From a virus, in IMG/VR virus record IMGVR_UViG_3300034073_005389, positions 248,001 through 312,000 of that record: a stretch of DNA of 64,000 nucleotides, one strand, 5' to 3'. The notes below the pieces were generated by a model. The model searched no databases. It saw only the letters and a program-made list of their open reading frames with translations, and was not told the origin of the DNA. Shown one piece after another: positions 1 to 64,000 of the stretch. The first letter of the stretch is position 1; the number at the start of each line of letters is the position of its first letter. Position numbers and translations under genes: made by a program.

Positions 1-106
1 GGACTCTCAAAATTACAAAGTAAAATCTTTGATTTTGTGGAGTTGTAGGCGGATAATCTTTAAAAGGAATAATTTCGTATGGCTTCCAATCGTTTAACAT
101 ACCCAT
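1..106 (-). CDS. Hypothetical protein, 5' part only (runs off the window)
   Basis: Open frame reading leftward from an ATG at 106, beginning MGMLNDWKPYEIIPFKDYPP, and still open at base 1, so only about 35 residues are visible. A good promoter (TTGACA, 16 bp, TACAAT at 135-108) lies directly upstream and its -10 box almost touches the ATG, so either the message is nearly leaderless or translation starts further in. No family recognised. Confidence 0.6.
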   Translation of the reverse strand, partial: MGMLNDWKPYEIIPFKDYPPTTPQNQRFYFVILRV

Positions 107-107
107 T

Positions 108-135
108 ATTGTAATTATACATAAATTAGTGTCAA
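108..135 (-). promoter_or_regulatory. Sigma70-like promoter
   Basis: On the minus strand TTGACA (135-130), a 16-bp spacer and TACAAT (113-108). The -35 and the spacer length match the other promoters in this window. It reads into the gene that leaves the window at base 1. Confidence 0.6.
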
Positions 136-184
136 GGCAGGGTTTAATTTTATTAAATAGAGGCTGCCCATATGGCTACCATTT

Positions 185-367
185 TCATGAACTTTCTCCT
201 TCTAAAGCTAGATCGGCTACTTTTTTAGCTTCTTTCTTAAATCTTTCCATATCTTTACGAGATGGGGTAATCCTAGCTTCACTATTTTGAAAATGATAAT
301 ATTGAGTAGAAATATAAGAGCTATAAATAGCAAGCCACTTCATTTTTTGGTAGTCTTCGTATGTCAT
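185..367 (-). CDS. Hypothetical protein, 60 aa
   Basis: Short charged protein without a recognised domain; the C-terminal half is lysine/glutamate rich and probably helical. Its start overlaps the end of the upstream gene by 4 bases, so it is translationally coupled in a minus-strand operon. Function unknown. Confidence 0.6.
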   Translation of the reverse strand: MTYEDYQKMKWLAIYSSYISTQYYHFQNSEARITPSRKDMERFKKEAKKVADLALEGESS

Positions 368-975
368 TGCTTAACCTCAAACCTTTTATCTAAAGCCGTC
401 CTAATCTTTCTCATCATTGCGATGTTATCTTCTGCATCGAATTGACCTTCCAAATGATCTGCACAATCAAGCAACAAATCTCTTAAACTTTCAATTTCGT
501 CTTCTTTAGTATTTAATTTTAAATAAAGATCTGTTTCCATCTCTCCCATGTTATGAGAGGTTTGCTTGGCAGCCTCAATAGCTTTATCTCTTTCAAATTT
601 TAACAACTCCATTTGCTGTTGATAAGTAGGTGGCGCATGAATGTCTTTGACGCCATTAGCAGCAATATTACAGTATTCTGTAAGCAAATTATTCTGCTCG
701 CATAATTCACGCAATAACTCAAACCTAACTGCATACCATTCTTCAGTATGCTGTCTAGAACGTGAATCGCTGATTAGCATATCAGCGTTGTTTCGCAGTT
801 CAATTAATAGAGAGATGTCTTCATTTTTCTGAAAGCCTTGACCTAAATCTTTGGGAATCCAAGGTCCAGGAGTAGCCGCCCTATTTAATCTTTCTAGATT
901 AAGAAGCTTTTCTTTATGAAGTTTCCAGCTTTGATTTCTTTTCTCAATCAAGCCCATTCTTTTAATATTAGACAT
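364..975 (-). CDS. Hypothetical protein with an ATPGPW motif, 203 aa
   Basis: Mostly helical, charged protein. Near residue 35 it carries RAATPGPW, followed by an acidic, leucine-rich stretch that reads like the phage and plasmid family of ATPGPW proteins (short hypothetical proteins with a later 'lisdsR' helix region). The family has no known biochemical role. The C-terminal 80 residues are predicted coiled coil by heptad pattern. It overlaps the next gene by 4 bases and is 3 bases from the previous one, so it belongs to the same operon. Confidence 0.65.
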   Translation of the reverse strand: MSNIKRMGLIEKRNQSWKLHKEKLLNLERLNRAATPGPWIPKDLGQGFQKNEDISLLIELRNNADMLISDSRSRQHTEEWYAVRFELLRELCEQNNLLTEYCNIAANGVKDIHAPPTYQQQMELLKFERDKAIEAAKQTSHNMGEMETDLYLKLNTKEDEIESLRDLLLDCADHLEGQFDAEDNIAMMRKIRTALDKRFEVKQ

Positions 976-978
976 AAT

Positions 979-1215
979 TTACTCAATCTTTTTACTCATC
1001 TTATTTAATTTTTCTAATAAGATATCTCTTTCCTCTACTATAGCTCCGCCACAATTACATCCATCATAATATGTTGGGCAATCTTCTAAATTTTTATGGT
1101 TTCCATGATAACATTCTTGCCAGAAATCGATTTCTTCTTCTGCAGTCATACAATCTTGGCAACGCAATTTATTATCTAAATAACTATCACAAATCCTTGA
1201 AGGATGTGGGGTCAT
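979..1215 (-). CDS. Cysteine-rich hypothetical protein, 78 aa
   Basis: Has eight cysteines, among them CQDC near residue 19 and DGCNCGG near residue 52, plus several histidines, so it probably binds zinc. The last 20 residues form a charged helix. No family recognised. It sits three bases upstream of the ATPGPW gene in a tight minus-strand array. Confidence 0.6.
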   Translation of the reverse strand: MTPHPSRICDSYLDNKLRCQDCMTAEEEIDFWQECYHGNHKNLEDCPTYYDGCNCGGAIVEERDILLEKLNKMSKKIE

Positions 1216-1242
1216 ATTAAATCTCTTTTGCTCGAAGAAAAC

Positions 1243-1452
1243 TCATAGATAATCAATCCATAATCTGTAAAATGCCAAATTTGTTTTAGTTAATTGAAAA
1301 GCCGACCAACCACCCCAAGTAACCCTAAATTCCCTGCCATAACAAAGATTATGTTGACTTTTGGAAAGGGCAAGATAGGGTTGATCATATCTATCTTTGC
1401 CACCGTGAAAACATAATCCTAGAAAAAAATAAGCAAAAACTTTAGGCTTCAT
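1243..1452 (-). CDS. Hypothetical protein, 69 aa
   Basis: Begins with a hydrophobic stretch (VFAYFFLGLCF) that could be a membrane-associated or signal-like helix, followed by an aromatic-rich body including RVTWGGWSAFQL. No family recognised. The start overlaps the end of the upstream gene by 11 bases. Confidence 0.5.
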   Translation of the reverse strand: MKPKVFAYFFLGLCFHGGKDRYDQPYLALSKSQHNLCYGREFRVTWGGWSAFQLTKTNLAFYRLWIDYL

Positions 1453-1669
1453 CTAATTCAATCCTTGTCAAGTAAAGAGCAGAAGAAAAATAATTCATTA
1501 TATCTTTCTTTGATTTGTCTTTTAGATTGCCGTAGAAGGATGGAAATGTTGGATCGCTCATTAATTCAGAAATAAATTCTTTTAACCATTTGTTGTAAGT
1601 TAACTTACTGGAAAAATAGTGGCGCTTAACGTCACCATCATGCCACATATAGATATGTTTCTTACTCAT
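1442..1669 (-). CDS. Hypothetical protein, 75 aa
   Basis: Read from the ATG at 1669 (MSKKHIYMWHDG), which overlaps the stop of the preceding gene as TAATG; the longer frame needs a TTG start inside that gene and is less likely. Aromatic and lysine rich, no recognised domain. Confidence 0.6.
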   Translation of the reverse strand: MSKKHIYMWHDGDVKRHYFSSKLTYNKWLKEFISELMSDPTFPSFYGNLKDKSKKDIMNYFSSALYLTRIELDEA

Positions 1670-2331
1670 TATTTTGGTTCCCAAATAATCTTAATTCTAC
1701 CATCGCGCTTACATTGGCTATAGCTCTTTAATGTGCCCCAATCTTCAGGCTCTTCGCATTCTGCGTGAGTAACAAATACATATTGCTGACCTTCTTGCGT
1801 TTTCTCAACGCTAGTAACAACATAAGTTGTCTTGTCCCGAATAAATACTGTACCAATTTTAGGCTCAACAAATCCACATCTTTCAGCATCTAATTCTAGA
1901 CCATGCAATGAATCATATAGTGATCCATAATCATATGATACTGGATAAGCTTTAGATGATACTTTAAACTCATTCATGCTGGGCTCAATATCAATTGTAC
2001 AGCCCTCTGGATAAAGCTCTCTAATCCATTTCTCAACAGCATCACAATTTTCTCTCATCTTCTCTTCCTTTTTTAAGAGAAGATCTTCTTGATCATTGAC
2101 ATCTGAATATTTATTGTATGTGTGCAATCTGTCAGCAAAAGATGCTTTCTTTAAGCGAATTACTTTGGTACGAAATCCAGAATTTGTAAATTCATTTGCC
2201 TTTTTCTTCGCATCTTCTTGATGAGAAAACCGAAATGCTTCTTTTTGGCTTTTAACAAAAATATATGTTGGTGCGAATTCTTTTTTGTAATAACAATTAT
2301 CAGATAATCTTTTAATAACCCATTTTTTCAT
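1669..2331 (-). CDS. Hypothetical protein, 220 aa
   Basis: First gene after a TTGACA promoter at 2382-2355. Residues 1-60 are strongly basic (MKKWVIKRLSDN onward) and the middle contains a charged helical region; residues 140-215 look like a small beta domain (FIRDKTTYVVTSVEK). No family recognised. Ends TAATG-coupled to the next gene. Confidence 0.65.
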   Translation of the reverse strand: MKKWVIKRLSDNCYYKKEFAPTYIFVKSQKEAFRFSHQEDAKKKANEFTNSGFRTKVIRLKKASFADRLHTYNKYSDVNDQEDLLLKKEEKMRENCDAVEKWIRELYPEGCTIDIEPSMNEFKVSSKAYPVSYDYGSLYDSLHGLELDAERCGFVEPKIGTVFIRDKTTYVVTSVEKTQEGQQYVFVTHAECEEPEDWGTLKSYSQCKRDGRIKIIWEPK

Positions 2332-2354
2332 AATGAAATCCTTTATCTAGCACC

Positions 2355-2382
2355 AAGTTAAATTTTAAAAATAGCCTGTCAA
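2355..2382 (-). promoter_or_regulatory. Promoter upstream of the 2331-1669 gene
   Basis: TTGACA at 2382-2377 with a weaker TAACTT 16 bp downstream (2360-2355). A perfect 16-bp palindrome, TTAATTTATAAATTAA (2390-2405), lies just upstream and could be an operator or A/T-rich upstream element. Confidence 0.5.
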
Positions 2383-2409
2383 GAGGGCGTTAATTTATAA
2401 ATTAATACG

Positions 2410-2910
2410 TCACTTTAAACTTTTTTGCAAAGCTTTTTCTGCTTGAGCCAAACGCTTTTCTAAATTTTCTTTATGAATCTTTAATTGCTCTAAATCATAA
2501 ACTTGTTTTTGCGCAGCATAAACTTTCATCTTTTCTTTATATTCCGACATATCTTTCAAATATTGCGCATAGTTTTTCTCATAAGTCTCCATCTTAGACT
2601 TATATTGCTTCATCTGCTTATCATAATTTTCATTCTCTACATCCTCATACCAAGACAAATACATTTCCTTAATCTCTGCATCATCATCATATGCTGATGC
2701 CCTAACAGATAAACTAATTTCATTTTCTGGAACATTAATTTGGTTAGCGGCAGCAATAATGTCAGATAAAGAAAAAGACATTGTAGAGGCATAAGAACCG
2801 CCAAAAGAATATGTCCTCTCCACCCCTTTTAATGTTTTAGAAGGTGGATGTGGTTTATATGGAGAAGAAGGTAATCTAGGCTCTTTAGGTGCTTTCATTT
2901 TGTTAGCCAT
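2410..2910 (-). CDS. Coiled-coil protein, paralogue of 11153-10674
   Basis: The N-terminal 30 residues are rich in proline and lysine (KEPRLPSSPYKPHPPSKT). A small region with TYSFGGSY follows, then an acidic segment containing SYDDD-like residues, and the last 80 residues are a long charged coiled coil with many KxYE repeats. The gene at 11153-10674 has the same order of parts (proline/lysine-rich start, acidic DDD patch, YxKQxKxYE coiled coil), so the two are paralogues about 8 kb apart. Role unknown; a scaffolding or nucleic-acid-associated role is only a guess. Confidence 0.65.
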   Translation of the reverse strand: MANKMKAPKEPRLPSSPYKPHPPSKTLKGVERTYSFGGSYASTMSFSLSDIIAAANQINVPENEISLSVRASAYDDDAEIKEMYLSWYEDVENENYDKQMKQYKSKMETYEKNYAQYLKDMSEYKEKMKVYAAQKQVYDLEQLKIHKENLEKRLAQAEKALQKSLK

Positions 2911-2916
2911 AACTTT

Positions 2917-3309
2917 CTATTTCTCTAATCCAGTTAATTGGATAAGTGTTTTGCTCAAAAATACAGTTAACGCAGTTTTATTTAATAAAGACATTTTCGT
3001 ATCTTTATTAACTTCATCCATAGAAGCTATAATAATCTCTTTAGCCTTTTGTATTCCCGTAGAATAACCATCTTTAACTCCTTGAGCATAATTAAGTAAT
3101 TCAGTTTTCTGAACTTTTTTCTTAACTTGTTTGGTAGTCATAGATTTATCTTGCGGAATAGGTCCTTGGCTGTTTAAGCGAGAACTATCTCCTGATACAA
3201 AAGAAGGTTGATTATCACAACGATTACAACCAAAAACATCGAAGGTTTTACCTTCAAGAAGAAAAGAAGTATGCTGGATTTGACCAACAAGGCATTTATT
3301 GCAATTCAT
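2917..3309 (-). CDS. Zinc-ribbon hypothetical protein, 130 aa
   Basis: The N-terminus has two cysteine pairs, CNKC at residues 3-6 and CNRC near residue 29, a likely zinc ribbon. A lysine-rich linker and a helical C-terminal half follow. No family recognised. It lies between the intron-containing tRNA-Asn gene and the coiled-coil gene, all on the minus strand. Confidence 0.6.
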   Translation of the reverse strand: MNCNKCLVGQIQHTSFLLEGKTFDVFGCNRCDNQPSFVSGDSSRLNSQGPIPQDKSMTTKQVKKKVQKTELLNYAQGVKDGYSTGIQKAKEIIIASMDEVNKDTKMSLLNKTALTVFLSKTLIQLTGLEK

Positions 3310-3345
3310 ATAATATAATAATGATTATGTAATAACTAACTGATT

Positions 3346-3621
3346 TGGCTCCGACTCCAGGATTCGGACCTGGGACCCGAGAGTTACAATCCTACTTCGG
3401 CTTTCGCCGCCCTCTAAATTGAGGTTCGTAGTCTGGACTATCCCATCACCCGTTCTGGGTGGATCCATTATAGTCTCTGCACCTTCCCTTATCGGGCTTG
3501 GCTCAGGATTGCCATATCTTGCGATGAAGGGTTCCCTGAATTTCGGATCTTTTACACCAATTATCCCTAACTGGCGCTGCCACTAACAGCTCTCTGCTAC
3601 TACCAACTGAGCTAAGTCGGA
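3346..3621 (-). tRNA. tRNA-Asn(GUU) interrupted by a group I intron
   Basis: Exon 1 is 3621-3586 and exon 2 is 3386-3346. Spliced, they give a 7-bp acceptor stem (TCCGACT/AGTCGGA), discriminator G and an encoded CCA, D arm GCTC..TAGC, anticodon arm GAGAG-CUGUUAA-CUCUC with anticodon GUU, and T arm CCAGG/CCTGG. Discriminator G and GUU both fit asparagine. The D loop has one extra base and one mismatched D-stem pair. The intron lies between U35 and U36 of the anticodon. It is the only tRNA here with an encoded CCA. Confidence 0.9.
3387..3585 (-). ncRNA. Group I self-splicing intron in tRNA-Asn, 199 nt
   Basis: Shows the conserved core in order (minus strand): P-like AAATTCAGGGAA, Q-like GGCAATCCTGAGCCAAGCCC, R-like GGTGCAGAGACTA and S-like GATAGTCC, with P7 formed by GACTAT and ATAGTC. 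P1 pairs exon GCTGT with intron GCAGC, giving the required U-G wobble at the 5' splice site, and the last intron base is G. The core matches my memory of the cyanobacterial tRNA-Leu intron (subgroup IC3). At 199 nt it is compact and encodes no protein. Confidence 0.88.
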
Positions 3622-3635
3622 AAAACTTACAACTA

Positions 3636-4244
3636 CTATATATTGTATTTCTCTTTTATTTTTTTAATAAAAGCATAGGTAGTGGATTTTGATCTATTAT
3701 ATCTTAATGCTATTTCTTTTACAGACATAGACTTTATTATGTCTATCATGATCTCATCACTATCCCACACAGATTTATATATCACCTCATCGCTACATTT
3801 TCTTGAACAAAAATTTCTTTTATTTTCAGCAGACTTATATACTTTAATTTCTTTTTCGCAATTAGAACATTTCTTGAAAACTGATCCTATATCAATCTTT
3901 TTTTCTGGAACAATTTTTCTTAAATTTTCATAAGTCTTTTCATTATTAATTTTATCTAAAATGTCATGAACTTCTCCATGACAATTTGAACATAATAATT
4001 CACACTTATCTAATTCTAATTTAATTTTTTCCCAAGATCTAATATTTGGATTAGAGATAGTAAAATCTTTTTGCTGCGGATCAATATGATGAAAAACTAA
4101 AGATCGTATTGATTTAGAATATCCGCATTTACTACATGCGCCGCCTTTATACTCTATAGCTTTTAATTTTAAAGCTCTACGACTTTCACTTATTCTCCAA
4201 CGTAAATAAATCTTTCTCTCTGAAGTTAATTTCCTTTTTGTCAT
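3636..4244 (-). CDS. HNH endonuclease, probably homing
   Basis: Read from ATG 4244 (MTKRKLTSERKIYLRW); a GTG at 4298 would add 18 residues. After a basic region comes CSKCGYSK, then the HNH core FHHIDPQQKDF and LLCSNCHGEVH, the usual zinc-bound HNH arrangement. A second treble-clef-like finger (CSNCEKE ... FCSRKCSDE) and a C-terminal helix-turn-helix (VKEIALRYNRSKSTTYAFI) would read DNA. The gene ends 14 bases upstream of the intron-bearing tRNA-Asn on the same strand, so it may be the nuclease that moves that intron, although it is not inside it. Confidence 0.85.
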   Translation of the reverse strand: MTKRKLTSERKIYLRWRISESRRALKLKAIEYKGGACSKCGYSKSIRSLVFHHIDPQQKDFTISNPNIRSWEKIKLELDKCELLCSNCHGEVHDILDKINNEKTYENLRKIVPEKKIDIGSVFKKCSNCEKEIKVYKSAENKRNFCSRKCSDEVIYKSVWDSDEIMIDIIKSMSVKEIALRYNRSKSTTYAFIKKIKEKYNI

Positions 4245-4294
4245 AATAGTATGACAATTTATGTATACAGCTAAGCTATATCGTAAAATTTTTA

Positions 4295-4531
4295 TCACAT
4301 TTTATGTGAAACATAATTTAAAAAGAAATTAGCTACATCTAATGAATTATTAAATAACTTATATCCCATTAATTGTTTTGGATTACCATGAGGATTAAAA
4401 TATTCTTCATATTCTACTTTCCACATATTTTCTTCAATACATTTAACAGTAATACAATTACTATAACTTATATCGATTTCTAATTGTATTATCTGCTGTA
4501 ATATTTCAGCAGTTAATTGTTCAGGTTTCAT
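4295..4531 (-). CDS. Hypothetical protein, 78 aa
   Basis: Small acidic protein beginning MKPEQLTAEILQQIIQLE, helical at the N-terminus, then a short beta-rich part. No family recognised. Its start overlaps a 53-codon frame upstream, and both lie downstream of a strong promoter at 4721-4694. Confidence 0.55.
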   Translation of the reverse strand: MKPEQLTAEILQQIIQLEIDISYSNCITVKCIEENMWKVEYEEYFNPHGNPKQLMGYKLFNNSLDVANFFLNYVSHKM

Positions 4532-4682
4532 TTTTACTATGTAAAGTAATAAGTATGTTAAACCGCCAAAAGTCTAAGCTAATTTTATAATCATAATTAT
4601 TAAATTGTTTTGACATAATGGGAAAGATAGTAATACTTCCAATATTACCTAATCTATAAAATTTAGACTTAAACCGTTTCAT
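4521..4682 (-). CDS. Possible small protein, 53 aa
   Basis: ATG at 4682 opens a 53-codon frame (MKRFKSKFYRLGNIG onward), aromatic and basic, ending 11 bases inside the next gene. The promoter -10 box ends only about 12 bases upstream, so the leader would be about 5 bases and the frame may instead be a long 5' untranslated region of the 4531 gene. Both readings are possible. Confidence 0.4.
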   Translation of the reverse strand: MKRFKSKFYRLGNIGSITIFPIMSKQFNNYDYKISLDFWRFNILITLHSKNET

Positions 4683-4693
4683 AACTTTTCACT

Positions 4694-4721
4694 AGTATAA
4701 CGCTTGTGGCGTGAGTGTCAA
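4694..4721 (-). promoter_or_regulatory. Strong sigma70-like promoter
   Basis: TTGACA (4721-4716), exactly 16 bp, TATACT (4699-4694). One of the best matches to a consensus promoter in the window; drives the 4682-3636 genes and probably continues to the tRNA-Asn. Confidence 0.7.
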
Positions 4722-4730
4722 GGGCTGCAA

Positions 4731-4979
4731 TTATTTAGTAATGATTTGCTCAAAGACTCGACTAAAACCTCCAGAATTGTATTCCCAAGCTGAATGCGGT
4801 GCGTAATCTGGATCATTTCTATCTAACATATCAATAAAATAAAAGACTTCACCTAAATTACAATTTTTAGAAAAAATTTCTTGAGGATCTCCTTCACAAT
4901 CGCATACAAGAATAAAACCTTTAACTGGACCAGTATGAGTCCGAGTAATGTTTGTAGATGAATTGATTTTTTCACTCAT
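4731..4979 (-). CDS. Hypothetical protein, 82 aa
   Basis: Read from ATG 4979 (MSEKINSSTNITRTH), one base after the stop of the upstream gene; the longer frame would overlap it. Contains a likely beta-rich middle (GFILVCDCEGD). No family recognised. Confidence 0.6.
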   Translation of the reverse strand: MSEKINSSTNITRTHTGPVKGFILVCDCEGDPQEIFSKNCNLGEVFYFIDMLDRNDPDYAPHSAWEYNSGGFSRVFEQIITK

Positions 4980-4980
4980 A

Positions 4981-5295
4981 TTAAGGCTTTTTCTTTCCAA
5001 AAAGGTTTTCCCATCTATTTACCCACCATTTCATTTGACCAATTGTTGAAGGAGGTACAGAACAAAAATCTCCATGATATGGAACATGCTGTCCTCCTTT
5101 TTTCTCCTTAGAAGCAATAGCTGCTGTAAAAATTTCACAAATAGCTTCTAACTCATCCCAATAGGTATCCCTTTGGCACCATGGGCATGAAGCTGCTTTT
5201 TCGGTTGCTCCATCCCATGGAATCCAATGAGCCTCATGGGTTTCACAATAACGAATCATAGATGCATTATAAGATTTTACTTCCGAATTACTCAT
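4981..5295 (-). CDS. Hypothetical protein with CPWC motif, 104 aa
   Basis: Read from ATG 5295 (MSNSEVKSYNASMIRYC), overlapping the upstream stop by 8 bases. Contains CETHEAHW and SCPWCQRD, four potential zinc ligands near the N-terminus, then a helical, tryptophan-rich C-terminus (MKWWVNRWENLF). Probably a small zinc-binding phage protein of unknown role. Confidence 0.6.
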   Translation of the reverse strand: MSNSEVKSYNASMIRYCETHEAHWIPWDGATEKAASCPWCQRDTYWDELEAICEIFTAAIASKEKKGGQHVPYHGDFCSVPPSTIGQMKWWVNRWENLFGKKKP

Positions 5296-5509
5296 CTGCC
5301 ATCTCCAGCATACCTTCAAGGAAATCCATCTCAATATCTCCTAGAACAACTGTGTACCTATAGGTATTATACAAGGGATTAACCTTACAGACTACACCAG
5401 TTTTAGTAGTCAAGCCTGAATGTCTCATAATATATGAGAGTGCCTGAATAATACGAACTTTATCACCTACGTTGAAGTTAGGTGGTGGACTGGATATTGA
5501 TTCACTCAT
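5288..5509 (-). CDS. SH3/KOW-like small protein, 73 aa
   Basis: Residues 12-65 read as a small beta barrel: FNVGDKVRIIQAL, then GVVCKVNPLYN and YTVVLGD, the pattern of KOW- or SH3-like barrels that bind nucleic acid or protein. No specific family. Sits in the operon with the CPWC gene downstream. Confidence 0.6.
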   Translation of the reverse strand: MSESISSPPPNFNVGDKVRIIQALSYIMRHSGLTTKTGVVCKVNPLYNTYRYTVVLGDIEMDFLEGMLEMADE

Positions 5510-5512
5510 ATT

Positions 5513-6055
5513 TTACCTATCTATATCTTTTGTAAGTCCATCAAGCCATATTTCATCTTCACATCTTCTATATAATTCAAATTCGTAATATTTTTTAAAA
5601 TGTTCAGGATTATAAAAATTTTCTCTATTAGGAGCGGTAAAATGACGATTCAAAAAATCTAAATGTTTTTGATATTCTGTATCATTTTTTTGATTGTACC
5701 TATGACCAACAAATTTATAACCCAAAGATCGGCAAATAGTAATATCATCCCCAGAGTCATTAAAAATGAAAATATCTTTAGGAGAAGTATTTTTACAAAA
5801 TTCAAATAAATCTGGAGCTATTCTATTAACAACGTAATCTTTTACTTCTTGTTTTTCTTCATCAGAATACAAAGAAATATCTTTATCAAAGACTCTACTA
5901 TAGCATTCTGTCATAATATAATTAGTAAGATACTCCAAATCTTGGAAGCACTCCTTATCATCATTTAAAGCATGCCAACCACCTTTACCTAAATCATAGG
6001 CGGTTTTATTGTGACGATTAATAATGTAATATTCGATTCCCATATTGAAATACAT
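5513..6055 (-). CDS. Hypothetical protein, 180 aa
   Basis: Contains MGIEYYIINRHNKTAYDLGKG near the start, then an acidic helical body and a tyrosine-rich C-terminus. Starts are possible at 6055 or 6043; the second matches the clearer beginning of conserved-looking sequence. Resembles a phage hypothetical family that begins with this motif, without known function. Confidence 0.6.
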   Translation of the reverse strand: MYFNMGIEYYIINRHNKTAYDLGKGGWHALNDDKECFQDLEYLTNYIMTECYSRVFDKDISLYSDEEKQEVKDYVVNRIAPDLFEFCKNTSPKDIFIFNDSGDDITICRSLGYKFVGHRYNQKNDTEYQKHLDFLNRHFTAPNRENFYNPEHFKKYYEFELYRRCEDEIWLDGLTKDIDR

Positions 6056-6058
6056 GCC

Positions 6059-6238
6059 TCACATTACTAAATGTTTGTCACTTTTAAATTCGGTGATAAC
6101 TTCCCAAAGTAACCCAAACAAGCTGGCGTTATAATGCGCATACATTCCATAAAATAAGACCCAACATGGACCTGGAGAGATTATGCCAGGATCTTCAAGA
6201 TGAATAGAAAAGAAACGGTTGTTAAAATTATATTTCAT
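6059..6238 (-). CDS. Small hypothetical protein, 59 aa
   Basis: ATG at 6238, stop at 6059, filling a 186-base gap between two genes with 3 bases on either side, which favours it being real. The sequence begins MKYNFNNRFFSIHLEDPG and has a hydrophobic aromatic middle (CWVLFYGMYAHYNASLFGLL) that may associate with membranes. No family recognised. Confidence 0.6.
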   Translation of the reverse strand: MKYNFNNRFFSIHLEDPGIISPGPCWVLFYGMYAHYNASLFGLLWEVITEFKSDKHLVM

Positions 6239-6241
6239 ATA

Positions 6242-6526
6242 TTAATCTCGATCTGTATCTAATTGTAAGTAGGGAGGTTCAGATTGCAAACATTTGACAA
6301 TATATTCTCTTAATAATGGAGCGATTTCTAATTCATCGACTTCTACATCATTACAAAACTTATGCTCATCGCATCTATAAACAGATGTTCTGAATTCAAT
6401 GCCTTTATCTTCTTCAGAATAAAGCTCATAACGAGTAGCTAAAGATGAGCAAGATATTCTGTCACATTTGGGTAGTGACATAATTATCTTTTTAGCTAAA
6501 GCATATTTGGTATGAATATCAATCAT
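6242..6526 (-). CDS. Hypothetical protein, 94 aa
   Basis: Contains spaced cysteines and histidines (CDRISCSS, YRCDEHKFC), possibly a zinc site, in an otherwise acidic protein. No family recognised. Part of the continuous minus-strand array. Confidence 0.6.
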   Translation of the reverse strand: MIDIHTKYALAKKIIMSLPKCDRISCSSLATRYELYSEEDKGIEFRTSVYRCDEHKFCNDVEVDELEIAPLLREYIVKCLQSEPPYLQLDTDRD

Positions 6527-6537
6527 AATTATCCTTT

Positions 6538-6810
6538 TTATAAGGCAAAGTTTTTACTTTTAAAAATGTAAAAACTTTTTACTCCCTCATAATCATGAGT
6601 ACCGATTCTAAATCCTATTTTATGTAAATGATCTGCCCAAATATAATGAACAGATTTTTCTGATTGTAGGCAATCATAGTTATAACCATCCATATAAATC
6701 CAGCAACCATCTTTTTCAGGCTGCCTGAAACCTTTATTTGGTCCAGATTTGATGACTGGTTGAGAACTTACTGATTTTTTTGTTTTGTCCTTACCTAAGG
6801 TTTCAATCAT
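6538..6810 (-). CDS. Hypothetical protein, 90 aa
   Basis: ATG at 6810 (MIETLGKDKTKKS) is preferred over a TTG three codons upstream. Basic N-terminus, aromatic C-terminus with WIYMDGYNYDC and VKSFYIFKSK. Function unknown. Confidence 0.55.
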   Translation of the reverse strand: MIETLGKDKTKKSVSSQPVIKSGPNKGFRQPEKDGCWIYMDGYNYDCLQSEKSVHYIWADHLHKIGFRIGTHDYEGVKSFYIFKSKNFAL

Positions 6811-6815
6811 AAAAG

Positions 6816-7169
6816 TCAAATATTACTAATAATTTCAAAATTGATTTGATGTAACTTGGCACGATTAATCATATCTTTTGTGCCTCTGCTAGATTCTATA
6901 TCCTGATGAAAAGCTATTACTAATTCTGGATTAGTTTCATCAATCATTTTTTGATTTCTTTTAGGTCCTGCTGATTTACCATGTTTATTCCATTCAGCAG
7001 GAAAACATTTAATGTTGAGCCCAAGTTTCTTGGCAACAGAATCAGCAATCATATCTGCCCCTCGACAACCTCCATGTACAATAGTTGTACTAGAAGGTAA
7101 AGATTGTAATCTTTTATAGACAATATCTATATCAGTCCAATCTCTAGAGCCGCAAACTAAAACTATCAT
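6816..7169 (-). CDS. SLOG-domain protein (DUF2493/YspA-like)
   Basis: 117 residues of a Rossmann-like SLOG fold: the opening strand MIVLVCGSRDW, the glycine motif VHGGCRGADMIAD near residue 31 and GPKRNQKMI near residue 68 are the hallmarks of DUF2493 proteins, predicted to bind nucleotides or nucleotide-derived signals. Such genes are common in phages and plasmids; the ligand is not known. Overlaps the downstream start closely in the minus-strand operon. Confidence 0.85.
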   Translation of the reverse strand: MIVLVCGSRDWTDIDIVYKRLQSLPSSTTIVHGGCRGADMIADSVAKKLGLNIKCFPAEWNKHGKSAGPKRNQKMIDETNPELVIAFHQDIESSRGTKDMINRAKLHQINFEIISNI

Positions 7170-7411
7170 GGTAATTTATTCCTCGTCATTAGAATTAATT
7201 TTTTTATAGAATCATTAGCAAATATTTGAGCATGTTTTTGAAATATATTATTCAATGCCTCGCAAACTGGTTGGCAATTTTTAAAAATTTTATCTCGAAA
7301 AACAACAACAAAATTATCTTTGTTTTCAGGATCTTCCAAAGAAACATACCATTCATCGTCTATTATGTCATGTATTAATTGGAATGGAAATAAAATATCT
7401 TTATCTTTCAT
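7166..7411 (-). CDS. Hypothetical protein, 81 aa
   Basis: ATG at 7411 (MKDKDILFPFQLIHD) is preferred over an upstream TTG. A mixed protein with DEWYVSLEDPENKDNFVVVF, a small beta hairpin, and a helical end. Its stop overlaps the SLOG gene start by 4 bases. Confidence 0.6.
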   Translation of the reverse strand: MKDKDILFPFQLIHDIIDDEWYVSLEDPENKDNFVVVFRDKIFKNCQPVCEALNNIFQKHAQIFANDSIKKLILMTRNKLP

Positions 7412-7421
7412 TTTGAGCAAG

Positions 7422-7682
7422 CTACTTAGCAAAGGTCCAAACTTCTAATTTTTTCAAGCCCATAGCGGACTTTAAAAAAGTAAAATCAATTTTATCAAAT
7501 TCACCTTTATGGTAAATATGATCTAATTGTTCAAAAGTCATATCTGCTTGAAATGTAGTTAAAAGAGCTTTGGCTCCAAGCTCATTCTCAATTTTTTTTA
7601 CCATTAATGATGCGGCGCTTTTTTCTGTAAAAAATAAAGCATATCCAAGCTCTGGAGAAGTAACTAAAAAAACTCTATTCAT
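7422..7682 (-). CDS. Hypothetical protein, 86 aa
   Basis: Small protein beginning MNRVFLVTSPELGYALFF, alternating beta and helix, no recognised family. Overlaps the upstream gene by 4 bases. Confidence 0.6.
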   Translation of the reverse strand: MNRVFLVTSPELGYALFFTEKSAASLMVKKIENELGAKALLTTFQADMTFEQLDHIYHKGEFDKIDFTFLKSAMGLKKLEVWTFAK

Positions 7683-7960
7683 AAATAATCTTTTTCTTCA
7701 ATTTCTTTGATTTTTTCTAAAAACGAATCTTCGCCATGATCTCCTGAATACAAATAATCTATGGCTTTCATTATCTTAGCCACTCTTCTAATCTCTGGTA
7801 TTTTAGACTTTAGTAAACTAATTACTTCTTCGCTATAATTAGGTGCATAATTATATTCGTCTACTTTAGAATTATTCTCAATATTATTTTCAAGTTCATC
7901 AGCAAACTGATCAACTTTGTAATAAACATATTCATTTGAACAAAAATGACCGCCGCTCAT
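7679..7960 (-). CDS. MSGGHF-type hypothetical protein, 93 aa
   Basis: Begins MSGGHFCSNEYVYYKVDQFADEL, the recognisable opening of a widespread phage family of small proteins of unknown function, usually MSGGHFxYxxY followed by an acidic helix containing the residues for a helical bundle. The rest is acidic and helical. Coupled to its neighbours by short overlaps. Confidence 0.75.
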   Translation of the reverse strand: MSGGHFCSNEYVYYKVDQFADELENNIENNSKVDEYNYAPNYSEEVISLLKSKIPEIRRVAKIMKAIDYLYSGDHGEDSFLEKIKEIEEKDYL

Positions 7961-7962
7961 TT

Positions 7963-8166
7963 TCAGCCTTTATATGTTAGGTCATCTTCATTATCTGTTT
8001 CTTGATAATATCCTACAACATCGCACATATTTTTAATAAAATCATAGGCATTACTAATTACATGATCGCCTTGATAAATAGTTTCAGAGCAGCTAATTTC
8101 ATTTTCTTCAATGAATTGCTGACATAAAGCCCATAACACATCTTTAGGATTTATTTTTTTACGCAT
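7963..8166 (-). CDS. Hypothetical protein, 67 aa
   Basis: Short acidic protein (MRKKINPKDVLWALCQQF), probably a helical pair. No family recognised. Confidence 0.55.
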   Translation of the reverse strand: MRKKINPKDVLWALCQQFIEENEISCSETIYQGDHVISNAYDFIKNMCDVVGYYQETDNEDDLTYKG

Positions 8167-8175
8167 AGTTTACTT

Positions 8176-8685
8176 TCAAAAAGTTTGATTTACTACAATT
8201 TTTCCGATTTCAACTTCTCTTGAAATTTTTATTTGTTTAGTAGTAAACTTATCATTTTTTAGATAGCCCATTATTCCTACTTTAATAAGATCCATGTGAG
8301 TTTCTGGCTCATATCGTTTATAAAGCCAAGCAGGAGCTTGCTTCATAAAATATTTTTGATAATCTTGAGGATTAAGAGTGATGCTTGTACAATTCTGACT
8401 ACTATCAGAAAACAAGAAAGAATCAACTTTTTGAAAAAACTTTTCAATCTCAATATCTTGTTCAAGATTTTCTTGTGCAAGATAATCTTTGTTCTTTCTA
8501 AGAATCTTATGAGCATTTTCTACTGCTGTATTGAGTTTACCAACAACAGATAACCGCTCATCTAGAGTAACTTCTAGAATTTCTAGCGCATACTTTACTT
8601 CATCTATATAAGATAGATTTAATTTATCTAAAAAATCTTTAATTACAGATGCGGCAATTTTCTTATTAGATTCTTTTCTATCCAT
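8176..8685 (-). CDS. Hypothetical protein, 169 aa; 5' end duplicated by an insertion
   Basis: Helical, charged protein starting MDRKESNKKIAA. Its leader and first 12 codons lie in the 76-bp sequence that is repeated at 9364-9439, so a second copy of its start (33-codon chimera at 9398-9297) precedes the inserted two-gene cassette. The gene kept its own start and leader, and the promoter now lies 0.75 kb upstream across the cassette. Confidence 0.65.
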   Translation of the reverse strand: MDRKESNKKIAASVIKDFLDKLNLSYIDEVKYALEILEVTLDERLSVVGKLNTAVENAHKILRKNKDYLAQENLEQDIEIEKFFQKVDSFLFSDSSQNCTSITLNPQDYQKYFMKQAPAWLYKRYEPETHMDLIKVGIMGYLKNDKFTTKQIKISREVEIGKIVVNQTF

Positions 8686-8726
8686 AAATATTTTTACCTA
8701 CACGTTTATTTTGCACTTACAAATAT
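8651..8726. repeat. 76-bp direct repeat, copy 1
   Basis: Matches 9364-9439 with two mismatches (offset 713). It contains the start of the 8685-8176 gene and its leader. The two copies bracket the cassette 8742-9294, the signature of an insertion accompanied by duplication of the target. Confidence 0.9.
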
Positions 8727-8741
8727 GATTCTATCCCGCCT

Positions 8742-8999
8742 TCAGTAAACCCACGCAACCGATCTCTTGAATTTTTTGAGCTTTGGATCATCATTCATCA
8801 AAGATTGAATTTTTTTATTCATGCGGATCTTCCAGGTTGTTTTTGGGCTAACCCACATGCCAAATACACTTGGGAAGTAGATGAATGGATTTCCTGGTGG
8901 CGTACCGATTTGTTTAATAATAGCCGAAACATTATTGATCTCAACCTCAAATCGATAACGAGAATCTTTGGAATTCCAAAAACTATAATTGGTTACCAT
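8742..8999 (-). CDS. Cassette gene B, hypothetical, 85 aa
   Basis: ATG at 8999 follows an AAGGTGG ribosome-binding site at a good distance; the GTG at 9008 is inside that site. Contains EINNVSAIIKQIGTPPGNPF and a basic C-terminus. Visibly less AT-rich than the flanking genes. No family recognised. Second gene of the inserted cassette. Confidence 0.6.
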   Translation of the reverse strand: MVTNYSFWNSKDSRYRFEVEINNVSAIIKQIGTPPGNPFIYFPSVFGMWVSPKTTWKIRMNKKIQSLMNDDPKLKKFKRSVAWVY

Positions 9000-9009
9000 A
9001 GCATCCACC

Positions 9010-9294
9010 TTAAAGATCCTCCTCCGGGATCACATGAAAATTGAAAGTATGGTAACCCCATTTAACCAAACCATCGCTGCCTGCAAAGATACCGTGTCCT
9101 TTCATGCCTGGAATCTCCCCTAAGAATAGGACTGGATCGCCTGATTTCCAGGGATACTTCTCCTCATACCCTGGGGGTGAAGAAAAAACCACAAGAAATC
9201 CATAGGTTATTCCAACCGGGAAATTAACAGGATTTTTTAGGTGTTCATCCAGTGGTAACCAATCTTCAAATTGTTCACGTTGGTATAATGCCAT
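9010..9294 (-). CDS. Cassette gene A, hypothetical, 94 aa
   Basis: ATG at 9294 (MALYQREQFEDWLPLDEHL) rather than the TTG at 9300. Aromatic, with GITYGFLVVFSSPPGYEEKY and a beta-rich C-terminus. Together with gene B it is bounded by the direct repeats and has a higher GC content than its surroundings, so it was probably acquired as a unit. Confidence 0.65.
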   Translation of the reverse strand: MALYQREQFEDWLPLDEHLKNPVNFPVGITYGFLVVFSSPPGYEEKYPWKSGDPVLFLGEIPGMKGHGIFAGSDGLVKWGYHTFNFHVIPEEDL

Positions 9295-9296
9295 TT

Positions 9297-9398
9297 TCAA
9301 AACCGCCCTTCCAGGTTATCCATAGTGCTCATTTTATTCAGTTCCATGAAGTTTTTCTTGGTTGCAGCAATTTTCTTATTAGATTCTTTTCTATCCAT
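9297..9398 (-). pseudogene. Chimeric remnant of the 8685-8176 gene start
   Basis: A 33-codon frame whose first 12 residues (MDRKESNKKIAA) duplicate the start of the downstream gene; it then diverges to a short unrelated tail and stops at 9297, overlapping the ATG region of cassette gene A. It marks the left edge of the insertion and may act as a translated leader. Confidence 0.6.
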
Positions 9399-9439
9399 AA
9401 ATATTTTTACCTGCACGTTTATTTTGCACTTACAAATAT
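9364..9439. repeat. 76-bp direct repeat, copy 2
   Basis: Second copy of 8651-8726. It overlaps the -10 region of the promoter at 9462-9435, whereas copy 1 has lost the -35 sequence; so this outer copy keeps the original promoter. Confidence 0.9.
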
Positions 9440-9462
9440 AAGGCTTGTCGTAAGCATGTCAA
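9435..9462 (-). promoter_or_regulatory. Promoter for the cassette and 8685-8176 gene
   Basis: TTGACA (9462-9457), 16-bp spacer, TATATT (9440-9435). Before the insertion it would have been directly upstream of the 8685-8176 gene. Confidence 0.65.
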
Positions 9463-9481
9463 GTGACGATAATTTTATAAA

Positions 9482-9709
9482 TTACCACGGGTGAGCGTCT
9501 GTCACGATTCCAGCCATAATGGTAATATTAATTCTAGAGCTAGATTTGTTTGTTTCTAGCATGAATCCTTTACCATCTTTAGCGGAAACTCTACATTCAT
9601 AACCATTACCATGAATAATTTTCTCCGCAATTTCTACTGGCAAACCTCTAACTACCAAAGAAACTTCTACTGTAGTTAGCTTATAAGGAGAGTCTACAGA
9701 AATTTTCAT
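9482..9709 (-). CDS. Hypothetical protein, 75 aa
   Basis: Small basic/beta-rich protein, MKISVDSPYKLTTVEVSLVV onward, with GYECRVSAKDGKGFML in the middle. No family recognised. Overlaps the next gene upstream by 4 bases. Confidence 0.6.
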   Translation of the reverse strand: MKISVDSPYKLTTVEVSLVVRGLPVEIAEKIIHGNGYECRVSAKDGKGFMLETNKSSSRINITIMAGIVTDAHPW

Positions 9710-10227
9710 ACTTCAATTCCAATCTTAAATAAATCTTCTTTGTCAATTTTATAATTATGCTGTGCCCATTTTTGATCTAGATGAGAATCTACCCATTGTT
9801 TGTATGATTTACTATCATACATAACCTGATTTCCAAAAGTAAAACTATCTGACATAAACAATGCTTCAATTAATGACTTTAATTTGTATGCATTAAACTG
9901 AGCGTAGTAATAAACGCCAGGGTAGATATAAATTTTATCTTGATAAAGAAAACATTTTATATTAAAATTACTATGAGTAACTTTCTTTAGCTGCATATCA
10001 AAACCACAAACAGCAGTTCGATATTCAGAAACATCTTCATCATCTGGCGGAATCTTACCTGGATTATAATTTGGATTTGGCACAGATTCCCACCACATAT
10101 ATGGTGATTTGTAATCAAATTGATAATGAGAAAACTCTTTGGAAGCTAGCTCCAATATAGATTGGATTCTCCCTGATAAGTTTTCTCTTACTTGAGGATC
10201 AATACAAATAAGATCAGATATTTTCAT
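9706..10227 (-). CDS. Hypothetical protein, 173 aa
   Basis: Starts MKISDLICIDPQVRENLSGR; aromatic-rich with YKSPYMWWESV near the middle and several tyrosines. No recognised domain. It overlaps the upstream gene by 14 bases. Confidence 0.6.
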   Translation of the reverse strand: MKISDLICIDPQVRENLSGRIQSILELASKEFSHYQFDYKSPYMWWESVPNPNYNPGKIPPDDEDVSEYRTAVCGFDMQLKKVTHSNFNIKCFLYQDKIYIYPGVYYYAQFNAYKLKSLIEALFMSDSFTFGNQVMYDSKSYKQWVDSHLDQKWAQHNYKIDKEDLFKIGIEV

Positions 10228-10432
10228 CTTTAAAACTCACATTAACAGCATCTATCTCTACATTACAGAGAGTAACAAAACAAGTTGCTAATAAAGAATC
10301 GGCTTTGCAAGTCCAAGTTATTTCTTGGACACAAGGAATAACTTCTCCTGTATTTGAATTTATCAGCTTTGTTCCGGTCGTTGTTCCATCACTAATTATT
10401 TTTAATTTATAAGAATTATTATCTGTATTCAT
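10214..10432 (-). CDS. Hypothetical protein, 72 aa
   Basis: Short beta-rich protein (YKLKIISDGTTTGTKLI) with no recognised family. Located 2 bases downstream of its neighbour in the operon. Confidence 0.55.
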   Translation of the reverse strand: MNTDNNSYKLKIISDGTTTGTKLINSNTGEVIPCVQEITWTCKADSLLATCFVTLCNVEIDAVNVSFKDENI

Positions 10433-10434
10433 TT

Positions 10435-10677
10435 TTACTTTTCCTCTAGTTTTTGAATTTTAGATTTCAAGGTAACATTGAAATTAGCAAAATGCTTATC
10501 GCCAGGTTGTACATTGTATTGTGCGCTAGCATCTTCTCCCCAACCATAACCAACTTTAATTGGAACAGTAAGGTTCAAGTTAATTTTAACTGATTCTATT
10601 TTGCCAGTAAATAGAATTCTCATTTGTTTAGCTAAAGAATCTTTGATTTCTTTTGGAAGTTTAGATTTGCTTTTCAT
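10435..10677 (-). CDS. Hypothetical protein, 80 aa
   Basis: Strongly basic start (MKSKSKLPKEIKDSLAKQM) followed by beta-like strands (IESVKINLNLTVPIKVGYGW). Overlaps the upstream coiled-coil gene by 4 bases. Function unknown. Confidence 0.6.
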   Translation of the reverse strand: MKSKSKLPKEIKDSLAKQMRILFTGKIESVKINLNLTVPIKVGYGWGEDASAQYNVQPGDKHFANFNVTLKSKIQKLEEK

Positions 10678-11153
10678 TTCTTTGCCTCATGCATTTGAAC
10701 AAATTTTTTCGCTTCTTCTAGGCGGATTTGAAATTCCTTGACTTCTTCTTGCTTAACCCAAAGCTTCCATTCTTTTACTTCTTGTTTGTAAGCCTTGTAA
10801 TCTTCTTGATATTTAGCAAGAGCTTTTTCGTAAGCTTTAATTTGCTTATTGTAATTTGGATTTTCTTTTTCTTGTTCAACTATTGAATATAGTTCAAGAG
10901 CAAAATCGTCGTCATCACTATATGGCTTTTTGAATTCTAAATGAATAGTTTCAGTCGGAATATTCTCTCTAAGAAGCTCTTTTAAACTAAACATGGCACA
11001 GTCATATAATGTTTTTTCGCCAAGATATTTATAACTAACTCGTTCAGTAATAGTTTTAGGCGGCTCTTTAGGTTTAGTTGGAGCACGAGGTTTGATAATC
11101 CTATCCCAACCTCTTCGCTTCTTTATCTCTGACTTAAGATTTTTTTCGCTCAT
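10674..11153 (-). CDS. Coiled-coil protein, paralogue of 2910-2410
   Basis: The same order of parts as the 2910-2410 gene: a proline/lysine-rich N-terminus (RAPTKPKEPPKT), an acidic patch (PYSDDDDFALELY), then a long charged coiled coil (YNKQIKAYEKALAKYQ). The two are diverged paralogues kept 8 kb apart. Function unknown. Confidence 0.65.
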   Translation of the reverse strand: MSEKNLKSEIKKRRGWDRIIKPRAPTKPKEPPKTITERVSYKYLGEKTLYDCAMFSLKELLRENIPTETIHLEFKKPYSDDDDFALELYSIVEQEKENPNYNKQIKAYEKALAKYQEDYKAYKQEVKEWKLWVKQEEVKEFQIRLEEAKKFVQMHEAKK

Positions 11154-11192
11154 AATATTTCAACTCCATATACAATTTCCACCATTCCGATT

Positions 11193-11492
11193 TTAGCTAT
11201 CTATGTCCCACATAAATCCAATGTTCTTTTCCCATTGCAAAAGAACTTGAGAATAGCTTCTTTTCATTTGCTCTTTCGGAATTTCCCAAATAAGTAGATC
11301 GCCGTTCCAATGGGTATGGCGGATCAGTTTATAACTTTTACCAACATCCAAGTACTTTTGCATTATATTATCTGGAACTTCCAAAGTATTTATTTCGATA
11401 TTATCATCATCGAATGATTTAACTTCCGCTTTAAGCAATTTACATTCAATAATTTTTCCTACGAATAAGTTAGCGCTTTGTTTATCGCTCAT
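11193..11492 (-). CDS. Hypothetical protein, 99 aa
   Basis: Charged, beta-rich protein including KSYKLIRHTHWNGDLLIWEI. No family recognised. Followed upstream by an 80-base gap with a short inverted repeat (GTTGTTAAACAAC). Confidence 0.55.
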   Translation of the reverse strand: MSDKQSANLFVGKIIECKLLKAEVKSFDDDNIEINTLEVPDNIMQKYLDVGKSYKLIRHTHWNGDLLIWEIPKEQMKRSYSQVLLQWEKNIGFMWDIDS

Positions 11493-11573
11493 GTTTCCAA
11501 CTCTCCTTATGACCTAGTTGTTAAACAACCTTCTCAATATCTTTCTTTATGAGCTTTATGGATATTTAATTTT

Positions 11574-11930
11574 TTAAACTTTGTTTCGCTCATAGCAATC
11601 CGCTACTTGTTTTAGTTTTTGAATAACAACTTCCCTTAGATTATGCATCAAAGAATCAAGCCTGTTAATATCGGAAACAAGCTCTCTAATGTCAGAAGCT
11701 TCTAGTCGATCAGAGTTGCAGGCTCGATAATGAGCATCTTCATCTATTCCTTCTTCGATTAAATGCTCAATCAAATCGACAATTATTTGATCTTTGGTTG
11801 GAAGATAAATATCTTGTTCCTCTTCCTTGGCTAAAGGTATTGATGGAGTTTCTTGCATAACATGCCAACCATCTTTTATTAATTGATCGGTGAATTCTTT
11901 TGGAACAACTGGAAATGTTGTATTTTTCAT
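11574..11930 (-). CDS. Hypothetical protein, 118 aa
   Basis: Acidic, helical protein, with the C-terminal half a likely coiled coil (DINRLDSLMHNLREVVIQKL). No family recognised. Confidence 0.6.
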   Translation of the reverse strand: MKNTTFPVVPKEFTDQLIKDGWHVMQETPSIPLAKEEEQDIYLPTKDQIIVDLIEHLIEEGIDEDAHYRACNSDRLEASDIRELVSDINRLDSLMHNLREVVIQKLKQVADCYERNKV

Positions 11931-12157
11931 TTTTTTAAATCTTCTACTGCTAAACGCGCATCCAATAATCCATTAGATTCATTATATAATTGATCTAAAA
12001 CATAAGATGGTATTTTTGATGTGTGCAATTGTATTCCTACTGGAGTATCCATTTCTGTTTCAATTATATAAGAATCAGTTGCTGGATCATAAATAATAAT
12101 TTGATTAGGCAAAATCTGACAAAATGTTTCACCGGAAGAATCTTTTTTAATTTTCAT
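11927..12157 (-). CDS. Small protein with DPATDSYII motif, paralogue of 63838-63644
   Basis: 76 residues: MKIKKDSSGETFCQILPNQI, then IIYDPATDSYII, then a C-terminal helix (SYVLDQLYNES). The gene at 63838-63644 has the same order (MEIRKEINGTTSTRISPNKI, ILRYDPSTDSYNI, EMLKMLYSTAWE), so the two are paralogues 52 kb apart. Function unknown. Confidence 0.65.
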   Translation of the reverse strand: MKIKKDSSGETFCQILPNQIIIYDPATDSYIIETEMDTPVGIQLHTSKIPSYVLDQLYNESNGLLDARLAVEDLKK

Positions 12158-12372
12158 TTTTCAAATTGTTTAGAATTAATAGGGTAAAGATATTTATTGG
12201 TAATCACTGCATAACCACAAGCACATTTCCAAATAGTTCGTTCTGCATCTGTTGGGGTCGCATAATACATACCAACATCACCATGTTTATGTAAATTTAC
12301 TTTTTGATAAAATTCTTCTTCAGAAAGAGCTATGCCAAGCTCGTCTGACTCTACATAATGAATAGTTTTCAT
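12154..12372 (-). CDS. Hypothetical protein, 72 aa
   Basis: Small protein with a CACGY motif near residue 50 (TIWKCACGYAVITN), possibly part of a zinc site with one pair of cysteines. Overlaps the next gene by 4 bases. Confidence 0.55.
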   Translation of the reverse strand: MKTIHYVESDELGIALSEEEFYQKVNLHKHGDVGMYYATPTDAERTIWKCACGYAVITNKYLYPINSKQFEK

Positions 12373-12388
12373 AAGTATTTTACTCTAA

Positions 12389-12628
12389 TCAAAAGTCATC
12401 AAAAGTCAATAACAAATGAGGGTTCTCATTGTATGGATCGTTCATGTATGATAATTCTACATACACTTTTGTCAAGTCCTTACCTTCTACCATTTTTAAT
12501 AGTCTGGCTAAAGAAATTTTATTTTCATACCATCCAAAATCTTTAAAAATAGTAGATCCATCAGCAGTCTTTGATTTAATCTCTTTTGATTCAACTGGTT
12601 GTTGTAATGTCTTTTTTGGTCGTGGCAT
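12389..12628 (-). CDS. Hypothetical protein, 79 aa
   Basis: Starts MPRPKKTLQQPVESKEIKSK, a basic N-terminus, then a mixed region with VYVELSYMNDPYNENPH. No family recognised. Lies directly downstream of an inverted repeat and of the GC-rich DCC gene. Confidence 0.55.
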   Translation of the reverse strand: MPRPKKTLQQPVESKEIKSKTADGSTIFKDFGWYENKISLARLLKMVEGKDLTKVYVELSYMNDPYNENPHLLLTFDDF

Positions 12629-12639
12629 AATAATCTTTC

Positions 12640-12667
12640 CAACTATCCTGAAAAACTGGATAGTTCA
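12640..12667 (-). terminator. Hairpin, possible terminator after the DCC gene
   Basis: AACTATCC / GGATAGTT form an 8-bp stem with a short T-rich loop. It lies just downstream of the DCC gene. No strong T run follows, so it is only a probable terminator. Confidence 0.4.
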
Positions 12668-12678
12668 AATATGAAATT

Positions 12679-13086
12679 TCAATGAAGCTCACAGCTGTCT
12701 TTTGAACAGCGCCCTGTGATCCGCAACCTATTGCGAGCAAACCAACGATAAGCTGCATCGAGCATGTGCCTTATTCCAGGCAATCGTGTCAGTGTAACGA
12801 GCGGAGAGAATCCTACGGCACTGTATAACCGTCTGAATACTTCGACACCTTCTACCCATTCTCCAGGACCCTCTGCACCAATTTCACGTCCCTGAATGCG
12901 TGCCATTAGATCATCAAACGTCTTTCCAACAGATGCTGGATCAAAAGATTGATCAGCAATATCGGTAAAGCGTACTCGACCCTTTCTATCTAACCATCTA
13001 AGCAGACGGATTTCACGAACGCACAAAGGGCAATCGCCATCGAAGAACACCTCAAAGCATGGACTTAAAACACGAACATTTGTCAT
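12679..13086 (-). CDS. DCC-family thiol-disulfide protein (DUF393), GC-rich
   Basis: 135 residues with FFDGDCPLCVREIRLLRWLD near residue 13, the DxxCxxC motif of the DUF393/DCC family, predicted thioredoxin-like oxidoreductases of unknown substrate. It ends in a RxxITGRCSKDSCELH tail with further cysteines. Base composition is near 50% GC by eye against about 30% in neighbours, and codon use looks bacterial, so it is probably a recent acquisition from a bacterial chromosome. Confidence 0.85.
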   Translation of the reverse strand: MTNVRVLSPCFEVFFDGDCPLCVREIRLLRWLDRKGRVRFTDIADQSFDPASVGKTFDDLMARIQGREIGAEGPGEWVEGVEVFRRLYSAVGFSPLVTLTRLPGIRHMLDAAYRWFARNRLRITGRCSKDSCELH

Positions 13087-13088
13087 AT

Positions 13089-13385
13089 CTATTCCTTAAT
13101 ATCTTTCTCATCTTCTAAATTATTTAGATAAAATGGTAATGCTCCTTCCGGCATCTTTTGAATTGGAAAAGACGATTTCATCAAATGCATGGAAGTAGAT
13201 TCTGTATGACCGCATGATTTACATCGAAAAATACCAGCATAAACTCTTAAAGAGATTCCACGGCTCATTTCTAGATTCTCTGCATCACATTTAGTACATT
13301 TGCCAGCAACTTCTTCAAATTTTGCCCCGCCAAGCAAACTCATCATGCCCAAACTATTGTCACTAATTATTTTTTTTAAAATCAT
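13089..13385 (-). CDS. Two-cysteine-pair zinc-ribbon protein, 98 aa
   Basis: Contains CTKCDAEN near residue 31 and FRCKSCGHTE near residue 54, two CxxC pairs of a zinc ribbon, with an upstream and downstream loop. Small zinc ribbons of this kind are common in phage accessory regions; partner unknown. It ends 2 bases from the DCC gene start. Confidence 0.65.
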   Translation of the reverse strand: MILKKIISDNSLGMMSLLGGAKFEEVAGKCTKCDAENLEMSRGISLRVYAGIFRCKSCGHTESTSMHLMKSSFPIQKMPEGALPFYLNNLEDEKDIKE

Positions 13386-13401
13386 GGCTCATATAAATCT
13401 C

Positions 13402-13716
13402 TCAATTGAAAATTTGAAGCATTTTCATTTTTTCTATAATCTGTAAATAATTATCTCTATCTACAAAATAAGAATAATTTATTCTGCTTACATCATAAGT
13501 TTTCTTGCCAGGAGTCATATCCACAACCAATGTTTCTTTATCAGTAATAGTAAATTTATAATCCAATATTTTAAAAGAAGCTAAAAATGTATCATTATGA
13601 AACTTAATGATCCCATAATCATATATGCAACCACATTTATAATAACCCGTTTTAAACTCAATTAAAAATTGATTAGAACAAAATGGACATTGATAACCAT
13701 ACTCTGAAACAGACAT
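13402..13716 (-). CDS. Zinc-ribbon hypothetical protein, 104 aa
   Basis: The N-terminus has YQCPFCSNQF followed 17 residues later by YYKCGCIYD, the four cysteines of a zinc ribbon. The rest is beta-rich (TFLASFKILDYKFTITDKET). No specific family recognised. Confidence 0.65.
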   Translation of the reverse strand: MSVSEYGYQCPFCSNQFLIEFKTGYYKCGCIYDYGIIKFHNDTFLASFKILDYKFTITDKETLVVDMTPGKKTYDVSRINYSYFVDRDNYLQIIEKMKMLQIFN

Positions 13717-13755
13717 ATTATAAATATTCTACTGATAAATCTATCAATCCATAAT

Positions 13756-14109
13756 TCAAGCTTTTTGCTTTGCCTTATCATAATCCGCACTATACCACAA
13801 TGCCATTGCCTCTGGTGTCTTAAATTTTTCCCATTTGCCGGTCTCTGGATTAAAAGCACCTGTCCTGCTACTAATTTCTTTTAGTGTTTCTTCCATAGCG
13901 ACATTAGGATCATACCCACGAATCTTCATAGCATTAACAGCAAATACAATGATATCACACAATGCGTCAATCTCTCCACTACCATCCTTGGCTCGCAAAA
14001 ACTCACTTAATTCTTCTGCTAAGAAACTAGCATGAGCAGTCTTATCCCACTCAATGTTCAATAATCCTCGCTCTTTTGCCCAAGCATTAATACGATCAAA
14101 ATGTGTCAT
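13756..14109 (-). CDS. MazG-like nucleotide pyrophosphohydrolase
   Basis: 117 residues of an all-alpha NTP-pyrophosphatase type fold: ASFLAEELSEFLRA followed by EIDALCDIIVFAVNAM gives the EExxE...ExxD pattern used to bind magnesium in MazG and related dNTP pyrophosphohydrolases. Phages use these to clear aberrant or signalling nucleotides such as (p)ppGpp or dUTP; substrate here is unknown. Less AT-rich than its neighbours. Confidence 0.75.
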   Translation of the reverse strand: MTHFDRINAWAKERGLLNIEWDKTAHASFLAEELSEFLRAKDGSGEIDALCDIIVFAVNAMKIRGYDPNVAMEETLKEISSRTGAFNPETGKWEKFKTPEAMALWYSADYDKAKQKA

Positions 14110-14124
14110 GTTTTATTTCCTTTT

Positions 14125-14601
14125 TTAATACAAATATAAAGTTGTAATAAGATTACTAATTTTTTCTTCTGAAATATTATTTTCTTCACCAAACTTTTTA
14201 ATTTTAGTGATGAAATCATTAATATCATCATCAGTATAAATACGATTGTGAATCGTAAGATAACCAGCATCTAATGCTGGCGAATATGATTCTGGTCCAA
14301 ATTTAAAAACATCATATAATGTATAACGATAAGAACCTTTATCTATTATCTCAGATTGATAAATTCTTCTACATACAGCACAAAATACATCCAGTTGCTG
14401 CTCTTTGGTTAAAGAATTCCAAAATTCTTCAGATTTACTTTCTAAAATATCGCTTGTAGAGTCTTCCATAAATTCTTCAGCACCTTCTTGATAGTCTAGT
14501 GACTTATAACAATACATACAGTAAAAATCACAAAATTCAAAATTATCTTCTGTATAATGGTGTTTGTGATCAGGACTATCTGAACAAAAAGAATTACTCA
14601 T
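14125..14601 (-). CDS. Hypothetical protein with N-terminal cysteine/histidine cluster
   Basis: ATG at 14601 is preferred over GTG at 14610. The first 40 residues contain FCSDSPDHKHHY and FYCMYCYKSL, a possible zinc site; the remainder is acidic and helical. Expressed from the promoter at 14670-14643, one of the best in the window. No family recognised. Confidence 0.6.
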   Translation of the reverse strand: MSNSFCSDSPDHKHHYTEDNFEFCDFYCMYCYKSLDYQEGAEEFMEDSTSDILESKSEEFWNSLTKEQQLDVFCAVCRRIYQSEIIDKGSYRYTLYDVFKFGPESYSPALDAGYLTIHNRIYTDDDINDFITKIKKFGEENNISEEKISNLITTLYLY

Positions 14602-14642
14602 ATTTTTCACACTTATGAGGTGTCAAAATTTACTCTGGTAAG

Positions 14643-14670
14643 AGTATAATTTTATAAATTACCCTGTCAA
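14643..14670 (-). promoter_or_regulatory. Consensus-like promoter
   Basis: TTGACA (14670-14665), 16-bp spacer containing AATTTATAAAAT, TATACT (14648-14643). Reads into the 14601-14125 gene and then the zinc-ribbon/MazG operon. Confidence 0.75.
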
Positions 14671-14680
14671 GAGGGTCCTA

Positions 14681-15097
14681 TTATTTTAAATTAAACAATA
14701 TTAACCCTATTAACATAATAAAAGAGGCTATAATTTTGTTAGTACTAAATTGCTCTTGCAAAAACATGACAGAAAACAAAGTAGTAATAACTGGATTAAT
14801 AGAAATCATTAATGTCAAAGCGCTCGTATCATTGCTGGATTTTAACAATATTCCAAACATGACTGCGCCAACAACATGAGTAGCAATGCAAACAATACCC
14901 CAAAATACTCCTGACAAATTATAATTAGAAATTTGACTTTTAGAAAGCAAATATAACCAAATAGGTATCTCTAACGCATAAACTGCTCCTGCCACTATCT
15001 GTAATTGATATGGATGGATTCTGTCTACTGCTAACTTCCTAAAAAGTGAAGATAGTCCAAAAGCTAATATAGTTAAAAAAATAAGTAAATATTTCAT
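14681..15097 (-). CDS. EamA/DMT-type small membrane transporter
   Basis: 138 residues with four or five hydrophobic membrane segments and EamA-like sequence (FGLSSLFRKLAVDRIHPYQL; ALTLMISINPVITTLFSVMF; the FLQEQFS turn). This is one half of a usual ten-helix drug/metabolite exporter, so it may pair with itself, as in small multidrug-resistance type proteins. In a phage it may export a metabolite or alter host resistance; no substrate evidence. It follows the PrkA module in the same direction. Confidence 0.75.
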   Translation of the reverse strand: MKYLLIFLTILAFGLSSLFRKLAVDRIHPYQLQIVAGAVYALEIPIWLYLLSKSQISNYNLSGVFWGIVCIATHVVGAVMFGILLKSSNDTSALTLMISINPVITTLFSVMFLQEQFSTNKIIASFIMLIGLILFNLK

Positions 15098-15111
15098 AAT
15101 CTTCCTAAGAA

Positions 15112-15141
15112 AAAATGAAGAGGGTAACTAATACCCTCCTC
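15112..15141 (-). terminator. Intrinsic terminator after prkA
   Basis: GAGGGTA / TACCCTC stem with a 5-base loop followed on the minus strand by TTCATTTTTTC. Ends the YeaH-SpoVR-PrkA operon. Confidence 0.7.
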
Positions 15142-15163
15142 ATATACATAATGTAAATATTTA

Positions 15164-17095
15164 TCAACTATCTCGCCACAAATTAGCCGCTGCAAAAGCT
15201 AAAATCTCTTCTGCCGAATCTGGATTATATCCAATATTCATTAACTGCTCTGTCATATCTGAGTATTTCTTCTGCTGCTCAGAATCTCTTGTCTTGCTCT
15301 TTGTCACAATTCTAGCAATTGACTTAATGCCAGTAATTAAATATGACTCAATAGCAGACTTCAAAGGCTCATAACTAGTATACTTAATTGTATCTCCTCG
15401 TCTCATTCTAGAGAACATATAGGCAGTTACATCACTTCTAAAGCCATCTTTAGAAGAACCAGTGATACCAATCTGCTCCTCAATAGACTTCATAAAAGCT
15501 TCATCTGGAGTACGCTCTTCTTTTGTTACTCTGTCTTTTAATTTAACACGAGTTACATATGCCTCTGCATGATCCATGTAATTCTCAAAGATAGATTGAG
15601 CCTGCTCCTCATAAGCTGTAATAAATGCCTTGGCAATTTCACTTTCTAGTATCTTTAGATACTCTTCACGAATTGTCTTTTGTAGTAACTCTAAACAATG
15701 TGCTTTAAATTGCTCATCAGTAATCTGCTCTTTTACCATTCTGGTTAAAGAATTAATTACTGAAACAGGAGTAATCATATTCTTTTCTGAATTAGTTAAC
15801 GCATGATCTAATGATTTAGTGATAAATCTAGTAGAAATACCATCTAAACCCTCATGCTTAGCTTCTTCTCGTAAATCCTTAATATCTACCTTCTTAACTC
15901 TGCCCTTTTCAATGATTTCTTCACCATTGTAAATCTTCATCTTAGTCAATAAATCACATTTGCCAGATGTCTTTAATCTGCTCATTACAGAGAACATAGA
16001 AGCAACCTTCAAAGTATGAGGTGCGATATGTGCAGTAAAGTCTGATTTACCTAACATCTTTTCGTAAATCTTAATTTCTTGATCTAACTCAAGACAATAA
16101 GGAACAGCTACTTTTACAATACGGTCTAAAATAGCCTCATTAGTATGTTCAGACTGGAATCTATTCCATTCTGCTTCATTACAGTGAGCTAAAATAACTC
16201 CATCAAAATGAAGCATGTCTGATTTGCCAGGAGAAGGAACTCGTTTTTCTTGAGTAGCAGTAATAATAGTATGTAAGAATTCAATTTCATTCTTAAATAC
16301 TTCTACTAATTCTACGATACCACGATTGCCTACGTTGAAAGCGCCGGTTAAGGATAATGCTCGTGGATCATCTTCTGAGTATTTATCTAGTTTAGAAATA
16401 TCTACCGAGCCAATTAGCACAGAAACATCTTGTGAGTTAGCATCCATAGGGGGAACTGCTGCTACGCCACGTCTAGCCCTTTGAGAGAATGATGTTTCTT
16501 CTACTTCAAAGTTTTCATACTTACCGTCTAATTCATTCATGAGCTTATGACGGGCTACAGGAGAAATATCACCTTCAATTTTAACATTAAGTGTTTTCTC
16601 AAATGAGTCTCTTAAAGATCGAGGAATGAGTTGTAGTGGTTCGCCACGGTGAGGATCGCCCTTTAGGTGGTAGTATTTCTTACCTTCTAGCGCCTTTTTA
16701 ATATGTTCGGTGAGGGCTGACTTGCCTGCGCCTACTGGACCCATTAATAACAATACCTGGCGGGATTCTTCGCCACGCTGAGCGGCAGATGAAAGGAAAG
16801 ACATTACTTTGTTAATAACGTTTTCCATACCAAAGAATTCGTTTTCAAAATATTTATAGAGTTTTACATTTTCTCCATCAAATATTTTATGCTTACGGAT
16901 ATCGGAATCTGGCATAGTTTCTACGCCACGTTCTACAATAGCTTCGTATAATCTTTTATGTGATGATTTAACAATAGATGGATCTTGCTCGACTAAATCA
17001 ATGTAATCCATCAAGTTGCCAGAAAATTTCTTATTTTGACTGGCAGATTCTCTTGCCGATTGAATTTGTTTTAATAGTTGTTCTTTGGTACTCAT
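15164..17095 (-). CDS. prkA: PrkA-type serine protein kinase / AAA protein
   Basis: 643 residues, full length for the family. The N-terminal AAA part has Walker A GPVGAGKS at residues 119-126 and later the CNEAEWNRF region typical of PrkA/YeaG. The C-terminal half carries the remaining conserved PrkA domain. PrkA is a stress-linked protein with an AAA core reported variously as kinase or protease-like; in bacteria it is induced by nutrient limitation and acts with YeaH and SpoVR. Here it is the last gene of a minus-strand set YeaH, SpoVR, a 65-aa gene, PrkA, followed by a terminator. A phage copy of the whole set is unusual. Confidence 0.93.
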   Translation of the reverse strand: MSTKEQLLKQIQSARESASQNKKFSGNLMDYIDLVEQDPSIVKSSHKRLYEAIVERGVETMPDSDIRKHKIFDGENVKLYKYFENEFFGMENVINKVMSFLSSAAQRGEESRQVLLLMGPVGAGKSALTEHIKKALEGKKYYHLKGDPHRGEPLQLIPRSLRDSFEKTLNVKIEGDISPVARHKLMNELDGKYENFEVEETSFSQRARRGVAAVPPMDANSQDVSVLIGSVDISKLDKYSEDDPRALSLTGAFNVGNRGIVELVEVFKNEIEFLHTIITATQEKRVPSPGKSDMLHFDGVILAHCNEAEWNRFQSEHTNEAILDRIVKVAVPYCLELDQEIKIYEKMLGKSDFTAHIAPHTLKVASMFSVMSRLKTSGKCDLLTKMKIYNGEEIIEKGRVKKVDIKDLREEAKHEGLDGISTRFITKSLDHALTNSEKNMITPVSVINSLTRMVKEQITDEQFKAHCLELLQKTIREEYLKILESEIAKAFITAYEEQAQSIFENYMDHAEAYVTRVKLKDRVTKEERTPDEAFMKSIEEQIGITGSSKDGFRSDVTAYMFSRMRRGDTIKYTSYEPLKSAIESYLITGIKSIARIVTKSKTRDSEQQKKYSDMTEQLMNIGYNPDSAEEILAFAAANLWRDS

Positions 17096-17115
17096 CTACT
17101 CTTTCCTTGTTAGAA

Positions 17116-17313
17116 TTACACTCTTCTAAAGCTTCCTTTAAACTTAGCCGGGGTTTCTTGCTCTTCTTGTTCTTCTAATTGTTTATTACTAATCACATCT
17201 TGTAAATATAAGACAATTTCTTTTGCTTTATCTTCTTCAGAAACAGGTTGTCTTAAAATAGACAAAATTGTATGATAATAATTATTTTTATCTATAATAT
17301 TTATTTTAGTCAA
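17116..17313 (-). CDS. Small charged protein between spoVR and prkA, 65 aa
   Basis: Helical, acidic protein (MTKINIIDKNNYYHTIL) with a glutamate/glutamine-rich segment. It overlaps the end of the SpoVR gene by 8 bases and precedes PrkA, so it is part of this module; no known counterpart in the bacterial version comes to mind. Confidence 0.6.
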   Translation of the reverse strand: MTKINIIDKNNYYHTILSILRQPVSEEDKAKEIVLYLQDVISNKQLEEQEEQETPAKFKGSFRRV

Positions 17314-18631
17314 TGGATGTTACCTCATCATTTACTCTAGCCAATAATCTAACAGAGTTTCCCCACAAAGTTTTAATATGATGTACTACTGTAGTGGCAT
17401 ATGTTACTTCTAAATCTCTTCCATCATGTTCATGATATAAAACTAATTCGTTATTTCTTCTAACTTCTTCTACATAAACTACTGGAATAGAACCACCGCC
17501 AACTGATTTGGCTAATTCATTTTTAACAACTTCCCAACCATCCTCATCAGATATATCCTCGACAACTAATCCATTACCTCTTTTTTTGACGTAAGTAAAC
17601 AAATTTAATTCAGCACATAGTTCTGCGTCAAGATATTGTCTAATAAATGATGCATCATGGCATGCTTCTCTAGCAATCAGACATTCTTCCCAACCATATT
17701 TTTTCTCTATATGACGATATAAATGAAAACCTAAATGATATGGATTGATAGATCCAATATGCGGTCTAATAACTTGATTATGAGACTTAATAATAGGAAG
17801 ATGATATTCTGAAGGTAAATCTAAATCATGACAGATTTTATAATGCATTGCGCAAGAAAATCCTTCATTTGAGACTTTAGTTTGAATTTGTGGCCAGAAA
17901 TATTGACCTTCATCTCTAATAATATCAATGATATCTTTTTTCCAGCTAGGTAATTTAGCGTTCTCAGAAATAAAACCTAACAAATCATAATCTGGCTCTA
18001 AAGGAATTTTTTCTAATTCTCTATTTATTCTAAGCTGACGATTTGTATCATTTCTTTCTTTGGCTTCTTTTAATTCTTGAAGTTTTTCTTCTTTAATTTC
18101 TTCTTGAGTTCTACGACGTAAACCATATTTAGTAGTCTGAAATTGAACGGCATGACATGCATCAATTACTTTTTCTACTTCTTCGATTCCAATATTAGTA
18201 TCTTCTACATAAGATTGAATCCTCTTTTTAGCTGCACGGAATCTTTGAATAACTGTTTCAGGTCTAGTATCTTTAAACATTCTGTTATTTTTAAAAAAAT
18301 CAGAATGCCCAACGCAATGAGCCATAATAAGAATCTGTAAATATAATGGATTCTCTCTCATTAAATATGCAATTGACGGATGGCTATTGATGATAAGTTC
18401 GTAAGGTAAACCTTCCATACCAAGATTATACATCTGGTGTGTTCGCTCAAAAGCTTTGCCAAGAGACCAATGATTATACATAGACGGCATGCCATGATGA
18501 GCCATAGCCCCTATCATTTCATAATAATCTATTGTCTCATACTCGATAGGATAAGGGTCCAATTTGTACTTAGGATATATTTCATTAATTTTCTCATCCC
18601 ATTTTTCTAGATCTGATAATGTATAATCCAT
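17306..18631 (-). CDS. spoVR: SpoVR/YcgB family protein
   Basis: 441 residues. Begins with the family's acidic helical region, then AHHGMPSMYNHWSLGKAFERT (a hallmark of SpoVR), AHCVGHSDFFKNN and the later HLGFHLYRHIEKKYGWEECL. SpoVR proteins are conserved in bacteria and named from a sporulation phenotype in Bacillus; their molecular role is unsettled, and they typically lie with YeaH and PrkA. Slightly shorter than the usual ~500 residues but with all the main motifs. Confidence 0.93.
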   Translation of the reverse strand: MDYTLSDLEKWDEKINEIYPKYKLDPYPIEYETIDYYEMIGAMAHHGMPSMYNHWSLGKAFERTHQMYNLGMEGLPYELIINSHPSIAYLMRENPLYLQILIMAHCVGHSDFFKNNRMFKDTRPETVIQRFRAAKKRIQSYVEDTNIGIEEVEKVIDACHAVQFQTTKYGLRRRTQEEIKEEKLQELKEAKERNDTNRQLRINRELEKIPLEPDYDLLGFISENAKLPSWKKDIIDIIRDEGQYFWPQIQTKVSNEGFSCAMHYKICHDLDLPSEYHLPIIKSHNQVIRPHIGSINPYHLGFHLYRHIEKKYGWEECLIAREACHDASFIRQYLDAELCAELNLFTYVKKRGNGLVVEDISDEDGWEVVKNELAKSVGGGSIPVVYVEEVRRNNELVLYHEHDGRDLEVTYATTVVHHIKTLWGNSVRLLARVNDEVTSID

Positions 18632-18633
18632 AC

Positions 18634-19812
18634 TTACACCTCGGAGCTAACTCCATTTAATATATTCTTAAAAGCAACCCAAACATCTTCTTTTCTTAAG
18701 ATATAAGCTGTATGCAATTTTTTATCTCTTAAGGGTTGCAAAACATCATACAGTGTAGCGGGTTGCTCATAAGCACTGCTAGTAACATCTTTATCTGGAT
18801 TAATTTCGCAATATCCAAACAATTGACATACTTCTTTTAATTCAGATACTTTATCGGCAAATATTTTATTATCAAAACCAAAGTTATCTCCATCGCTACA
18901 TTGAAAAATATAAATATTCCAAGCAGAAGGATGATATCTTTTATCAATAATTTCTTCCACTAATTTAACACCAGAAGAAGCTACTGTTCCACCGTATGTA
19001 CTTTGAGTAAAGAAGTCTTTTTCGTTTACTTCTCTTGCCTCTGCATCATGGGTAACGAAAACAATATCTAATGTTTCGTATTTGCTACGAAGAAACTGAT
19101 ACATCAAAAAGCAAAAGCTTCTAGCTAAGAACTTTTTGTCAGTGCTCATGGAGCCAGAAACATCCATTAAGAAAAAGACAACAGCATTAGTAGAAGGTTC
19201 CTCTTTCTTTTTATAATGCCTGAATTTTAAATCATCTTCATGGAATGGAAAAGTTTCGCCTTCTTCGGCAGTTTCTGGATCGAAACCAGAAGCTTTCATT
19301 CTTTTAATTCTAGCAATAGCAGATTTTTTCTTATCTAATCTAGGAATAATGCCTTCAGAACGATAACCACTACGCTTTAGCTTTTCTTGAGAAATATTGG
19401 ATAGTTGTTTTCGTTGCAACTCTGGAAGATTTAAGTCCTCAAATAAATATTGGGATAATTCATCTAGTGAAATTTCTACTTCGTAAAATTCTTCACCTTT
19501 TTCATTTCCGGCTTTATTACCAGGGGCAGGTTGATCATCATCTGATTGCCCGATTTTTTGACCTTTTTGAAGATCTTTGCCAGGAGCAGACCCTACTTGT
19601 TTAGAAGAGTTAGCACCATAGACAAACTTATATTCTTTAATACCTCTGACAGGTATTTTGAATTTCTTTTTTCCGTTTTCACCAATGATAGATTCTTCAG
19701 CTACAATGTTATGAATTCCGTCTTTAATAGCCTTTTCTATCTTCTGTTTATGACGCCTTCTATCAGAAGCGGAGCGATCTGCTGTGGTTTTATGTTCTCG
19801 GAAAATAGACAT
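18634..19812 (-). CDS. yeaH: YeaH/UPF0229 von Willebrand-type protein
   Basis: 392 residues from ATG 19812 (MSIFREHKTTADRSASDRRRHK), which aligns with the start of YeaH; the ATG at 19839 would add nine residues. The C-terminal half has the MIDAS-like FFLMDVSGSMS of a von Willebrand A domain, followed by the YeaH-specific TQSTYGGTVASSG region. The N-terminal part contains the basic and KxxRSGYRSEG motifs of the UPF0229 family. First of the three-gene stress module; partner of PrkA. Confidence 0.93.
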   Translation of the reverse strand: MSIFREHKTTADRSASDRRRHKQKIEKAIKDGIHNIVAEESIIGENGKKKFKIPVRGIKEYKFVYGANSSKQVGSAPGKDLQKGQKIGQSDDDQPAPGNKAGNEKGEEFYEVEISLDELSQYLFEDLNLPELQRKQLSNISQEKLKRSGYRSEGIIPRLDKKKSAIARIKRMKASGFDPETAEEGETFPFHEDDLKFRHYKKKEEPSTNAVVFFLMDVSGSMSTDKKFLARSFCFLMYQFLRSKYETLDIVFVTHDAEAREVNEKDFFTQSTYGGTVASSGVKLVEEIIDKRYHPSAWNIYIFQCSDGDNFGFDNKIFADKVSELKEVCQLFGYCEINPDKDVTSSAYEQPATLYDVLQPLRDKKLHTAYILRKEDVWVAFKNILNGVSSEV

Positions 19813-19918
19813 TTTTAAAAAATACCTGGTTATTAGCATTAATATGCTTTTAATTTTAATTATCGCACGATATCGGCGTATAATGATATATTATATATCA
19901 AAGAAAAGAGAAATTAAA

Positions 19919-20074
19919 ATGAAAAACAAATCTATCTTAATAAGACTTTCAGATGATGAAATGAAAGAAATAAATGATTTATTTAAAAAAGAAATAGTCA
20001 ATAATGATTTAATTAGCAGGAGTGAATTTGTAAGAAGACTAATTAAATTGGGCATGGTGCAATATGAAAAATAA
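19919..20074 (+). CDS. Ribbon-helix-helix DNA-binding protein
   Basis: 51 residues from ATG 19919 with an AGAGAAA ribosome-binding site; the longer frame to 19784 has no support. MKNKSILIRLSDDEMKEINDLF and ISRSEFVRRLIKLGM fit a CopG/MetJ-like ribbon-helix-helix fold, which binds DNA as a dimer. Upstream are a TATAAT hexamer (19879-19884) and two palindromes (CGATATCG; GATATATTATATATC) that could be its own operators. Overlaps the start of the next gene by 11 bases, so probably regulates that endonuclease. Confidence 0.75.
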   Translation: MKNKSILIRLSDDEMKEINDLFKKEIVNNDLISRSEFVRRLIKLGMVQYEK

Positions 20075-21554
20075 ATATGACACTAATTCCTTCATAAGGG
20101 TTGCGGCTGAAATTCATAAAAATAAATATGATTATTCTAAATCAGAATATACTACTATTTCTAATAAAATCACTATTATTTGCCCTAATCATGGAGAATT
20201 TAAACAAGAGGCAAAGTACCATTTAAAGGGTGGTGGATGCTATCAGTGCGCTAAAGAGTCTCGTAAAACCCCAAAAACAAGTATTGAAACTTTCATTGAA
20301 AAAGCAAGAAAAATATTTGGTAATAATTATTGTTATGATGAAGTTAATTATATTAATACTCTTACTAAAGTAAAAATAATTTGTAAAGAACACGGCTCTT
20401 TTGAACAAAAGCCAGTAAGTCATCTATCTGGAAGTGGATGCAGACTATGTTTTCATAACAGAAAAACATCGTCTAACGATCAATTCATAGATAAAGCAAT
20501 CAAAATTCATGGAAATAAATATAGTTATTTGCTATCTGAATATAAAAACAATAAATCAAATATAAAGATATTATGCCCTATTCATGGAGAGTTTGTACAA
20601 CAAGCCGCAGCTCATTTAAGAGGAGCTAATTGTCCAAGTTGCTCAAGGAAAACAGAAAAAATAGCAGGAGAATTTTTTAATAAAGTTAATCAGCTATATA
20701 AAAATAAATATGATTACTCATTATCAAAATATAAAAATAATAGGGAAAAAATAATTATTATTTGCCCAATTCATGGACAATTTACTCGTCAACCATGTAA
20801 ACATCTGGTAGGATACGGATGTTCCAGGTGTGGAAAATATGCAAAATTATCAAATAATTATTTTATTGAAAGAGCAGTTGAGCTACATGGCGATAAGTAT
20901 GATTACTCAAATATTAATATTACTAGTAATAAATCAATTGCGAGAATTATTTGCAAAATTCATGGCGAATTTAATCAGGAAGCAGGAAGCCACTTAAAAG
21001 GCAGCGGCTGTTCTGGATGTAGTGGTACTAAAAAATTAGACACCAATATTTTCATTAAAAGATCTAAAAAGATTCATGGAGATAAATATGATTATTCTTT
21101 ATCTAAATATGTTGGAATCAATAAAAAAGTTAAAATTATTTGTAAAGAACATGGAGAATTTTTACAAATAGCAAATAATCATATGCTTGGTGGAGGGTGT
21201 CCTAAATGTGGAGTAAGCTGCTCTAAAGATGAAATATCATGGATTAAATCATTTAATAATTTAAATATTATTTCTGGATACGACAAATTAATTATTAATA
21301 ATAAAAAATTAAAACCTGACGGATTTGATCCAACCACCAACACTGTTTATGAGTTTTATGGAGATTATTGGCATGGTAATCCAAAAAAATTTAAATCAGA
21401 AGATATCAACCCTTCTAATAATATTAGTTTTGGAGAACTTTATAAAAAAACTATAAAAAGAGCTAATATGATAAAAATGGCTGGTTACAATCTTGTTTCA
21501 ATTTGGGAATACGATTATAGAAAATCTCTATGTAAAACCAAAGATATTAAATAA
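20064..21554 (+). CDS. Homing endonuclease with six zinc modules (DUF723-like) and Vsr-type nuclease
   Basis: 496 residues. Six repeats of about 59 residues fill positions 8-380, each with KYDYS, IICxxHGEF and a GxGCxxC finger, the pattern of DUF723 modules that read DNA. The end (SGYDKLIINNKKLKPDGF then VYEFYGDYWHGNPKKF) is a Vsr-like restriction-fold nuclease. Such proteins are homing endonucleases of large phages and giant viruses. It stands on the plus strand in a minus-strand region, as expected for an inserted selfish gene, and is preceded by an overlapping ribbon-helix-helix gene. Confidence 0.88.
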   Translation: MKNKYDTNSFIRVAAEIHKNKYDYSKSEYTTISNKITIICPNHGEFKQEAKYHLKGGGCYQCAKESRKTPKTSIETFIEKARKIFGNNYCYDEVNYINTLTKVKIICKEHGSFEQKPVSHLSGSGCRLCFHNRKTSSNDQFIDKAIKIHGNKYSYLLSEYKNNKSNIKILCPIHGEFVQQAAAHLRGANCPSCSRKTEKIAGEFFNKVNQLYKNKYDYSLSKYKNNREKIIIICPIHGQFTRQPCKHLVGYGCSRCGKYAKLSNNYFIERAVELHGDKYDYSNINITSNKSIARIICKIHGEFNQEAGSHLKGSGCSGCSGTKKLDTNIFIKRSKKIHGDKYDYSLSKYVGINKKVKIICKEHGEFLQIANNHMLGGGCPKCGVSCSKDEISWIKSFNNLNIISGYDKLIINNKKLKPDGFDPTTNTVYEFYGDYWHGNPKKFKSEDINPSNNISFGELYKKTIKRANMIKMAGYNLVSIWEYDYRKSLCKTKDIK

Positions 21555-21585
21555 TTTTAATTATATATCCAAAAGATATTATTAA

Positions 21586-21885
21586 TTATTGTAAGATATA
21601 CAATTTATAATTCTGCTTTTCTACTCTGTCAAGAACAGATTGTAAGTTTTTAATTGCAGAAGCTAATGTTTTTCCTTTCCCTTCCACTATATTAGAATCA
21701 ATGTCAGGGAAAGGATTAGCTAAATAAGTAACATACTCAGAATTATTTTCCTGGGTTAAAGGAAAAACATACCAATTTTTTTGATATTCATAATATTCAA
21801 TGCTAACTATCACCCAATTCATTGGGTGATAAGTCATTTTCTTAATTTTATTTTGAATATTTATTACTTGTTTAGAGACTTTCAT
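21586..21885 (-). CDS. Hypothetical protein downstream of aceA, 99 aa
   Basis: Begins [17 protein letters not shown], beta-rich in the middle (WVIVSIEYYEYQKNWYVF), with a helical end. It starts TAATG-overlapping the stop of the isocitrate lyase, so it is co-transcribed with it. No family recognised. Confidence 0.6.
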   Translation of the reverse strand: MKVSKQVINIQNKIKKMTYHPMNWVIVSIEYYEYQKNWYVFPLTQENNSEYVTYLANPFPDIDSNIVEGKGKTLASAIKNLQSVLDRVEKQNYKLYILQ

Positions 21886-23123
21886 TAGAATTGCTCTTGT
21901 TCAGTAGAGCCATGCAAGGCTAATGTAGACGATTTACCAGCAGCAATAACTTGAGATACTGCATCAAAATAACCTGTACCTACTTCTCGCTGGTGTTTAG
22001 TAGCCGTATATCCAACAGCCTCAGCATTAAATTCTGCTTGCTGCAACTCTGAATAAGCAGCCATTCCTCTATCACGGTATTGATTCGCCAATTGATACAT
22101 AGAGTGATTCAATGAATGGAATCCTGCCAAAGTTACAAACTGGAATTTATAACCCATAGCGCCTAATTCACGCTGAAATTTAGCGATAGTTGCATCATCT
22201 AAATTCTTCTTCCAATTAAAAGAAGGAGAGCAATTATAAGCTAGCAACTTTCCAGGAAATTTGGAATGTACAGCTTCTGCAAAAAGTCTAGCCTGTTCTA
22301 GATCTGGTGTAGAAGTCTCCATCCAAATCAAATCAGCATAAGGAGCATAAGCCAATGCCCTAGCTACAGAACGTTCTAGACCTGTACGGCATAAATAGTA
22401 AAAACCTTCAGGGGTTCGACCTTTATTTGCATCAATATAATGCTTATCATAGGGATCAACATCACTAGTGATAAGATTAGCAGAGTCTGCGTCAGTGCGA
22501 GCAATAATAAGAGTAGGAACTCCCATTACATCTGCTGCAAGTCTAGCGGCATTTAAAGTACGAATGAATTGAGAAGTAGGTACTAGAACTTTACCTCCCA
22601 TATGACCACATTTCTTTTCAGAAGCTAATTGATCTTCAAAATGAATACCAGAAGCACCGGCTTCAATCATAGCTTTAGTTAGTTCAAACACATTAAGAGG
22701 TCCACCAAAACCAGCTTCGGCATCAGCTACGATAGGAGCATACCAATCTGTTTTATTTTTACCTTCTGCGGTTTCAATTTGATCGGCTCGTTGTAGTGCG
22801 TTATTGATACGCTTTACAACGGCAGGAACGCTATTAGCTGGGTATAGGCTTTGGTCTGGATACATTTCTCCAGCTAGATTGGCATCAGCGGCAACCTGCC
22901 AACCAGAAAGATAAATAGCTTTTAATCCGGCTTTGACTTGTTGCATGGCTTGATTGCCAGTAAGAGCACCTAAAGCGGCAACATAAGGTTCTTCATGAAG
23001 AAGCTTCCAAAGCTTGTTAGCGCCATCGGTGGCTAATGTGTAAGCAATTTGTTTTGAGCCTCTGAGGCGCACAACATCTTGATATGTATAATTACGAACA
23101 ATTCCTGCAAATCTTTCTTTCAT
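21885..23123 (-). CDS. aceA: Isocitrate lyase
   Basis: 412 residues, close to the usual ~430 of bacterial isocitrate lyase, which cleaves isocitrate to glyoxylate and succinate in the glyoxylate shunt. The signature KKCGHMGGK holds the catalytic cysteine at residue 172. Also visible are [11 protein letters not shown] (131-141), the RTDAD magnesium-site motif (210-214) and NCSPSFNW (297-304), all core residues of the family. Base composition is richer in GC than the flanking genes. The gene is intact and coupled TAATG to the downstream gene, so it belongs to this genome. It allows growth on acetate or fatty-acid breakdown products; a phage copy could feed gluconeogenesis in a starved host. Confidence 0.95.
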
Positions 23124-23135
23124 AAAATCTCCAAT

Positions 23136-23759
23136 TTATTTAAAAACTAATTTTATTTGTTTTTTATTAACTATCTTAATAAATTCTTCTTGAGAAGAAG
23201 CTTTAATTTCTTGATTAAAGTAATAAAATTTTTTAATTTTAATAGAACCATCTTCTAAATATTCGATATGTGCGGCATCATCTTCTCGGTGAAGCAATTC
23301 GTGACTATACCATTGCTCTTCCATTCTTAAGCCATTTGAATAATATTTAATATATGCTGGTCCATTTTCTCTATGATAACACCTTGAATGAGGAGGGCTT
23401 GTGCCTGATTTCCAATATTCTTCATATTTAGTACCATCATCATTATAATAAGTAGTGACCGCCCCGCCATCTTTTCTATAATATTTGTTATGTTGCCACC
23501 ACTCTTCTATTTTAATATTTTTGTTTTCAGAATATTGTATTTTAGCTGGACCATCTTCACGATGAAGTTGACCATTTATATAATAACCTTCATATTCAAG
23601 ATCACCATTATCAAAATATGATATATGTGCAGGTCCATCTTCCCGGTGGAGTCGGCATTTATTATACCAAAACTCATCTATTTTATTTAGAAATTTAAAA
23701 TAAATTTCTTTTTTAAGATTATTGGGAGAGTAATAAATAATCTTATTAGTCTTAGACAT
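23136..23759 (-). CDS. HREDGPA-repeat (MORN-like) protein
   Basis: 207 residues with five repeats of about 28 residues, each with (L)HREDGPAxIxYxxxG and an aromatic-rich WY turn. This MORN-like repeat occurs in phage, giant-virus and bacterial proteins of unknown function and probably folds as a beta-solenoid-like surface. Lies next to the isocitrate lyase; possibly structural or effector-like, but no evidence. Confidence 0.8.
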   Translation of the reverse strand: MSKTNKIIYYSPNNLKKEIYFKFLNKIDEFWYNKCRLHREDGPAHISYFDNGDLEYEGYYINGQLHREDGPAKIQYSENKNIKIEEWWQHNKYYRKDGGAVTTYYNDDGTKYEEYWKSGTSPPHSRCYHRENGPAYIKYYSNGLRMEEQWYSHELLHREDDAAHIEYLEDGSIKIKKFYYFNQEIKASSQEEFIKIVNKKQIKLVFK

Positions 23760-23820
23760 AAGAAAAATTTATATAAATCTTTATTTAAGATAATTCAGGC
23801 AAGAATATTTAAATATAAAA

Positions 23821-24069
23821 TTATTTATTAATATCTTGTTTAATTTTATTTAAAATATCTTGCAAAGTAGGTTTTAATAACGACAAAACAGTATCAATAT
23901 CTATTTTATCTAAATCTTCAGCTTCTGGTTTTTCAGAGCAGATATAACTAGAATTAAAATCAGAAATATAACTTTCTGGCGCTTTAGAAAAAGAATTTTT
24001 GTTAACTAATTCTAGCATCATTTGTTTAAATAATGATGCGACCCATTCTTCATTGTTAGTATTTGTCAT
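23821..24069 (-). CDS. Hypothetical protein, 82 aa
   Basis: ATG at 24069 (MTNTNNEEWVASLFKQMM) rather than a TTG at 24093. Helical, acidic; no family recognised. A weak TTGACT (24104-24099) lies just upstream and may be its promoter. Confidence 0.55.
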   Translation of the reverse strand: MTNTNNEEWVASLFKQMMLELVNKNSFSKAPESYISDFNSSYICSEKPEAEDLDKIDIDTVLSLLKPTLQDILNKIKQDINK

Positions 24070-24129
24070 GAGTGAAAAATATGTCTTATGCAAATATAAG
24101 TCAAGTAAGAGTTCTATTATAATAAATTA

Positions 24130-25368
24130 CTATGCGCCATAATCTGTTTTCCAAGGCGCAAAGCCTAATACTTTAAATAAGTCTAATTTATTTGGAGTAT
24201 TATTATATTGAGTTCTAGTAACATTACCATAAGCTACAACAGAAGGATTAGTAAAGCTATACTTCAACATATAGTTGTTAGCAAATATGGCTGAATTACC
24301 ATTTCCACCAAATAAAAATGCACGATCATAAATAACTGCCAAATGTGAAGAAGATACATTTCCTGGAATAGTTTTACCAGTATCTCCCCATTGAAGCGGT
24401 GAGGATAAGCTACATTGTAAAATCTTAGTCTGATATTTTTCATTTATTGCTGCATTGGTAGGAGTGATAAGATATCCTTTATCTCCTATAGTAAAAAACT
24501 GACCACAACATACTTCAAAGGGCAAGATAAATAAAGAAGTAGACCATGTAGTTGGATTGCTTAATGAGGCAGTAAAAATACTATTAACAGGATTACCATC
24601 AAAATTTTGACCACCAAACAAATACACGTTATTATCTATAATCCCTAAATGGGAATTATAGAGCGGTATTGGTAATGTCATTCCTGTATCTACCCAATTT
24701 AAGGGATCATTGGCTGGCGCTCGCAAAATAGCACTTGTAGCATGAGTTATTTCATATCCTCCAAATAAATAAATATAATTATCTATAATTGCTAACTGTG
24801 AATTTTGCAATCTTTTAGGCAACAAAGGACCATGATCTGTCCAGTCTAAAGGATTAGAGATACTGGCAGAATAAATATGATCAGTGCTTTGCGTATCTGC
24901 CCCGCCAAATAAATAAATATATCCATCAATAATAGCTAATTGAGATCCAGAAATTGCACTAGGCAATTGACCTACCACTTGCCATTCAGCTGGTCTGCTT
25001 AAACTTGCTTTTAATATACTATTAGAATACTTACCGCCAAATATATAAACGCTTCCCGAGTAACCATCATAGCCATCATACCCATCAATGATAGCAATTT
25101 GTCCTTCATAAAGTGATTCTGGTAAAACCTTTTTCATAGGTGACCAGGTTACTACATCAGGAAATGATATGTTAAATGGGAAGTTGAAATCGGCAATTAC
25201 TGAACTATCTAAAATAGCATAAGCTTGTACGTCTACAAAAGGATTATTTCCTGATTTTAACCCTGTATAATATTGGGCACTAAAATCAGGCTCATTATCT
25301 ACTACCCAAGTTCTATATTGGGTAATATTTAAATCTACATCTCTACCAATCATTTTATAGCGTACCAT
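24130..25368 (-). CDS. Kelch-type beta-propeller protein
   Basis: 412 residues with about six repeats of a motif such as QLAIIDGYIYLFGG, followed by a tryptophan-aspartate strand (NPLDWTDHG). This is a kelch/galactose-oxidase-like propeller, here with only the blade repeats and no catalytic domain. In phages such propellers usually lie in receptor-binding or tail-associated proteins. A short in-frame tandem DNA repeat (GYDGYDGYSGS, around 25055-25090) inserts a loop in one blade. Confidence 0.85.
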   Translation of the reverse strand: MVRYKMIGRDVDLNITQYRTWVVDNEPDFSAQYYTGLKSGNNPFVDVQAYAILDSSVIADFNFPFNISFPDVVTWSPMKKVLPESLYEGQIAIIDGYDGYDGYSGSVYIFGGKYSNSILKASLSRPAEWQVVGQLPSAISGSQLAIIDGYIYLFGGADTQSTDHIYSASISNPLDWTDHGPLLPKRLQNSQLAIIDNYIYLFGGYEITHATSAILRAPANDPLNWVDTGMTLPIPLYNSHLGIIDNNVYLFGGQNFDGNPVNSIFTASLSNPTTWSTSLFILPFEVCCGQFFTIGDKGYLITPTNAAINEKYQTKILQCSLSSPLQWGDTGKTIPGNVSSSHLAVIYDRAFLFGGNGNSAIFANNYMLKYSFTNPSVVAYGNVTRTQYNNTPNKLDLFKVLGFAPWKTDYGA

Positions 25369-25386
25369 ATAGGTTATGCTATAATA

Positions 25387-26886
25387 TTATATTGATGAAA
25401 ACTTAGAAACTAAAACAAGTCTAGATTTTGCTCTCGTAGCTGCTACATAAGCAATATTAGCTTCTTCATTTGGTTTTTCTACAAATTTTAGACTTGGTTC
25501 TAGCCATTGGCGCAAAGTCCATTTTAAAATAAAAACATCTTCTTTTTCTAATCCTTTAGCTCTATGTACGGTAGAAAGGATAATAACATTTTTCTCATCT
25601 GTATCATTAAAAAGCTCGATTGCTTTTTGTTCTACCTCATTAGTAGAGGAGCATTCTTCGCAAAGATTAACTAAGCATTCATATCTATCTAGTACGTTTT
25701 CTGTATTAATATTTTTTTCTTTTAACTTTTCTACTTCTTCATCTTTCCATTTTTCCAACCATTTTAAGAAAGCTGGTATTTGTTTTTTCTTAGATTTTTT
25801 AACTAAAAATCCTAATTGTTTGCCTACGTCTCTGCCCCGGATATTAGCTTTAATACCCATTTTAATAAACTGCATACAAATTTTAATCATAGGAGCATTA
25901 GTCCTAGACAAAATAAAAGCTCCAGGTTTTGCTTTATTATAAAGCTCATTTAATGAGATTTCTTCTACCACTCCTTCTTTGGCAGAATCAGGGCAGGTAA
26001 TGTCTGGAACCCAATGTTTAGCTAATGCAATTACTTTTTTAGGGCAACGATAAGAAATAGGTAGTGTTAGTATCTTAGAATTATTTTGTTTTTTTAAATC
26101 TTGGATAATAGAAGAGTCTGCAAATCTCCAACCATAAATAGCTTGATTAGGATCTCCTACTACGATCATTCTACCGCCAGCGGTGCAGACTTTTTTAGCC
26201 ATGACTAATTGAGATCTATTTAAGTCTTGAGCTTCATCAGAAAAAACATAATGATATTGTCCTAAAAACAAATTATATACAAATGGAAACCAACACATAT
26301 CGTTAAAATCGATTTTGTTAGTAATGGCTTTATCTTTTGCCAGAGCTTTTATTACATATTGAATAAAAGTTTTTCTTTCTATTTCACATAAATCAACTCC
26401 AAATTGATCAATAATATGATCAATTTGAGAGGGGGTGTCTTGCAAGCTATATTTACAATAAGCAATTGTGTCAGATAAATTGACCAACAAATCATACTCT
26501 GTATCTTCTCCTAATAAGTCTTTTAGGATAGAGAAAATTTTGTTATCATCAATTTCTACATTACCAAACTTTTGTTTAATGGCACGATATCCTAAAGAAT
26601 GAAAAGTAAGAACATCTACATACGAAGGAGATCTAGATCGTAGTTCTTCTTGAATTATCTTATTGAAGGCTAAAGCAATTGCTTTTTTACCTCTTGGAAT
26701 ATATTTAAAGCTTTCTACAATAGAAGTTGTTTTGCTAGCTCCAGCATATGCTTCTACAATAGTATGACCTTCGCCTTGAGCGATATCTTTAAATAAAGCT
26801 TTTTGATAGGAAGACCACTCTAATTTAGGCGCAGGCTTAATTAGATAAGATGTATCTTCTTTTTTAGGAGGAAATTTTTTATTCAT
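25387..26886 (-). CDS. Superfamily 1 helicase (UvrD/FBH1-like)
   Basis: 499 residues. Walker A is AYAGASKTT at residues 46-54, in which the usual second glycine of GxGKT is serine; Walker B VFSDEAQD, motif III VVGDPNQAIYGW, motif V VHRAKGLE and motif VI VAATRAKSRL are all present. These are the motifs of a UvrD-like or FBH1-like ATP-driven DNA helicase, used in recombination and repair. It begins two bases from the next gene in the same direction. Confidence 0.93.
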   Translation of the reverse strand: MNKKFPPKKEDTSYLIKPAPKLEWSSYQKALFKDIAQGEGHTIVEAYAGASKTTSIVESFKYIPRGKKAIALAFNKIIQEELRSRSPSYVDVLTFHSLGYRAIKQKFGNVEIDDNKIFSILKDLLGEDTEYDLLVNLSDTIAYCKYSLQDTPSQIDHIIDQFGVDLCEIERKTFIQYVIKALAKDKAITNKIDFNDMCWFPFVYNLFLGQYHYVFSDEAQDLNRSQLVMAKKVCTAGGRMIVVGDPNQAIYGWRFADSSIIQDLKKQNNSKILTLPISYRCPKKVIALAKHWVPDITCPDSAKEGVVEEISLNELYNKAKPGAFILSRTNAPMIKICMQFIKMGIKANIRGRDVGKQLGFLVKKSKKKQIPAFLKWLEKWKDEEVEKLKEKNINTENVLDRYECLVNLCEECSSTNEVEQKAIELFNDTDEKNVIILSTVHRAKGLEKEDVFILKWTLRQWLEPSLKFVEKPNEEANIAYVAATRAKSRLVLVSKFSSI

Positions 26887-26887
26887 T

Positions 26888-27901
26888 TCAAGAAAATGCT
26901 AGGTATTTTTTTACATCAAATAATTCTATAGGAGAATCTCCTACTTTATACAAGTTAATTAATCTAGACCTAGACATTAAAATATACTCTAAATAATTAG
27001 TATTAATCACTGATTTTTTATTTTCATTGCTAAACTGCATAATATTTTTTTTCATTTTTTTCAAATTAGCTAATCTTATCTTATTTATAAGATCTGGCTC
27101 AATTTCAACTTGATCTATTTTTTCAATTAGATTATGTTCTTTTTTGACTACAAATCTATAATTATCTGCCTCTAAATAAGCAGTTTCATTTAAACATGAA
27201 GGATCTTCATTAGCAAGAAGATTACAAAACAACATGCCATTTTTAATGTTTTGGTTGGTAAAATTAAACTTTTTTATGGTAGCAAATGGCTTATACCAAG
27301 TAGTATTAACAAAACCTACAAAAACAAAAACATCACCTCTTTTGTTTTTATAAACTCCGCCTGCCTCTAATTTCTTTTTTGGAATTAAAGGCATATTTTT
27401 TTTATTATTGTAGTCTAATATAAGATTATGAATTTCAGAATCAATTCTAACTAATCTAGTAGAAGATCCTATTTTAGCCCATATATATTCACCTGGCAGA
27501 ACTCCACCAACTTTGCACCCCTCTTTAATTAGAGCGTCTAATAAAACATCATCTTTTAAATCTACTAAATAATTATTTATTACTACTTTAATTTGAGTAG
27601 AAGATCCATATCTTTTAATGGAAAAGAGTCTTATGTTTTTAATGGGATTATTATCAACTTCTATTGAAGTAGGTATTGGTCTAGCATATCCTTTTAAGAG
27701 GTTTTGTGCTACTTTTAAGCTTTTTGCATCATTAGGATCAGCAACTGATGCTTGACAAACTAATTCTTCATTTTTATTTTTTCTAGATTTATAATCTAGC
27801 CCCCAATTTACACCTTGGAGCATTTTCTTTTCTGGTAAATAAAAATAAACAATTTTTTGGGGAATAGATCCGGCTATATTCATAATATCCTTCTTGCTCA
27901 A
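26888..27901 (-). CDS. Hypothetical protein, 337 aa
   Basis: Large protein without a recognised domain. Begins MSKKDIMNIAGSIPQKIVYF; residues 180-210 contain GGVYKNKRGDVFVFVGFVN, a strand-rich stretch that could be an OB- or SH3-like fold; the C-terminus is basic and helical. It lies between the SF1 helicase and a small gene, overlapping the latter by 4 bases, so a role with the helicase is possible but unproven. Confidence 0.6.
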   Translation of the reverse strand: MSKKDIMNIAGSIPQKIVYFYLPEKKMLQGVNWGLDYKSRKNKNEELVCQASVADPNDAKSLKVAQNLLKGYARPIPTSIEVDNNPIKNIRLFSIKRYGSSTQIKVVINNYLVDLKDDVLLDALIKEGCKVGGVLPGEYIWAKIGSSTRLVRIDSEIHNLILDYNNKKNMPLIPKKKLEAGGVYKNKRGDVFVFVGFVNTTWYKPFATIKKFNFTNQNIKNGMLFCNLLANEDPSCLNETAYLEADNYRFVVKKEHNLIEKIDQVEIEPDLINKIRLANLKKMKKNIMQFSNENKKSVINTNYLEYILMSRSRLINLYKVGDSPIELFDVKKYLAFS

Positions 27902-28293
27902 GAATAAACGCTTAATTTTCCTGTTTTATTAACAGTTTTAATCATTCTACACATAAAATCAATAACTGAATCTACATTATCAGTTTTAAATAAACCATTA
28001 GATTGTTGAGGCGCGCAGTAATTTACTATATCTCTTAAATCTTGAAATCTAAAATCTGATAATGGAATTATATTTGTTCCATCTATAACACAACGATTCT
28101 GATCTCTAATTATTTGAGAAATAGAAAAATTTATCTCAAATTCTTGATCTTGTTTTTTAGACGTAAAAATAACTTTATATTTGTCTAAATTGATATGATA
28201 AGTAATTTCTGGAATTATAGAAACATAATGTGTAGCTTGCCGCCTAAATTGGGTAAAATCTAAACTTTCATTAAAATGAAATGTAAACAACAT
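27898..28293 (-). CDS. Hypothetical protein, 131 aa
   Basis: Beta-rich N-terminus (MLFTFHFNESLDFTQFRRQA) and a basic C-terminal helix. Downstream of the promoter at 28349-28324. No family recognised. Confidence 0.55.
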   Translation of the reverse strand: MLFTFHFNESLDFTQFRRQATHYVSIIPEITYHINLDKYKVIFTSKKQDQEFEINFSISQIIRDQNRCVIDGTNIIPLSDFRFQDLRDIVNYCAPQQSNGLFKTDNVDSVIDFMCRMIKTVNKTGKLSVYS

Positions 28294-28323
28294 ATATTAT
28301 ACCTTTCACAGCCTCTACTACAG

Positions 28324-28349
28324 AGTATATTTTATAAATAGCTTGTCAA
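28324..28349 (-). promoter_or_regulatory. Promoter upstream of 28293
   Basis: TTGACA (28349-28344); a TATACT at 28329-28324 is 14 bp downstream and a weaker TACTCT lies at 16 bp. The spacer has the ATTTATAAAAT seen in the promoters at 14.6 and 62.4 kb. Confidence 0.55.
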
Positions 28350-28374
28350 GCGTAACTAATTTTAAAAATTAAAA

Positions 28375-28402
28375 AAGACGCAACATTGCGCCTTTTTAAG
28401 AA
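28375..28402 (-). terminator. Intrinsic terminator
   Basis: AAAAAGGCGCAATGTTGCGTCTTTTTT on the minus strand: a short GC stem with flanking A and T runs, just after the stop of the 28768-28418 gene and before the next promoter. Confidence 0.75.
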
Positions 28403-28417
28403 AATATATATTGAAAG

Positions 28418-28768
28418 TTAATTAATACAAGAAAGATTTAGTTTTTGGTTCTCCATTTCATATTTATTGATAATATCTAAACAAATAGAAGCTTGACTTA
28501 CAGCATCTCCAAAATATGGATTTTTAGATATTGATTCTAAAAAATTTTTGATGAAAGGTAATGATTCTTTTTTTACTATATTATTTTTAATTGCTTCGTT
28601 TATACCTACCTCTAAAATATGTTCCATTTGTGTTTGAACTTGCCAGCCAAGCTTATTGTATTCCTGACAAATATGTATAATGTCAGAAATATCTAACGGA
28701 ATACTGTACTCTTCTTCCGTGACTTGAGGTGTGTTCAGCCAAAAAATATTAGAAATATTAGTAGTCAT
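28418..28768 (-). CDS. Hypothetical protein, 116 aa
   Basis: ATG at 28768 follows GGAG at a good distance. Acidic helical protein (MTTNISNIFWLNTPQVTEEE) with no recognised family. Its leader holds a palindrome TTACAC-T-GTGTAA (28794-28806). Confidence 0.6.
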   Translation of the reverse strand: MTTNISNIFWLNTPQVTEEEYSIPLDISDIIHICQEYNKLGWQVQTQMEHILEVGINEAIKNNIVKKESLPFIKNFLESISKNPYFGDAVSQASICLDIINKYEMENQKLNLSCIN

Positions 28769-28897
28769 CGGTAACTCCATATCAAGATAGTATTTACACT
28801 GTGTAATTTTTATTTATTTCTAACTCCTCCTATGATAATATGCTTACCATATTATACCAAAATATTAGAAATATTACACTTAAATCTCAATAAGAAA

Positions 28898-29314
28898 TTA
28901 ACCTAAATAATCATATATTACATCAAAACCATAAACATTATATAAGTCTTCTAACTCACTTCTTAAGTTTGAAAAAGTCACAGAAAAATTAGTTAGTGAA
29001 TTTTCTCCATCATGAATTTCAAAAAATATATCTTGAATTATATTTTGAGGATATTCTTCCTGCAAAGACCCAATTATTCTTAATAAAGTAGTTGAAGGAT
29101 CCCTGTCTGTAATAGGATCTATCTCCACTAATTTCACATACTTTTCTTTATTTATTTTAGAATCAGTAAAATGTATTAATACATTTCCAACACAAGATTG
29201 AATATATTTTATTATATCAAGATTCATATAATGAACATAAACAATATCTCTATTATATTCATCAATTCCTACACTATCAAACCAATCTTGGTTCTTAAAA
29301 CTTTCTAATTTCAT
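28898..29314 (-). CDS. Hypothetical protein, 138 aa
   Basis: Acidic, mixed-fold protein beginning MKLESFKNQDWFDSVGIDEY; overlaps the next upstream gene by 4 bases. No family recognised. Confidence 0.55.
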   Translation of the reverse strand: MKLESFKNQDWFDSVGIDEYNRDIVYVHYMNLDIIKYIQSCVGNVLIHFTDSKINKEKYVKLVEIDPITDRDPSTTLLRIIGSLQEEYPQNIIQDIFFEIHDGENSLTNFSVTFSNLRSELEDLYNVYGFDVIYDYLG

Positions 29315-29907
29315 ATTCTATATTTTTTCTCTATTTTAGAAGCTACTTTTATTAGTTTTTGAACTGAATCAATTAATGAAGCCTGAGCGGCAGGTTTGGC
29401 TTCTCCCCTACCACTTAGAGCTTGTTGCTGACCAGCATCTGGTGCTGGGGCTTTTACACTTGATAATGCAAGATTGGCAGAAGATGATATCTCATTTAAT
29501 GCTTCTTTTACTTTGTTTAAGTAATTTGCACTATTATTTAATGTTGCATCTTTATTTTCAGGATTCATCTCCTGAACAATGCCCAATAAATCCATTAATG
29601 GTTTTGCTACACTCATATCTACAGATTTATTCATAATATAAGGAGCAACGCTAGTATATGCAAAATGTTTTGCTGGAGCAGTTAATTGTCCATCTTGAAC
29701 TAACTTATAATAAGCCTCTGCATTGCTCTTTAATTTATTAACAGCATCGATAATTTCTGCATCTTTTCCATTATCCTGAGGAGCTAATCTGCGACGAGCA
29801 TTTAACATATTAGTGGCAACTATTGGTTTAACCAAATTAATTAATTTTGCAGCTGCTGCTTCAACTTGTTTCATTGCCATAATTGGATTCATTGGAAGTG
29901 TTGCCAT
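29311..29907 (-). CDS. Helical protein with a terminal LIKVASKIEKKY motif
   Basis: 198 residues, mostly helical, alanine and asparagine rich (MNPIMAMKQVEAAAAKLINL). The last 20 residues (DSVQKLIKVASKIEKKYRI) resemble the N-terminal helix found on several plus-strand genes further right, here moved to the C-terminus. An alanine/glutamine/proline-rich linker precedes it. Probably a virion or scaffold-associated protein; unproven. Confidence 0.55.
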   Translation of the reverse strand: MATLPMNPIMAMKQVEAAAAKLINLVKPIVATNMLNARRRLAPQDNGKDAEIIDAVNKLKSNAEAYYKLVQDGQLTAPAKHFAYTSVAPYIMNKSVDMSVAKPLMDLLGIVQEMNPENKDATLNNSANYLNKVKEALNEISSSANLALSSVKAPAPDAGQQQALSGRGEAKPAAQASLIDSVQKLIKVASKIEKKYRI

Positions 29908-29980
29908 AATTATTCCTTTATATTAAAACTTTAATATAATAATATTATATTACTATGTAATATAACTTTAAAGGACTTGT

Positions 29981-30574
29981 ATGAACGATATTGATCCTAT
30001 TAACTATTTATTTGTAATAGCAGAATATGTAGAAGAAAAATATACTAAGACTGGCGATCAGCTAGTTGTTACTGCTGCTAAAAAGAAAAAACCATCAGGC
30101 ATTGCCACCAAAACAAATCCAGCCCTATGGAGTCGCTGCAAGAGCGAAGCCAAGTCTAGAATGGGAGGTAAGCATTCCGCCAGAGCTATGCAACTAGCTG
30201 TCAAATTATATAAACAACGTGGCGGTGGATTTAGAGGTGGTAAACCAACTGCCAAAACAAATAAAATGAAAAAATGGACCAAACAAAAATGGATGTATCT
30301 TTCTGACTTTAAAAAGAAAAAAAAAGACAGAAATAAACTAGATGACAATAATGTCGATGATTATGCTGATGAATATACTAATTACATCAATGATGATATT
30401 GGATACATAGACGATAATGATATCGGAAGATATCTACCAGAAGATAAATGGGAATCACTATCACCTGGCGAAAGAGAAGCCACAGATAAAAAAAAGAGAA
30501 AAGAAGGTAAAAATAAGCAATATGTTCCCAATACAGAAAAAGCAAAAGTAAAATCTAAAAGAAAATATTACTGA
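29981..30574 (+). CDS. DUF5872-like basic protein
   Basis: 197 residues. The N-terminus is the short helix INYLFVIAEYVEEKYTK, then a basic domain: GIATKTNPALWSRCKSEAK followed by KHSARAMQLAVKLYKQRGGGF, the pattern I associate with DUF5872, found in phage and giant-virus proteins. The C-terminal 80 residues alternate acidic and basic clusters. Divergent from 29907; SD AAAGGA precedes the ATG. Likely a nucleic-acid-binding virion-associated protein; not proven. Confidence 0.7.
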   Translation: MNDIDPINYLFVIAEYVEEKYTKTGDQLVVTAAKKKKPSGIATKTNPALWSRCKSEAKSRMGGKHSARAMQLAVKLYKQRGGGFRGGKPTAKTNKMKKWTKQKWMYLSDFKKKKKDRNKLDDNNVDDYADEYTNYINDDIGYIDDNDIGRYLPEDKWESLSPGEREATDKKKRKEGKNKQYVPNTEKAKVKSKRKYY

Positions 30575-31096
30575 TTATTTTTTATTAGCCAATTCGTAAT
30601 TATTATATCTATCATCATCTGTTACCTCCTTAACTACTTTTAAGTAAGGAGGTATTTTTACTTTATCTTTTTTATTCTCTAATTCAACTTCTAATAATGC
30701 TAATCCTGCTAAATCATTTTTAAAAACATCTAATTCAAATACATGATCTTCATGTTTAAATAAAAATCTAATTTTCTCTACTGACTTTTTATCAGGATGA
30801 CATTTTTTTACTAATTTATTATATTCTTCTTTAGATATTTCTTTTTCTTCTTCTTTATTTGTACTTGGATCTGAAGTTTTATATTTTTTATTGTAATGAT
30901 AAACTGTTTCTGTATCTCCAGCCAAACCCTCTACTGTTTTTCTAACTCTTGGAGATATTCCGTCTTTGTCTGGTTCAAGATAAAACTGAACAATTCTTTT
31001 TACATCTATTAAATGATCAAATAGTTTACCTAAATCCGACCAAGATTTAGGTAATTTAATAACAAATTTTCTTTCAATTTCTAATTTTTTACCCAT
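30575..31096 (-). CDS. CYTH-domain protein (triphosphatase/class IV cyclase type)
   Basis: 173 residues beginning MGKKLEIERKFVIKLP, the EIERKF signature of CYTH domains. Further charged strands (ISPRVRKTVEG; FELDVFKNDLAGLALLEVELE) supply the acidic/basic residues of the tunnel. CYTH enzymes hydrolyse triphosphates (inorganic, thiamine) or make cyclic AMP. Converges with the plus-strand gene ending at 30574 with no gap. Confidence 0.85.
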   Translation of the reverse strand: MGKKLEIERKFVIKLPKSWSDLGKLFDHLIDVKRIVQFYLEPDKDGISPRVRKTVEGLAGDTETVYHYNKKYKTSDPSTNKEEEKEISKEEYNKLVKKCHPDKKSVEKIRFLFKHEDHVFELDVFKNDLAGLALLEVELENKKDKVKIPPYLKVVKEVTDDDRYNNYELANKK

Positions 31097-31101
31097 AATT
31101 A

Positions 31102-31740
31102 CTAATCCAAGTTAATATAAACTACTATAGTATTTTCTGATGAAGCAAAAGAATACAAAGAAGAACTTGGCTCCCATTCTTCTCCAGCAGCAAAAGCCAT
31201 TATTTCCATAAAGTCTAAAGGCTCATCCCACTCCAAAGAAGCTTTTTTCTTTCTTGGGTCTTCCATGCCCTCATATTTTCTTTTATAGTATTCGCTATCA
31301 ATGGCTTTTTGAGCATCAAATTTGTCTATTAACTTTAATTGAATTCTTCGACTATATTTACCCGCACAAGATCTAGAACAAAAGGGACCACTTTTGTTCT
31401 TTTTAGCTTTATCACGAATTAATCTAGGAGACCTTTCAAATTCTTTATCACACCATGCACAGTTAAATTTAACCATTTTTACACGGCGAGTATCATTGGC
31501 ACTATGCTCTTTACGAGGAACTAGTCTTAAATTACTAATATCATTGTTATCAAAATTAGAATCCCAGTGGTCCACTGTTTCTTTGTCAGGGTGTAATTTC
31601 CTGCCAAGATGAAGTTCCATAACCCATTTAGGGTATGAAACAGTGCGGCGTTTACCTTTACGGTCCACCACAATAACTATTTTTCTATTATCTTGTCTAG
31701 TATAGGGTCCCCATACTTTAAACTTATCTGCATATGCCAT
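31102..31740 (-). CDS. HNH endonuclease with zinc finger, probably homing
   Basis: 212 residues. The HNH core is LHPDKETVDHWDSNFDNND followed by SNLRLVPRKEHSAND, of the HNH_3 type found in phage homing endonucleases. A treble-clef finger follows (FNCAWCDKEF ... GPFCSRSCAG), then a helical C-terminus with an acidic/hydrophobic tail. Freestanding between a CYTH gene and an unrelated gene. Confidence 0.85.
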   Translation of the reverse strand: MAYADKFKVWGPYTRQDNRKIVIVVDRKGKRRTVSYPKWVMELHLGRKLHPDKETVDHWDSNFDNNDISNLRLVPRKEHSANDTRRVKMVKFNCAWCDKEFERSPRLIRDKAKKNKSGPFCSRSCAGKYSRRIQLKLIDKFDAQKAIDSEYYKRKYEGMEDPRKKKASLEWDEPLDFMEIMAFAAGEEWEPSSSLYSFASSENTIVVYINLD

Positions 31741-31824
31741 GCTTTATATAATAAAATATTCGTAATTAAACTATCTTATCTTTTATAAAGATCACCAATT
31801 ACACCTTTATATTTCCTACTATAA

Positions 31825-32235
31825 TCAACCTATTTGGGCGAAAGCATGTCGTATTTTTCCTGACTTGCTAACAAAGACATTGCCACGACAAACGTCTCCG
31901 TCATCTATAGAAAGATTATAAAATACGAATTGTATTAGTGAAGTGTTAGTTTCACAATCTAATATACTATGTAATTCCCAATTTTCTGGCTTACTAGCCT
32001 CTTGTTGTAAAAAGCTAGACATTTGCTCTGGAGTTTCTAGTAATTTACTATAATCTCCATTTGGAGCGATGTTAGCCACTTCTTGGCACACCTTTTCGGA
32101 ATTGTATTTTAAATAATTAGATAATGACTCTTTTAAATCATTAATAAAAATATTTAATTTTTCTTTAACTTTAGCATCAATAACTTCAATGGTATCATTC
32201 GGCTGTAAATTTAATTCTTCAATTGAATTGATCAT
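31825..32235 (-). CDS. Hypothetical protein, 136 aa
   Basis: Acidic, with a helical N-terminal half (INSIEELNLQPNDTIEVIDA) and a beta-rich end (LIQFVFYNLSIDDGDVCRGN). AAAGGAATAATTATG ribosome-binding site. Divergent from the next gene. No family recognised. Confidence 0.55.
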   Translation of the reverse strand: MINSIEELNLQPNDTIEVIDAKVKEKLNIFINDLKESLSNYLKYNSEKVCQEVANIAPNGDYSKLLETPEQMSSFLQQEASKPENWELHSILDCETNTSLIQFVFYNLSIDDGDVCRGNVFVSKSGKIRHAFAQIG

Positions 32236-32298
32236 AATTATTCCTTTATATAAATTACTACTAATTAGATATGTATATGTCTAATCTTTTGGTGATTT

Positions 32299-33396
32299 AT
32301 GTCAAACGAAAAAACAAAAAATATAACAATACAACAAATAGATAAGTTAGCAACTATTTTAGAATCTAATTCTTTTAGAATAAAAAAAGAAGCTGGTAAA
32401 TATCAGGGACTAGCTAAATTATTTCAAAAAAGCTTTACACAAGCGCTTGGAGGAGCTACAGATGATGCGGCAAAAGCGGCGGCAACAAATGCCGCAAAAA
32501 ATGCTGTAAGAGCTAAAATAACTAATGATCCTGCTTTACTGGCTAGAATACAAGCCAGCACTGGGTTTACTAGTATAGACGATTTTATAGATCAAGCTGC
32601 TAAAAAAGGAATGAAAAAAATAAAATTGCCAGGACCCCCAACGCCCAATAGTCGTATACCGCCAGACCTTCAGCAATATTTAAAGTATGATGATGCTGCA
32701 AAAAAATATGTAACCACTGGTGTGCCTCCTGCAGCAGAAAGAAGAGCTATTCAAAAACAAATTTCTACTTTTATTGCAGGACAAAATAAATTAAATGCAG
32801 ATGCTGCTAAAGCAGCCGCAAAAGCTGCCAGAGACTTAGCAAAATTTCAAGCAGGTATTGATGCCGCTGTAGAGGGCATGGGTTTTACCGCTAAAGCCAG
32901 AAAAGGGGCAATAGCTTTAGGCTCATTATCTGTACTATACTTCATGCTAACAGGCAAATCTGCAAGCAGTGAAGATCCAAATAGTCAAAAAGTTATTAAA
33001 AAAGTAATGGAAAATGCAGGCTCTATGACTGATAATAGTATCAAACTTCCAAATCTAACTAATAAAATAAGCAGCTTTACTTCATCTCTTAATTCATTAA
33101 ATGTATCAGAAGAAAAGAAAACACGCTTATCAGGCTATATAGATAAATTATCTTCTATCCAAAAAGCATTAGAAAAATGCGGCGAGCCTTTATCTGATAA
33201 AAATGCAAATACTTTTACAGAAAATTTAAAAACAGCTGAAAATGAAATTAATTCATATTTAGGAAAACATGATAATTTAATTGCGTTCTTAACCAAGAAT
33301 TCAGATTTAGGTCCAGCAGCAGAAGGAATTAAACAAGATTTAATAAATTACCTAGGCGCAGTTGAAGAAACCCGCAAAAATATGGGGAAAGCATAA
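32299..33396 (+). CDS. Alanine-rich helical protein, likely virion-associated
   Basis: 365 residues. The N-terminus has the helix QQIDKLATILESNSFRIKKEAGKY, resembling those of neighbouring plus-strand genes. Residues 50-190 are lysine/alanine rich with repeated AAKAA-type segments. There is one hydrophobic segment (AIALGSLSVLYFMLTG near residue 205), then helical segments. It overlaps the next gene by one base (TAATG). Candidate internal or structural virion protein. Confidence 0.6.
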   Translation: MSNEKTKNITIQQIDKLATILESNSFRIKKEAGKYQGLAKLFQKSFTQALGGATDDAAKAAATNAAKNAVRAKITNDPALLARIQASTGFTSIDDFIDQAAKKGMKKIKLPGPPTPNSRIPPDLQQYLKYDDAAKKYVTTGVPPAAERRAIQKQISTFIAGQNKLNADAAKAAAKAARDLAKFQAGIDAAVEGMGFTAKARKGAIALGSLSVLYFMLTGKSASSEDPNSQKVIKKVMENAGSMTDNSIKLPNLTNKISSFTSSLNSLNVSEEKKTRLSGYIDKLSSIQKALEKCGEPLSDKNANTFTENLKTAENEINSYLGKHDNLIAFLTKNSDLGPAAEGIKQDLINYLGAVEETRKNMGKA

Positions 33397-34112
33397 TGAA
33401 CAGCAAGCAAATTAAAAATATTTTAAAGCTGGCAGATAAATATTATCAATACTCCTCTTATGCTTACAAGAGCGCCAGTATTATGAAAGCTTTACAATTT
33501 GGAAGTAAAGGGGCTATGATTATCAGCCCACTAATAGAATTGGCGATGGGTATAGTAAAAGATAATAGCGAAATTTTAAAAGTTTCTAATTCATTATATG
33601 AATCACTTAATACATATAAAAGCTCATATGGTTTTGGTAAACATGAAGATTTTTTATCAAATTATATGACAAAACTTGGAGATTTTAAATCATCTTTCGC
33701 AGAAGCGAATAATATAAAAGAAAATGATCCAGAAAATTCTTTAGCAGTTTTAAAAAAAATTATTGATAATGGAGAATTTTTAGTTCTTAACACAAAGAAA
33801 GTTATAGATTCTATCAGAAGCATGAAATCAGTTGGAGGTCAAGCTTTTGATTTATTAAAAGAATTATCTCTAAGCTTTGGGGCAGAAACTGCCACAACTA
33901 ATATTATTGAACAAGCAGGAAACTTATCTATGCTATTAGATGCTGAATTCCCCAATATCGAAGCAAAATATCAGGAACTAATGAACGCAATTGAAACTCA
34001 CTCGGCAAGTGAGGCTGGAGGGAATGCCAATGGTCCTGCCGCAGAACCCACTACAGAAACTGCTACTCCTGAAGAAAGTATTTTATCACAATTAGAAGGT
34101 ATATCTTTATAA
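33396..34112 (+). CDS. Structural-type protein, first of a tandem duplicate pair
   Basis: 238 residues. Begins IKNILKLADKYYQYSSY, a short amphipathic helix, then one hydrophobic stretch (GSKGAMIISPLIELAMGIV). Conserved between this and the next gene: SYGFGKHEDFLSNY, IxSMKSVGGxxF, and the terminal ILSQLEGISL (last residues). A proline/threonine/glutamate-rich linker precedes the tail. Tandem paralogue of 34122-34877. Confidence 0.65.
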   Translation: MNSKQIKNILKLADKYYQYSSYAYKSASIMKALQFGSKGAMIISPLIELAMGIVKDNSEILKVSNSLYESLNTYKSSYGFGKHEDFLSNYMTKLGDFKSSFAEANNIKENDPENSLAVLKKIIDNGEFLVLNTKKVIDSIRSMKSVGGQAFDLLKELSLSFGAETATTNIIEQAGNLSMLLDAEFPNIEAKYQELMNAIETHSASEAGGNANGPAAEPTTETATPEESILSQLEGISL

Positions 34113-34121
34113 GAGATTTTT

Positions 34122-34877
34122 ATGAATAAAAAAGATATAAATTATATAGTAAAGCTATCTAACAAATATGAAAGATATACTTATCAATTAGAAAGTCGTG
34201 CAATTGCGCCTGCTGCGGCTGCAGCAGGCGTGCTAGGTCCCATATTAACAGCCATGACCGTTGGAGCAATAGTCAATGGAATTGTCAATTATTTAAAAAA
34301 TAGCCCTGAGCTAATAGACAATGCTAAATTACTATATAATACGTTATTAGACTATAAAAAATCATATGGCTTTGGTGAACATGATGATTTTCTTTCTAAG
34401 TATACTGAAAACTTAGAAAAGTTTATCACAGCATATAATAGCGTAAATAACAATCCAGATAGAAAAGATAAAAGTCTTTTAGATGATTTTGAATCAATTA
34501 TTAAAAATGGTAGTGAGATTCAGGCTAAGTCTGAAAAAGTAATAGAAGCAATTGAAAGCATGAAATCTGTTGGAGGCTCTATTTTTAGTGCCTTAAAAAC
34601 CGTATCACTTAATTTTGGGTTTGAAACAGATACATCCACTATCTTAGATCAGGCTACCAATGTAGCAGTATTGGTTGGCAAATATCTTCCAGAAATTAAA
34701 TTAAGACATAAAAAATTAATGGAAGAAATCCAAGCGCAAATTATTAATAATCAATCAACCCCTGAATCTGAAATACCTGCTGAAACTCCTACCGAAACTC
34801 CTACAGCAGAAAAACCATCTCCAGAAACTAGAAAAGAAGAAGATATCTTATCACAATTAGGCGGTATATCTTTATAA
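34122..34877 (+). CDS. Structural-type protein, second of a tandem duplicate pair
   Basis: 251 residues, paralogue of the preceding gene: INYIVKLSNKYERYTY at the start, SYGFGEHDDFLSKY, IEAIESMKSVGGSIFSALK and ILSQLGGISL at the C-terminus are shared. Hydrophobic stretch (AAAAGVLGPILTAMTVGAIV) follows the start. The conserved C-terminal peptide may be a binding or cleavage signal. Confidence 0.65.
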   Translation: MNKKDINYIVKLSNKYERYTYQLESRAIAPAAAAAGVLGPILTAMTVGAIVNGIVNYLKNSPELIDNAKLLYNTLLDYKKSYGFGEHDDFLSKYTENLEKFITAYNSVNNNPDRKDKSLLDDFESIIKNGSEIQAKSEKVIEAIESMKSVGGSIFSALKTVSLNFGFETDTSTILDQATNVAVLVGKYLPEIKLRHKKLMEEIQAQIINNQSTPESEIPAETPTETPTAEKPSPETRKEEDILSQLGGISL

Positions 34878-34880
34878 GAT

Positions 34881-35702
34881 ATGACCTCTATATTGAAAAA
34901 TAATGAAAATAAAATTTTAAAATTATATCAAGATGGATATGGTACAACCTATATCGCTAATTTAATTGGCGTTAAATATCCATCTATTAGAAAATTCTTA
35001 CAAAGAAAGAATATAAAAATAAGATCTAAAGCCGATGCAGCCATTCTTTCTTGCGACAGACGTAAAAAGTATTTATTTAATAAAAATTTTTTTACTACTC
35101 CCAGTTGGCAACTAGCCTACTTTGCCGGATTTTGTTTAGCTGATGGCAGCTTATATATTACTAAAAACACTTCTAGACTCACTATTTCTATTCATCAAGA
35201 TGATAAGAATATCTTAGAACACTTCTGTCAATGGATGCAATATCCCTTACAAGGAATTGTTCCAGGTACTAATAATAAAATGGCTTTACGAGTTTCAGAT
35301 CCTGTTTTAGTAAATAATTTAAAGCCATATGGAATCGTTCCTAACAAAACTTATCAACCTAATTTAAAGTTAAATATTCCTAATCAATATATTAAACCAT
35401 TTTTAATTGGATTTATTGATGGAGATGGTACTTTAAAATATAATTTAAAAACAGGCTATAGATTTGGGATAGTAGGAAACAAAATAACAATTGACAATAT
35501 TGTAAATCTATTACAGCAAATAGGCTTTAATAAAGATTTTGTAATTGCAGATGATCCTGTAGATAAAGTTTGGAAACGAGTTTGTTTGTATCGTAAACAG
35601 GATATTTGCGATTTAGTATCTTTATTAGAGCCTAATAAATATTTTTATTTAAAAAGAAAGTGGCAGAATTACTTAGACTTTTTGTCAGCGGCATCCATTT
35701 GA
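34881..35702 (+). CDS. LAGLIDADG homing endonuclease
   Basis: 273 residues with two LAGLIDADG helices, AYFAGFCLADGSL (near residue 80) and PFLIGFIDGDGTL (near residue 170), ending in the acidic aspartate that each motif uses for metal binding. The first 60 residues look like a helix-turn-helix (ILKLYQDGYGTTYIANLIG). A single-chain, two-motif protein, so active as a monomer. Freestanding, placed after the tandem structural pair; its 3' end overlaps the converging gene by 34 bases. Confidence 0.9.
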   Translation: MTSILKNNENKILKLYQDGYGTTYIANLIGVKYPSIRKFLQRKNIKIRSKADAAILSCDRRKKYLFNKNFFTTPSWQLAYFAGFCLADGSLYITKNTSRLTISIHQDDKNILEHFCQWMQYPLQGIVPGTNNKMALRVSDPVLVNNLKPYGIVPNKTYQPNLKLNIPNQYIKPFLIGFIDGDGTLKYNLKTGYRFGIVGNKITIDNIVNLLQQIGFNKDFVIADDPVDKVWKRVCLYRKQDICDLVSLLEPNKYFYLKRKWQNYLDFLSAASI

Positions 35703-36355
35703 CGGCATACTTTATTTGCCCAAGCTCTACCAGGATCGCCACCCCAAAGTAGCCAAGCCACGTATCCTTTGTCTTGGCTCAATGGTTTACCACCACTTGC
35801 ACCTTTATTTTTCTCATGACGATCAAAGAAGGCTTTCATTCTACGAACAGTAGAAGGGCTTAAGGTTTTTCTATTTTTTAGTGAAACTGCTCTAGCTACA
35901 CCAGAACCAATTCCTTGCTTATGAGCTTGTTGTACATTAAGCCCGCCTTTGCCTTTGTTTTTCTTACGTAATTCTAAGCCACGAGCAGCGGCAGAAGCAG
36001 CAGATTCTGAAGGCTTGAAGTCAATATGATCATATTTTCCAGCAGCTAGTTTGATCATATCTTGATGATCAATCTCTGCTTCTGCTACTTTCTCAGAACG
36101 AACATATCCCAAAATTTTAGTTACGTTCATTTTGGCAATAGCTAAAGATTCATCTGCCCATTGTGGTAAATCATCTTTTGCATTCATAATTGAAAGCAAT
36201 TCAGAAGCATCTGTAATGATATTTTTTAAATTAGCATATGCCATGTAAGAAACAGGTCTAACGCCTTCATGCTCTTCTACAACAACATCAGGGTCTACAT
36301 CTACTAATTTTTTTTCAAATTTTTGAGCTATTTTTAATAATTTATCGACATTCAT
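35669..36355 (-). CDS. Phage hypothetical protein with N-terminal helix and GYVAWLLWGGD domain
   Basis: 228 residues. Starts MNVDKLLKIAQKFEKKL, the short amphipathic helix shared with several neighbours. The C-terminal 100 residues are basic: SAASAAARGLELRKKNKGKG, IGSGVARAVSLKNR, then GYVAWLLWGGDPGRAWA, a module I have seen in phage and giant-virus proteins without a function name. Converges with the LAGLIDADG gene. Confidence 0.65.
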   Translation of the reverse strand: MNVDKLLKIAQKFEKKLVDVDPDVVVEEHEGVRPVSYMAYANLKNIITDASELLSIMNAKDDLPQWADESLAIAKMNVTKILGYVRSEKVAEAEIDHQDMIKLAAGKYDHIDFKPSESAASAAARGLELRKKNKGKGGLNVQQAHKQGIGSGVARAVSLKNRKTLSPSTVRRMKAFFDRHEKNKGASGGKPLSQDKGYVAWLLWGGDPGRAWANKVCRQMDAADKKSK

Positions 36356-36377
36356 GATTTACATAGCATTTTATGCA

Positions 36378-37016
36378 CTATAGCTTTTCAAAAATTTGCT
36401 CAATCATTTTACATCTTTTTTCAACAACTTCCCAATTAATATCTTCCCATGATAATCTGACATACTCTTTTTTATCGGATAAATGATCTTTCCAGTAAGC
36501 ATGCTCCCACATATCAACAACTAATAAAGGAATAAAGCCGATAGGGCAATTATCATGATGACTTTCTATTGCGGCAATAGAGGTTTTCTTGTCATATAAA
36601 GAATATCCCCAAACAGCCCAACCACTAACTGGAACAAAGGCAGTGCTAATAAAATTATCTTCAAAATTATTTAATGTTTTAAAATCTTTTTTAATTAATT
36701 GCAAAGTACATTTACCAGGAGAAGATTTGCCTCCTAGATTTCCAAAATACAACTCATGTAAATAGGCTCCGTTAGCTGCCCAAGTAATACGTCTTTTTAT
36801 TTGAGCAAATTGAGAATTAGGAATATCATCTTTGATTTTAGAAAAATTTGTTTTATCTAAAACAGACACCATTTTATTATAATTTTTTACATAATTATGA
36901 TAAAGAGTATCTCTGTGAGCCTCTAACACTTCATTAGAAATAGAGTCTAATTCATTTTCTAATGGAAATTTTTTAGGTTTTAAATCTTGAGCTAATGCTA
37001 TAAATCTTTTATTCAT
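36378..37016 (-). CDS. Fe/Mn-type superoxide dismutase
   Basis: 212 residues of a full Fe/Mn superoxide dismutase, which converts superoxide to peroxide and oxygen. Aligned with the E. coli enzyme the four metal ligands are present: H34 (in EAHRDTLYHNYV), H87 (in AYLHELYF), D168 and H172 (in VVDMWEHAYWKDH). Conserved tryptophans lie in FVPVSGWAVWGY. An extra 10-12 residues (MNKRFIALAQDL) precede the usual start. It sits among virion-type genes, so it might be packaged; that is inference. A phage-carried copy is unusual. Confidence 0.9.
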   Translation of the reverse strand: MNKRFIALAQDLKPKKFPLENELDSISNEVLEAHRDTLYHNYVKNYNKMVSVLDKTNFSKIKDDIPNSQFAQIKRRITWAANGAYLHELYFGNLGGKSSPGKCTLQLIKKDFKTLNNFEDNFISTAFVPVSGWAVWGYSLYDKKTSIAAIESHHDNCPIGFIPLLVVDMWEHAYWKDHLSDKKEYVRLSWEDINWEVVEKRCKMIEQIFEKL

Positions 37017-37041
37017 AAAAGAATATAAAAATATTACAATA

Positions 37042-37206
37042 TTAATCTCTTAATACGAAACAATATCCTCCGCACATACATTCTAACAAAAATTTATCTT
37101 CATTTACGTCTTCAATATCTTTTTCTTCTTCAAATTCTGTTTGAAGAATAGCTTCACATTTTTCACATCTAAAAATAAATTTTCTTTTTTTATCGTTAAA
37201 AAACAT
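37042..37206 (-). CDS. Small zinc-ribbon protein, 54 aa
   Basis: ATG at 37206, stop at 37042. Contains FRCEKCEAIL and LECMCGGYC, four or five cysteines as a zinc ribbon. Fills the gap between the superoxide dismutase and methyltransferase genes. Confidence 0.65.
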   Translation of the reverse strand: MFFNDKKRKFIFRCEKCEAILQTEFEEEKDIEDVNEDKFLLECMCGGYCFVLRD

Positions 37207-37232
37207 ACTTATATATTGTTTTATGATACAAA

Positions 37233-38111
37233 CTATATACAGTACGGAGAAAAATAAATTCTTTCTCTATGGCTATTTTCTTTACCTCTTTTGTTACCTA
37301 GATTGGCTAATCCGCCATTAGCTTTCCAAGCAACTACTTTCCAAGTATCGGGAAAAAAATAATCATTCTCATATCCGCAAACCGCAATTCTTAATCTTGG
37401 ATTATCTCCTTGAGAGATAGCCCATTTACAAACATCATGGTATAAATTAGATTCTTCTGAATATACTTTATCCCTGTTATTGGTAGAGTAAGGAGGGTCT
37501 AAAAATACTGCAGTAATATCTTTTTCTCCTATACCTTTACTTTTATTTAAAATAGATGGAGATAAAACTTTAGACCAATCTCCGCAACATATTCTTACTC
37601 TTCTTATTCTTTTCTGTAAAGATTGCATCCAATCTAAGATTGGATATGTCATTCCATGAACTCCTCCACCGGCTGAGGATAATAAAGGCATAGCTTTTAA
37701 GCCTTTTGGTTGGAGCCAATTATTTCCGATAGAGGCAGAAATGCCCCAAACCCACCATCCGGCAATTTTTGCATCATAAAATGATGCATCATCATCCATC
37801 TTTTTTCTAAATTCATCATTAATTTGTGATATAATCCATTTATGTCTAGCATGCAAATCAGCTTCTGTAACTGGATAATCCGCATATTTAGCAACTTGTT
37901 CGGCATCAGCACTAACTGCTCTCCAAAAATTAACAATAAGACAATCTTTATCATTAACGGTTTCTATTTTAGAGGGAGAGGGATTGGCTAATAATACTGC
38001 TAAAGAGCCAGCAAAAGGCTCGACATAATTAGAAATGTTCCCAAATTTAGACCAAATAAGATTAGCTACTTTGCTTTTACCTCCAAAATAAGGAAAAGGT
38101 GATTTTAACAT
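37233..38111 (-). CDS. Dam-like DNA adenine methyltransferase (D12 class)
   Basis: 292 residues. Motif I PFPYFGGKSKVANLIW at the start and the catalytic DPPYSTNN near residue 210 identify a D12-class N6-adenine methyltransferase; the middle has YVEPFAGSLAVLL for S-adenosylmethionine binding. The recognition site cannot be read from the sequence. Phages use such enzymes to hide from host restriction or to control their own expression. Confidence 0.92.
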   Translation of the reverse strand: MLKSPFPYFGGKSKVANLIWSKFGNISNYVEPFAGSLAVLLANPSPSKIETVNDKDCLIVNFWRAVSADAEQVAKYADYPVTEADLHARHKWIISQINDEFRKKMDDDASFYDAKIAGWWVWGISASIGNNWLQPKGLKAMPLLSSAGGGVHGMTYPILDWMQSLQKRIRRVRICCGDWSKVLSPSILNKSKGIGEKDITAVFLDPPYSTNNRDKVYSEESNLYHDVCKWAISQGDNPRLRIAVCGYENDYFFPDTWKVVAWKANGGLANLGNKRGKENSHRERIYFSPYCI

Positions 38112-38178
38112 AGTTAATTACTTATACCCACTAATAAAAAAATATATAATTTATCTAATTATAGATAAGAGAGAACTT

Positions 38179-40692
38179 ATGATTCTAAATAATTTATTAA
38201 AAGCTGCTGATTTATATTTTAATCAAACACATAATTTTTTATCTTTAGCAGAAGAAGATGATGATGATGATGATGATCTTCTAAAGACAATTAAAAGTAA
38301 TAGAGAATTAAATAAATTATTTAATGATGCTGGAAGTTATTTAAAAATTATAACAGATACAAGTCTTGTTGCTAATATAATGAAGTGTTTTGTTGCTGCA
38401 GCGAAAGCTGTAACAGCAAAAGCTGGATATGAAACTGTTATTGATTTAATCAAAACAGCTCTTATTGATTTAGATGCAGAATTTTCAAATGATCCTAAAT
38501 ATGCTCAATCAAATGCAGCAGCAGAAGAAATAGAAGGAATTTTAATAGACCTTAAAATCTATCTGGAAAACCTTCCAAAAGAAGATAAAAATCCAGCAAA
38601 AGAAAAAGAAATAAAAGAATTTATTTATTCTAAATTAAACATAGGATTGTTAAATGTAGCTAAACAAGTTTCACAAGAATTTGCACAACAAGAATCTAGA
38701 CCAGAAAGTGGGGAAGGCGGCGAAGAAGCTCCTAGTGAATTTGAAAATAAATTAGAAATGGCACAAGACCCCGCAGAAAGAAGCTATAGCGTTTTCAATA
38801 AAAGAGAGTATTTTCAGTGGTCTGATTTGATAGATAAAGAAATTAAAAATTATGAAAATATTATAAAAATATTTGATCCGTCTACTGAACCATTACCAGT
38901 TCAGAGAGTCAGAACCCTTATTGACTTATTAAGAAAAATTTTTAAATTATCTAAGGATATGGAACACCTTCAAGATAAAGTTAATACGTATGATACTAAT
39001 AGCACGGATCCAGCAGTAGTAAAAGAAAGAGAAGATTTAAAATCTAAACAACAAGAGTTATTAACTCTAGTAAAAGAAAGAAGAAAAGAAAAAGCAACTG
39101 TAAGAAGATATTTGGCTGATAAGTCTAATAGTATTTTAGAAAAAGAATTGTTTTATTTAAACAGCAATCCTAATCTTGATAAGAATGAAAGAGGTGATTC
39201 TCAGTTTAGAAAACTAATTTTAAAATTAAAGATTGATTTAAATAAATCTTTATCTAGCAGAGATTATGGAAAAACAAAAACCAACAAAGAAAGAGCTGGT
39301 CTCTTAACCGCGCTAGAGCAAGAAAACCAAAGAAATACAATTAACAATCAAAGATTCGTAACACAATCAGTTCAAAATATTATTAAGCCAAGACAGAAAG
39401 TTATTGACGATCTTTCTAAGAAAATTACTTCAATAGAAGAAGTTACTCGTAACCTAACAGAGTTTCGTGATAAAGTAAATCGGGGCGAATTTGGTCCTAT
39501 AGCACAAAAAATATGGACTATTTTAAAGAGAATAGCTAATAATAAAAGTGATGATGTCACTAAGAAAGTAACAAAATTTTTTTTGTACGGCAAACTTATA
39601 CCAGAGGTAAGAAAAGGGGCAAATAATTCAACTTACTATCAAAATAATAAAGAGTCAATAGATAGATTAATCTCTCTTATCAATCAAGCAACCGCTTTAA
39701 GATCACAAAGCAATTATAAATCTAATCCATTATATATTAGCATAATATCACAAATAAAAAATCAAAAAAATATTGTATATAGTGCTATAAGAGAAAATTT
39801 GCAGCAAGAATATAATAATTTAAATTCTCAACAAAAAGCAACTAAAGAGTATGAGGCTACTTATGGTCCTATAAGGAGATATCTAAATAACTTTTACACA
39901 GAAAGTAGTGAGGGTGATAGAGGACAGTATTTCTATCATTTAAAACGTGATGATGGTGATAATTATTTCTTTTATGTAAATGATGATACCGATAAATCAA
40001 ATATTGAAAATATAATTAATAAATTAAAAGAAATAGATTTATTAAATAAATCTGCAGAAAGTGATGAAAAGATTTTTGCACCTACAAATAGGTATGATTA
40101 CGAATCCATGTTTACAGAGCTAGTTGATGAACTATCATCTGCTATAAACAGAACGAAAAGTTTTGCAGAAATAGAAGAAAATTTAAAAAAGAACATGGAC
40201 TCTCTTAACTCTTCCAGATTTGAAATAGATGAAGAGACTGGCGCTGAAGAAGAAGTATCTGATATATATGTATCTAAAGGAAGAGATAATAAATACAATG
40301 TAACAATTATCAATCCTCCTGACGACACGGGAGAAAGAACAGCTTTATTAGAAAGCATAAAAGAAAAAATTATAAACCATAATAAAGAAATAGATGATCT
40401 TTCTGGTCAAAGATGGTTATCTAGTAGAAATAGAGACAAATTATCTTCTTATAGAATAAACACACAAATTAATATAGCAGGACAAAAACCAGTACAAGCC
40501 ACTGAAGATAAAGATGTTCCTGCAGGACAGCCCGCCGCACCAAAAGCGGCTCCCCCAACAGCTGCTCCAAAACCAGCAAAACCAGCAAAACCAGCTGCTA
40601 CAAAACCAGAAACTGCTACAAAACCAGCTGTGACTCAAGAATATATTAATAATTTGATGGATGAAACATTAAAAAGATTCCTTGGAAAATAA
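38179..40692 (+). CDS. Large coiled-coil virion-type protein, 837 aa
   Basis: Starts MILNNLLKAADLYFNQ, the terminal helix of the region's virion-type proteins, then a run of seven aspartates (around residue 30, encoded by a GAT repeat). Most of the protein is highly charged coiled coil with long helical stretches. The C-terminus has an alanine/proline/lysine-rich linker (PAKPAKPAATKPETATK) and ends in a short helix. The size and composition suggest a tail or core protein; no homologue recognised. Confidence 0.7.
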   Translation: MILNNLLKAADLYFNQTHNFLSLAEEDDDDDDDLLKTIKSNRELNKLFNDAGSYLKIITDTSLVANIMKCFVAAAKAVTAKAGYETVIDLIKTALIDLDAEFSNDPKYAQSNAAAEEIEGILIDLKIYLENLPKEDKNPAKEKEIKEFIYSKLNIGLLNVAKQVSQEFAQQESRPESGEGGEEAPSEFENKLEMAQDPAERSYSVFNKREYFQWSDLIDKEIKNYENIIKIFDPSTEPLPVQRVRTLIDLLRKIFKLSKDMEHLQDKVNTYDTNSTDPAVVKEREDLKSKQQELLTLVKERRKEKATVRRYLADKSNSILEKELFYLNSNPNLDKNERGDSQFRKLILKLKIDLNKSLSSRDYGKTKTNKERAGLLTALEQENQRNTINNQRFVTQSVQNIIKPRQKVIDDLSKKITSIEEVTRNLTEFRDKVNRGEFGPIAQKIWTILKRIANNKSDDVTKKVTKFFLYGKLIPEVRKGANNSTYYQNNKESIDRLISLINQATALRSQSNYKSNPLYISIISQIKNQKNIVYSAIRENLQQEYNNLNSQQKATKEYEATYGPIRRYLNNFYTESSEGDRGQYFYHLKRDDGDNYFFYVNDDTDKSNIENIINKLKEIDLLNKSAESDEKIFAPTNRYDYESMFTELVDELSSAINRTKSFAEIEENLKKNMDSLNSSRFEIDEETGAEEEVSDIYVSKGRDNKYNVTIINPPDDTGERTALLESIKEKIINHNKEIDDLSGQRWLSSRNRDKLSSYRINTQINIAGQKPVQATEDKDVPAGQPAAPKAAPPTAAPKPAKPAKPAATKPETATKPAVTQEYINNLMDETLKRFLGK

Positions 40693-40695
40693 AAA

Positions 40696-41148
40696 ATGAA
40701 TATCAATAAAAGAAAAAATATTTTAAAAAAAATGTCTTTCCTAGATGAGGAAAACAAGTATCTAGCAAAAAATCCTGCTTTAGAAGCAGGAGAAGATCTA
40801 CCTGCAGAAAAATCTTCTGCTCAAGAAGATATTCCTAATACAAATCTTCCAGATCCTATAACTCCAGCATCAGCGTTAGAAGAAATAGAAATTGTTGAAC
40901 CTACAACAACAGGAACTACTAGTTATGAGCCAGATATGACTAGTATTAGCCCAGATCAAATGAGTATAATAAATGAAATATTTTTTCAAGCAATAAATGA
41001 TTTTACCAATGAAAAAATAATGTCTCAAGAATTTGATCCAGAAATTGCCGAATCAGCACTACAAGAAATAAAAAGTATACTTACTCAAGGAGAACAATCA
41101 AAATTTTTAGCAGCTGCTAACAAAAAAACTAATACTTTAAAGAAGTAA
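40696..41148 (+). CDS. Acidic protein co-transcribed with the 837-aa gene
   Basis: 150 residues, acidic and proline/threonine rich in the middle, helical at both ends; begins MNINKRKNILKKMSFLDEEN. Starts 4 bases after the large gene's stop. No family recognised. Its end overlaps the converging exonuclease gene by 20 bases. Confidence 0.65.
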   Translation: MNINKRKNILKKMSFLDEENKYLAKNPALEAGEDLPAEKSSAQEDIPNTNLPDPITPASALEEIEIVEPTTTGTTSYEPDMTSISPDQMSIINEIFFQAINDFTNEKIMSQEFDPEIAESALQEIKSILTQGEQSKFLAAANKKTNTLKK

Positions 41149-42064
41149 AAGTTTTACAATACTTATCCCAAGACTTATCGTTTGTTAACGATTCAAATTT
41201 AAAATTAATAAACTCATTTTTGAGAGAAGGAAAATCTGCAATTCCTTCTCTCAATTCTATTTCTTCTTCTGGAACAGATCTAAATTCTATTAATTGGCGA
41301 TTAATACTAAAATTAGCTCTATTTTCTTCTATATCTAGAAATTTAGATAGCAAATCTATATTTGATGCAATCTGCAAAGCTTTTTTAGGTGTTAATAACG
41401 CCGGAATATTATCCGATTTATCTCCATTTAAACACTTCCATACTACATACGGATACTCTGGAGTATCCATAAAAACCTTTTTAATAGAATTATAAATTCT
41501 ACAATTCTTATACCCTCTTTGAAGTATTTGTAAGTAGTCTGTATCGTTACTGACCACTACTAAATCTTCTGTCTTTAAGTTTTCACATAATGTAGAGATT
41601 ACATCATCACACTCGTAATCAGCCGCTTTCGCAATTGTAATTGGCAAATATTCTAATAATCTAATTATTTCTTTCTTAGCAGAATGAAATTTTGCCATCT
41701 CCTCTTGCTTGCTTGCTGTTTTAACAATCCTATTTGCTTTGTACTCGCTGTACAAATCGTATCTAAATTGAGGATGCCCCTCTAATACGAAAAAGCATTT
41801 GTCAGGAGAAAACATTTCAATTAATGGTCGCAAATTTCTAAAAAAATTAAATATTAAAACATAATCTTCATTAGCCTGAGAAAAACACCTACCCTCATCT
41901 AACATCCATTGTTGACCACAAGTACAATGCTGTTTTTCTTCTGCACGAAGTTTATGATTGCAATTTAACTCTAAACAACTTTCATGGACTTGCTTCTTAA
42001 ATCCAAAATTAATATTGGCTCGCCAAATAAAATTCAAACCATCAATTAATAAAATTTTATCCAT
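41129..42064 (-). CDS. 5'-3' exonuclease / flap nuclease
   Basis: 311 residues of the FEN/T4 RNase H family. The catalytic acidic residues appear as LLIDGLNFIWR, DYECDDVISTL, VVVSNDTDYLQIL and GDKSDNIPAL. The family removes RNA primers and flaps during replication. An insertion with a small cysteine cluster (CNHKLRAEEKQHCTCG) near residue 35 is unusual. It ends convergent with the structural gene at 41148. Confidence 0.9.
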   Translation of the reverse strand: MDKILLIDGLNFIWRANINFGFKKQVHESCLELNCNHKLRAEEKQHCTCGQQWMLDEGRCFSQANEDYVLIFNFFRNLRPLIEMFSPDKCFFVLEGHPQFRYDLYSEYKANRIVKTASKQEEMAKFHSAKKEIIRLLEYLPITIAKAADYECDDVISTLCENLKTEDLVVVSNDTDYLQILQRGYKNCRIYNSIKKVFMDTPEYPYVVWKCLNGDKSDNIPALLTPKKALQIASNIDLLSKFLDIEENRANFSINRQLIEFRSVPEEEIELREGIADFPSLKNEFINFKFESLTNDKSWDKYCKTFTSLKY

Positions 42065-42069
42065 TTTAA

Positions 42070-42096
42070 ATAAAATGCCCCCAAACTAAGGGAACA
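42070..42096 (-). terminator. Probable terminator after the lipoprotein gene
   Basis: On the minus strand TGTTCCC...GGGGGCA forms a stem (with two G-U pairs) followed by TTTTATTT. It lies between the lipoprotein gene and the exonuclease gene. Confidence 0.5.
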
Positions 42097-42113
42097 TTTC
42101 CTAAAAAATTAAA

Positions 42114-42719
42114 TCATTTAATCTTAAATGAAGAGAATACTTCCAGACAAATATCTTCTACTAAAGGATCATCAGTAGTTCCGCCACAAGATAATCCATA
42201 AGCAAAATTATTCTTAGTAGTTACCCAATTTAGTATTGTAACCTTATCTTTACTAGCTTCTATTTCTAGAAACTTCTGAGCATTAGAATATAAATCTCTA
42301 GTAGATACTATCTCTGCGCCAGTAGCTCGAATACCTCTCATAGAATGAATTACATACTCATCATATGAGCCTGGAAAAGTCTCTGTAGCTAATACCAGTA
42401 CTACACTAACAGGCTCTTCTAACAAACCTGTTAAGGCAATATCTTTTTCTGTAGAAAAAGTAATTTGCATTTGAAATGGTACTGATAGCTCCCAACTATC
42501 TTTGCTGATTGTTTTTTTGCTTTCTACTGGGGTTGGAGGTGCAGCATCCTCCAACCCAGCATCTTCTACATTACCAGCATCCAAAGTAGTAGAAGCATCA
42601 GGAATCACTGGTACAGGTCTATTATGACAAGAGGTGCATGATGAAAACATCAAAATACAAATCATTGTTGCGATTGATGTAAAACTTGCTGCCAATACTA
42701 CTAAAAAATTATTTTTCAT
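42114..42719 (-). CDS. Lipoprotein, 201 aa
   Basis: ATG 42719 follows an AGGAGG ribosome-binding site. A lysine-led hydrophobic signal (FLVVLAASFTSIATMICIL) ends at the lipobox FSSC near residue 28, so it is lipidated and anchored in a membrane of a Gram-negative host. A linker rich in aspartate, alanine, proline (DASTTLDAGNVEDAGLED) follows, then a globular domain. Phage lipoproteins often block superinfection; that is a possibility here. Confidence 0.75.
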   Translation of the reverse strand: MKNNFLVVLAASFTSIATMICILMFSSCTSCHNRPVPVIPDASTTLDAGNVEDAGLEDAAPPTPVESKKTISKDSWELSVPFQMQITFSTEKDIALTGLLEEPVSVVLVLATETFPGSYDEYVIHSMRGIRATGAEIVSTRDLYSNAQKFLEIEASKDKVTILNWVTTKNNFAYGLSCGGTTDDPLVEDICLEVFSSFKIK

Positions 42720-42759
42720 CAAATACCTCCTATTATATTAAATAACTTTATTTATTATA

Positions 42760-43146
42760 TCAATCTTCATCTAGATCAGCTAGATCTGTATCTGTAGACT
42801 CAGAAGTATCTACAGGTGCAGATGCCTCAATCTTTTCTTTCATTTGCTTTTTGGCTGCTTCTTTAAGCAGCAGAGCTTGCTGCTTCTTTTGCTTATCAGC
42901 GGCTCGCATAATCCCGCCACGAGCCCCGCGAGTCACATGCCAATCTGGATTATTACGAACATAATAGCGAACAACTGCATCTGCTTCTTTTAACTGTTTT
43001 TCATTCCAGTTAAATCGACTGGTCAACATACCCAGTAATGCAGGAAATTGCAGATTTGTATCTGCTGACCAGTCATTTAAAATCTCTTCTGTAGCAAGAA
43101 AAATAACTGAAAGACGATCTAGTACATGATTAACGTTTGTGTTCAT
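42760..43146 (-). CDS. RGxxGG family protein (1 of 3), 128 aa
   Basis: ATG 43146 follows AAAGGGTG; the earlier ATG would overlap upstream more. Residues 20-85 look like a small winged-helix domain ending in DWHVTRGARGGIMR; the C-terminus is basic, then acidic. The motif RGxxGG is shared with the genes 54129-53806 and 53729-53391, so these are paralogues. A DNA-binding role is plausible but not shown. Confidence 0.65.
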   Translation of the reverse strand: MNTNVNHVLDRLSVIFLATEEILNDWSADTNLQFPALLGMLTSRFNWNEKQLKEADAVVRYYVRNNPDWHVTRGARGGIMRAADKQKKQQALLLKEAAKKQMKEKIEASAPVDTSESTDTDLADLDED

Positions 43147-43366
43147 ATTTTTCACCCTTTGTAATGAATTGTTCAATTTTAGAATTAAAAATTAAATAAG
43201 CATAAGTGCCAACCGCAGCAATTATACCAAATACAAAAGCTATGTTTTTACCTAAATACAATAATGAAAAGAAAAAATGTGCAGAAACAAGATAAGTAAT
43301 AAGGACATTAAAAGCCGTCATACACATAATTAAAAATAATTTATTTATAATAATTAAAATTCGCAT
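43130..43366 (-). CDS. Two-helix membrane protein, 78 aa
   Basis: Two hydrophobic segments (IIINKLFLIMCMTAFNVLI and LGKNIAFVFGIIAAVGTYAY) with a short positively charged C-terminus. Inner-membrane location likely. Overlaps genes on both sides. Confidence 0.6.
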   Translation of the reverse strand: MRILIIINKLFLIMCMTAFNVLITYLVSAHFFFSLLYLGKNIAFVFGIIAAVGTYAYLIFNSKIEQFITKGEKYEHKR

Positions 43367-43979
43367 TTTTATTTATGGTACAACGATCAAAATCAATTAA
43401 TTTAAAATTATTATTCTTGTCTTTCATGATATTTCTAGGATGAATATCATTATGACTAATTGAAACATTATTCAAATTTTCACAAAATAGTATAATCTTC
43501 TCAGAAGAGAAGTCAAGCCCCAGTCTCAGACCAGAAAGCATTTCTTTTATTTTTAAGATTGAAAAATTTTTCTTTGCATTTCTATCTTCATGTGATAAGA
43601 TGCTGTGAAAAACTTTTTTCTCATCTTCTGAGATTTTAGATAGCTTTTCCATCACATAATAATACAAAATGTACTTTTGCTTAGAACCATCGTACATATC
43701 ACGACTATATTCTCCTAGACAATCGTGCTCGTACACTTGTGCGTATGCAAGTGGCTTTTTATTAGCGATATATGACAATATCTTATCAATGTTTTGATAA
43801 TCACTTTTTAGTGAAGTATCAAAGTAATCAAATTTTACACAGAACTTAATTACTTTATTTTCTTCATTCTGCAATGAAAACACTTGCCCGTCTGCACCAA
43901 TACCAAGCTCTGCGCCAATTAAATGATTAGTGTGACAACTATTCTGATTAATTAATTTAAGTACCTGCATAAATAACAT
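43341..43979 (-). CDS. Protein-kinase-like protein, 212 aa
   Basis: A kinase-like fold: glycine-rich loop ELGIGADGQVF near residue 25, catalytic loop VSISHNDIHPRNIM (HxD...N) and the metal-binding LIDFDR. The usual VAIK lysine appears as NKVIKFCVKFDYF. It is short and resembles the phosphotransferases (aminoglycoside/choline kinase or Rio-like) as much as protein kinases, so the substrate is unknown. Either of two ATGs (43979, 43970) could start it. It follows the histone-like gene after a terminator. Confidence 0.7.
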   Translation of the reverse strand: MLFMQVLKLINQNSCHTNHLIGAELGIGADGQVFSLQNEENKVIKFCVKFDYFDTSLKSDYQNIDKILSYIANKKPLAYAQVYEHDCLGEYSRDMYDGSKQKYILYYYVMEKLSKISEDEKKVFHSILSHEDRNAKKNFSILKIKEMLSGLRLGLDFSSEKIILFCENLNNVSISHNDIHPRNIMKDKNNNFKLIDFDRCTINKNANFNYYK

Positions 43980-44004
43980 AAAAGCCTGGGTTTGCCAGGC
44001 TTTT
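43980..44004 (-). terminator. Strong intrinsic terminator
   Basis: AAAAGCCTGG-CAAAC-CCAGGCTTTT: 10-bp stem, short loop and T-rich flank, just after the histone-like gene. The sequence is symmetrical and could act on both strands. Confidence 0.85.
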
Positions 44005-44027
44005 ATTCTTTAAATTTAAAAGATAAA

Positions 44028-44369
44028 TCAACCAGAGACAGGGGTTACTGTCACTGAACCTGTGCTATCTAGCTTTGGCTCTACTACACGAGGAGTAGCT
44101 GGCTTTACTACTCTTTTTACTGGCTTTTTAACTGACTTCTTTGTTGATTTCTTACCAGAAAGCTTTTTAGCAGGAGCCTTCTTTACTGGCTTCTTTGTTG
44201 ACTTCTTTGTTGATTTCTTGCTAACTTTAGCTGAACCCTTAGTTGATTTAACAGGCTTCTTAGCTGATTTCTTAGTTGATTTGGCTGGCTGCTTTTTAGC
44301 CGAGCTTTTCTTTGACTTGGTGCTTTTGGTTGCTTTAACTGACTTCTTAGCTGCTAATTGAACTGACAT
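44028..44369 (-). CDS. Histone H1-like lysine/alanine repeat protein
   Basis: 113 residues from ATG 44369, which follows AAGGAG; the longer frame is unlikely. Almost the whole protein is lysine/alanine/serine repeats such as STKKSAKKPVKS, typical of bacterial histone H1-like (AlgP/HctB-type) proteins that condense DNA non-specifically. The basic repeats read on the opposite strand also give a long false frame. Could compact phage DNA or host nucleoid. Confidence 0.8.
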   Translation of the reverse strand: MSVQLAAKKSVKATKSTKSKKSSAKKQPAKSTKKSAKKPVKSTKGSAKVSKKSTKKSTKKPVKKAPAKKLSGKKSTKKSVKKPVKRVVKPATPRVVEPKLDSTGSVTVTPVSG

Positions 44370-44449
44370 AATTAAAATCTCCTTAAATAATTTGAATATT
44401 TGATGAAGAACATCTTCATACAAAATTTAACATGAATAATATAACACTT

Positions 44450-45178
44450 TCACACGTTAATTAACTGCAATCGTCTCTTAACGTTATTTTTTCTTACACC
44501 ATGCGCTTCAAATGCAATACCAAAATTCTTTTCATAAAGACGATCTGCATTGAAACAAAGACGACATTCTGTACAACCAATTTCCTTGCCACCAGGACTG
44601 GTTTGCGCAGGACATGGGATATACTTTACATCAGAGCCAGGCAAAGTAAATGCCTTTGGTGAAGAAAATTCAGATACCACAATTGCTGGAGCGTAGCCTT
44701 GCTTTCTAGCCTCTACAGCATCTTCTGGCTTATCAATTGATGCCAAGACAGATACATGACTCCATGTATCTCTATGGACATTCATCCAAGCATGGGTATA
44801 GGTCCAACAGTCACCGCCACCACGCTTTTTCCAACGACCTACTGAGCTATTAATTAGCTTAGTTCCTTTTACAGTCCTAGAGTCTCCAGATACATGCAAA
44901 CGCATATCACGACCCAAAGGAATGTTTTTACCATTATAAGATTGATCAATAGCTTGAGCTTCTTGTCTTGCTACTTGTAGCGCAGTCAAACCTACTGCAT
45001 CAGCATCAAGGCGACGAACAGTAAAACCCACATATGAATTCTCGGCATAACAACCATTGCCGTTTTTGAGTTGACATGAAGTAGGACAGCTGCCCTTGAT
45101 AGAAACATATGTGCTGTCAACAGGGCGATTACCCAGCTTGGTATTCTGAGAATTAGAAACATACTTAGCTACGGACAT
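44450..45178 (-). CDS. Cysteine-cluster protein, unknown function
   Basis: 242 residues. Two cysteine clusters: SCPTSCQLKNGNGCYAE near residue 30 and IPCPAQT...GCTECRLC near residue 195; the middle has GGGDCWTYTHAWMNV. The arrangement suggests metal or iron-sulphur binding, and similar proteins occur in phages and plasmids without assigned role. Overlaps nothing; a small possible gene and a hairpin array lie upstream. Confidence 0.65.
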   Translation of the reverse strand: MSVAKYVSNSQNTKLGNRPVDSTYVSIKGSCPTSCQLKNGNGCYAENSYVGFTVRRLDADAVGLTALQVARQEAQAIDQSYNGKNIPLGRDMRLHVSGDSRTVKGTKLINSSVGRWKKRGGGDCWTYTHAWMNVHRDTWSHVSVLASIDKPEDAVEARKQGYAPAIVVSEFSSPKAFTLPGSDVKYIPCPAQTSPGGKEIGCTECRLCFNADRLYEKNFGIAFEAHGVRKNNVKRRLQLINV

Positions 45179-45186
45179 ATAAATAC

Positions 45187-45357
45187 CTAAATCGTTAAGA
45201 TGTTAATTTTAACTGCGGTGAATTTAGCAAAAATAAAAGGGATGCTGCGTACTTGTTTCAACAATAAGATTAAAAATCTTATCTGCGTTTTTTCCAAAGT
45301 TTCAAGATTGCTGCTTTTGTATGGTGCTGAAAAATACTTATTTCCGAAGAGTTTCAT
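45187..45357 (-). CDS. Possible small protein, 56 aa
   Basis: ATG 45357 to stop 45187: MKLFGNKYFSAPYKSSNL onward, basic and hydrophobic. No ribosome-binding site is clear and the 3' part holds a perfect hairpin (ATAAGATT/AATCTTAT), so this may be non-coding leader or structured RNA. Confidence 0.35.
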   Translation of the reverse strand: MKLFGNKYFSAPYKSSNLETLEKTQIRFLILLLKQVRSIPFIFAKFTAVKINILTI

Positions 45358-45378
45358 ATTTTTCTAACCATAAAACAT

Positions 45379-45492
45379 CGCGTTCCCCAACGCGAGCTTT
45401 TGTTCTTTCAGAACTCTAAGCAAGAGAAGATTTACGGTAATGACTCCGTTATTCATGGGTCTATCTTACCCACTAGCAGAGAATTACTCTGC
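45379..45492 (-). ncRNA. Array of five consecutive hairpins
   Basis: Within 114 bases five stems follow one another: GCAGAG/CTCTGC (45476-45492), TGGGT/ACCCA (45456-45472), ACGG/CCGT (45434-45449), GTTCT/AGAAC (45402-45414) and CGCGTT-CCCC-AACGCG (45379-45394). The first includes the stop codon of the TrmH-like gene. It is probably a structured 3' end or a small RNA downstream of that gene; the last hairpin could act as a terminator but lacks a clear T run. Confidence 0.5.
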
Positions 45493-46098
45493 GTTAAGTT
45501 TAAAGAAATCTACAATAGAGTGCATAATGATTCCGCTTGCAGTTCCTACGTTTAAACTTCTAACTGAACCATATTGCTCAATATATACCATTTTGTCACA
45601 TAATTTTTGCATAGTAGGCGTCAATCCTACTCCCTCTTCTCCAAAAATTAATAATGTGTTCTTCTCCCAATTATGTGAAGAAATGGAAACAGACCCAGCA
45701 ATATTATCCACACCCACAAACACATACTTATCTTTCAATGTAAGTAACTGTTCTATTGTAGCTATCCACTGAACATCACTATAATTATGAACGCCACAAG
45801 TGCCTCGACGATCAAATTTTTTATTCCCAACATAGAAAATTTCTCGTGCATTAAAAGCATTAGCATTCCTAATGATTGTTGCAAGATTAAAATCTCCAAT
45901 CACATTTTCACAAAGAATAGCATATGGAAACGCTGTCTCTGCTAACTTAGCCTTAATCTCTGCTGTTGTCAAGTGTTTAAAATGATCAACAACGTTATAA
46001 GTCCAAGATGCTAAATGCTCATTTTTATTAATTAAAGCTGCTTGATGCAAAGGCGCATCAAGCAGTAAATTAGGAGTTGTTGTATTTTTTTCCTTCAT
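45484..46098 (-). CDS. TrmH-like (SpoU) RNA 2'-O-methyltransferase
   Basis: 204 residues with the three SPOUT motifs: DFNLATIIRNANAFNAREIF (motif 1), LLIFGEEGVGL (motif 2) and RSLNVGTASGIIM (motif 3). This family methylates ribose in tRNA or rRNA with S-adenosylmethionine; TrmH itself modifies G18 of tRNA. The exact RNA is unknown. It ends directly downstream of LysS (2 bases), so both are co-transcribed. Confidence 0.9.
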   Translation of the reverse strand: MKEKNTTTPNLLLDAPLHQAALINKNEHLASWTYNVVDHFKHLTTAEIKAKLAETAFPYAILCENVIGDFNLATIIRNANAFNAREIFYVGNKKFDRRGTCGVHNYSDVQWIATIEQLLTLKDKYVFVGVDNIAGSVSISSHNWEKNTLLIFGEEGVGLTPTMQKLCDKMVYIEQYGSVRSLNVGTASGIIMHSIVDFFKLNAE

Positions 46099-46099
46099 A

Positions 46100-47650
46100 T
46101 TATTGAATTGACTTCATTGTCGGAAATAGAATTACATCTCTAATAGAAGCTGCATTAGTAAGCAACATAAACAATCGATCTAGTCCAATTCCAAATCCAA
46201 TGGCAGGTGGCATACCATACTGCAAAGCAGTTACATAGTCAGCATCAAAATCCATTGCATCCTTACTGTTATCTGCAAGCTGTTCCTTAAACCGGAGTTC
46301 TTGTTCCGTTGGATCATTCAACTCCTGAAAAGCATTGCACAATTCACGACCATCTACGAATAATTCAAATCGATCACAGAAAGATGAGTTACTATCCTTA
46401 GATCTTGCCAAAGGACAAATATCCTTTGGATAGTCAGTAATAAATACAGGAACAGAATACTTGTTATCCGAGGTACGATAATCCTGAGTTAAAAAAGGCT
46501 CAGCCATATATTCAAAGAAAGTACAAATAACTTGACCCATAGACTTAGCCTTAGTTACTTCTGACCACATCTCTTCCATATCAATCTTCCGATTTACATG
46601 ATGAGACAACTGCTCATAACTAACTCCAGACTTAGTAATATGAAGCTTTACCCCTAGCTTTTCAGCGGCATTATGCACCGCTTGAAGCATAGTAACCTGT
46701 ACTGGATTACTAAATGTAAATGTTCTATTTTCCTTCCACGCAAGATAAATTGGAAGAATGTTCTTTGGTAGATGCTTTTCTAAATACATTTCCACATGCG
46801 CAAACATGCTAGTAGTTCTTTCGATTAGCTTTGGAAAATTACCATAAGCCTCGTAGAACTCCATCATAGTAAACTCTGGATTATGTCGAGTAGATAATCC
46901 TTCATTTCTATAATTTCTACCAATCTCAAAAACCTTATCCATACCGCCTACCAGTAAACGCTTTAGATAAAGTTCTGGAGCAATACGCAGAAACAAATCC
47001 ATATCCAAGGCATTATGATGAGTAGTAAAAGGCTTTGCGTTAGCTCCGCTACTAACAGTATTAAGAGTGCTGGTTTCTACTTCTAAAAAACCTTCACGCT
47101 CCATGTAATCGCGGATTCCACGCAAAGCATAACTACGCACTACGAAAACTGCACGACTTTCTTCTGAAGAAAGAAGATCAAGATATCGTTGGCGATACTT
47201 AGTTTCGGTATCAGAAATACCAGCAAACTTTTCTGGCATTGGTCGGTGAGACTTAGTAAGTAGTCTCCAATTTAGAAGCAAAAGACTTTTTTCGCTAGTC
47301 TTACTGAGACAAAGCTTGCCTTCTACTTCGATAATATCACCAAGATCCATAAGGCGAATATTTTGGAAATCAGAACAAGCAGCCTTACTGATAATAAGCT
47401 GAATAGAGCCGGTACTATCATACATTGTTACAAATGCAATCGAACCTCCCTTTCTAAAAGTTTGGATACGACCACGAGTAACAACCGACTCTCCTAAATC
47501 ATCTGGATTAATAGAAATAGGAGTATTATCACTAAACTGACAAAGCAACGTTCCGATTTCAACTCCAGTGGAGTTAGCAAGTGGATAAGTTCCGCTATTT
47601 ACTTCTTCATGCTTAGAGATACGGGTACGAATTAAATCTTGTTCAGACAT
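46100..47650 (-). CDS. lysS: Lysyl-tRNA synthetase, class II
   Basis: 516 residues, complete in comparison with bacterial LysRS (~505). N-terminal OB-fold anticodon-binding part (VVTRGRIQTFRKGGSIAF), then class II motif 1, motif 2 (VFEIGRNYRNEGLSTRHNPEF) and motif 3 (IGFGIGLDRLFMLLT). All core sites look intact, so active. Phage-encoded aminoacyl-tRNA synthetases are rare and confined to very large phages as far as I know. Less AT-rich than its neighbours. Confidence 0.96.
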   Translation of the reverse strand: MSEQDLIRTRISKHEEVNSGTYPLANSTGVEIGTLLCQFSDNTPISINPDDLGESVVTRGRIQTFRKGGSIAFVTMYDSTGSIQLIISKAACSDFQNIRLMDLGDIIEVEGKLCLSKTSEKSLLLLNWRLLTKSHRPMPEKFAGISDTETKYRQRYLDLLSSEESRAVFVVRSYALRGIRDYMEREGFLEVETSTLNTVSSGANAKPFTTHHNALDMDLFLRIAPELYLKRLLVGGMDKVFEIGRNYRNEGLSTRHNPEFTMMEFYEAYGNFPKLIERTTSMFAHVEMYLEKHLPKNILPIYLAWKENRTFTFSNPVQVTMLQAVHNAAEKLGVKLHITKSGVSYEQLSHHVNRKIDMEEMWSEVTKAKSMGQVICTFFEYMAEPFLTQDYRTSDNKYSVPVFITDYPKDICPLARSKDSNSSFCDRFELFVDGRELCNAFQELNDPTEQELRFKEQLADNSKDAMDFDADYVTALQYGMPPAIGFGIGLDRLFMLLTNAASIRDVILFPTMKSIQ

Positions 47651-47656
47651 ATTTCC

Positions 47657-47881
47657 TCAATTAATCATATTCTTATCGTCAGAAGAATCTTCACCACTAA
47701 GAATATCATTTACCGAATTATCAACAGTACGCAGCAAATCCTCAGCAGCATCCATTAAAAGGGTACTTAGACTTAAGCACTCAGCTGAATTAAGAACTCC
47801 AAGAGAAATAGTAACTTCCTCTGTCTCAAGGGAAACTTCAACTTGCTCATCTGCAATTTTATTAATGGTAATATTAATCAT
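47657..47881 (-). CDS. Hypothetical protein upstream of lysS, 74 aa
   Basis: Acidic small protein (MINITINKIADEQVEVSLE), beta-like start and helical rest. Three bases from the deaminase stop and six from LysS start. A palindrome TTTACAC-C-GTGTAAA (47884-47898) sits just before it. Function unknown. Confidence 0.6.
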   Translation of the reverse strand: MINITINKIADEQVEVSLETEEVTISLGVLNSAECLSLSTLLMDAAEDLLRTVDNSVNDILSGEDSSDDKNMIN

Positions 47882-47884
47882 AAT

Positions 47885-48283
47885 TTACACCGTGTAAACA
47901 CGGTCCTTATCTTGTTGTGGGAACCAGATTCCGTACTGATTATCGTTAATAGTATAATAAACTTTTTTAACTCGATGTGCTCGAATTTTCAATTGACAAT
48001 CTGGACAAGGACGAGCCATAGCGAGGGAACGATCCTTGCGCAAAACACGAGAAACAAAAATCACACCATCTTTGCCTAGCTTACGAAGCAAACGACTTTC
48101 GGCATGAGAATTAACATTTACATTGGACATTTGCACAGAAGAAGAAAAAGAAACGGCGCCATTTCTAGAAGAAACCATGACGCCATCTTTTCTAATTCCA
48201 ATTGCTCCCAACCAAAAACTGCGAAGATCCGCACTATTAGTGGGAAGTGCTAGTCCCGCCGCCTCCAACAGAAAATCCAGCAT
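47885..48283 (-). CDS. CDA-fold deaminase
   Basis: 132 residues with the zinc motif of cytidine-deaminase-fold enzymes: NSHAESRLLRKL (HAE) and, 30 residues on, ARPCPDCQLKIRAHRVKKVYY (PCPDC). Proteins of this shape in phages act on nucleotides, nucleosides or tRNA; the substrate is not clear. ATG at 48283 follows GAGGT at a good distance, although the start overlaps the lipoprotein gene's end by 47 bases. Confidence 0.8.
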   Translation of the reverse strand: MLDFLLEAAGLALPTNSADLRSFWLGAIGIRKDGVMVSSRNGAVSFSSSVQMSNVNVNSHAESRLLRKLGKDGVIFVSRVLRKDRSLAMARPCPDCQLKIRAHRVKKVYYTINDNQYGIWFPQQDKDRVYTV

Positions 48284-48602
48284 CTACGACCTCACAAGTA
48301 CAATTGCACTCAGATAAACACATACCCTTAGCTTCTGAATAAAATCCACCACAACCACAGTCTGATAGTAATGTTGGTTGTTGACCTGTACAAACAAAGC
48401 AATCACTTGAACTTACTGGTGCTGTCGCAGACACAGATGCAGATGGAGCACTATGCGAAACTGCTGGAGCACCATGAGACATTACAGATGATAACTCTGC
48501 GCTAAGATGAGTGCTAGGTTTGTTAGTTCCACCACCTAGATTAGCGTCTTGTGATGTACATGAGATTACAAAAAATGTTAGTGTTGTTAGAAATTTTTTC
48601 AT
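48237..48602 (-). CDS. Cysteine-rich lipoprotein, 121 aa
   Basis: ATG 48602 follows AAAGGTG. Short signal (KKFLTTLTFFVISC) with a lipobox ending in VISC, then a serine/alanine/proline-rich region and a C-terminal part with eight cysteines (DCFVCTGQQ, DCGCGGFY, CLSECNCTCEV). Lipid-anchored. The C-terminal part overlaps the deaminase frame. Function unknown. Confidence 0.7.
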   Translation of the reverse strand: MKKFLTTLTFFVISCTSQDANLGGGTNKPSTHLSAELSSVMSHGAPAVSHSAPSASVSATAPVSSSDCFVCTGQQPTLLSDCGCGGFYSEAKGMCLSECNCTCEVVDAGFSVGGGGTSTSH

Positions 48603-48603
48603 T

Positions 48604-49224
48604 TTATTCACCTTTAAATTGTTTTAAAATTTGTTTACGAATTACTTTTGGAAACCCTGGATTCAATTCTAAATATTTTGGCAAGATTTCATGCCGAATC
48701 TTATTTCTCATATATTTAGTATCTTGATTACTAGGATCTTCAATCCAAGGAACTTGGTGTCGTAAGCACCAATTTACCATTTCACTTTTAAGATTAAGTA
48801 AAAATGGTCGAATAATCAAACCGTTAATATATGGAATTAATCTAGGCAATCCATGAGCAGAAGTAAAAATCCAATTTTCCATCTGATCATTTAAATTATG
48901 AGCCATCACCATAGGAAGCTGGAATTTCTTAAACCAATTATATCTTTGGTTTCTCCAATATTCTTCCCAAGACTCTTGTTTAGATTTATCGGAACATATT
49001 GTGCCAATTTCTAAATCAATTTTGTGCTGACTACAATAATCTTGAATAAATGTCTGAGCTAAAGCTCCGAACTCAGTACCATGATTAAAGTAACATACTT
49101 TGATTTCTCTTCCACCATTTTTAAGAAAATGTAGTGCCGCCATACTATCAGCACCACCAGAACAAGCCAAAGTAACTTGATATGGAATTTTATTTAGTAA
49201 TCGCAACATAATACGAATGCACAT
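48604..49224 (-). CDS. tilS: tRNA(Ile)-lysidine synthetase, short form
   Basis: 206 residues of the PP-loop catalytic domain: SGGADSM (residues 22-28), MAHNLNDQMENWIF and VPWIEDPSNQDTKYMRNKIR are TilS signatures. The enzyme joins lysine to C34 of tRNA-Ile2(CAU) so that it reads AUA. It lacks the C-terminal tRNA-binding domains of the E. coli protein (432 aa). The CAU tRNA it would modify lies about 1 kb away, 50062-50373. Confidence 0.9.
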   Translation of the reverse strand: MCIRIMLRLLNKIPYQVTLACSGGADSMAALHFLKNGGREIKVCYFNHGTEFGALAQTFIQDYCSQHKIDLEIGTICSDKSKQESWEEYWRNQRYNWFKKFQLPMVMAHNLNDQMENWIFTSAHGLPRLIPYINGLIIRPFLLNLKSEMVNWCLRHQVPWIEDPSNQDTKYMRNKIRHEILPKYLELNPGFPKVIRKQILKQFKGE

Positions 49225-49240
49225 ATATCTGCATATATGT

Positions 49241-50080
49241 ATGTCTGAAATTAAATGTAAATTTTGCGAAAAAATATTATTATCTAATATGTCTAGATCA
49301 ATACATCAATTAAGATGTAATCTTAATCCAGAATTTGACCCAAACAGATTTACAACACCATCTAGAAGAGGAAAGTATAAGTCAAACTCTCCATCTAAAA
49401 GCACATTAAAAAAACAAGAAAGTAAAACCCGACTAAAAAAACAATTAGATACAAAAAAATTTGTATGCCAATATTGTTGGCATGACATTACGACTTCAAC
49501 AAAACTGCCGCCTAAATTTTATTTTAAAGGCTTAAGGCTACATGAATCTATGTGCGGTAAAAATCCGCATGGGAAATCAGTAATGTATCCAACTAAACAT
49601 TCAGATAAAACTATCGAAAAATTAAAAGAGTCAGGTAAAAAAAGAGTTTGGACTCAGGAACAAAAAATAAAACTTAGTGAAAGTATGAAAAATGCTGTTA
49701 AAAAGCATCCGGAATCATACACAAATTCTAATAGAGGAAGGGTTAAACAAATAATATTTGATAATATCAAATTTCATGGTAAATGGGAAGTTGCTTTCTA
49801 TAAATGGTCAAAAGAAAACAATATTGAGATAAAAAAAAATATTGAAGGATTTAACTATTATTGGAGAGGTAATAGAACATATTTTCCTGATTTTTATCTT
49901 CCAAAATTAGAATTATTTATTGAAATAAAAGGATATGAAACATATCGAGACCAAGCAAAATGGTCTGCATTTCCTAAGAAACTTATAGTAATTAGAAAAG
50001 AACAAATTTTACAAATTAATAAAGGAATATTTCCTGGAATAGAAAGCATTCCTTTAACTAGTCCGACAAACAGGACTTGA
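49241..50080 (+). CDS. Zinc-finger PD-(D/E)XK homing endonuclease next to the intron tRNA
   Basis: 279 residues from ATG 49241 (an earlier ATG at 49217 lies inside the TilS overlap). It begins with zinc fingers (IKCKFCEK ... RCNLNPEFD; FVCQYCWHD), then a NUMOD3-like KIKLSESMKNAVKK, then the nuclease core YFPDFYLPKLELFIEIKGY (D...ExK). This is the same fold class as I-Ssp6803I, which invades a cyanobacterial tRNA-fMet intron. Its 3' end overlaps the tRNA by 19 bases in antisense, so it was inserted right against the tRNA. Confidence 0.8.
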   Translation: MSEIKCKFCEKILLSNMSRSIHQLRCNLNPEFDPNRFTTPSRRGKYKSNSPSKSTLKKQESKTRLKKQLDTKKFVCQYCWHDITTSTKLPPKFYFKGLRLHESMCGKNPHGKSVMYPTKHSDKTIEKLKESGKKRVWTQEQKIKLSESMKNAVKKHPESYTNSNRGRVKQIIFDNIKFHGKWEVAFYKWSKENNIEIKKNIEGFNYYWRGNRTYFPDFYLPKLELFIEIKGYETYRDQAKWSAFPKKLIVIRKEQILQINKGIFPGIESIPLTSPTNRT

Positions 50081-50373
50081 ACCTGTAACCACGCGATTAT
50101 GCTTACCACTACGATTTTCATCGCCTTTTTAAAGTTTGTGGTCTGGACTATACCTTCCCTCTCGGGTCTAACGTCTAGTCTCTACACCTTCTCAAATTTA
50201 TTGAGCTTGGCTCGGGATTAGCATATAAATTTCTTTACTTAGCTTTCCCCGAATTTGTCAGATTCTACCAAGATGTTTCACTTGGCAACCCACGATAGTA
50301 TATCATGAACATATATTGTTTTTAGATATACAATCTTCGAGTCGCATGCTCTAACCAATTGAGCTATTGTCGG
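50062..50373 (-). tRNA. tRNA-Ile(CAU)-like, interrupted by a group I intron
   Basis: Exon 1 is 50373-50340 and exon 2 is 50101-50062. Spliced: acceptor CCGACAA/TTGTCGG, discriminator A, anticodon arm TGCGA-CUCAUAA-UCGCG with anticodon CAU, T arm ACAGG/CCTGT. CAU could be methionine or the lysidine-modified isoleucine tRNA; the anticodon arm GCGACUCAUAAUCGC and the T loop match what I recall of E. coli tRNA-Ile2 better than tRNA-Met, and TilS is encoded nearby. The intron lies between U33 and C34. No CCA is encoded. Confidence 0.85.
50102..50339 (-). ncRNA. Group I intron in the CAU tRNA, 238 nt
   Basis: Core elements in order: AAATTCGGGGAAAGC, TAATCCCGAGCCAAGCTC, GGTGTAGAGACTAGACG and GGTATAGTCC, with P7 GACTA/TAGTC. 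P1 is exon GCGACT paired to GGTTGC, giving U-G at the 5' splice site, and the last intron base is G. The P1 loop is long. Belongs to the same type as the tRNA-Asn intron, but at another position in the loop. Confidence 0.88.
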
Positions 50374-50410
50374 ATAAACTTTATTTCATCATCTCGATTT
50401 CGACGCTTAC

Positions 50411-50459
50411 CTTGCCCCTCACTTATAGTCGGGCTGGTTGCCCGATGGGCAACCGCAAG
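50411..50459 (-). repeat. Structured intergenic repeat, copy A
   Basis: Outer stem CTTGC/GCAAG encloses GGTTGCCC-GAT-GGGCAACC. Related to copies at 54169-54216 and 55356-55411. On the minus strand it directly follows the stop of the 50842-50462 gene. Confidence 0.6.
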
Positions 50460-50461
50460 CT

Positions 50462-50842
50462 TTAGCTATCGATTTGTTGTAGCTTTTCAAAAAACTTAAT
50501 CACATTCTCTCTAGACAACTTATATAGATTACCTCCAAAATCTTTGGTATCCATATAATAATTATACTGAACCATATCGGTTATATTCTTAACCGGTCTA
50601 TAATCTTTGTCAAGATTAAAAAGAAAACTAAAGTCTGGAGACTTTACTAAATTACGTGTCGTAAGGGCATATATCATACCCTCTCCTTGTTTTAAAGGAG
50701 AAAATTTTTCCACACCCATTAAAGAAACAAGATAATAATCTTGTTGTGCATTTTCTGGATTAGATGAATTATTATAATGAAATTCGGCAGGAGTCACCCA
50801 AGCCACATAATTTTTAAAATGTGTATGACCCAAACATAACAT
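50462..50842 (-). CDS. Hypothetical protein, 126 aa
   Basis: Contains GHTHFKNYVAWVTPAEFHYN and a tyrosine-rich middle (QDYYLVSLMGVEKF); mixed fold, no recognised domain. Followed downstream by the structured repeat copy A and then the intron-containing tRNA. Confidence 0.6.
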   Translation of the reverse strand: MLCLGHTHFKNYVAWVTPAEFHYNNSSNPENAQQDYYLVSLMGVEKFSPLKQGEGMIYALTTRNLVKSPDFSFLFNLDKDYRPVKNITDMVQYNYYMDTKDFGGNLYKLSRENVIKFFEKLQQIDS

Positions 50843-50868
50843 AAATAAATCTTTCTACTTCATCAAAA

Positions 50869-51165
50869 TCAATAATTTTCTACTTGCTCAACAATTTCTA
50901 ATTCTTGAAAAAATTCCTGCTCTACAGGGCGACCTTGGTCAATTGGTTCAATTCCACAATCTGTAGGAATTGCAATCAGCACAACTTGATTATTAATCAC
51001 TACTTCTTTGTAGTCAACAGGACAGCCCAATTCTTTAGGTAAAGATGATGAAAAATCCTCGGCAGAATCTTGAACAGTATCCTGCTCCAACTCCTCTGAT
51101 TCTGGTAACTCTTGGAAGTTATAACAACCAGTTAATACCAAACAAAGAATAAAAAAATGTCTCAT
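50869..51165 (-). CDS. Lipoprotein, 98 aa
   Basis: Short signal MRHFFILCLVLTGC with the lipobox LTGC at residues 11-14, then an acidic mature part (ELPESEELEQDTVQDSAED). Lipid-anchored. No family; possible superinfection-exclusion or lysis role. Confidence 0.75.
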   Translation of the reverse strand: MRHFFILCLVLTGCYNFQELPESEELEQDTVQDSAEDFSSSLPKELGCPVDYKEVVINNQVVLIAIPTDCGIEPIDQGRPVEQEFFQELEIVEQVENY

Positions 51166-51195
51166 GACTAAATACCAATTAATTAGTTAACTTAA

Positions 51196-51684
51196 CTAAT
51201 CTCCTTTATTATTTTTTAAAAATTCAGTAGCAGATTTATTAATACGCTCTTCTCTTTTATCTTCTTGCTCTCTATAATGATCTTTACATAGCGTCATGTA
51301 CCAACTACCAAGAACTCTATTCTCTCCAGGAACACCACAAGTTTCACAAATATGAAAACTCATATTCTCTGCCATAGAAATGGCTCCAGAAATATAATCA
51401 TTGGTGCAGCTAGTGTAAAACCTAAGACCACCAAATTTTTCTTTAACTTGAACCGCAGTAAATAAATCTAACAAACTCTTATTAGTTTTATGATCAAAAT
51501 CTTTATTTACTGGAGAATCTGGATTACTAACTCTCCACTCAATATGTTCAAGATGAGATTCAATTATTGAGCATAGATTATCTATTATCTTATACCAACC
51601 AGAACCACACTCTATGTGTGTTAGATTTTTAAACACTCTAGGATACTTTTCCAGTAAAGTAGAATACCAAACTTCTTTAGTCAT
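51196..51684 (-). CDS. Phage hypothetical protein with VKEKFGGLRFY motif
   Basis: 162 residues. Has GWYKIIDNLCSIIESHL and VQVKEKFGGLRFY, a motif I know from many phage proteins of unknown role, plus a C-terminal zinc-like CETCGVPG with a later CKDH. Helical elsewhere. Its start overlaps the downstream end of a small membrane gene by 4 bases. Confidence 0.7.
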   Translation of the reverse strand: MTKEVWYSTLLEKYPRVFKNLTHIECGSGWYKIIDNLCSIIESHLEHIEWRVSNPDSPVNKDFDHKTNKSLLDLFTAVQVKEKFGGLRFYTSCTNDYISGAISMAENMSFHICETCGVPGENRVLGSWYMTLCKDHYREQEDKREERINKSATEFLKNNKGD

Positions 51685-51845
51685 AAAAGCTCTTCTTTGT
51701 GTTCAGTATGAGTATCATCACAATGCTTCTCATGACATTTATGAGAATATTTTGTATGATACCATGTATGAAGTTTCTTAAACCATATTCCAACAAAAGG
51801 AATAAGAGACATAATTAAAAATAATTCATCAGCACAAAAATGCAT
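51681..51845 (-). CDS. Small membrane protein, 54 aa
   Basis: ATG 51845 to stop 51681. One hydrophobic segment (ELFLIMSLIPFVGIWF) and a histidine/cysteine-rich C-terminus (HKCHEKHCDDTHTEHK). Overlaps the following start by 4 bases, which supports it. Function unknown. Confidence 0.6.
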   Translation of the reverse strand: MHFCADELFLIMSLIPFVGIWFKKLHTWYHTKYSHKCHEKHCDDTHTEHKEELL

Positions 51846-52239
51846 ACTGGACTCCTCTTAAGAAATTTGCAACCGAGAATATATCACCTACATATATTTT
51901 AGATATTAAAAATATATTTATAACTTTGTTAAAGCGGCAAAACTAGTAAGTCTACCACTGTAGTACAGCAACAAAGTTATAAATAATATTTTAAAGACTA
52001 CCTTCTAAGTGATAAATCTCTCGACAAAAAATGGGATATATTATAGGGAAGAGTAGTTCTTTTATGATCTAAGAAGATCTGATCAAGTAGAAGAAAATAA
52101 TATACAGTAAAATTAATACTATCTCCCAGAGTTTTTGGGAGAAGTTGACTTTCTCTTTAGAACTTCCATCAGGTGGATGGCAGGTAAAAGTCAATTAATA
52201 TCCTAATTATTAGGGTTATACTAATATAAGATATTATTA
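51846..52239. other. Gene-free region with several inverted repeats
   Basis: No convincing open frame. It holds ATTTATAACTTTGTT/AACAAAGTTATAAAT (51916-51930 with 51970-51984, perfect), TGATC/GATCA (52065-52085), TCTCCCA/TGGGAGA (52122-52142), TTGACTTT/AAAGTCAA (52145-52194, enclosing CCATC/GATGG) and CCTAAT/ATTAGG (52202-52214). Likely one or more structured RNAs or regulatory DNA. Confidence 0.55.
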
Positions 52240-52755
52240 CTATTTATTTTTAATTCTAGAAGTCTGGACAAACAGATCATTCATGCTCAAATAGTAATCA
52301 TTAACATCCAGCTCATAGTAACCACAATTTTTCAGCATTATGGCTGAGTTTTTCACATCTCCTGCATGAAAAAATGTTAATGCTCCTTTACATCTATTTT
52401 TAATAACTTTCCAATAATTCCTAGCGCCTTCATGGAAGGAAAGGAAAGATCTAAATCTAGAACTAGCTACTTTGTAGTATGCCCTAGTGGCATGATTAAC
52501 ATGGGCTCCAATATTTCCTAAATTATAATTATATACTAATTTACCTTTACCATTTTCAAGTGCAATTTGTGACCAAGCCATATTTACAGTATTTTTGGAC
52601 GCTGGCTTATCAAAAACTTCTAAATAAGTTTCTTTTAAAACTTCTTTTAATTTTTCTTCTTGAATAGGTGTTTGGTGTTTTTTTATCTCAAAATTAGCAG
52701 AACATTCTTCAACAGGACCAAATGTTCCAAGTATAATACACAATGATTTTATCAT
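52240..52755 (-). CDS. Lysozyme/glucosaminidase-like cell-wall protein
   Basis: 171 residues with an AAAGGAG ribosome-binding site. A short hydrophobic N-terminus (IKSLCIILGTFG) could be a signal. The core AWSQIALENGKGKLVYNYNLGNIG and FRSFLSFHEGARNYW match the pattern of glucosaminidase or SLT-type muramidases (catalytic glutamate in LEN, then NLGNI). It follows a gene-free region and precedes the tRNA-Gln gene in the opposite reading order. Confidence 0.7.
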   Translation of the reverse strand: MIKSLCIILGTFGPVEECSANFEIKKHQTPIQEEKLKEVLKETYLEVFDKPASKNTVNMAWSQIALENGKGKLVYNYNLGNIGAHVNHATRAYYKVASSRFRSFLSFHEGARNYWKVIKNRCKGALTFFHAGDVKNSAIMLKNCGYYELDVNDYYLSMNDLFVQTSRIKNK

Positions 52756-52817
52756 TATATTCTCCTTTTATGTTTGTTATGGTGGGAATATAATATATAA
52801 TTATGAATAGAAAATAG

Positions 52818-52890
52818 CTGAGGAAGAAGGATTCGAACCTTCAACTTACGGATTCAAAGTCCGTCATTCTGCCAATTGAATTATTCCTCA
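52818..52890 (-). tRNA. tRNA-Gln(UUG)
   Basis: Acceptor TGAGGAA/TTCCTCA, D arm ATTC/GAAT, anticodon arm ACGGA-CUUUGAA-UCCGU (anticodon UUG), T arm GAAGG/CCTTC, discriminator G as expected for glutamine. No intron and no encoded CCA. Confidence 0.93.
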
Positions 52891-52921
52891 ATGCACTAAT
52901 TAAATTATTAGTGCAAAAATT

Positions 52922-53038
52922 TTAGTGCAAAACAATCTCTTCATCTGAACTATCAGCTGAATCTTCTAAGGAGATAAGAACTTCTCCATCTGGATAAATA
53001 TATGTATACCATCCACGAGGAAATTTATCTTCACTCAT
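52922..53038 (-). CDS. Small acidic protein, 38 aa
   Basis: ATG 53038 overlaps the upstream stop (GATGATGAGTGA). MSEDKFPRGWYTYIYPDGEV onward, acidic at the end. The larger frame reading into it from upstream is a shadow of the next gene. Function unknown. Confidence 0.55.
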   Translation of the reverse strand: MSEDKFPRGWYTYIYPDGEVLISLEDSADSSDEEIVLH

Positions 53039-53243
53039 CATCTTCTTCGTCCTCATCGCTATCAAAATCTTCTTCCTCTTCCTCTTCTTCATCATCATCT
53101 GATTCAAATTCTACTAACTCACCATCTTCATCTTGCATAAGACCAGTAAGAATAACTATTTGACCATCGTCGTCAGTTGTAAGTTCAAAACCATTTGGAA
53201 ATAGTTCTTCCAATGCTTCTTCTAAATCTTCAAGAGTCATCAT
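53031..53243 (-). CDS. Highly acidic protein, 70 aa
   Basis: ATG 53243 follows AAGGAG. The C-terminal half is almost all glutamate and aspartate. Could mimic DNA or RNA (anti-restriction, sigma or repressor interaction) like other small acidic phage proteins; no direct evidence. Confidence 0.6.
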   Translation of the reverse strand: MMTLEDLEEALEELFPNGFELTTDDDGQIVILTGLMQDEDGELVEFESDDDEEEEEEEDFDSDEDEEDDE

Positions 53244-53350
53244 ATGTATCTCCTTATTATTAAGCACTATTATAACAGTAGTTGTAAGATTTTTACTTTT
53301 TAAGTAAAAATTTTGGCGCTATGTGATTGAACGTGATCTCACACACAGCA

Positions 53351-53381
53351 ACCTGCTAACTATGGCAAATAGTTAGCAGGT
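53351..53381. repeat. 13-bp perfect hairpin
   Basis: ACCTGCTAACTAT-GGCAA-ATAGTTAGCAGGT. It follows the stop of the 53729-53391 gene on the minus strand; no T run, so transcriptional role uncertain (terminator or RNA stem). Confidence 0.5.
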
Positions 53382-53390
53382 GATTATCAT

Positions 53391-53729
53391 TCACTTCATA
53401 TGAACGCGAACTACTCCGCCACCGTGACCACGAACCACAGTAAACTGAGTTCCAAGAGAAGTTTGAGCCTTAATATAGCTATGAACCTGCTTGCTAATTG
53501 CTGGGAACAAAGCTGGATCTTTAGAGATTGCAGTAGATACAGTGTAAACCAGCATAGTAGTTGGGATAGCAGAAGCACTATTATCAAATACTGCGTGCAT
53601 AGCGCGCTCAATATCTGTAGCTGGAACCTCATTTCGTGAAACCCAATCAGTTAGTGCCTTAGTATAAGCGGCAACTGAAGCGTTTACGTCAACTGAACCA
53701 TCAACACCATGAACTGTGAACTTATCCAT
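53391..53729 (-). CDS. RGxxGG family protein (2 of 3), 112 aa
   Basis: Helical and mixed, ending in TVVRGHGGGVVRVHMK. The terminal RGxxGG motif and general layout match the 54129-53806 and 43146-42760 genes. Contains a short Gly/Val strand at the start (KFTVHGVDGSVDV). Role unknown. Confidence 0.65.
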   Translation of the reverse strand: MDKFTVHGVDGSVDVNASVAAYTKALTDWVSRNEVPATDIERAMHAVFDNSASAIPTTMLVYTVSTAISKDPALFPAISKQVHSYIKAQTSLGTQFTVVRGHGGGVVRVHMK

Positions 53730-53771
53730 TTTTAATTATATCTCCAATTATTATAATACTACTCAAACAAT

Positions 53772-53796
53772 CTAAAATAGAACTATTCTATTTTAG
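53772..53796. repeat. 10-bp inverted repeat
   Basis: CTAAAATAGA / TCTATTTTAG with a 5-base loop, 10 bases after the stop of the 54129-53806 gene; a possible weak terminator without a T run. Confidence 0.45.
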
Positions 53797-53805
53797 AAAA
53801 CTAAA

Positions 53806-54129
53806 TCAATCTTCTGATACTGATTCAGAATTTGGGGCTACTTGAACCTCTACCTTTTTAGTGGGCTTCTTACTAGCATTTGGATCAGGCTTAAGAATAC
53901 CACCATGAGCGCCACGCCTAACTAGTACACCAGGATATGACTCTAGCAAAAATCGAATTGTTGGATATAGTTGAGGACCAGTCATTCCGAATTCTGCACC
54001 TAACTCAGCGGCAAGGGCAGTTGCAGGGATTTTATCTCCTGGATTTAGAGCTTCAATTCTCTCAGATGCCTTAACAAAAATTTCACGAATCTTATTTAGA
54101 GAAGCCTCTACATGATCTACATTATGCAT
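53806..54129 (-). CDS. RGxxGG family protein (3 of 3), 107 aa
   Basis: ATG 54129 follows GGAGTG; the GTG at 54138 is less likely. Helical N-terminal two thirds, then LVRRGAHGGILKPD, the family motif shared with 43146-42760 and 53729-53391. The C-terminus is basic and then acidic. Winged-helix-like pattern before the motif; DNA-binding possible. Confidence 0.65.
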   Translation of the reverse strand: MHNVDHVEASLNKIREIFVKASERIEALNPGDKIPATALAAELGAEFGMTGPQLYPTIRFLLESYPGVLVRRGAHGGILKPDPNASKKPTKKVEVQVAPNSESVSED

Positions 54130-54168
54130 TTTATTCACTCCAATTTACTTTGTTACTAACTTGGTACA

Positions 54169-54216
54169 GGGTACCGCCTCTACTTATAAAAACCTAGGTT
54201 GCCCGATGGGCAACCC
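54169..54216 (-). repeat. Structured intergenic repeat, copy B
   Basis: Contains CTCTACTTATAAAAACCTAG and the hairpin GGTTGCCC-GAT-GGGCAACC. It lies 26 bases downstream of the 54568-54242 stop on the minus strand. Same hairpin as copy A. Confidence 0.6.
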
Positions 54217-54241
54217 ATATAATTACTTTATCTACAATAAC

Positions 54242-54568
54242 TCAATTTCGAGTTAAACCATTTTGGCGAATCCAAAGTCGAGCAGCCTTAATTGCTCTAG
54301 TTGGTGCGTCTTTATAAGATACAATATCTTTCATTACCGCTTCTGAAATATCGTGCATAGTAGCTTCTCTATGCATGGAGATCTTTAGCGGTTCCTCCAA
54401 AAGACGACCAAGAGCAAGTTGTCGTGCTACTGCACGATTAAAACGATCTCTTGGATTTAAGACTGAAAGCTGATAAGTAGCTGTCCCACTACTACGGTTC
54501 ACTTGAATTGCAAGACAACCAACGGGATGACCATTTTCTGAACGAAGATACATAATACGACGTGACAT
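54242..54568 (-). CDS. Hypothetical protein, 108 aa
   Basis: Basic, helical protein: SRRIMYLRSENGHPVGCLAI, then NPRDRFNRAVARQLALG, a pattern found in several phage proteins of unknown function. A compact helix end with ARLWIRQNGL. Followed by structured repeat copy B. Confidence 0.6.
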   Translation of the reverse strand: MSRRIMYLRSENGHPVGCLAIQVNRSSGTATYQLSVLNPRDRFNRAVARQLALGRLLEEPLKISMHREATMHDISEAVMKDIVSYKDAPTRAIKAARLWIRQNGLTRN

Positions 54569-54642
54569 ATTTATTACTCCTTGTTAACTAAACTTGGTTT
54601 AATTAGGTATTGATATTAGACGATTAAGATAAGGATTAAGTT

Positions 54643-55344
54643 ATGAATAGAATAATTATTTGTGGAAAAGATTATAGCCTTGATTGCCCCACTTTAACTT
54701 GGAAAGATAAAGGCGGATTTAATGCTTATCCTTACAAAAAGTTTAATTTAAGAAACTTAAAATTAGAAGATTTAAAGAAACAATCTTCTTGTTTTGTATT
54801 GCACCATTCAGTTACTTATACTGCGGCTACTTGCCAAGCCGTTTTAGTAAGCAGGGGTTTATCCTGTACTTTTCTAATTGATGATAATGACGTAGATGGA
54901 TATGCTACATTATATCAAACTTTAGATGTAAAAGAAGGTGCTTGGTCACATGGCGAAATGAATAATTTTGGTGCCGGAGTAGAAATTTGTTATATGCCCC
55001 AAGCATGGGAAAATAAAAATTTGTACTCCGAAAGTAATAGAAAAAAATTTAATGTTCCAGAACACTTTGTAGTGGATGATACAGTTCAAGGAAGAACATT
55101 AAAAGTCTTTGCGCCTACTGAAGCTCAAATAAAAACTTTAAAATGTTTAATTAAAACAGTATGTTCTGCTCTTGATATTCCTATGATTTTTCCTAAAAAT
55201 CAGGAAGGAAATATTATTAAAAGTATTTTATCAGATCCTAAACAACATAAAGGATTACTGGGTCATTTTAATATTAGTAAACAAAAAAACGACCCAGCAG
55301 GTTTAGATTTAGATTATCTTGAAAAATTTTTAAATGAAGAATAG
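54643..55344 (+). CDS. N-acetylmuramoyl-L-alanine amidase (endolysin)
   Basis: 233 residues of an Amidase_2/PGRP fold. Zinc ligands H54-H55 in FVLHHSVT and the late His in LLGHFNISKQKNDPAG. Middle has YQTLDVKEGAWSHGEMNNFGAGVEI. It cuts the peptide from the glycan in peptidoglycan and so acts as a lysis enzyme. On the plus strand, with an AAGGA ribosome-binding site. Confidence 0.92.
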   Translation: MNRIIICGKDYSLDCPTLTWKDKGGFNAYPYKKFNLRNLKLEDLKKQSSCFVLHHSVTYTAATCQAVLVSRGLSCTFLIDDNDVDGYATLYQTLDVKEGAWSHGEMNNFGAGVEICYMPQAWENKNLYSESNRKKFNVPEHFVVDDTVQGRTLKVFAPTEAQIKTLKCLIKTVCSALDIPMIFPKNQEGNIIKSILSDPKQHKGLLGHFNISKQKNDPAGLDLDYLEKFLNEE

Positions 55345-55355
55345 TTTTTTTATTT

Positions 55356-55411
55356 GGGGTTCGTTGCCTTACCCTCACTTCTAGTGAGGCGAGATGACCG
55401 ATGGGAACCCC
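55356..55411 (-). repeat. Structured intergenic repeat, copy C
   Basis: Outer stem GGGGTTC/GAACCCC encloses CCTCACT-TCT-AGTGAGG and a GACCGATGGG segment. Directly downstream of the RNA-ligase gene's stop. Related to copies A and B through CTCACTT.TAG and the CCGATGGG block. Confidence 0.55.
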
Positions 55412-55424
55412 TCCTTGAATCACG

Positions 55425-56504
55425 CTATTTATTTAAATTATAGCCTTCTCCAACTAATTTTAGTTGCATTCTAGAATTTAATTTTGGTTCAAATCTTTCT
55501 TTTGTAGTTTTAACTACAAAACCTTCTCTAATATGCTTGCCGCCTAAGGTAGTCAATCCTTCAGCATAAGGATACATCTGATCTTTGCCAAGCCATTTCC
55601 CACGATACAACTCAGGGACCATATCTAATTGTAGATCGTTAATAATCTCAACAAATTTATCATAATCTAAATATCTTCCTGTTTTACGATCCCAGATATC
55701 AAAAAATCTAATTCTTGACTGATACTTACCATTTACTGGTGTTGTATCGTACTTAAATCCTTTAACTAGTCCATATAGCTCTCCAAAGAAAACTAAATTA
55801 GGATATCTAGTTAATTTTTCTTCTAGATTATAACGGATAGCAATATCCCACCAAGAATCTCCACCATCTCTTCTTTTATAGAGATTTCTAGATTTTACCC
55901 AGAATTTTTCTCCATCAAAACAATAGGAAGAATTCGCCCCATGTATTTTTTCGTTAATTACTATTTCTTCGTCAGGAAGTAAGCAATTTGCATACTGTCT
56001 CAATCCAGATACATCATAAAATGGAATACTCCATCCTACAGGAGATTTTTCCGTTTTTCCTGGATTAAGTTTTGCTTGCTCAGTATGTTCTTCTTCATCT
56101 TCTTCCATCTTTTTAAGATTAAAGAATTCAACTACTGAATCCCCAACAGAAAAATTATATGGGGCAGGAACCAGCATTCCCTGACTATAAATATTTCTAA
56201 TTTTCTTTGCCTTGATAACTCTGTATTTATCGGGAACAGAACCTAAAGTATATTTAGTGCCAATTACTTTTACTTCTCCTGATTCTGTTTTTTGAGTAAG
56301 TTTTGGGCAAAGAAAATAAAATTGTTGAGTGTCAGGAACGATAGTATCAGTTGGAAAATAAGCCGCTACACTATTTACTTTAAATTCCCCAGTCTTAATT
56401 ATTACTGGATAATCTCCAAGTACAGTTGCTATTTCTAAATTATCAGCATTAGGATGCTTTTCTATTTTTTCAATAATTACTACCTGTGGATTCCATTCTG
56501 ACAT
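55425..56504 (-). CDS. RNA ligase, Rnl5-type (OB plus nucleotidyltransferase)
   Basis: 359 residues. The N-terminus resembles a tRNA-binding-type OB fold (IEKIEKHPNADNLEIATVLG). The nucleotidyltransferase domain has lysine-186 in NEKIHGANSS (KxHG), motif III LVFFGELYG, motif IV IREGFVVK and motif V MQLKL. This two-part layout is that of DraRnl/Rnl5 ligases, which seal nicks in RNA. Given the tRNA genes here it may repair tRNAs cut by host anticodon nucleases. Converges with the amidase gene around the structured repeat. Confidence 0.85.
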   Translation of the reverse strand: MSEWNPQVVIIEKIEKHPNADNLEIATVLGDYPVIIKTGEFKVNSVAAYFPTDTIVPDTQQFYFLCPKLTQKTESGEVKVIGTKYTLGSVPDKYRVIKAKKIRNIYSQGMLVPAPYNFSVGDSVVEFFNLKKMEEDEEEHTEQAKLNPGKTEKSPVGWSIPFYDVSGLRQYANCLLPDEEIVINEKIHGANSSYCFDGEKFWVKSRNLYKRRDGGDSWWDIAIRYNLEEKLTRYPNLVFFGELYGLVKGFKYDTTPVNGKYQSRIRFFDIWDRKTGRYLDYDKFVEIINDLQLDMVPELYRGKWLGKDQMYPYAEGLTTLGGKHIREGFVVKTTKERFEPKLNSRMQLKLVGEGYNLNK

Positions 56505-56515
56505 AATAATCTCCT

Positions 56516-56593
56516 TTAAGACTTAAAACTAAATATGGTCAGAAGAATACTAATACCTAGTATTATTTGTAATTTAAAAAATATTATATCCAT
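56516..56593 (-). CDS. Possible membrane peptide, 25 aa
   Basis: ATG 56593 to TAA 56516, MDIIFFKLQIILGISILLTI, nearly all hydrophobic. Placed directly before the RNA-ligase ribosome-binding site. It could be a leader or small membrane peptide; no independent evidence. Confidence 0.35.
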   Translation of the reverse strand: MDIIFFKLQIILGISILLTIFSFKS

Positions 56594-56598
56594 AATTT

Positions 56599-56859
56599 TT
56601 ACACAAACAAATCTAAACCATATTCAGTCAAGGTAATATACTCATCATATTTAGCTGTGCCACTTTTTAATTTATCTTTAAGATAAATTAAATGCTTACA
56701 AGTCTTGCTACCACGATGAATAAAAGAAGGACAATTACAAGACCACTTTACTCCCCTACCTCCTTCTTTTTTAGATTTGCCTGTCCTGCTAATTCTATAA
56801 GGAATATCTTTATTTTTATTACTAAAACTCCAAACTAAAGCTACAGTTTCTTGATCCAT
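56599..56859 (-). CDS. SWIM zinc-finger protein
   Basis: 86 residues. WSCNCPSFIHRGSKTCKHLIYL (here spread over 22 residues) has the CxCx(n)CxH ligands of a SWIM domain, which binds DNA or protein. Basic before the finger (RTGKSKKEGGRGVK). Overlaps the radical-SAM gene by one base. Confidence 0.8.
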   Translation of the reverse strand: MDQETVALVWSFSNKNKDIPYRISRTGKSKKEGGRGVKWSCNCPSFIHRGSKTCKHLIYLKDKLKSGTAKYDEYITLTEYGLDLFV

Positions 56860-57791
56860 TAATTTTTAATATCCTTAAAAAATTGTAACAAATTTGTTTC
56901 GGAAAAGTTTTTACGCTCTGATGAAGTACTAGATACTGCAAAATTTTGCTCTACTGCATCCAAATACATAGTAAATGTTCCATCAGAACCCATATAAAAA
57001 GTATTCCATGCTTCAGATGTAAAATACCTTTTGGCATTTAATTGTTGCAAAGCAAGGTTATCAAAAGATAAAATAATGTTATTATATTTGAAATATTTAA
57101 CTAATTGAGTATACCACTCATATTTATTAGCTTCTACTTCTTTATTTTTTAAATAGTAATTTAAACCATTACCATATTTCTTATAGCCAAGAATTAATAC
57201 CTTGCACTCTTTATTATTTTGTTGACAAAGTTGATATAATTGATCAATGTCGTCAACATGATTAATTCCCATTATTACATGAAATACTAGATGATCAGTT
57301 AATGAAATAATAGGTTGAATATCGTTCAGATACTTCGAATCAGAATAAGAAATACCAATACCAAAAACTAAATTATCAGTAATTAATTTTTCAATTAAAG
57401 ACTGATAATTTTTAACATGTTTTTGATTAATAGTAATATTAGGAATTAATCCTTGTTTTCTAACATTTTGTAGGAAGCTAATTAGCTTAGGATGAGCTAA
57501 TGGATTACCTCCTCCAATTGCTATCTCTACACCAGCCGGTAGAACCGAAAGCTCTAATTCTAACCTCTCTAGGTCAGCATGTTTGCCTTTTAAATTAGAC
57601 TTTTCATGGCAAAATGCGCATATAGGATTATCTGATGTTGGTTCGCAATAATTAGTGATCTTTACATCTAAAGATGATGGAAAGTCTACTGTTAATAGTT
57701 CTTGAGAACTATATTCTCTTTCAAGAGAGCCATCTTCAAATAATGTAACAGTAGTATTTCCATTTTGATACTTATGAAGAATTTGGCTCAT
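56859..57791 (-). CDS. Radical-SAM-like protein
   Basis: 310 residues from ATG 57791. Cysteines C-x8-C-x2-C in ITNYCEPTSDNPICAFCHEK resemble an iron-sulphur site of a radical SAM enzyme but with a wider first gap than CxxxCxxC; EIAIGGGNPLAHP is the usual glycine-rich SAM-binding strand. A later HVIMGINHVDDID continues the barrel. The family matures peptides or modifies tRNA, sugars and cofactors; substrate unknown. In an operon with the SWIM gene downstream. Confidence 0.75.
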   Translation of the reverse strand: MSQILHKYQNGNTTVTLFEDGSLEREYSSQELLTVDFPSSLDVKITNYCEPTSDNPICAFCHEKSNLKGKHADLERLELELSVLPAGVEIAIGGGNPLAHPKLISFLQNVRKQGLIPNITINQKHVKNYQSLIEKLITDNLVFGIGISYSDSKYLNDIQPIISLTDHLVFHVIMGINHVDDIDQLYQLCQQNNKECKVLILGYKKYGNGLNYYLKNKEVEANKYEWYTQLVKYFKYNNIILSFDNLALQQLNAKRYFTSEAWNTFYMGSDGTFTMYLDAVEQNFAVSSTSSERKNFSETNLLQFFKDIKN

Positions 57792-58569
57792 CTTTGATTT
57801 TATCAATAGTAAATTTAATATTTTCTATAGAATTTACTTTATAAGTGGGGATTTTATATCCAATAACAAAATCAGCATCATATAAAATACAAATGCCATG
57901 CTCTATTAAAGAGAAACTATTTAGCTCTTTGCCATCTAAATCTTTAGACTTATTAAAGTTTGGATCAAATATTCTATAGTTAGAATAACTAATATTTTGA
58001 TCAGATAACTTATAAGTCATAAGTTTAAGTGATTTTTTAATCTCTGATGTTTCAGGGTATCCTAAAAACTTTGTGACGAGATTTGTATTTTCTACTTTTA
58101 AGAAATGAGTATATTTACTTTCTGGATGATTATAAAATTCACAATCAGCATCTGAATTATCATTTCCAGTATACAGCCAGCAGCTTGGATTAAAAATCCA
58201 ATTTTTAAGAATTTCTTTAGATTGAAAGATTGTTTTTGCCTCACCATCTTCTGACCAAGAAGATTGGTGATCAATATTAGAATCTCTAAGATCCCAATAA
58301 ATATCTTTGGCTCCAGTTTGCTCTTTTAGCACTTCATTTAACATTTCCACTTCTTGTGGATGGTCTTGACAAAAGACGGCTGCATAATTTGCTTTTGTGG
58401 TAGCATCGTTATATTTTTCCCATTCCCAACCAAATAAGCCGCCAGTCAAAGTAATAATACCATTATCTGGTATAATAGAATCGTAAATGCCGCTAACATT
58501 GGACACAATGGAAACAGAATGAGTGCTAGATGAATTAGTTTCAAAAACTTTATTCCTAATATTTTTCAT
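57772..58569 (-). CDS. FETNSSSTHS phage family protein
   Basis: 265 residues. Begins MKNIRNKVFETNSSSTHSVS, a signature of a widespread phage family with no assigned function. The middle contains a tryptophan- and aspartate-rich section (GLFGWEWEKYNDATT) and WSEDGEAKTIF. Overlaps the radical-SAM gene start by 20 bases, suggesting coupling. Confidence 0.75.
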   Translation of the reverse strand: MKNIRNKVFETNSSSTHSVSIVSNVSGIYDSIIPDNGIITLTGGLFGWEWEKYNDATTKANYAAVFCQDHPQEVEMLNEVLKEQTGAKDIYWDLRDSNIDHQSSWSEDGEAKTIFQSKEILKNWIFNPSCWLYTGNDNSDADCEFYNHPESKYTHFLKVENTNLVTKFLGYPETSEIKKSLKLMTYKLSDQNISYSNYRIFDPNFNKSKDLDGKELNSFSLIEHGICILYDADFVIGYKIPTYKVNSIENIKFTIDKIKDEPNSS

Positions 58570-58591
58570 ATGTTACCTAATAACAATTTAG

Positions 58592-58673
58592 TGGGAAGTG
58601 ATGAATTTGAACCACCGTAGTCTATGACAAAGCGTTTACAGCGCTCCCCCGTTAGCCACTTGGGTAACTTCCC
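58592..58673 (-). tRNA. tRNA-Tyr(GUA)
   Basis: Acceptor GGGAAGT/ACTTCCC, anticodon arm GAGCG-CUGUAAA-CGCTT with anticodon GUA, an enlarged variable arm, and discriminator A as expected for tyrosine. No intron, no encoded CCA. Confidence 0.9.
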
Positions 58674-58738
58674 GAATACAGCATATGCAAGCTGACATAT
58701 GCACTATATCTTTAAGGCATATATAGTTTGCCATTAAA

Positions 58739-58867
58739 TCAATAATAATTCTGAGACCTAAAATTCATATACCGCTCTTGCTTTAAGAATTTAATCTCAT
58801 CTTCTAAAATTTTAATTTTTTTCTCTAGCTCTTCTATTTTAGCTAGTAAAATTTTTACATCTTCCAA
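58739..58867 (-). CDS. Possible coiled-coil peptide, 42 aa
   Basis: Open frame from TTG 58867 (VKILLAKIEELEKKIKILED), a regular leucine-heptad coiled coil, ending at 58739. It starts 3 bases after the upstream stop but without an ATG or clear ribosome-binding site, so coding is uncertain. Confidence 0.4.
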   Translation of the reverse strand: MEDVKILLAKIEELEKKIKILEDEIKFLKQERYMNFRSQNYY

Positions 58868-58869
58868 AA

Positions 58870-59064
58870 CTAATTTACCATTTTTTTATCAGATACCAAA
58901 TGTTCTCCTATAGCATACCCAATATCTGTAAGTTGGTAATATACTGTACCATCTTTAATAAAAGAGCTAACCAAACCATTAGCTAGCATTTGCTCCATAG
59001 CAAGATGAAATTCAGTTAATGATAAATTTAAATCTTCAAAACAAAATGGAGATCGAGGACTCAT
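58870..59064 (-). CDS. Winged-helix-like small protein, 64 aa
   Basis: LTEFHLAMEQMLANGLVSSF followed by TVYYQLTDIGYAIGEHL matches a winged helix pattern (helix, helix, wing). Possibly a small transcription regulator. Coupled to the upstream gene by one base. Confidence 0.65.
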   Translation of the reverse strand: MSPRSPFCFEDLNLSLTEFHLAMEQMLANGLVSSFIKDGTVYYQLTDIGYAIGEHLVSDKKMVN

Positions 59065-59264
59065 TATATTCTCTTTCTATAATTTATTAAAAATTGTTTG
59101 TGATCGTTGCACAAAATTTGACCTGCTTTAATAAATAAAAAAGCATCTGCTTCAGACCAGCCTTTATAAATTAAAGCATCATGTATTGATTGTATTGATT
59201 CTCCAATCAATATAGCTTGAGACACTATTGATATGATCTCATCAGCACGATCAATGCTGCTCAT
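59064..59264 (-). CDS. Hypothetical protein, 66 aa
   Basis: Helical protein (IISIVSQAILIGESIQSIHDA) with a GWSEADAFLFIK segment, resembling a small helical bundle such as UBA. No family recognised. Overlaps neighbours by 1 and 4 bases. Confidence 0.55.
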   Translation of the reverse strand: MSSIDRADEIISIVSQAILIGESIQSIHDALIYKGWSEADAFLFIKAGQILCNDHKQFLINYRKRI

Positions 59265-59692
59265 GGTCTACAGGCGTAGCAAGTATGCTTTCCGTCATTT
59301 GCGTCAGCAACTGCAAATTGATTATAGTTATTACATTTACGGCAAATAGCTCCGCTTTTATTTAAATTAATTTTAATCTGAGAAGAATTAGAAATTGACA
59401 TTCCAATTGAATTAGGTTTACTAAGTTTTGTTGGGCAAATAATAAATCTCATTGTGTCTGAGAAATTCATCTCTAATACTGCTTGTTGATAATTTCCTGT
59501 AGAAATTAAATTTTGAATATTATTTGATACAATAGGATCTAATTTTAAAAAATCTACTTCATTACAGTAGATGGCACAAGCTTGCTGATATGCCTCTCTT
59601 TCAGAAGAATATATTGGGATAGGGGTAGATTCGTTTTTCCAAACAGAAAACCCCTCATCTTTATAACTGATCTTAATAAGATATTTATTCAT
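59261..59692 (-). CDS. Protein with C-terminal zinc ribbon, 143 aa
   Basis: The C-terminus AICRKCNNYNQFAVADAND and HTCYACRP contains two CxxC pairs, a zinc ribbon. The N-terminal part is mixed. Four-base overlap with the downstream start. Function unknown. Confidence 0.65.
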   Translation of the reverse strand: MNKYLIKISYKDEGFSVWKNESTPIPIYSSEREAYQQACAIYCNEVDFLKLDPIVSNNIQNLISTGNYQQAVLEMNFSDTMRFIICPTKLSKPNSIGMSISNSSQIKINLNKSGAICRKCNNYNQFAVADANDGKHTCYACRP

Positions 59693-59852
59693 CTACTTTT
59701 CCTTTGGGGTAATACATATAACCTATGGCAGATAAATGTAAAATAATAAAAAAATAAAATAAATATTTTATATTATCATTGACAGTAAAAACTACCATGG
59801 CGCATGTAATCAAATTCATAATTAGCGCTGGTAACAAGTTTTCATATTTCAC
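59685..59852 (-). CDS. Two-helix membrane protein, 55 aa
   Basis: GTG 59852 to stop 59685. Two hydrophobic segments (LLPALIMNLITCAMVVF and YLFYFFIILHLSAIGYMYY). Overlaps by GTGA with the upstream gene and by 8 bases with the downstream one, so fits the operon. Confidence 0.6.
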   Translation of the reverse strand: MKYENLLPALIMNLITCAMVVFTVNDNIKYLFYFFIILHLSAIGYMYYPKGKVDE

Positions 59853-60220
59853 TTAAAAACTTCCCATGTTCCATTAGAAAATAAATAAAAATAATTCATA
59901 ACAGAATCAGGAATTTTTTGTTTCATTTCAGAAACTGAAGAATAATTTATAGTTTCATAGATATCGTCTCCTTCTCTTCTATCTCTAGGATAAGAGATTA
60001 CCCAATTAGGAGTAGGACTATGGAAAGAGTGCGGCTCACCAATTTCATGGTTAAGCTCAGAAATTGGTCCTATTTTTATTAAATCTAACACCTTATCTAA
60101 TTTTAGATAAGATTTTTCTAAAATTGATAAGTGGTGCTTAGGATATCCATCCCAATGACAATAAATGCCTTCAATAGAATTGTCTAATTTAATATAGCCA
60201 ATAAATGATCTGGTTGACAT
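59849..60220 (-). CDS. MSTRSFIG phage family protein, 123 aa
   Basis: Starts MSTRSFIGYIK, then IEGIYCHWDGYPKHH, a known small phage family (unassigned role) with conserved HWDGYP. Downstream of the tRNA-Gly gene in the same direction. Confidence 0.8.
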   Translation of the reverse strand: MSTRSFIGYIKLDNSIEGIYCHWDGYPKHHLSILEKSYLKLDKVLDLIKIGPISELNHEIGEPHSFHSPTPNWVISYPRDRREGDDIYETINYSSVSEMKQKIPDSVMNYFYLFSNGTWEVFK

Positions 60221-60233
60221 AACTTTCCTTTAG

Positions 60234-60305
60234 AGCAGGCGACAAGACTTGAACTTGCAACATTTCGGATGGAAACCGAAGGCTCTGCCATTGAGCTACG
60301 CCTGC
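60234..60305 (-). tRNA. tRNA-Gly(UCC)
   Basis: Acceptor GCAGGCG/CGCCTGC, D arm GCTC/GAGC, anticodon arm TCGG-UUUCCAU-CCGA with anticodon UCC, T arm GCAAG/CTTGT, discriminator T as in glycine tRNAs. No intron or CCA. Confidence 0.92.
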
Positions 60306-60355
60306 AAATACTAAAAACAATATATCAAAACTATTAATAGTTGAATATAACTATT

Positions 60356-60844
60356 ATGAAATATAGTGTTCAAACAAGAATAAATTTTTTACAAAAATTT
60401 GCTAATCAAAAAACATATTCAATTTATTCAGTAGAGCAATGGAAAAATATATTAAAAAGAGTAGCTGGAAATATTAACAACTCTTTTAAAGATAGCAAGA
60501 CTCCTCCAGCTACTTTCTGGGAGAGAAACTATCTTACTGGAAAAGAAACACAATATTCTAATTGCATTATTAAATATGCTATTTTTGATAAAAATGAATT
60601 TCCGGCTATAGTTTTTATGTTTCCCAACCCAGACGTTTTTCGCTCTTGCTATTATAGGGCAGGTGATGGTCCTAAAAGAATGTCTTTAGCTAAGAAGCTG
60701 TTAGAAGAAGCTTTGCTTAAAGAAAATCCACCTATACCTGTTTCAGATTTTGAATATGACTTTAGTGGACAAATAAGTGAGGCAAAAGTGCCAATAAATT
60801 ATGATATTCTTATTATCTGCCAACCTAAAGGCATTGGCAAATAA
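60356..60844 (+). CDS. Hypothetical protein, 162 aa
   Basis: Plus-strand gene from ATG 60356 (MKYSVQTRINFLQKFANQK); the TTG at 60341 is less likely. Basic/aromatic, with a helical start like that of the 29-41 kb proteins, and a central IIKYAIFDKNEFPAIVFMF. No family recognised. Convergent with the next minus-strand gene (8-base gap). Confidence 0.55.
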   Translation: MKYSVQTRINFLQKFANQKTYSIYSVEQWKNILKRVAGNINNSFKDSKTPPATFWERNYLTGKETQYSNCIIKYAIFDKNEFPAIVFMFPNPDVFRSCYYRAGDGPKRMSLAKKLLEEALLKENPPIPVSDFEYDFSGQISEAKVPINYDILIICQPKGIGK

Positions 60845-60851
60845 TTTGCTT

Positions 60852-61115
60852 TTATGCATAAAAACAAATTCTCGCCGCACCTTGCCGTCTAGCTTTTAGG
60901 ATAATATCCTTAATATTTACCGGCACCGCACTTGTTAAGTAATTTTTGATATACCATTCTTCTGTTTCATCCGGGAACAGATGATGAATGAATTCATAAG
61001 TAGATTGATGAACAAAAGATGAATTAATTTCAAGCCAACGATCAAAACTATCAGTTACCATCCCACTGATATTTACTTCAGCCAACTTAGAAATATCAAA
61101 ATTAATATCACTCAT
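60852..61115 (-). CDS. Hypothetical protein, 87 aa
   Basis: ATG 61115 (MSDINFDISKLAEVNISGM) is preferred over an earlier ATG that overlaps upstream. Helical, with WYIKNYLTSAVPVNIKDII. No family. Confidence 0.55.
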   Translation of the reverse strand: MSDINFDISKLAEVNISGMVTDSFDRWLEINSSFVHQSTYEFIHHLFPDETEEWYIKNYLTSAVPVNIKDIILKARRQGAARICFYA

Positions 61116-61128
61116 ATTATTTTTTATT

Positions 61129-61323
61129 TCATCCTTCTGAACTTTGACACTCTTCAATTTCTTGATCAGCTTTATAATTTAGCCACTCTAACCACTGATC
61201 TTCTAGATCATGTAGTGATACGAACTCTGTAAAGAGTTGAAGCATAGTATCTTCATTCCAACCAGTCTTTTCAGCAATATCGCTACCAGAAATATAATCA
61301 GGAATCATAGAAATATAATCCAT
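61129..61323 (-). CDS. Acidic helical protein, 64 aa
   Basis: Acidic short protein starting MDYISMIPDYISGSDIAEKT; helix-turn-helix-like start, possible regulator. No family recognised. Confidence 0.55.
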   Translation of the reverse strand: MDYISMIPDYISGSDIAEKTGWNEDTMLQLFTEFVSLHDLEDQWLEWLNYKADQEIEECQSSEG

Positions 61324-61353
61324 AGTCTACAAAAATAAAAATTTAAAATAAAA

Positions 61354-61380
61354 TTGGGGCATAGAGTTTCTATGCCCCAA
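61354..61380 (-). terminator. Strong intrinsic terminator
   Basis: TTGGGGCATAGA-GTT-TCTATGCCCCAA, a 12-bp stem with a T-rich run on both sides. On the minus strand it directly follows the stop of the 61633-61388 gene. Confidence 0.85.
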
Positions 61381-61387
61381 CCTTTTT

Positions 61388-61633
61388 TCACATATGTCGT
61401 AAGTGCTCGGACCTCTGAGTCTCTGACATATTATTCCACTCGCACAACCCTTCATAAGTTGCATTTACTTCACGAACAATCTCCCAACCATGAGAGACTT
61501 CAACCTCTTCTACTTGACCAATATCCTCATTAAAGATTTTGGCAGTATAAACTCTATCTCTCTTTTGCACAACAATCTTATGTACTTTTTCTCCAGGCTT
61601 ACTTAGCCTGCCGCTAATTTGACAAACAAACAT
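61388..61633 (-). CDS. Hypothetical protein, 81 aa
   Basis: ATG 61633 (MFVCQISGRLSKPGEKV) is preferred, one base after the upstream stop and after a GAGGATG signal. Contains two basic beta strands and an acidic region. Downstream terminator at 61380. No family. Confidence 0.6.
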   Translation of the reverse strand: MFVCQISGRLSKPGEKVHKIVVQKRDRVYTAKIFNEDIGQVEEVEVSHGWEIVREVNATYEGLCEWNNMSETQRSEHLRHM

Positions 61634-61634
61634 T

Positions 61635-61868
61635 TCAATCATCCTCCTCGTCTCGACGACGACGTTTAGATGGCAATTCAACTCCACTAACAAAGTTATG
61701 TCTCTCTAAATCATCTCCATAAACAACGTAACTATCATCACCAAACTCTACCACGAAAGCATCTGCGTTCTGCACACGAGAAATAATTTCTCCAACTTTA
61801 TTTAAAAGTTGAGACCTTCCAACATGCTTTACTCTATCACCAGGCATAAAATAATACTTATTAAACAT
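61635..61868 (-). CDS. SH3-like small protein, 77 aa
   Basis: ATG 61868 follows AGGAG. FNKYYFMPGDRVKHVGRSQ and VGEIISRVQNADAFVVEF suggest an SH3/KOW-type barrel; the C-terminus is a basic/acidic cluster. No specific family. Confidence 0.6.
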   Translation of the reverse strand: MFNKYYFMPGDRVKHVGRSQLLNKVGEIISRVQNADAFVVEFGDDSYVVYGDDLERHNFVSGVELPSKRRRRDEEDD

Positions 61869-61875
61869 AAATCTC

Positions 61876-62187
61876 CTACTTAAATACTGCCAGTTTTTCA
61901 AACTTAACTTTTTTAAAGCTCAATCCATTTAGCAACCATTGTGAACCAACTTCTACTCTAATAGATGATGGTACGTAAATCGGCTTACCCCAAGCTCTTT
62001 TATAAGCATTGGGGTGCCTAATAATGTCCCCTGATTTATTTGTATGATAGTAACTTTTACCTCGCAATTTAGGAGGTGAATCACCATCAACAACTACAAT
62101 TCGGCAATTATTTCTAGCACCGGCTACTTCTCTTATCCATTTCTTCAATAGTCGAGAAACATCTGTCTTTGCGCTTATTTTTTGCAT
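61876..62187 (-). CDS. Hypothetical protein, 103 aa
   Basis: Basic protein beginning MQKISAKTDVSRLLKKWIRE with GKSYYHTNKSGDIIRHPNAY and a mixed fold. No family recognised. Confidence 0.55.
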   Translation of the reverse strand: MQKISAKTDVSRLLKKWIREVAGARNNCRIVVVDGDSPPKLRGKSYYHTNKSGDIIRHPNAYKRAWGKPIYVPSSIRVEVGSQWLLNGLSFKKVKFEKLAVFK

Positions 62188-62198
62188 AAAAATTTTTA

Positions 62199-62393
62199 TT
62201 AGAACTTGATCTTTGTTTTAGATGCAGTTTGGTTATACAAACCCTTCTTCATATCAAACCAAGTAGTTGCCATGATATCTCCAGCATCTACTAGCTTACG
62301 AGCAAATTGCTTTAGTGAAAGTCCCTTACCTTCTTTACGCCATCGTAGTTTAAGCTGCTGACCTGTTGTAAATTGCTCTGTTGCATTACTCAT
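62199..62393 (-). CDS. Small basic protein, 64 aa
   Basis: Basic, helical protein with RWRKEGKGLSLKQFARKLVD, reminiscent of a helix-turn-helix. AAGGAG ribosome-binding site, under the promoter at 62477-62450. Possible small regulator. Confidence 0.6.
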   Translation of the reverse strand: MSNATEQFTTGQQLKLRWRKEGKGLSLKQFARKLVDAGDIMATTWFDMKKGLYNQTASKTKIKF

Positions 62394-62449
62394 ATTAACT
62401 TACTCCTTTTTATACTGATAAAATTATAAGAGCACCACGCCCTTATAAG

Positions 62450-62477
62450 AGTCTATTTTTTATAAATTACCTGTCAA
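62450..62477 (-). promoter_or_regulatory. Promoter upstream of 62393
   Basis: TTGACA (62477-62472), 16-bp spacer with AATTTATAAAAAA, TAGACT (62455-62450). Same architecture as the 14.6 kb promoter. Confidence 0.65.
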
Positions 62478-62497
62478 CCAGTCAGAAATTTTAAAAA

Positions 62498-63247
62498 TTA
62501 ACTAACAATAAGTTGCTCAATAATTTGAATTGTAAATTCTGGACCAGAAGTCTGAATACACTCCACACCAGTAGAAGTAACCGGATAATCATTTCCTCCA
62601 GGAAATAAAGCATCTCCCACAAATAACATATCTTCTACAGATAGATGTAGATATCTATCTAATTGTTGAATTCCAAATGCTTTATCAATACCCTTCTTAG
62701 TTACATCAATAGATGTTGATCCACCAGTTTTAATATCAAACTCTGGTAAAAGTTCAGATATTTCTTTAATCAACACTAGTCTCTTTGAGAAATTTGGATC
62801 CCAACTCTTTTTTATTTCTACTGGTGCTTGTTGACCTAATGCAGAAAAAGTTACCTGAGAACCTCTGTTCTCTAACTTATCTCCCCAAGATTCAGCGGGC
62901 AACACTACCTTAGTAGTGGAGAATACTTTTTCAAAAGCAGAGTATATTTTAGTAATTTCTTCTAAAGAAAAATTATCAGAATATAATTGCTCCCATAAAT
63001 TACCAGTGGGATTACTATAAAAACTAGTTCCAGAAGTTGGAAGTAAAAATAATTTTTTATTTTCTTCATTTGAAGAATTTAAATTAGCTAGCAGCTGCGT
63101 TTGAAACTGATTCCAATTGCCGCCAGAAATAATAGCTACACTAAATTTTTGTAACAGCTTTTTTAAGCTGCTAGCCATAGATGTGCTAATAGCTGATTTG
63201 CTTTCAGCCAATGTTCCATCTAAATCAAAAATAATTAACTTTTTCAT
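62498..63247 (-). CDS. HAD-superfamily phosphatase (Cof/PMM-like)
   Basis: 249 residues. The catalytic DLDGTL motif is at residues 8-13 (IIFDLDGTLAESKSAI), SGG near residue 41, and late acidic motif VGDALFPGGNDYPV. The cap pattern fits the HAD-IIB type (phosphomannomutase-like or Cof). Substrate probably a small phosphorylated sugar or metabolite. Overlaps the cytidylyltransferase-like gene by 4 bases. Confidence 0.85.
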   Translation of the reverse strand: MKKLIIFDLDGTLAESKSAISTSMASSLKKLLQKFSVAIISGGNWNQFQTQLLANLNSSNEENKKLFLLPTSGTSFYSNPTGNLWEQLYSDNFSLEEITKIYSAFEKVFSTTKVVLPAESWGDKLENRGSQVTFSALGQQAPVEIKKSWDPNFSKRLVLIKEISELLPEFDIKTGGSTSIDVTKKGIDKAFGIQQLDRYLHLSVEDMLFVGDALFPGGNDYPVTSTGVECIQTSGPEFTIQIIEQLIVS

Positions 63248-63639
63248 TTACTTAAAAGCCAAGAAGATGACTGTACTTTTTCTCCTAAACCATCTACTAT
63301 AGATATTCCTAATTGTTTGCAAATTTTAGACTCAGGAATCTCTGACGAAAAACGATCTCCGCCCTTTGCAAAAATATTAGGCTTAATCGCAGCCAGACTT
63401 TCACAAACTGAAGTGTCTTGATCAATAGATAAAAATACTTCATCTACACATTTTAGAGCAGAAACAATAAACATTCTTTCCTGCTCATCCATAAATTCTT
63501 TAGAATTTTTTAAAGCACGCTGCTTGTCATTATTAATGATAACAATTAAATAATCTCCAAGAGATTTTGCTTTTTGTAAATATTCTACATGACCTTTATG
63601 TAATGGATTAAAATATCCGCTGGCTGCAACTTTTATCAT
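63244..63639 (-). CDS. Cytidylyltransferase-like protein
   Basis: 131 residues from ATG 63639 (MIKVAASGYFNPLHKGHVE); the longer frame is unlikely. HxGH appears as LHKGHVEYL, the motif of nucleotidyltransferases such as glycerol-3-phosphate cytidylyltransferase, with a later ISTSSW-like QSSSWLL end. Together with the HAD gene it may build or modify a nucleotide-linked compound. Confidence 0.85.
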   Translation of the reverse strand: MIKVAASGYFNPLHKGHVEYLQKAKSLGDYLIVIINNDKQRALKNSKEFMDEQERMFIVSALKCVDEVFLSIDQDTSVCESLAAIKPNIFAKGGDRFSSEIPESKICKQLGISIVDGLGEKVQSSSWLLSK

Positions 63640-63643
63640 AAAC

Positions 63644-63838
63644 TTACCGCTCCCATGCGGTGCTATATAACATCTTAAGCATTTCTGGAGTAATAGGTCC
63701 GATAGTTGTAGGAGGTCCATTATGTGATGATGGAATCACAATAATATTGTAAGAATCAGTAGATGGATCGTACCTTAGAATTTTGTTAGGACTAATTCTT
63801 GTAGAAGTAGTCCCGTTAATCTCTTTCCTGATCTCCAT
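63644..63838 (-). CDS. Small protein with DPSTDSYNI motif, paralogue of 12157-11927
   Basis: 64 residues from ATG 63838 (MEIRKEINGTTSTRISPNKI), chosen because it aligns with its paralogue and reduces overlap with the upstream gene. ILRYDPSTDSYNI and a C-terminal helix match the gene at 12157-11927. Function unknown. Confidence 0.6.
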   Translation of the reverse strand: MEIRKEINGTTSTRISPNKILRYDPSTDSYNIIVIPSSHNGPPTTIGPITPEMLKMLYSTAWER

Positions 63839-64000
63839 CTTCTTTGCTTTCATCAAATTTATCAAGTTCTACAGCTAACCAACCTTCTGCATTTTCTAAT
63901 GCTTCGTGAATGGTAGCGCATCCTTTAGTCTGTGGTAAAGATGTATCTCCTTCTACACATCCTACTAGCCACCATTTATTGGTAAAAAGATCCTTGACCA
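63816..64000 (-). CDS. Hypothetical protein, 3' part only (runs off the window)
   Basis: Open frame entering from the right edge with WWLVGCVEGDTSLP and WLAVELDKFDE, ending in TAA at 63816. About 60 residues are visible; acidic C-terminus. No family recognised. Confidence 0.5.
   Translation of the reverse strand, partial: VKDLFTNKWWLVGCVEGDTSLPQTKGCATIHEALENAEGWLAVELDKFDESKEDGDQERD

What the first reader, a model, noticed from the sequence alone, without database searches (positions are those of the whole stretch)
15164..19812. Complete YeaH-SpoVR-PrkA stress module in phage DNA
Three bacterial stationary-phase or starvation proteins appear together, in one operon with a new small gene between SpoVR and PrkA and a terminator at the end. 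The set is a widely conserved bacterial partnership; its presence in a phage suggests control of host dormancy or nutrient-stress physiology.
Basis: partly seen in the sequence, partly recalled or inferred. Interest (0 to 1): 0.75.

Follow-up and report, generated by a model that had tools for sequence, protein, structure and literature searches.

The report
Phage-borne bacterial stress-protein trio
A giant bacterial virus carries an intact three-gene bacterial starvation-response machine (YeaH, SpoVR and PrkA), and relatives of this trio turn up in many other large phages, which suggests that phages repeatedly capture it, swap it among themselves and keep it working.

Summary
On the minus strand, YeaH/DUF444 (18634-19812), SpoVR (17306-18631) and PrkA (15164-17095) are intact, tightly packed genes ending at a terminator, in a 361-kb phage record. 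They are not host remnants or assembly debris: 97 of 102 fetched IMG/VR contigs carry all three in the same order, the phage copies form one clade in all three protein trees, and they are under strong purifying selection. Large phages acquired the trio at least four times independently. The window phage's terminase relatives lack it. It sits in a ~28-kb accessory stretch, and close copies occur in a phage lineage with a different capsid/terminase core, so the unit moved between phages. The 'new small gene' occurs in only one other contig and is not part of the conserved module. Bacterial YeaG/YeaH act as a starvation 'metabolic brake'; the biochemical mechanism is unknown. My best reading is an AAA+/VWA remodelling machine with SpoVR as effector or client, tuning host physiology or proteostasis during infection (inference). 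The trio was already annotated, without comment as a set, in Thermus phage phiYS40, and partly in Ralstonia phage RsoM2USA. New are its breadth, monophyly, reordering and inter-phage mobility.

The parts
18634..19812 (-). YeaH / DUF444 protein (392 aa), von Willebrand A domain with complete MIDAS motif
   Evidence: Pfam DUF444 3.6e-106; MIDAS residues D217, S219, S221, T276, D307 invariant in 61 sequences; VWA fold match incl. NorD VWA 9qh6 E 2e-5
17306..18631 (-). SpoVR / YcgB family protein (441 aa)
   Evidence: Pfam SpoVR 8.6e-115; AF2 model pLDDT 92.9, pTM 0.90; invariant H104, H108, E77, E255, H262 among others
17116..17313 (-). 65-aa ORF (TTG start) between SpoVR and PrkA; lineage-specific, probably coding, not part of the conserved module
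   Evidence: No Pfam hit; homologue only in L010; dN 0.22 / dS 0.54
15164..17095 (-). PrkA / YeaG (643 aa), AAA+ ATPase domain plus PrkA C-terminal domain
   Evidence: Pfam AAA_PrkA 1.5e-138 and PrkA 1.1e-77; Walker A K125 and K427 (= E. coli K116, K426) kept; family profile matches solved 9xip at 1e-182
15115..15143 (-). Intrinsic terminator after PrkA
   Evidence: 12-bp stem, 5-nt loop, T tract; -18.4 kcal/mol
1..24100 (.). Part inside the window of a ~28-kb accessory stretch (record 244.4-272.1 kb) that contains the trio and is replaced by 3.7 kb in the terminase relative G002
   Evidence: Synteny of G000 with G002

Best explanation
This is a functional, phage-adapted copy of the bacterial YeaG-YeaH-YcgB(SpoVR) starvation module. 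An ancestor of a gp23-type jumbo-phage lineage probably captured the trio from a cell; it now has the order YeaH-SpoVR-PrkA, has been kept under purifying selection, and has passed as a unit into the window phage's lineage. Most likely mechanism (inferred): PrkA forms an ATP-driven AAA+ ring, YeaH docks on it through its VWA/MIDAS domain as adaptor, and together they remodel or activate SpoVR and/or host proteins, as other AAA+/VWA pairs (NorQ-NorD and kin) remodel their clients. In bacteria the outcome is a brake on anabolic metabolism. In the infected cell it would hold the host in a quiet, viable, resource-sparing state, or support proteostasis, during the infection cycle. Shown: presence, intactness, monophyly, selection, mobility, conserved motifs. 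Inferred: complex formation, client, effect on the host.
For: Intact operon with terminator. Full trio in fixed order in 97 of 102 contigs, the other five lacking YeaH or SpoVR in the fetched stretch. One phage clade per protein, SH-aLRT 100/99/96. dN/dS 0.042-0.143. Walker A and MIDAS residues kept. Against G009, the trio are the three best-matching genes (81/61/65%) while DnaE is 27% and the terminase is unmatched; against G002, DnaE is 71% and the terminase 70%, and PrkA is absent. Independent captures in Thermus phages and in two types of ~600-kb phages. E. coli: yeaG and yeaH act together as a metabolic brake (PMC10954441). Mutations selected in E. coli map to conserved residues of the phage copies: YcgB H127Y to H108 (invariant, 64/64), YeaG E414K to E415 (identical in all five sequences aligned) (PMC10044975).
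Against: No expression, interaction or phenotype data for any phage copy. The biochemical activity of PrkA itself is disputed: weak kinase, weak protease, or neither (PMC13001217, PMC6299236). The function of SpoVR is unknown and its predicted fold has no solved relative. Neighbours differ between lineages. Relatives without the trio exist, so it is accessory in the window's lineage.
Confidence: 0.5

Rival explanations
1. Proteostasis/assembly machine: the trio works with phage chaperones (GroEL-like) and ClpP on phage proteins, e.g. to fold, remodel or degrade proteins during assembly, and has little to do with host starvation.
For: A GroEL-family gene lies within 2.5 kb downstream of PrkA in 51 of 70 loci with enough flank, and ClpP lies near the trio in 17 of 80. 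In Thermus phages the trio adjoins portal, minor head and TerL genes. AAA+/VWA pairs are remodellers.
Against: The window phage has no Cpn60 and its trio is in an accessory stretch away from the structural genes. Thermus neighbours are different genes. Bacterial phenotypes concern starvation and stress.
Confidence: 0.25
2. Counter-defence: the trio inactivates a host defence or stress-triggered shutdown system.
For: It is in a variable accessory stretch, moves between phages and is acquired repeatedly, as anti-defence genes often are. A yeaG E414K sweep arose in one T7-resistant E. coli population (PMC10044975).
Against: No defence-gene neighbours were recognised. Cellular homologues are stress genes. 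The yeaG sweep is one population with several co-occurring mutations.
Confidence: 0.12
3. Passive bacterial cargo or assembly artefact: host DNA caught in a phage contig.
For: Enterobacter phage LAU1 in the collection looks like this: yeaGH at the first base of the record, close to E. coli.
Against: 97 of 102 contigs with conserved order, a separate clade at most 54% identical to any cellular PrkA found, purifying selection, phage genes on the same contigs.
Confidence: 0.02

Closest known systems
Bacterial YeaG-YeaH-YcgB (PrkA-DUF444-SpoVR) stress module
   Same: All three families, one operon, Walker A and MIDAS residues kept
   Different: Gene order YeaH-SpoVR-PrkA instead of the usual PrkA-YeaH-SpoVR; nearest cellular PrkA only 53-54%; carried by phages
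Thermus phages phiYS40, phiLo, Lalka8 (YS40_056-059 and equivalents)
   Same: YeaH-SpoVR-PrkA in the same order in a phage; annotated in phiYS40 as 'conserved bacterial protein', 'SpoVR', 'serine kinase'
   Different: Very divergent, outside the jumbo clade in all three trees, beside TerL (and portal in Lalka8); a 616-aa unknown gene between SpoVR and PrkA in phiYS40
Ralstonia jumbo phage RsoM2USA (ORF28 SpoVR, ORF30 PrkA; PMC8504454)
   Same: SpoVR and PrkA almost adjacent in a jumbo phage
   Different: Host-like copy (SpoVR 56% to Vibrio); apparent order PrkA-?-SpoVR; middle gene not identified in the passages read; no match to it in the searched phage collection
AAA+/VWA pairs such as NorQ-NorD
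   Same: AAA+ ATPase plus VWA/MIDAS partner in one operon; YeaH VWA matches the NorD VWA fold
   Different: PrkA is its own AAA family with a C-terminal domain; no MoxR-family Pfam hit

Membership tests
PrkA / YeaG family | AAA_PrkA domain plus PrkA C-terminal domain over full length | tested here: met
   1.5e-138 and 1.1e-77
PrkA / YeaG family | Walker A lysine and C-terminal-lobe lysine (E. coli K116, K426) needed in vivo | tested here: met
   K125, K427. E. coli R232 is S234 here, but also S or A in the bacterial homologues aligned
PrkA / YeaG family | ATPase, kinase or protease activity | not testable with these tools
   Disputed even in bacteria (PMC13001217, PMC6299236)
DUF444 / YeaH family | DUF444 domain with VWA MIDAS (DxSxS, T, D) | tested here: met
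   3.6e-106; D217, S219, S221, T276, D307 invariant
SpoVR family | SpoVR domain and its invariant residues | tested here: met
   8.6e-115; all aligned phage and bacterial sequences share H104, H108, E77, N254, E255, H262
Bacterial PrkA-YeaH-SpoVR module | Three genes co-linear in one operon | tested here: met
Bacterial PrkA-YeaH-SpoVR module | Usual bacterial order PrkA-YeaH-SpoVR | tested here: not met
   YeaH-SpoVR-PrkA; among the cellular loci fetched only three Bacillota MAGs share it
Bacterial PrkA-YeaH-SpoVR module | Induction in starvation and metabolic braking | not testable with these tools
   No expression data for the phage
MoxR AAA+ / VWA chaperones (NorQ-NorD type) | MoxR-type AAA domain | tested here: not met
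   Only AAA_PrkA, PrkA and AAA_16 at E<=0.001
MoxR AAA+ / VWA chaperones (NorQ-NorD type) | Physical AAA+ ring-VWA contact | not testable with these tools
   Complex prediction not available

The most novel reading that the evidence does not exclude
The trio is a dedicated phage device: an AAA+/VWA remodelling machine with SpoVR as a metal-dependent effector, which many unrelated large phages capture and exchange to impose or exploit a quiescent host state. This would make phages the easiest place to learn what SpoVR and PrkA do biochemically.
Probability: 0.3. Interest if true: 0.85.

Novelty: new variant of a known kind. Interest (0 to 1): 0.6.

Why it matters
PrkA, YeaH and SpoVR are widely conserved bacterial stress proteins, yet their joint mechanism is unknown. 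Finding them as a compact operon that unrelated large phages have repeatedly captured, and exchanged intact among themselves, says that the three form one functional unit and that having it benefits a virus. It gives diverse natural versions for structural and biochemical work, and a testable link between phage infection and starved hosts, the normal state of bacteria in nature.

Tried and rejected
Host remnant or artefact: rejected by the 97/102 count, the trees and dN/dS. Small ORF as fourth component: rejected; two of 98 complete trios have room for it. Enterobacter phage LAU1 as an independent phage capture: rejected; it looks like host flank at the end of the record. L107 (a 'Methylococcaceae' MAG with 72% PrkA) as cellular donor: rejected; it falls inside the phage clade and shares gene order with phage G012. 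Complete glyoxylate shunt beside the trio: rejected; isocitrate lyase is present but no malate synthase in the record. ICL and the trio as one unit: rejected; of 80 ICL loci only L295, the same contig as L010, holds the trio within its flank. GroEL partner in the window phage: none found. SpoVR as zincin protease: only weak, non-significant leads to IrrE/SprT; the HxxxH motif lacks the catalytic Glu and becomes HxxxxH in E. coli-type sequences; left as a lead. Prevalence of the trio among gp23-type relatives: not resolved; 13 MCP-bearing fragments of 62-176 kb had none, but fragments need not span the locus. RsoM2USA gave no hit in the phage collection, so its middle gene was not checked.

Full report
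WHAT IS THERE. On the minus strand of the window lie, in transcription order, YeaH/DUF444 (18634-19812), SpoVR (17306-18631), a 65-aa ORF with a TTG start (17116-17313) and PrkA (15164-17095), followed by a 12-bp stem and T tract at 15143-15115. Pfam confirms each gene, with E-values between 1e-77 and 1e-138 for the main domains. Spacing is tight: 2 bp from YeaH to SpoVR, and the SpoVR stop overlaps the next start. The window is 248001-312000 of a 361,490-bp virus record whose other genes include a GpA-type terminase, a tail sheath and a DnaE-type polymerase (the polymerase by its sequence).

NOT A REMNANT. PrkA alone matched 192 stretches in IMG/VR and 523 with a profile. Of 102 fetched phage contigs, 97 hold YeaH-SpoVR-PrkA on one strand in that order; the other five lack YeaH or SpoVR in the fetched stretch, mostly because the contig ends. 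Median gaps are -4 bp and 21 bp. dN/dS between the window and its nearest copies is 0.042-0.143; for more distant copies dS is saturated. Functional residues are kept: Walker A lysine and C-terminal-lobe lysine in PrkA, all five MIDAS residues in YeaH, and the invariant His/Glu set in SpoVR. The 65-aa ORF is in only one other contig (63% identical; dN 0.22, dS 0.54) and is a lineage-specific addition.

ORIGIN AND MOVEMENT. In trees of PrkA, SpoVR and YeaH the jumbo-phage sequences form one clade (SH-aLRT 100, 99, 96). The nearest cellular PrkAs (53-54%) are three proteobacterial MAG loci with chromosomal neighbours and the usual bacterial order PrkA-YeaH-SpoVR; then identity drops to 38% or less. 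One apparent cellular member, L107, is most likely a phage contig binned into a MAG. Two uncultured phages of about 635 kb (LR745206, LR756504) carry a proteobacterial-type trio; a 595-kb phage (LR756511) carries a Planctomycete/Oligoflexia-type trio; Thermus phages (phiYS40, phiLo, Lalka8) carry a fourth, very divergent trio. The deep placement of the Thermus sequences is unsure (long branches), but they lie outside the jumbo clade in all three trees. Ralstonia phage RsoM2USA reports SpoVR and PrkA as ORF28 and ORF30 (PMC8504454), probably a fifth case.

The window phage's lineage received the trio from another phage lineage. Its terminase relatives (eight records of 53-435 kb) have no PrkA, and 13 trio-bearing records have no match to its terminase (such a negative is only as good as the search's sensitivity). 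Gene-content comparison makes the case. With G009 (298 kb; gp23-type capsid and phrog_2 terminase) the three best-scoring genes are exactly the trio (PrkA 81%, YeaH 65%, SpoVR 61%), while DnaE is 27% identical. With G002, a true relative (144 shared genes, terminase 70%, DnaE 71%), the trio is absent. G009 and G012, which share a core, differ more in PrkA (69%) than G009 and the window do (81%). In synteny with G002 the trio lies in a stretch of about 28 kb (record 244.4-272.1 kb) where G002 has 3.7 kb. So the trio travels between phages as a unit.

HOW IT MAY WORK. Established from bacteria: yeaG and yeaH are induced in starvation and stress, cooperate, and 'quiesce metabolism'; mutants lose long-term viability but regrow faster, and YeaG overexpression lengthens lag (PMC10954441, PMC4664914, PMC6299236). 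The enzymatic nature of PrkA is disputed: B. anthracis PrkA oligomerises with ATP but showed negligible protease and kinase activity (PMC13001217). In E. coli evolved under excess iron, YeaG E555* and YcgB H127Y rose to high frequency in separate populations, and one T7-resistant population fixed YeaG E414K (PMC10044975). I mapped H127 to H108 of the phage SpoVR, invariant in 64 of 64 sequences, and E414 to E415 of phage PrkA, identical in the five PrkA sequences aligned. This suggests that YeaG and YcgB matter in one pathway and that the phage copies keep the critical positions; it is circumstantial.

From the anatomy, PrkA is an AAA+ ATPase and YeaH a VWA protein with a complete MIDAS, whose fold matches many VWA domains, among them NorD of the NorQ-NorD AAA+/VWA complex. 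The simplest mechanism is an AAA+ ring that uses YeaH as adaptor to remodel a client. SpoVR, whose predicted structure is confident (pLDDT 92.9) but matches no solved structure, is the client or effector. One relative, L013, has an intein (Intein_splicing 3.6e-10, LAGLIDADG 3e-17) inserted inside the conserved NEGWA|S motif of SpoVR. Inteins favour active-site motifs of needed proteins (general knowledge), so this points to N254-H262 as a functional site. In the main phage lineage the trio is often followed by a GroEL-family gene (51 of 70 loci with flank) and sometimes lies near ClpP (17 of 80), which favours a role in protein remodelling. I give the host-physiology reading about one half, assembly/proteostasis a quarter, and counter-defence about a tenth.

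NOVELTY. The families and their partnership are known, and phiYS40 has the three annotated genes in GenBank without comment as a set. I found no paper describing the trio as a recurrent phage module in the held library; papers outside it could exist. New here are the breadth, the monophyletic phage clade with its own gene order, at least four independent captures, and evidence of transfer between phages with unrelated cores. I file it as a new variant of a known kind, interest 0.6.

Noticed in passing
window 21885-23123 (-): Isocitrate lyase (Pfam ICL 1.6e-102), 90% identical in the contig that also has L010's trio; 102 IMG/VR stretches encode a relative, but no malate synthase is in this record.
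   Followed up: partly
L013:3255-5813: SpoVR interrupted in frame by an intein with LAGLIDADG domain, exactly in the conserved NEGWA|S motif.
   Followed up: yes
L091:14305-17076 (-), record 34305-37076: Tubulin/FtsZ-like protein that appears to contain an intein (long insert with HINT-like ends), seen when matching neighbour family 24.
   Followed up: no
record 232828-235639 (L101:12828-15639, -): A second AAA+/VWA pair (AAA ATPase plus DUF2201 VWA protein), conserved in the trio-less relative G002 at 77% and 65%.
   Followed up: no
record 229318-230457 (L101:9318-10457, -): Adenylosuccinate synthetase (6.5e-103); could be a PurZ-type enzyme for 2-aminoadenine DNA, not tested.
   Followed up: no
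record 197430-198608 (L099:17430-18608, -): Two adjacent ClpP-like genes, the second apparently without the usual catalytic Ser motif.
   Followed up: no
window 46100-47650 and 48604-49224 (-): Lysyl-type class II tRNA synthetase (6e-79) and a TilS-like tRNA-lysidine synthetase, besides three tRNA genes.
   Followed up: no
L107 (NHDW01000006.1): Contig assigned to a Methylococcaceae MAG that carries a phage-clade trio and phage gene order; likely a mis-binned phage contig.
   Followed up: partly
L110, L111, L114: Three Bacillota MAGs with the phage-like gene order YeaH-SpoVR-PrkA; in the trees they are not sister to the phage clade.
   Followed up: partly
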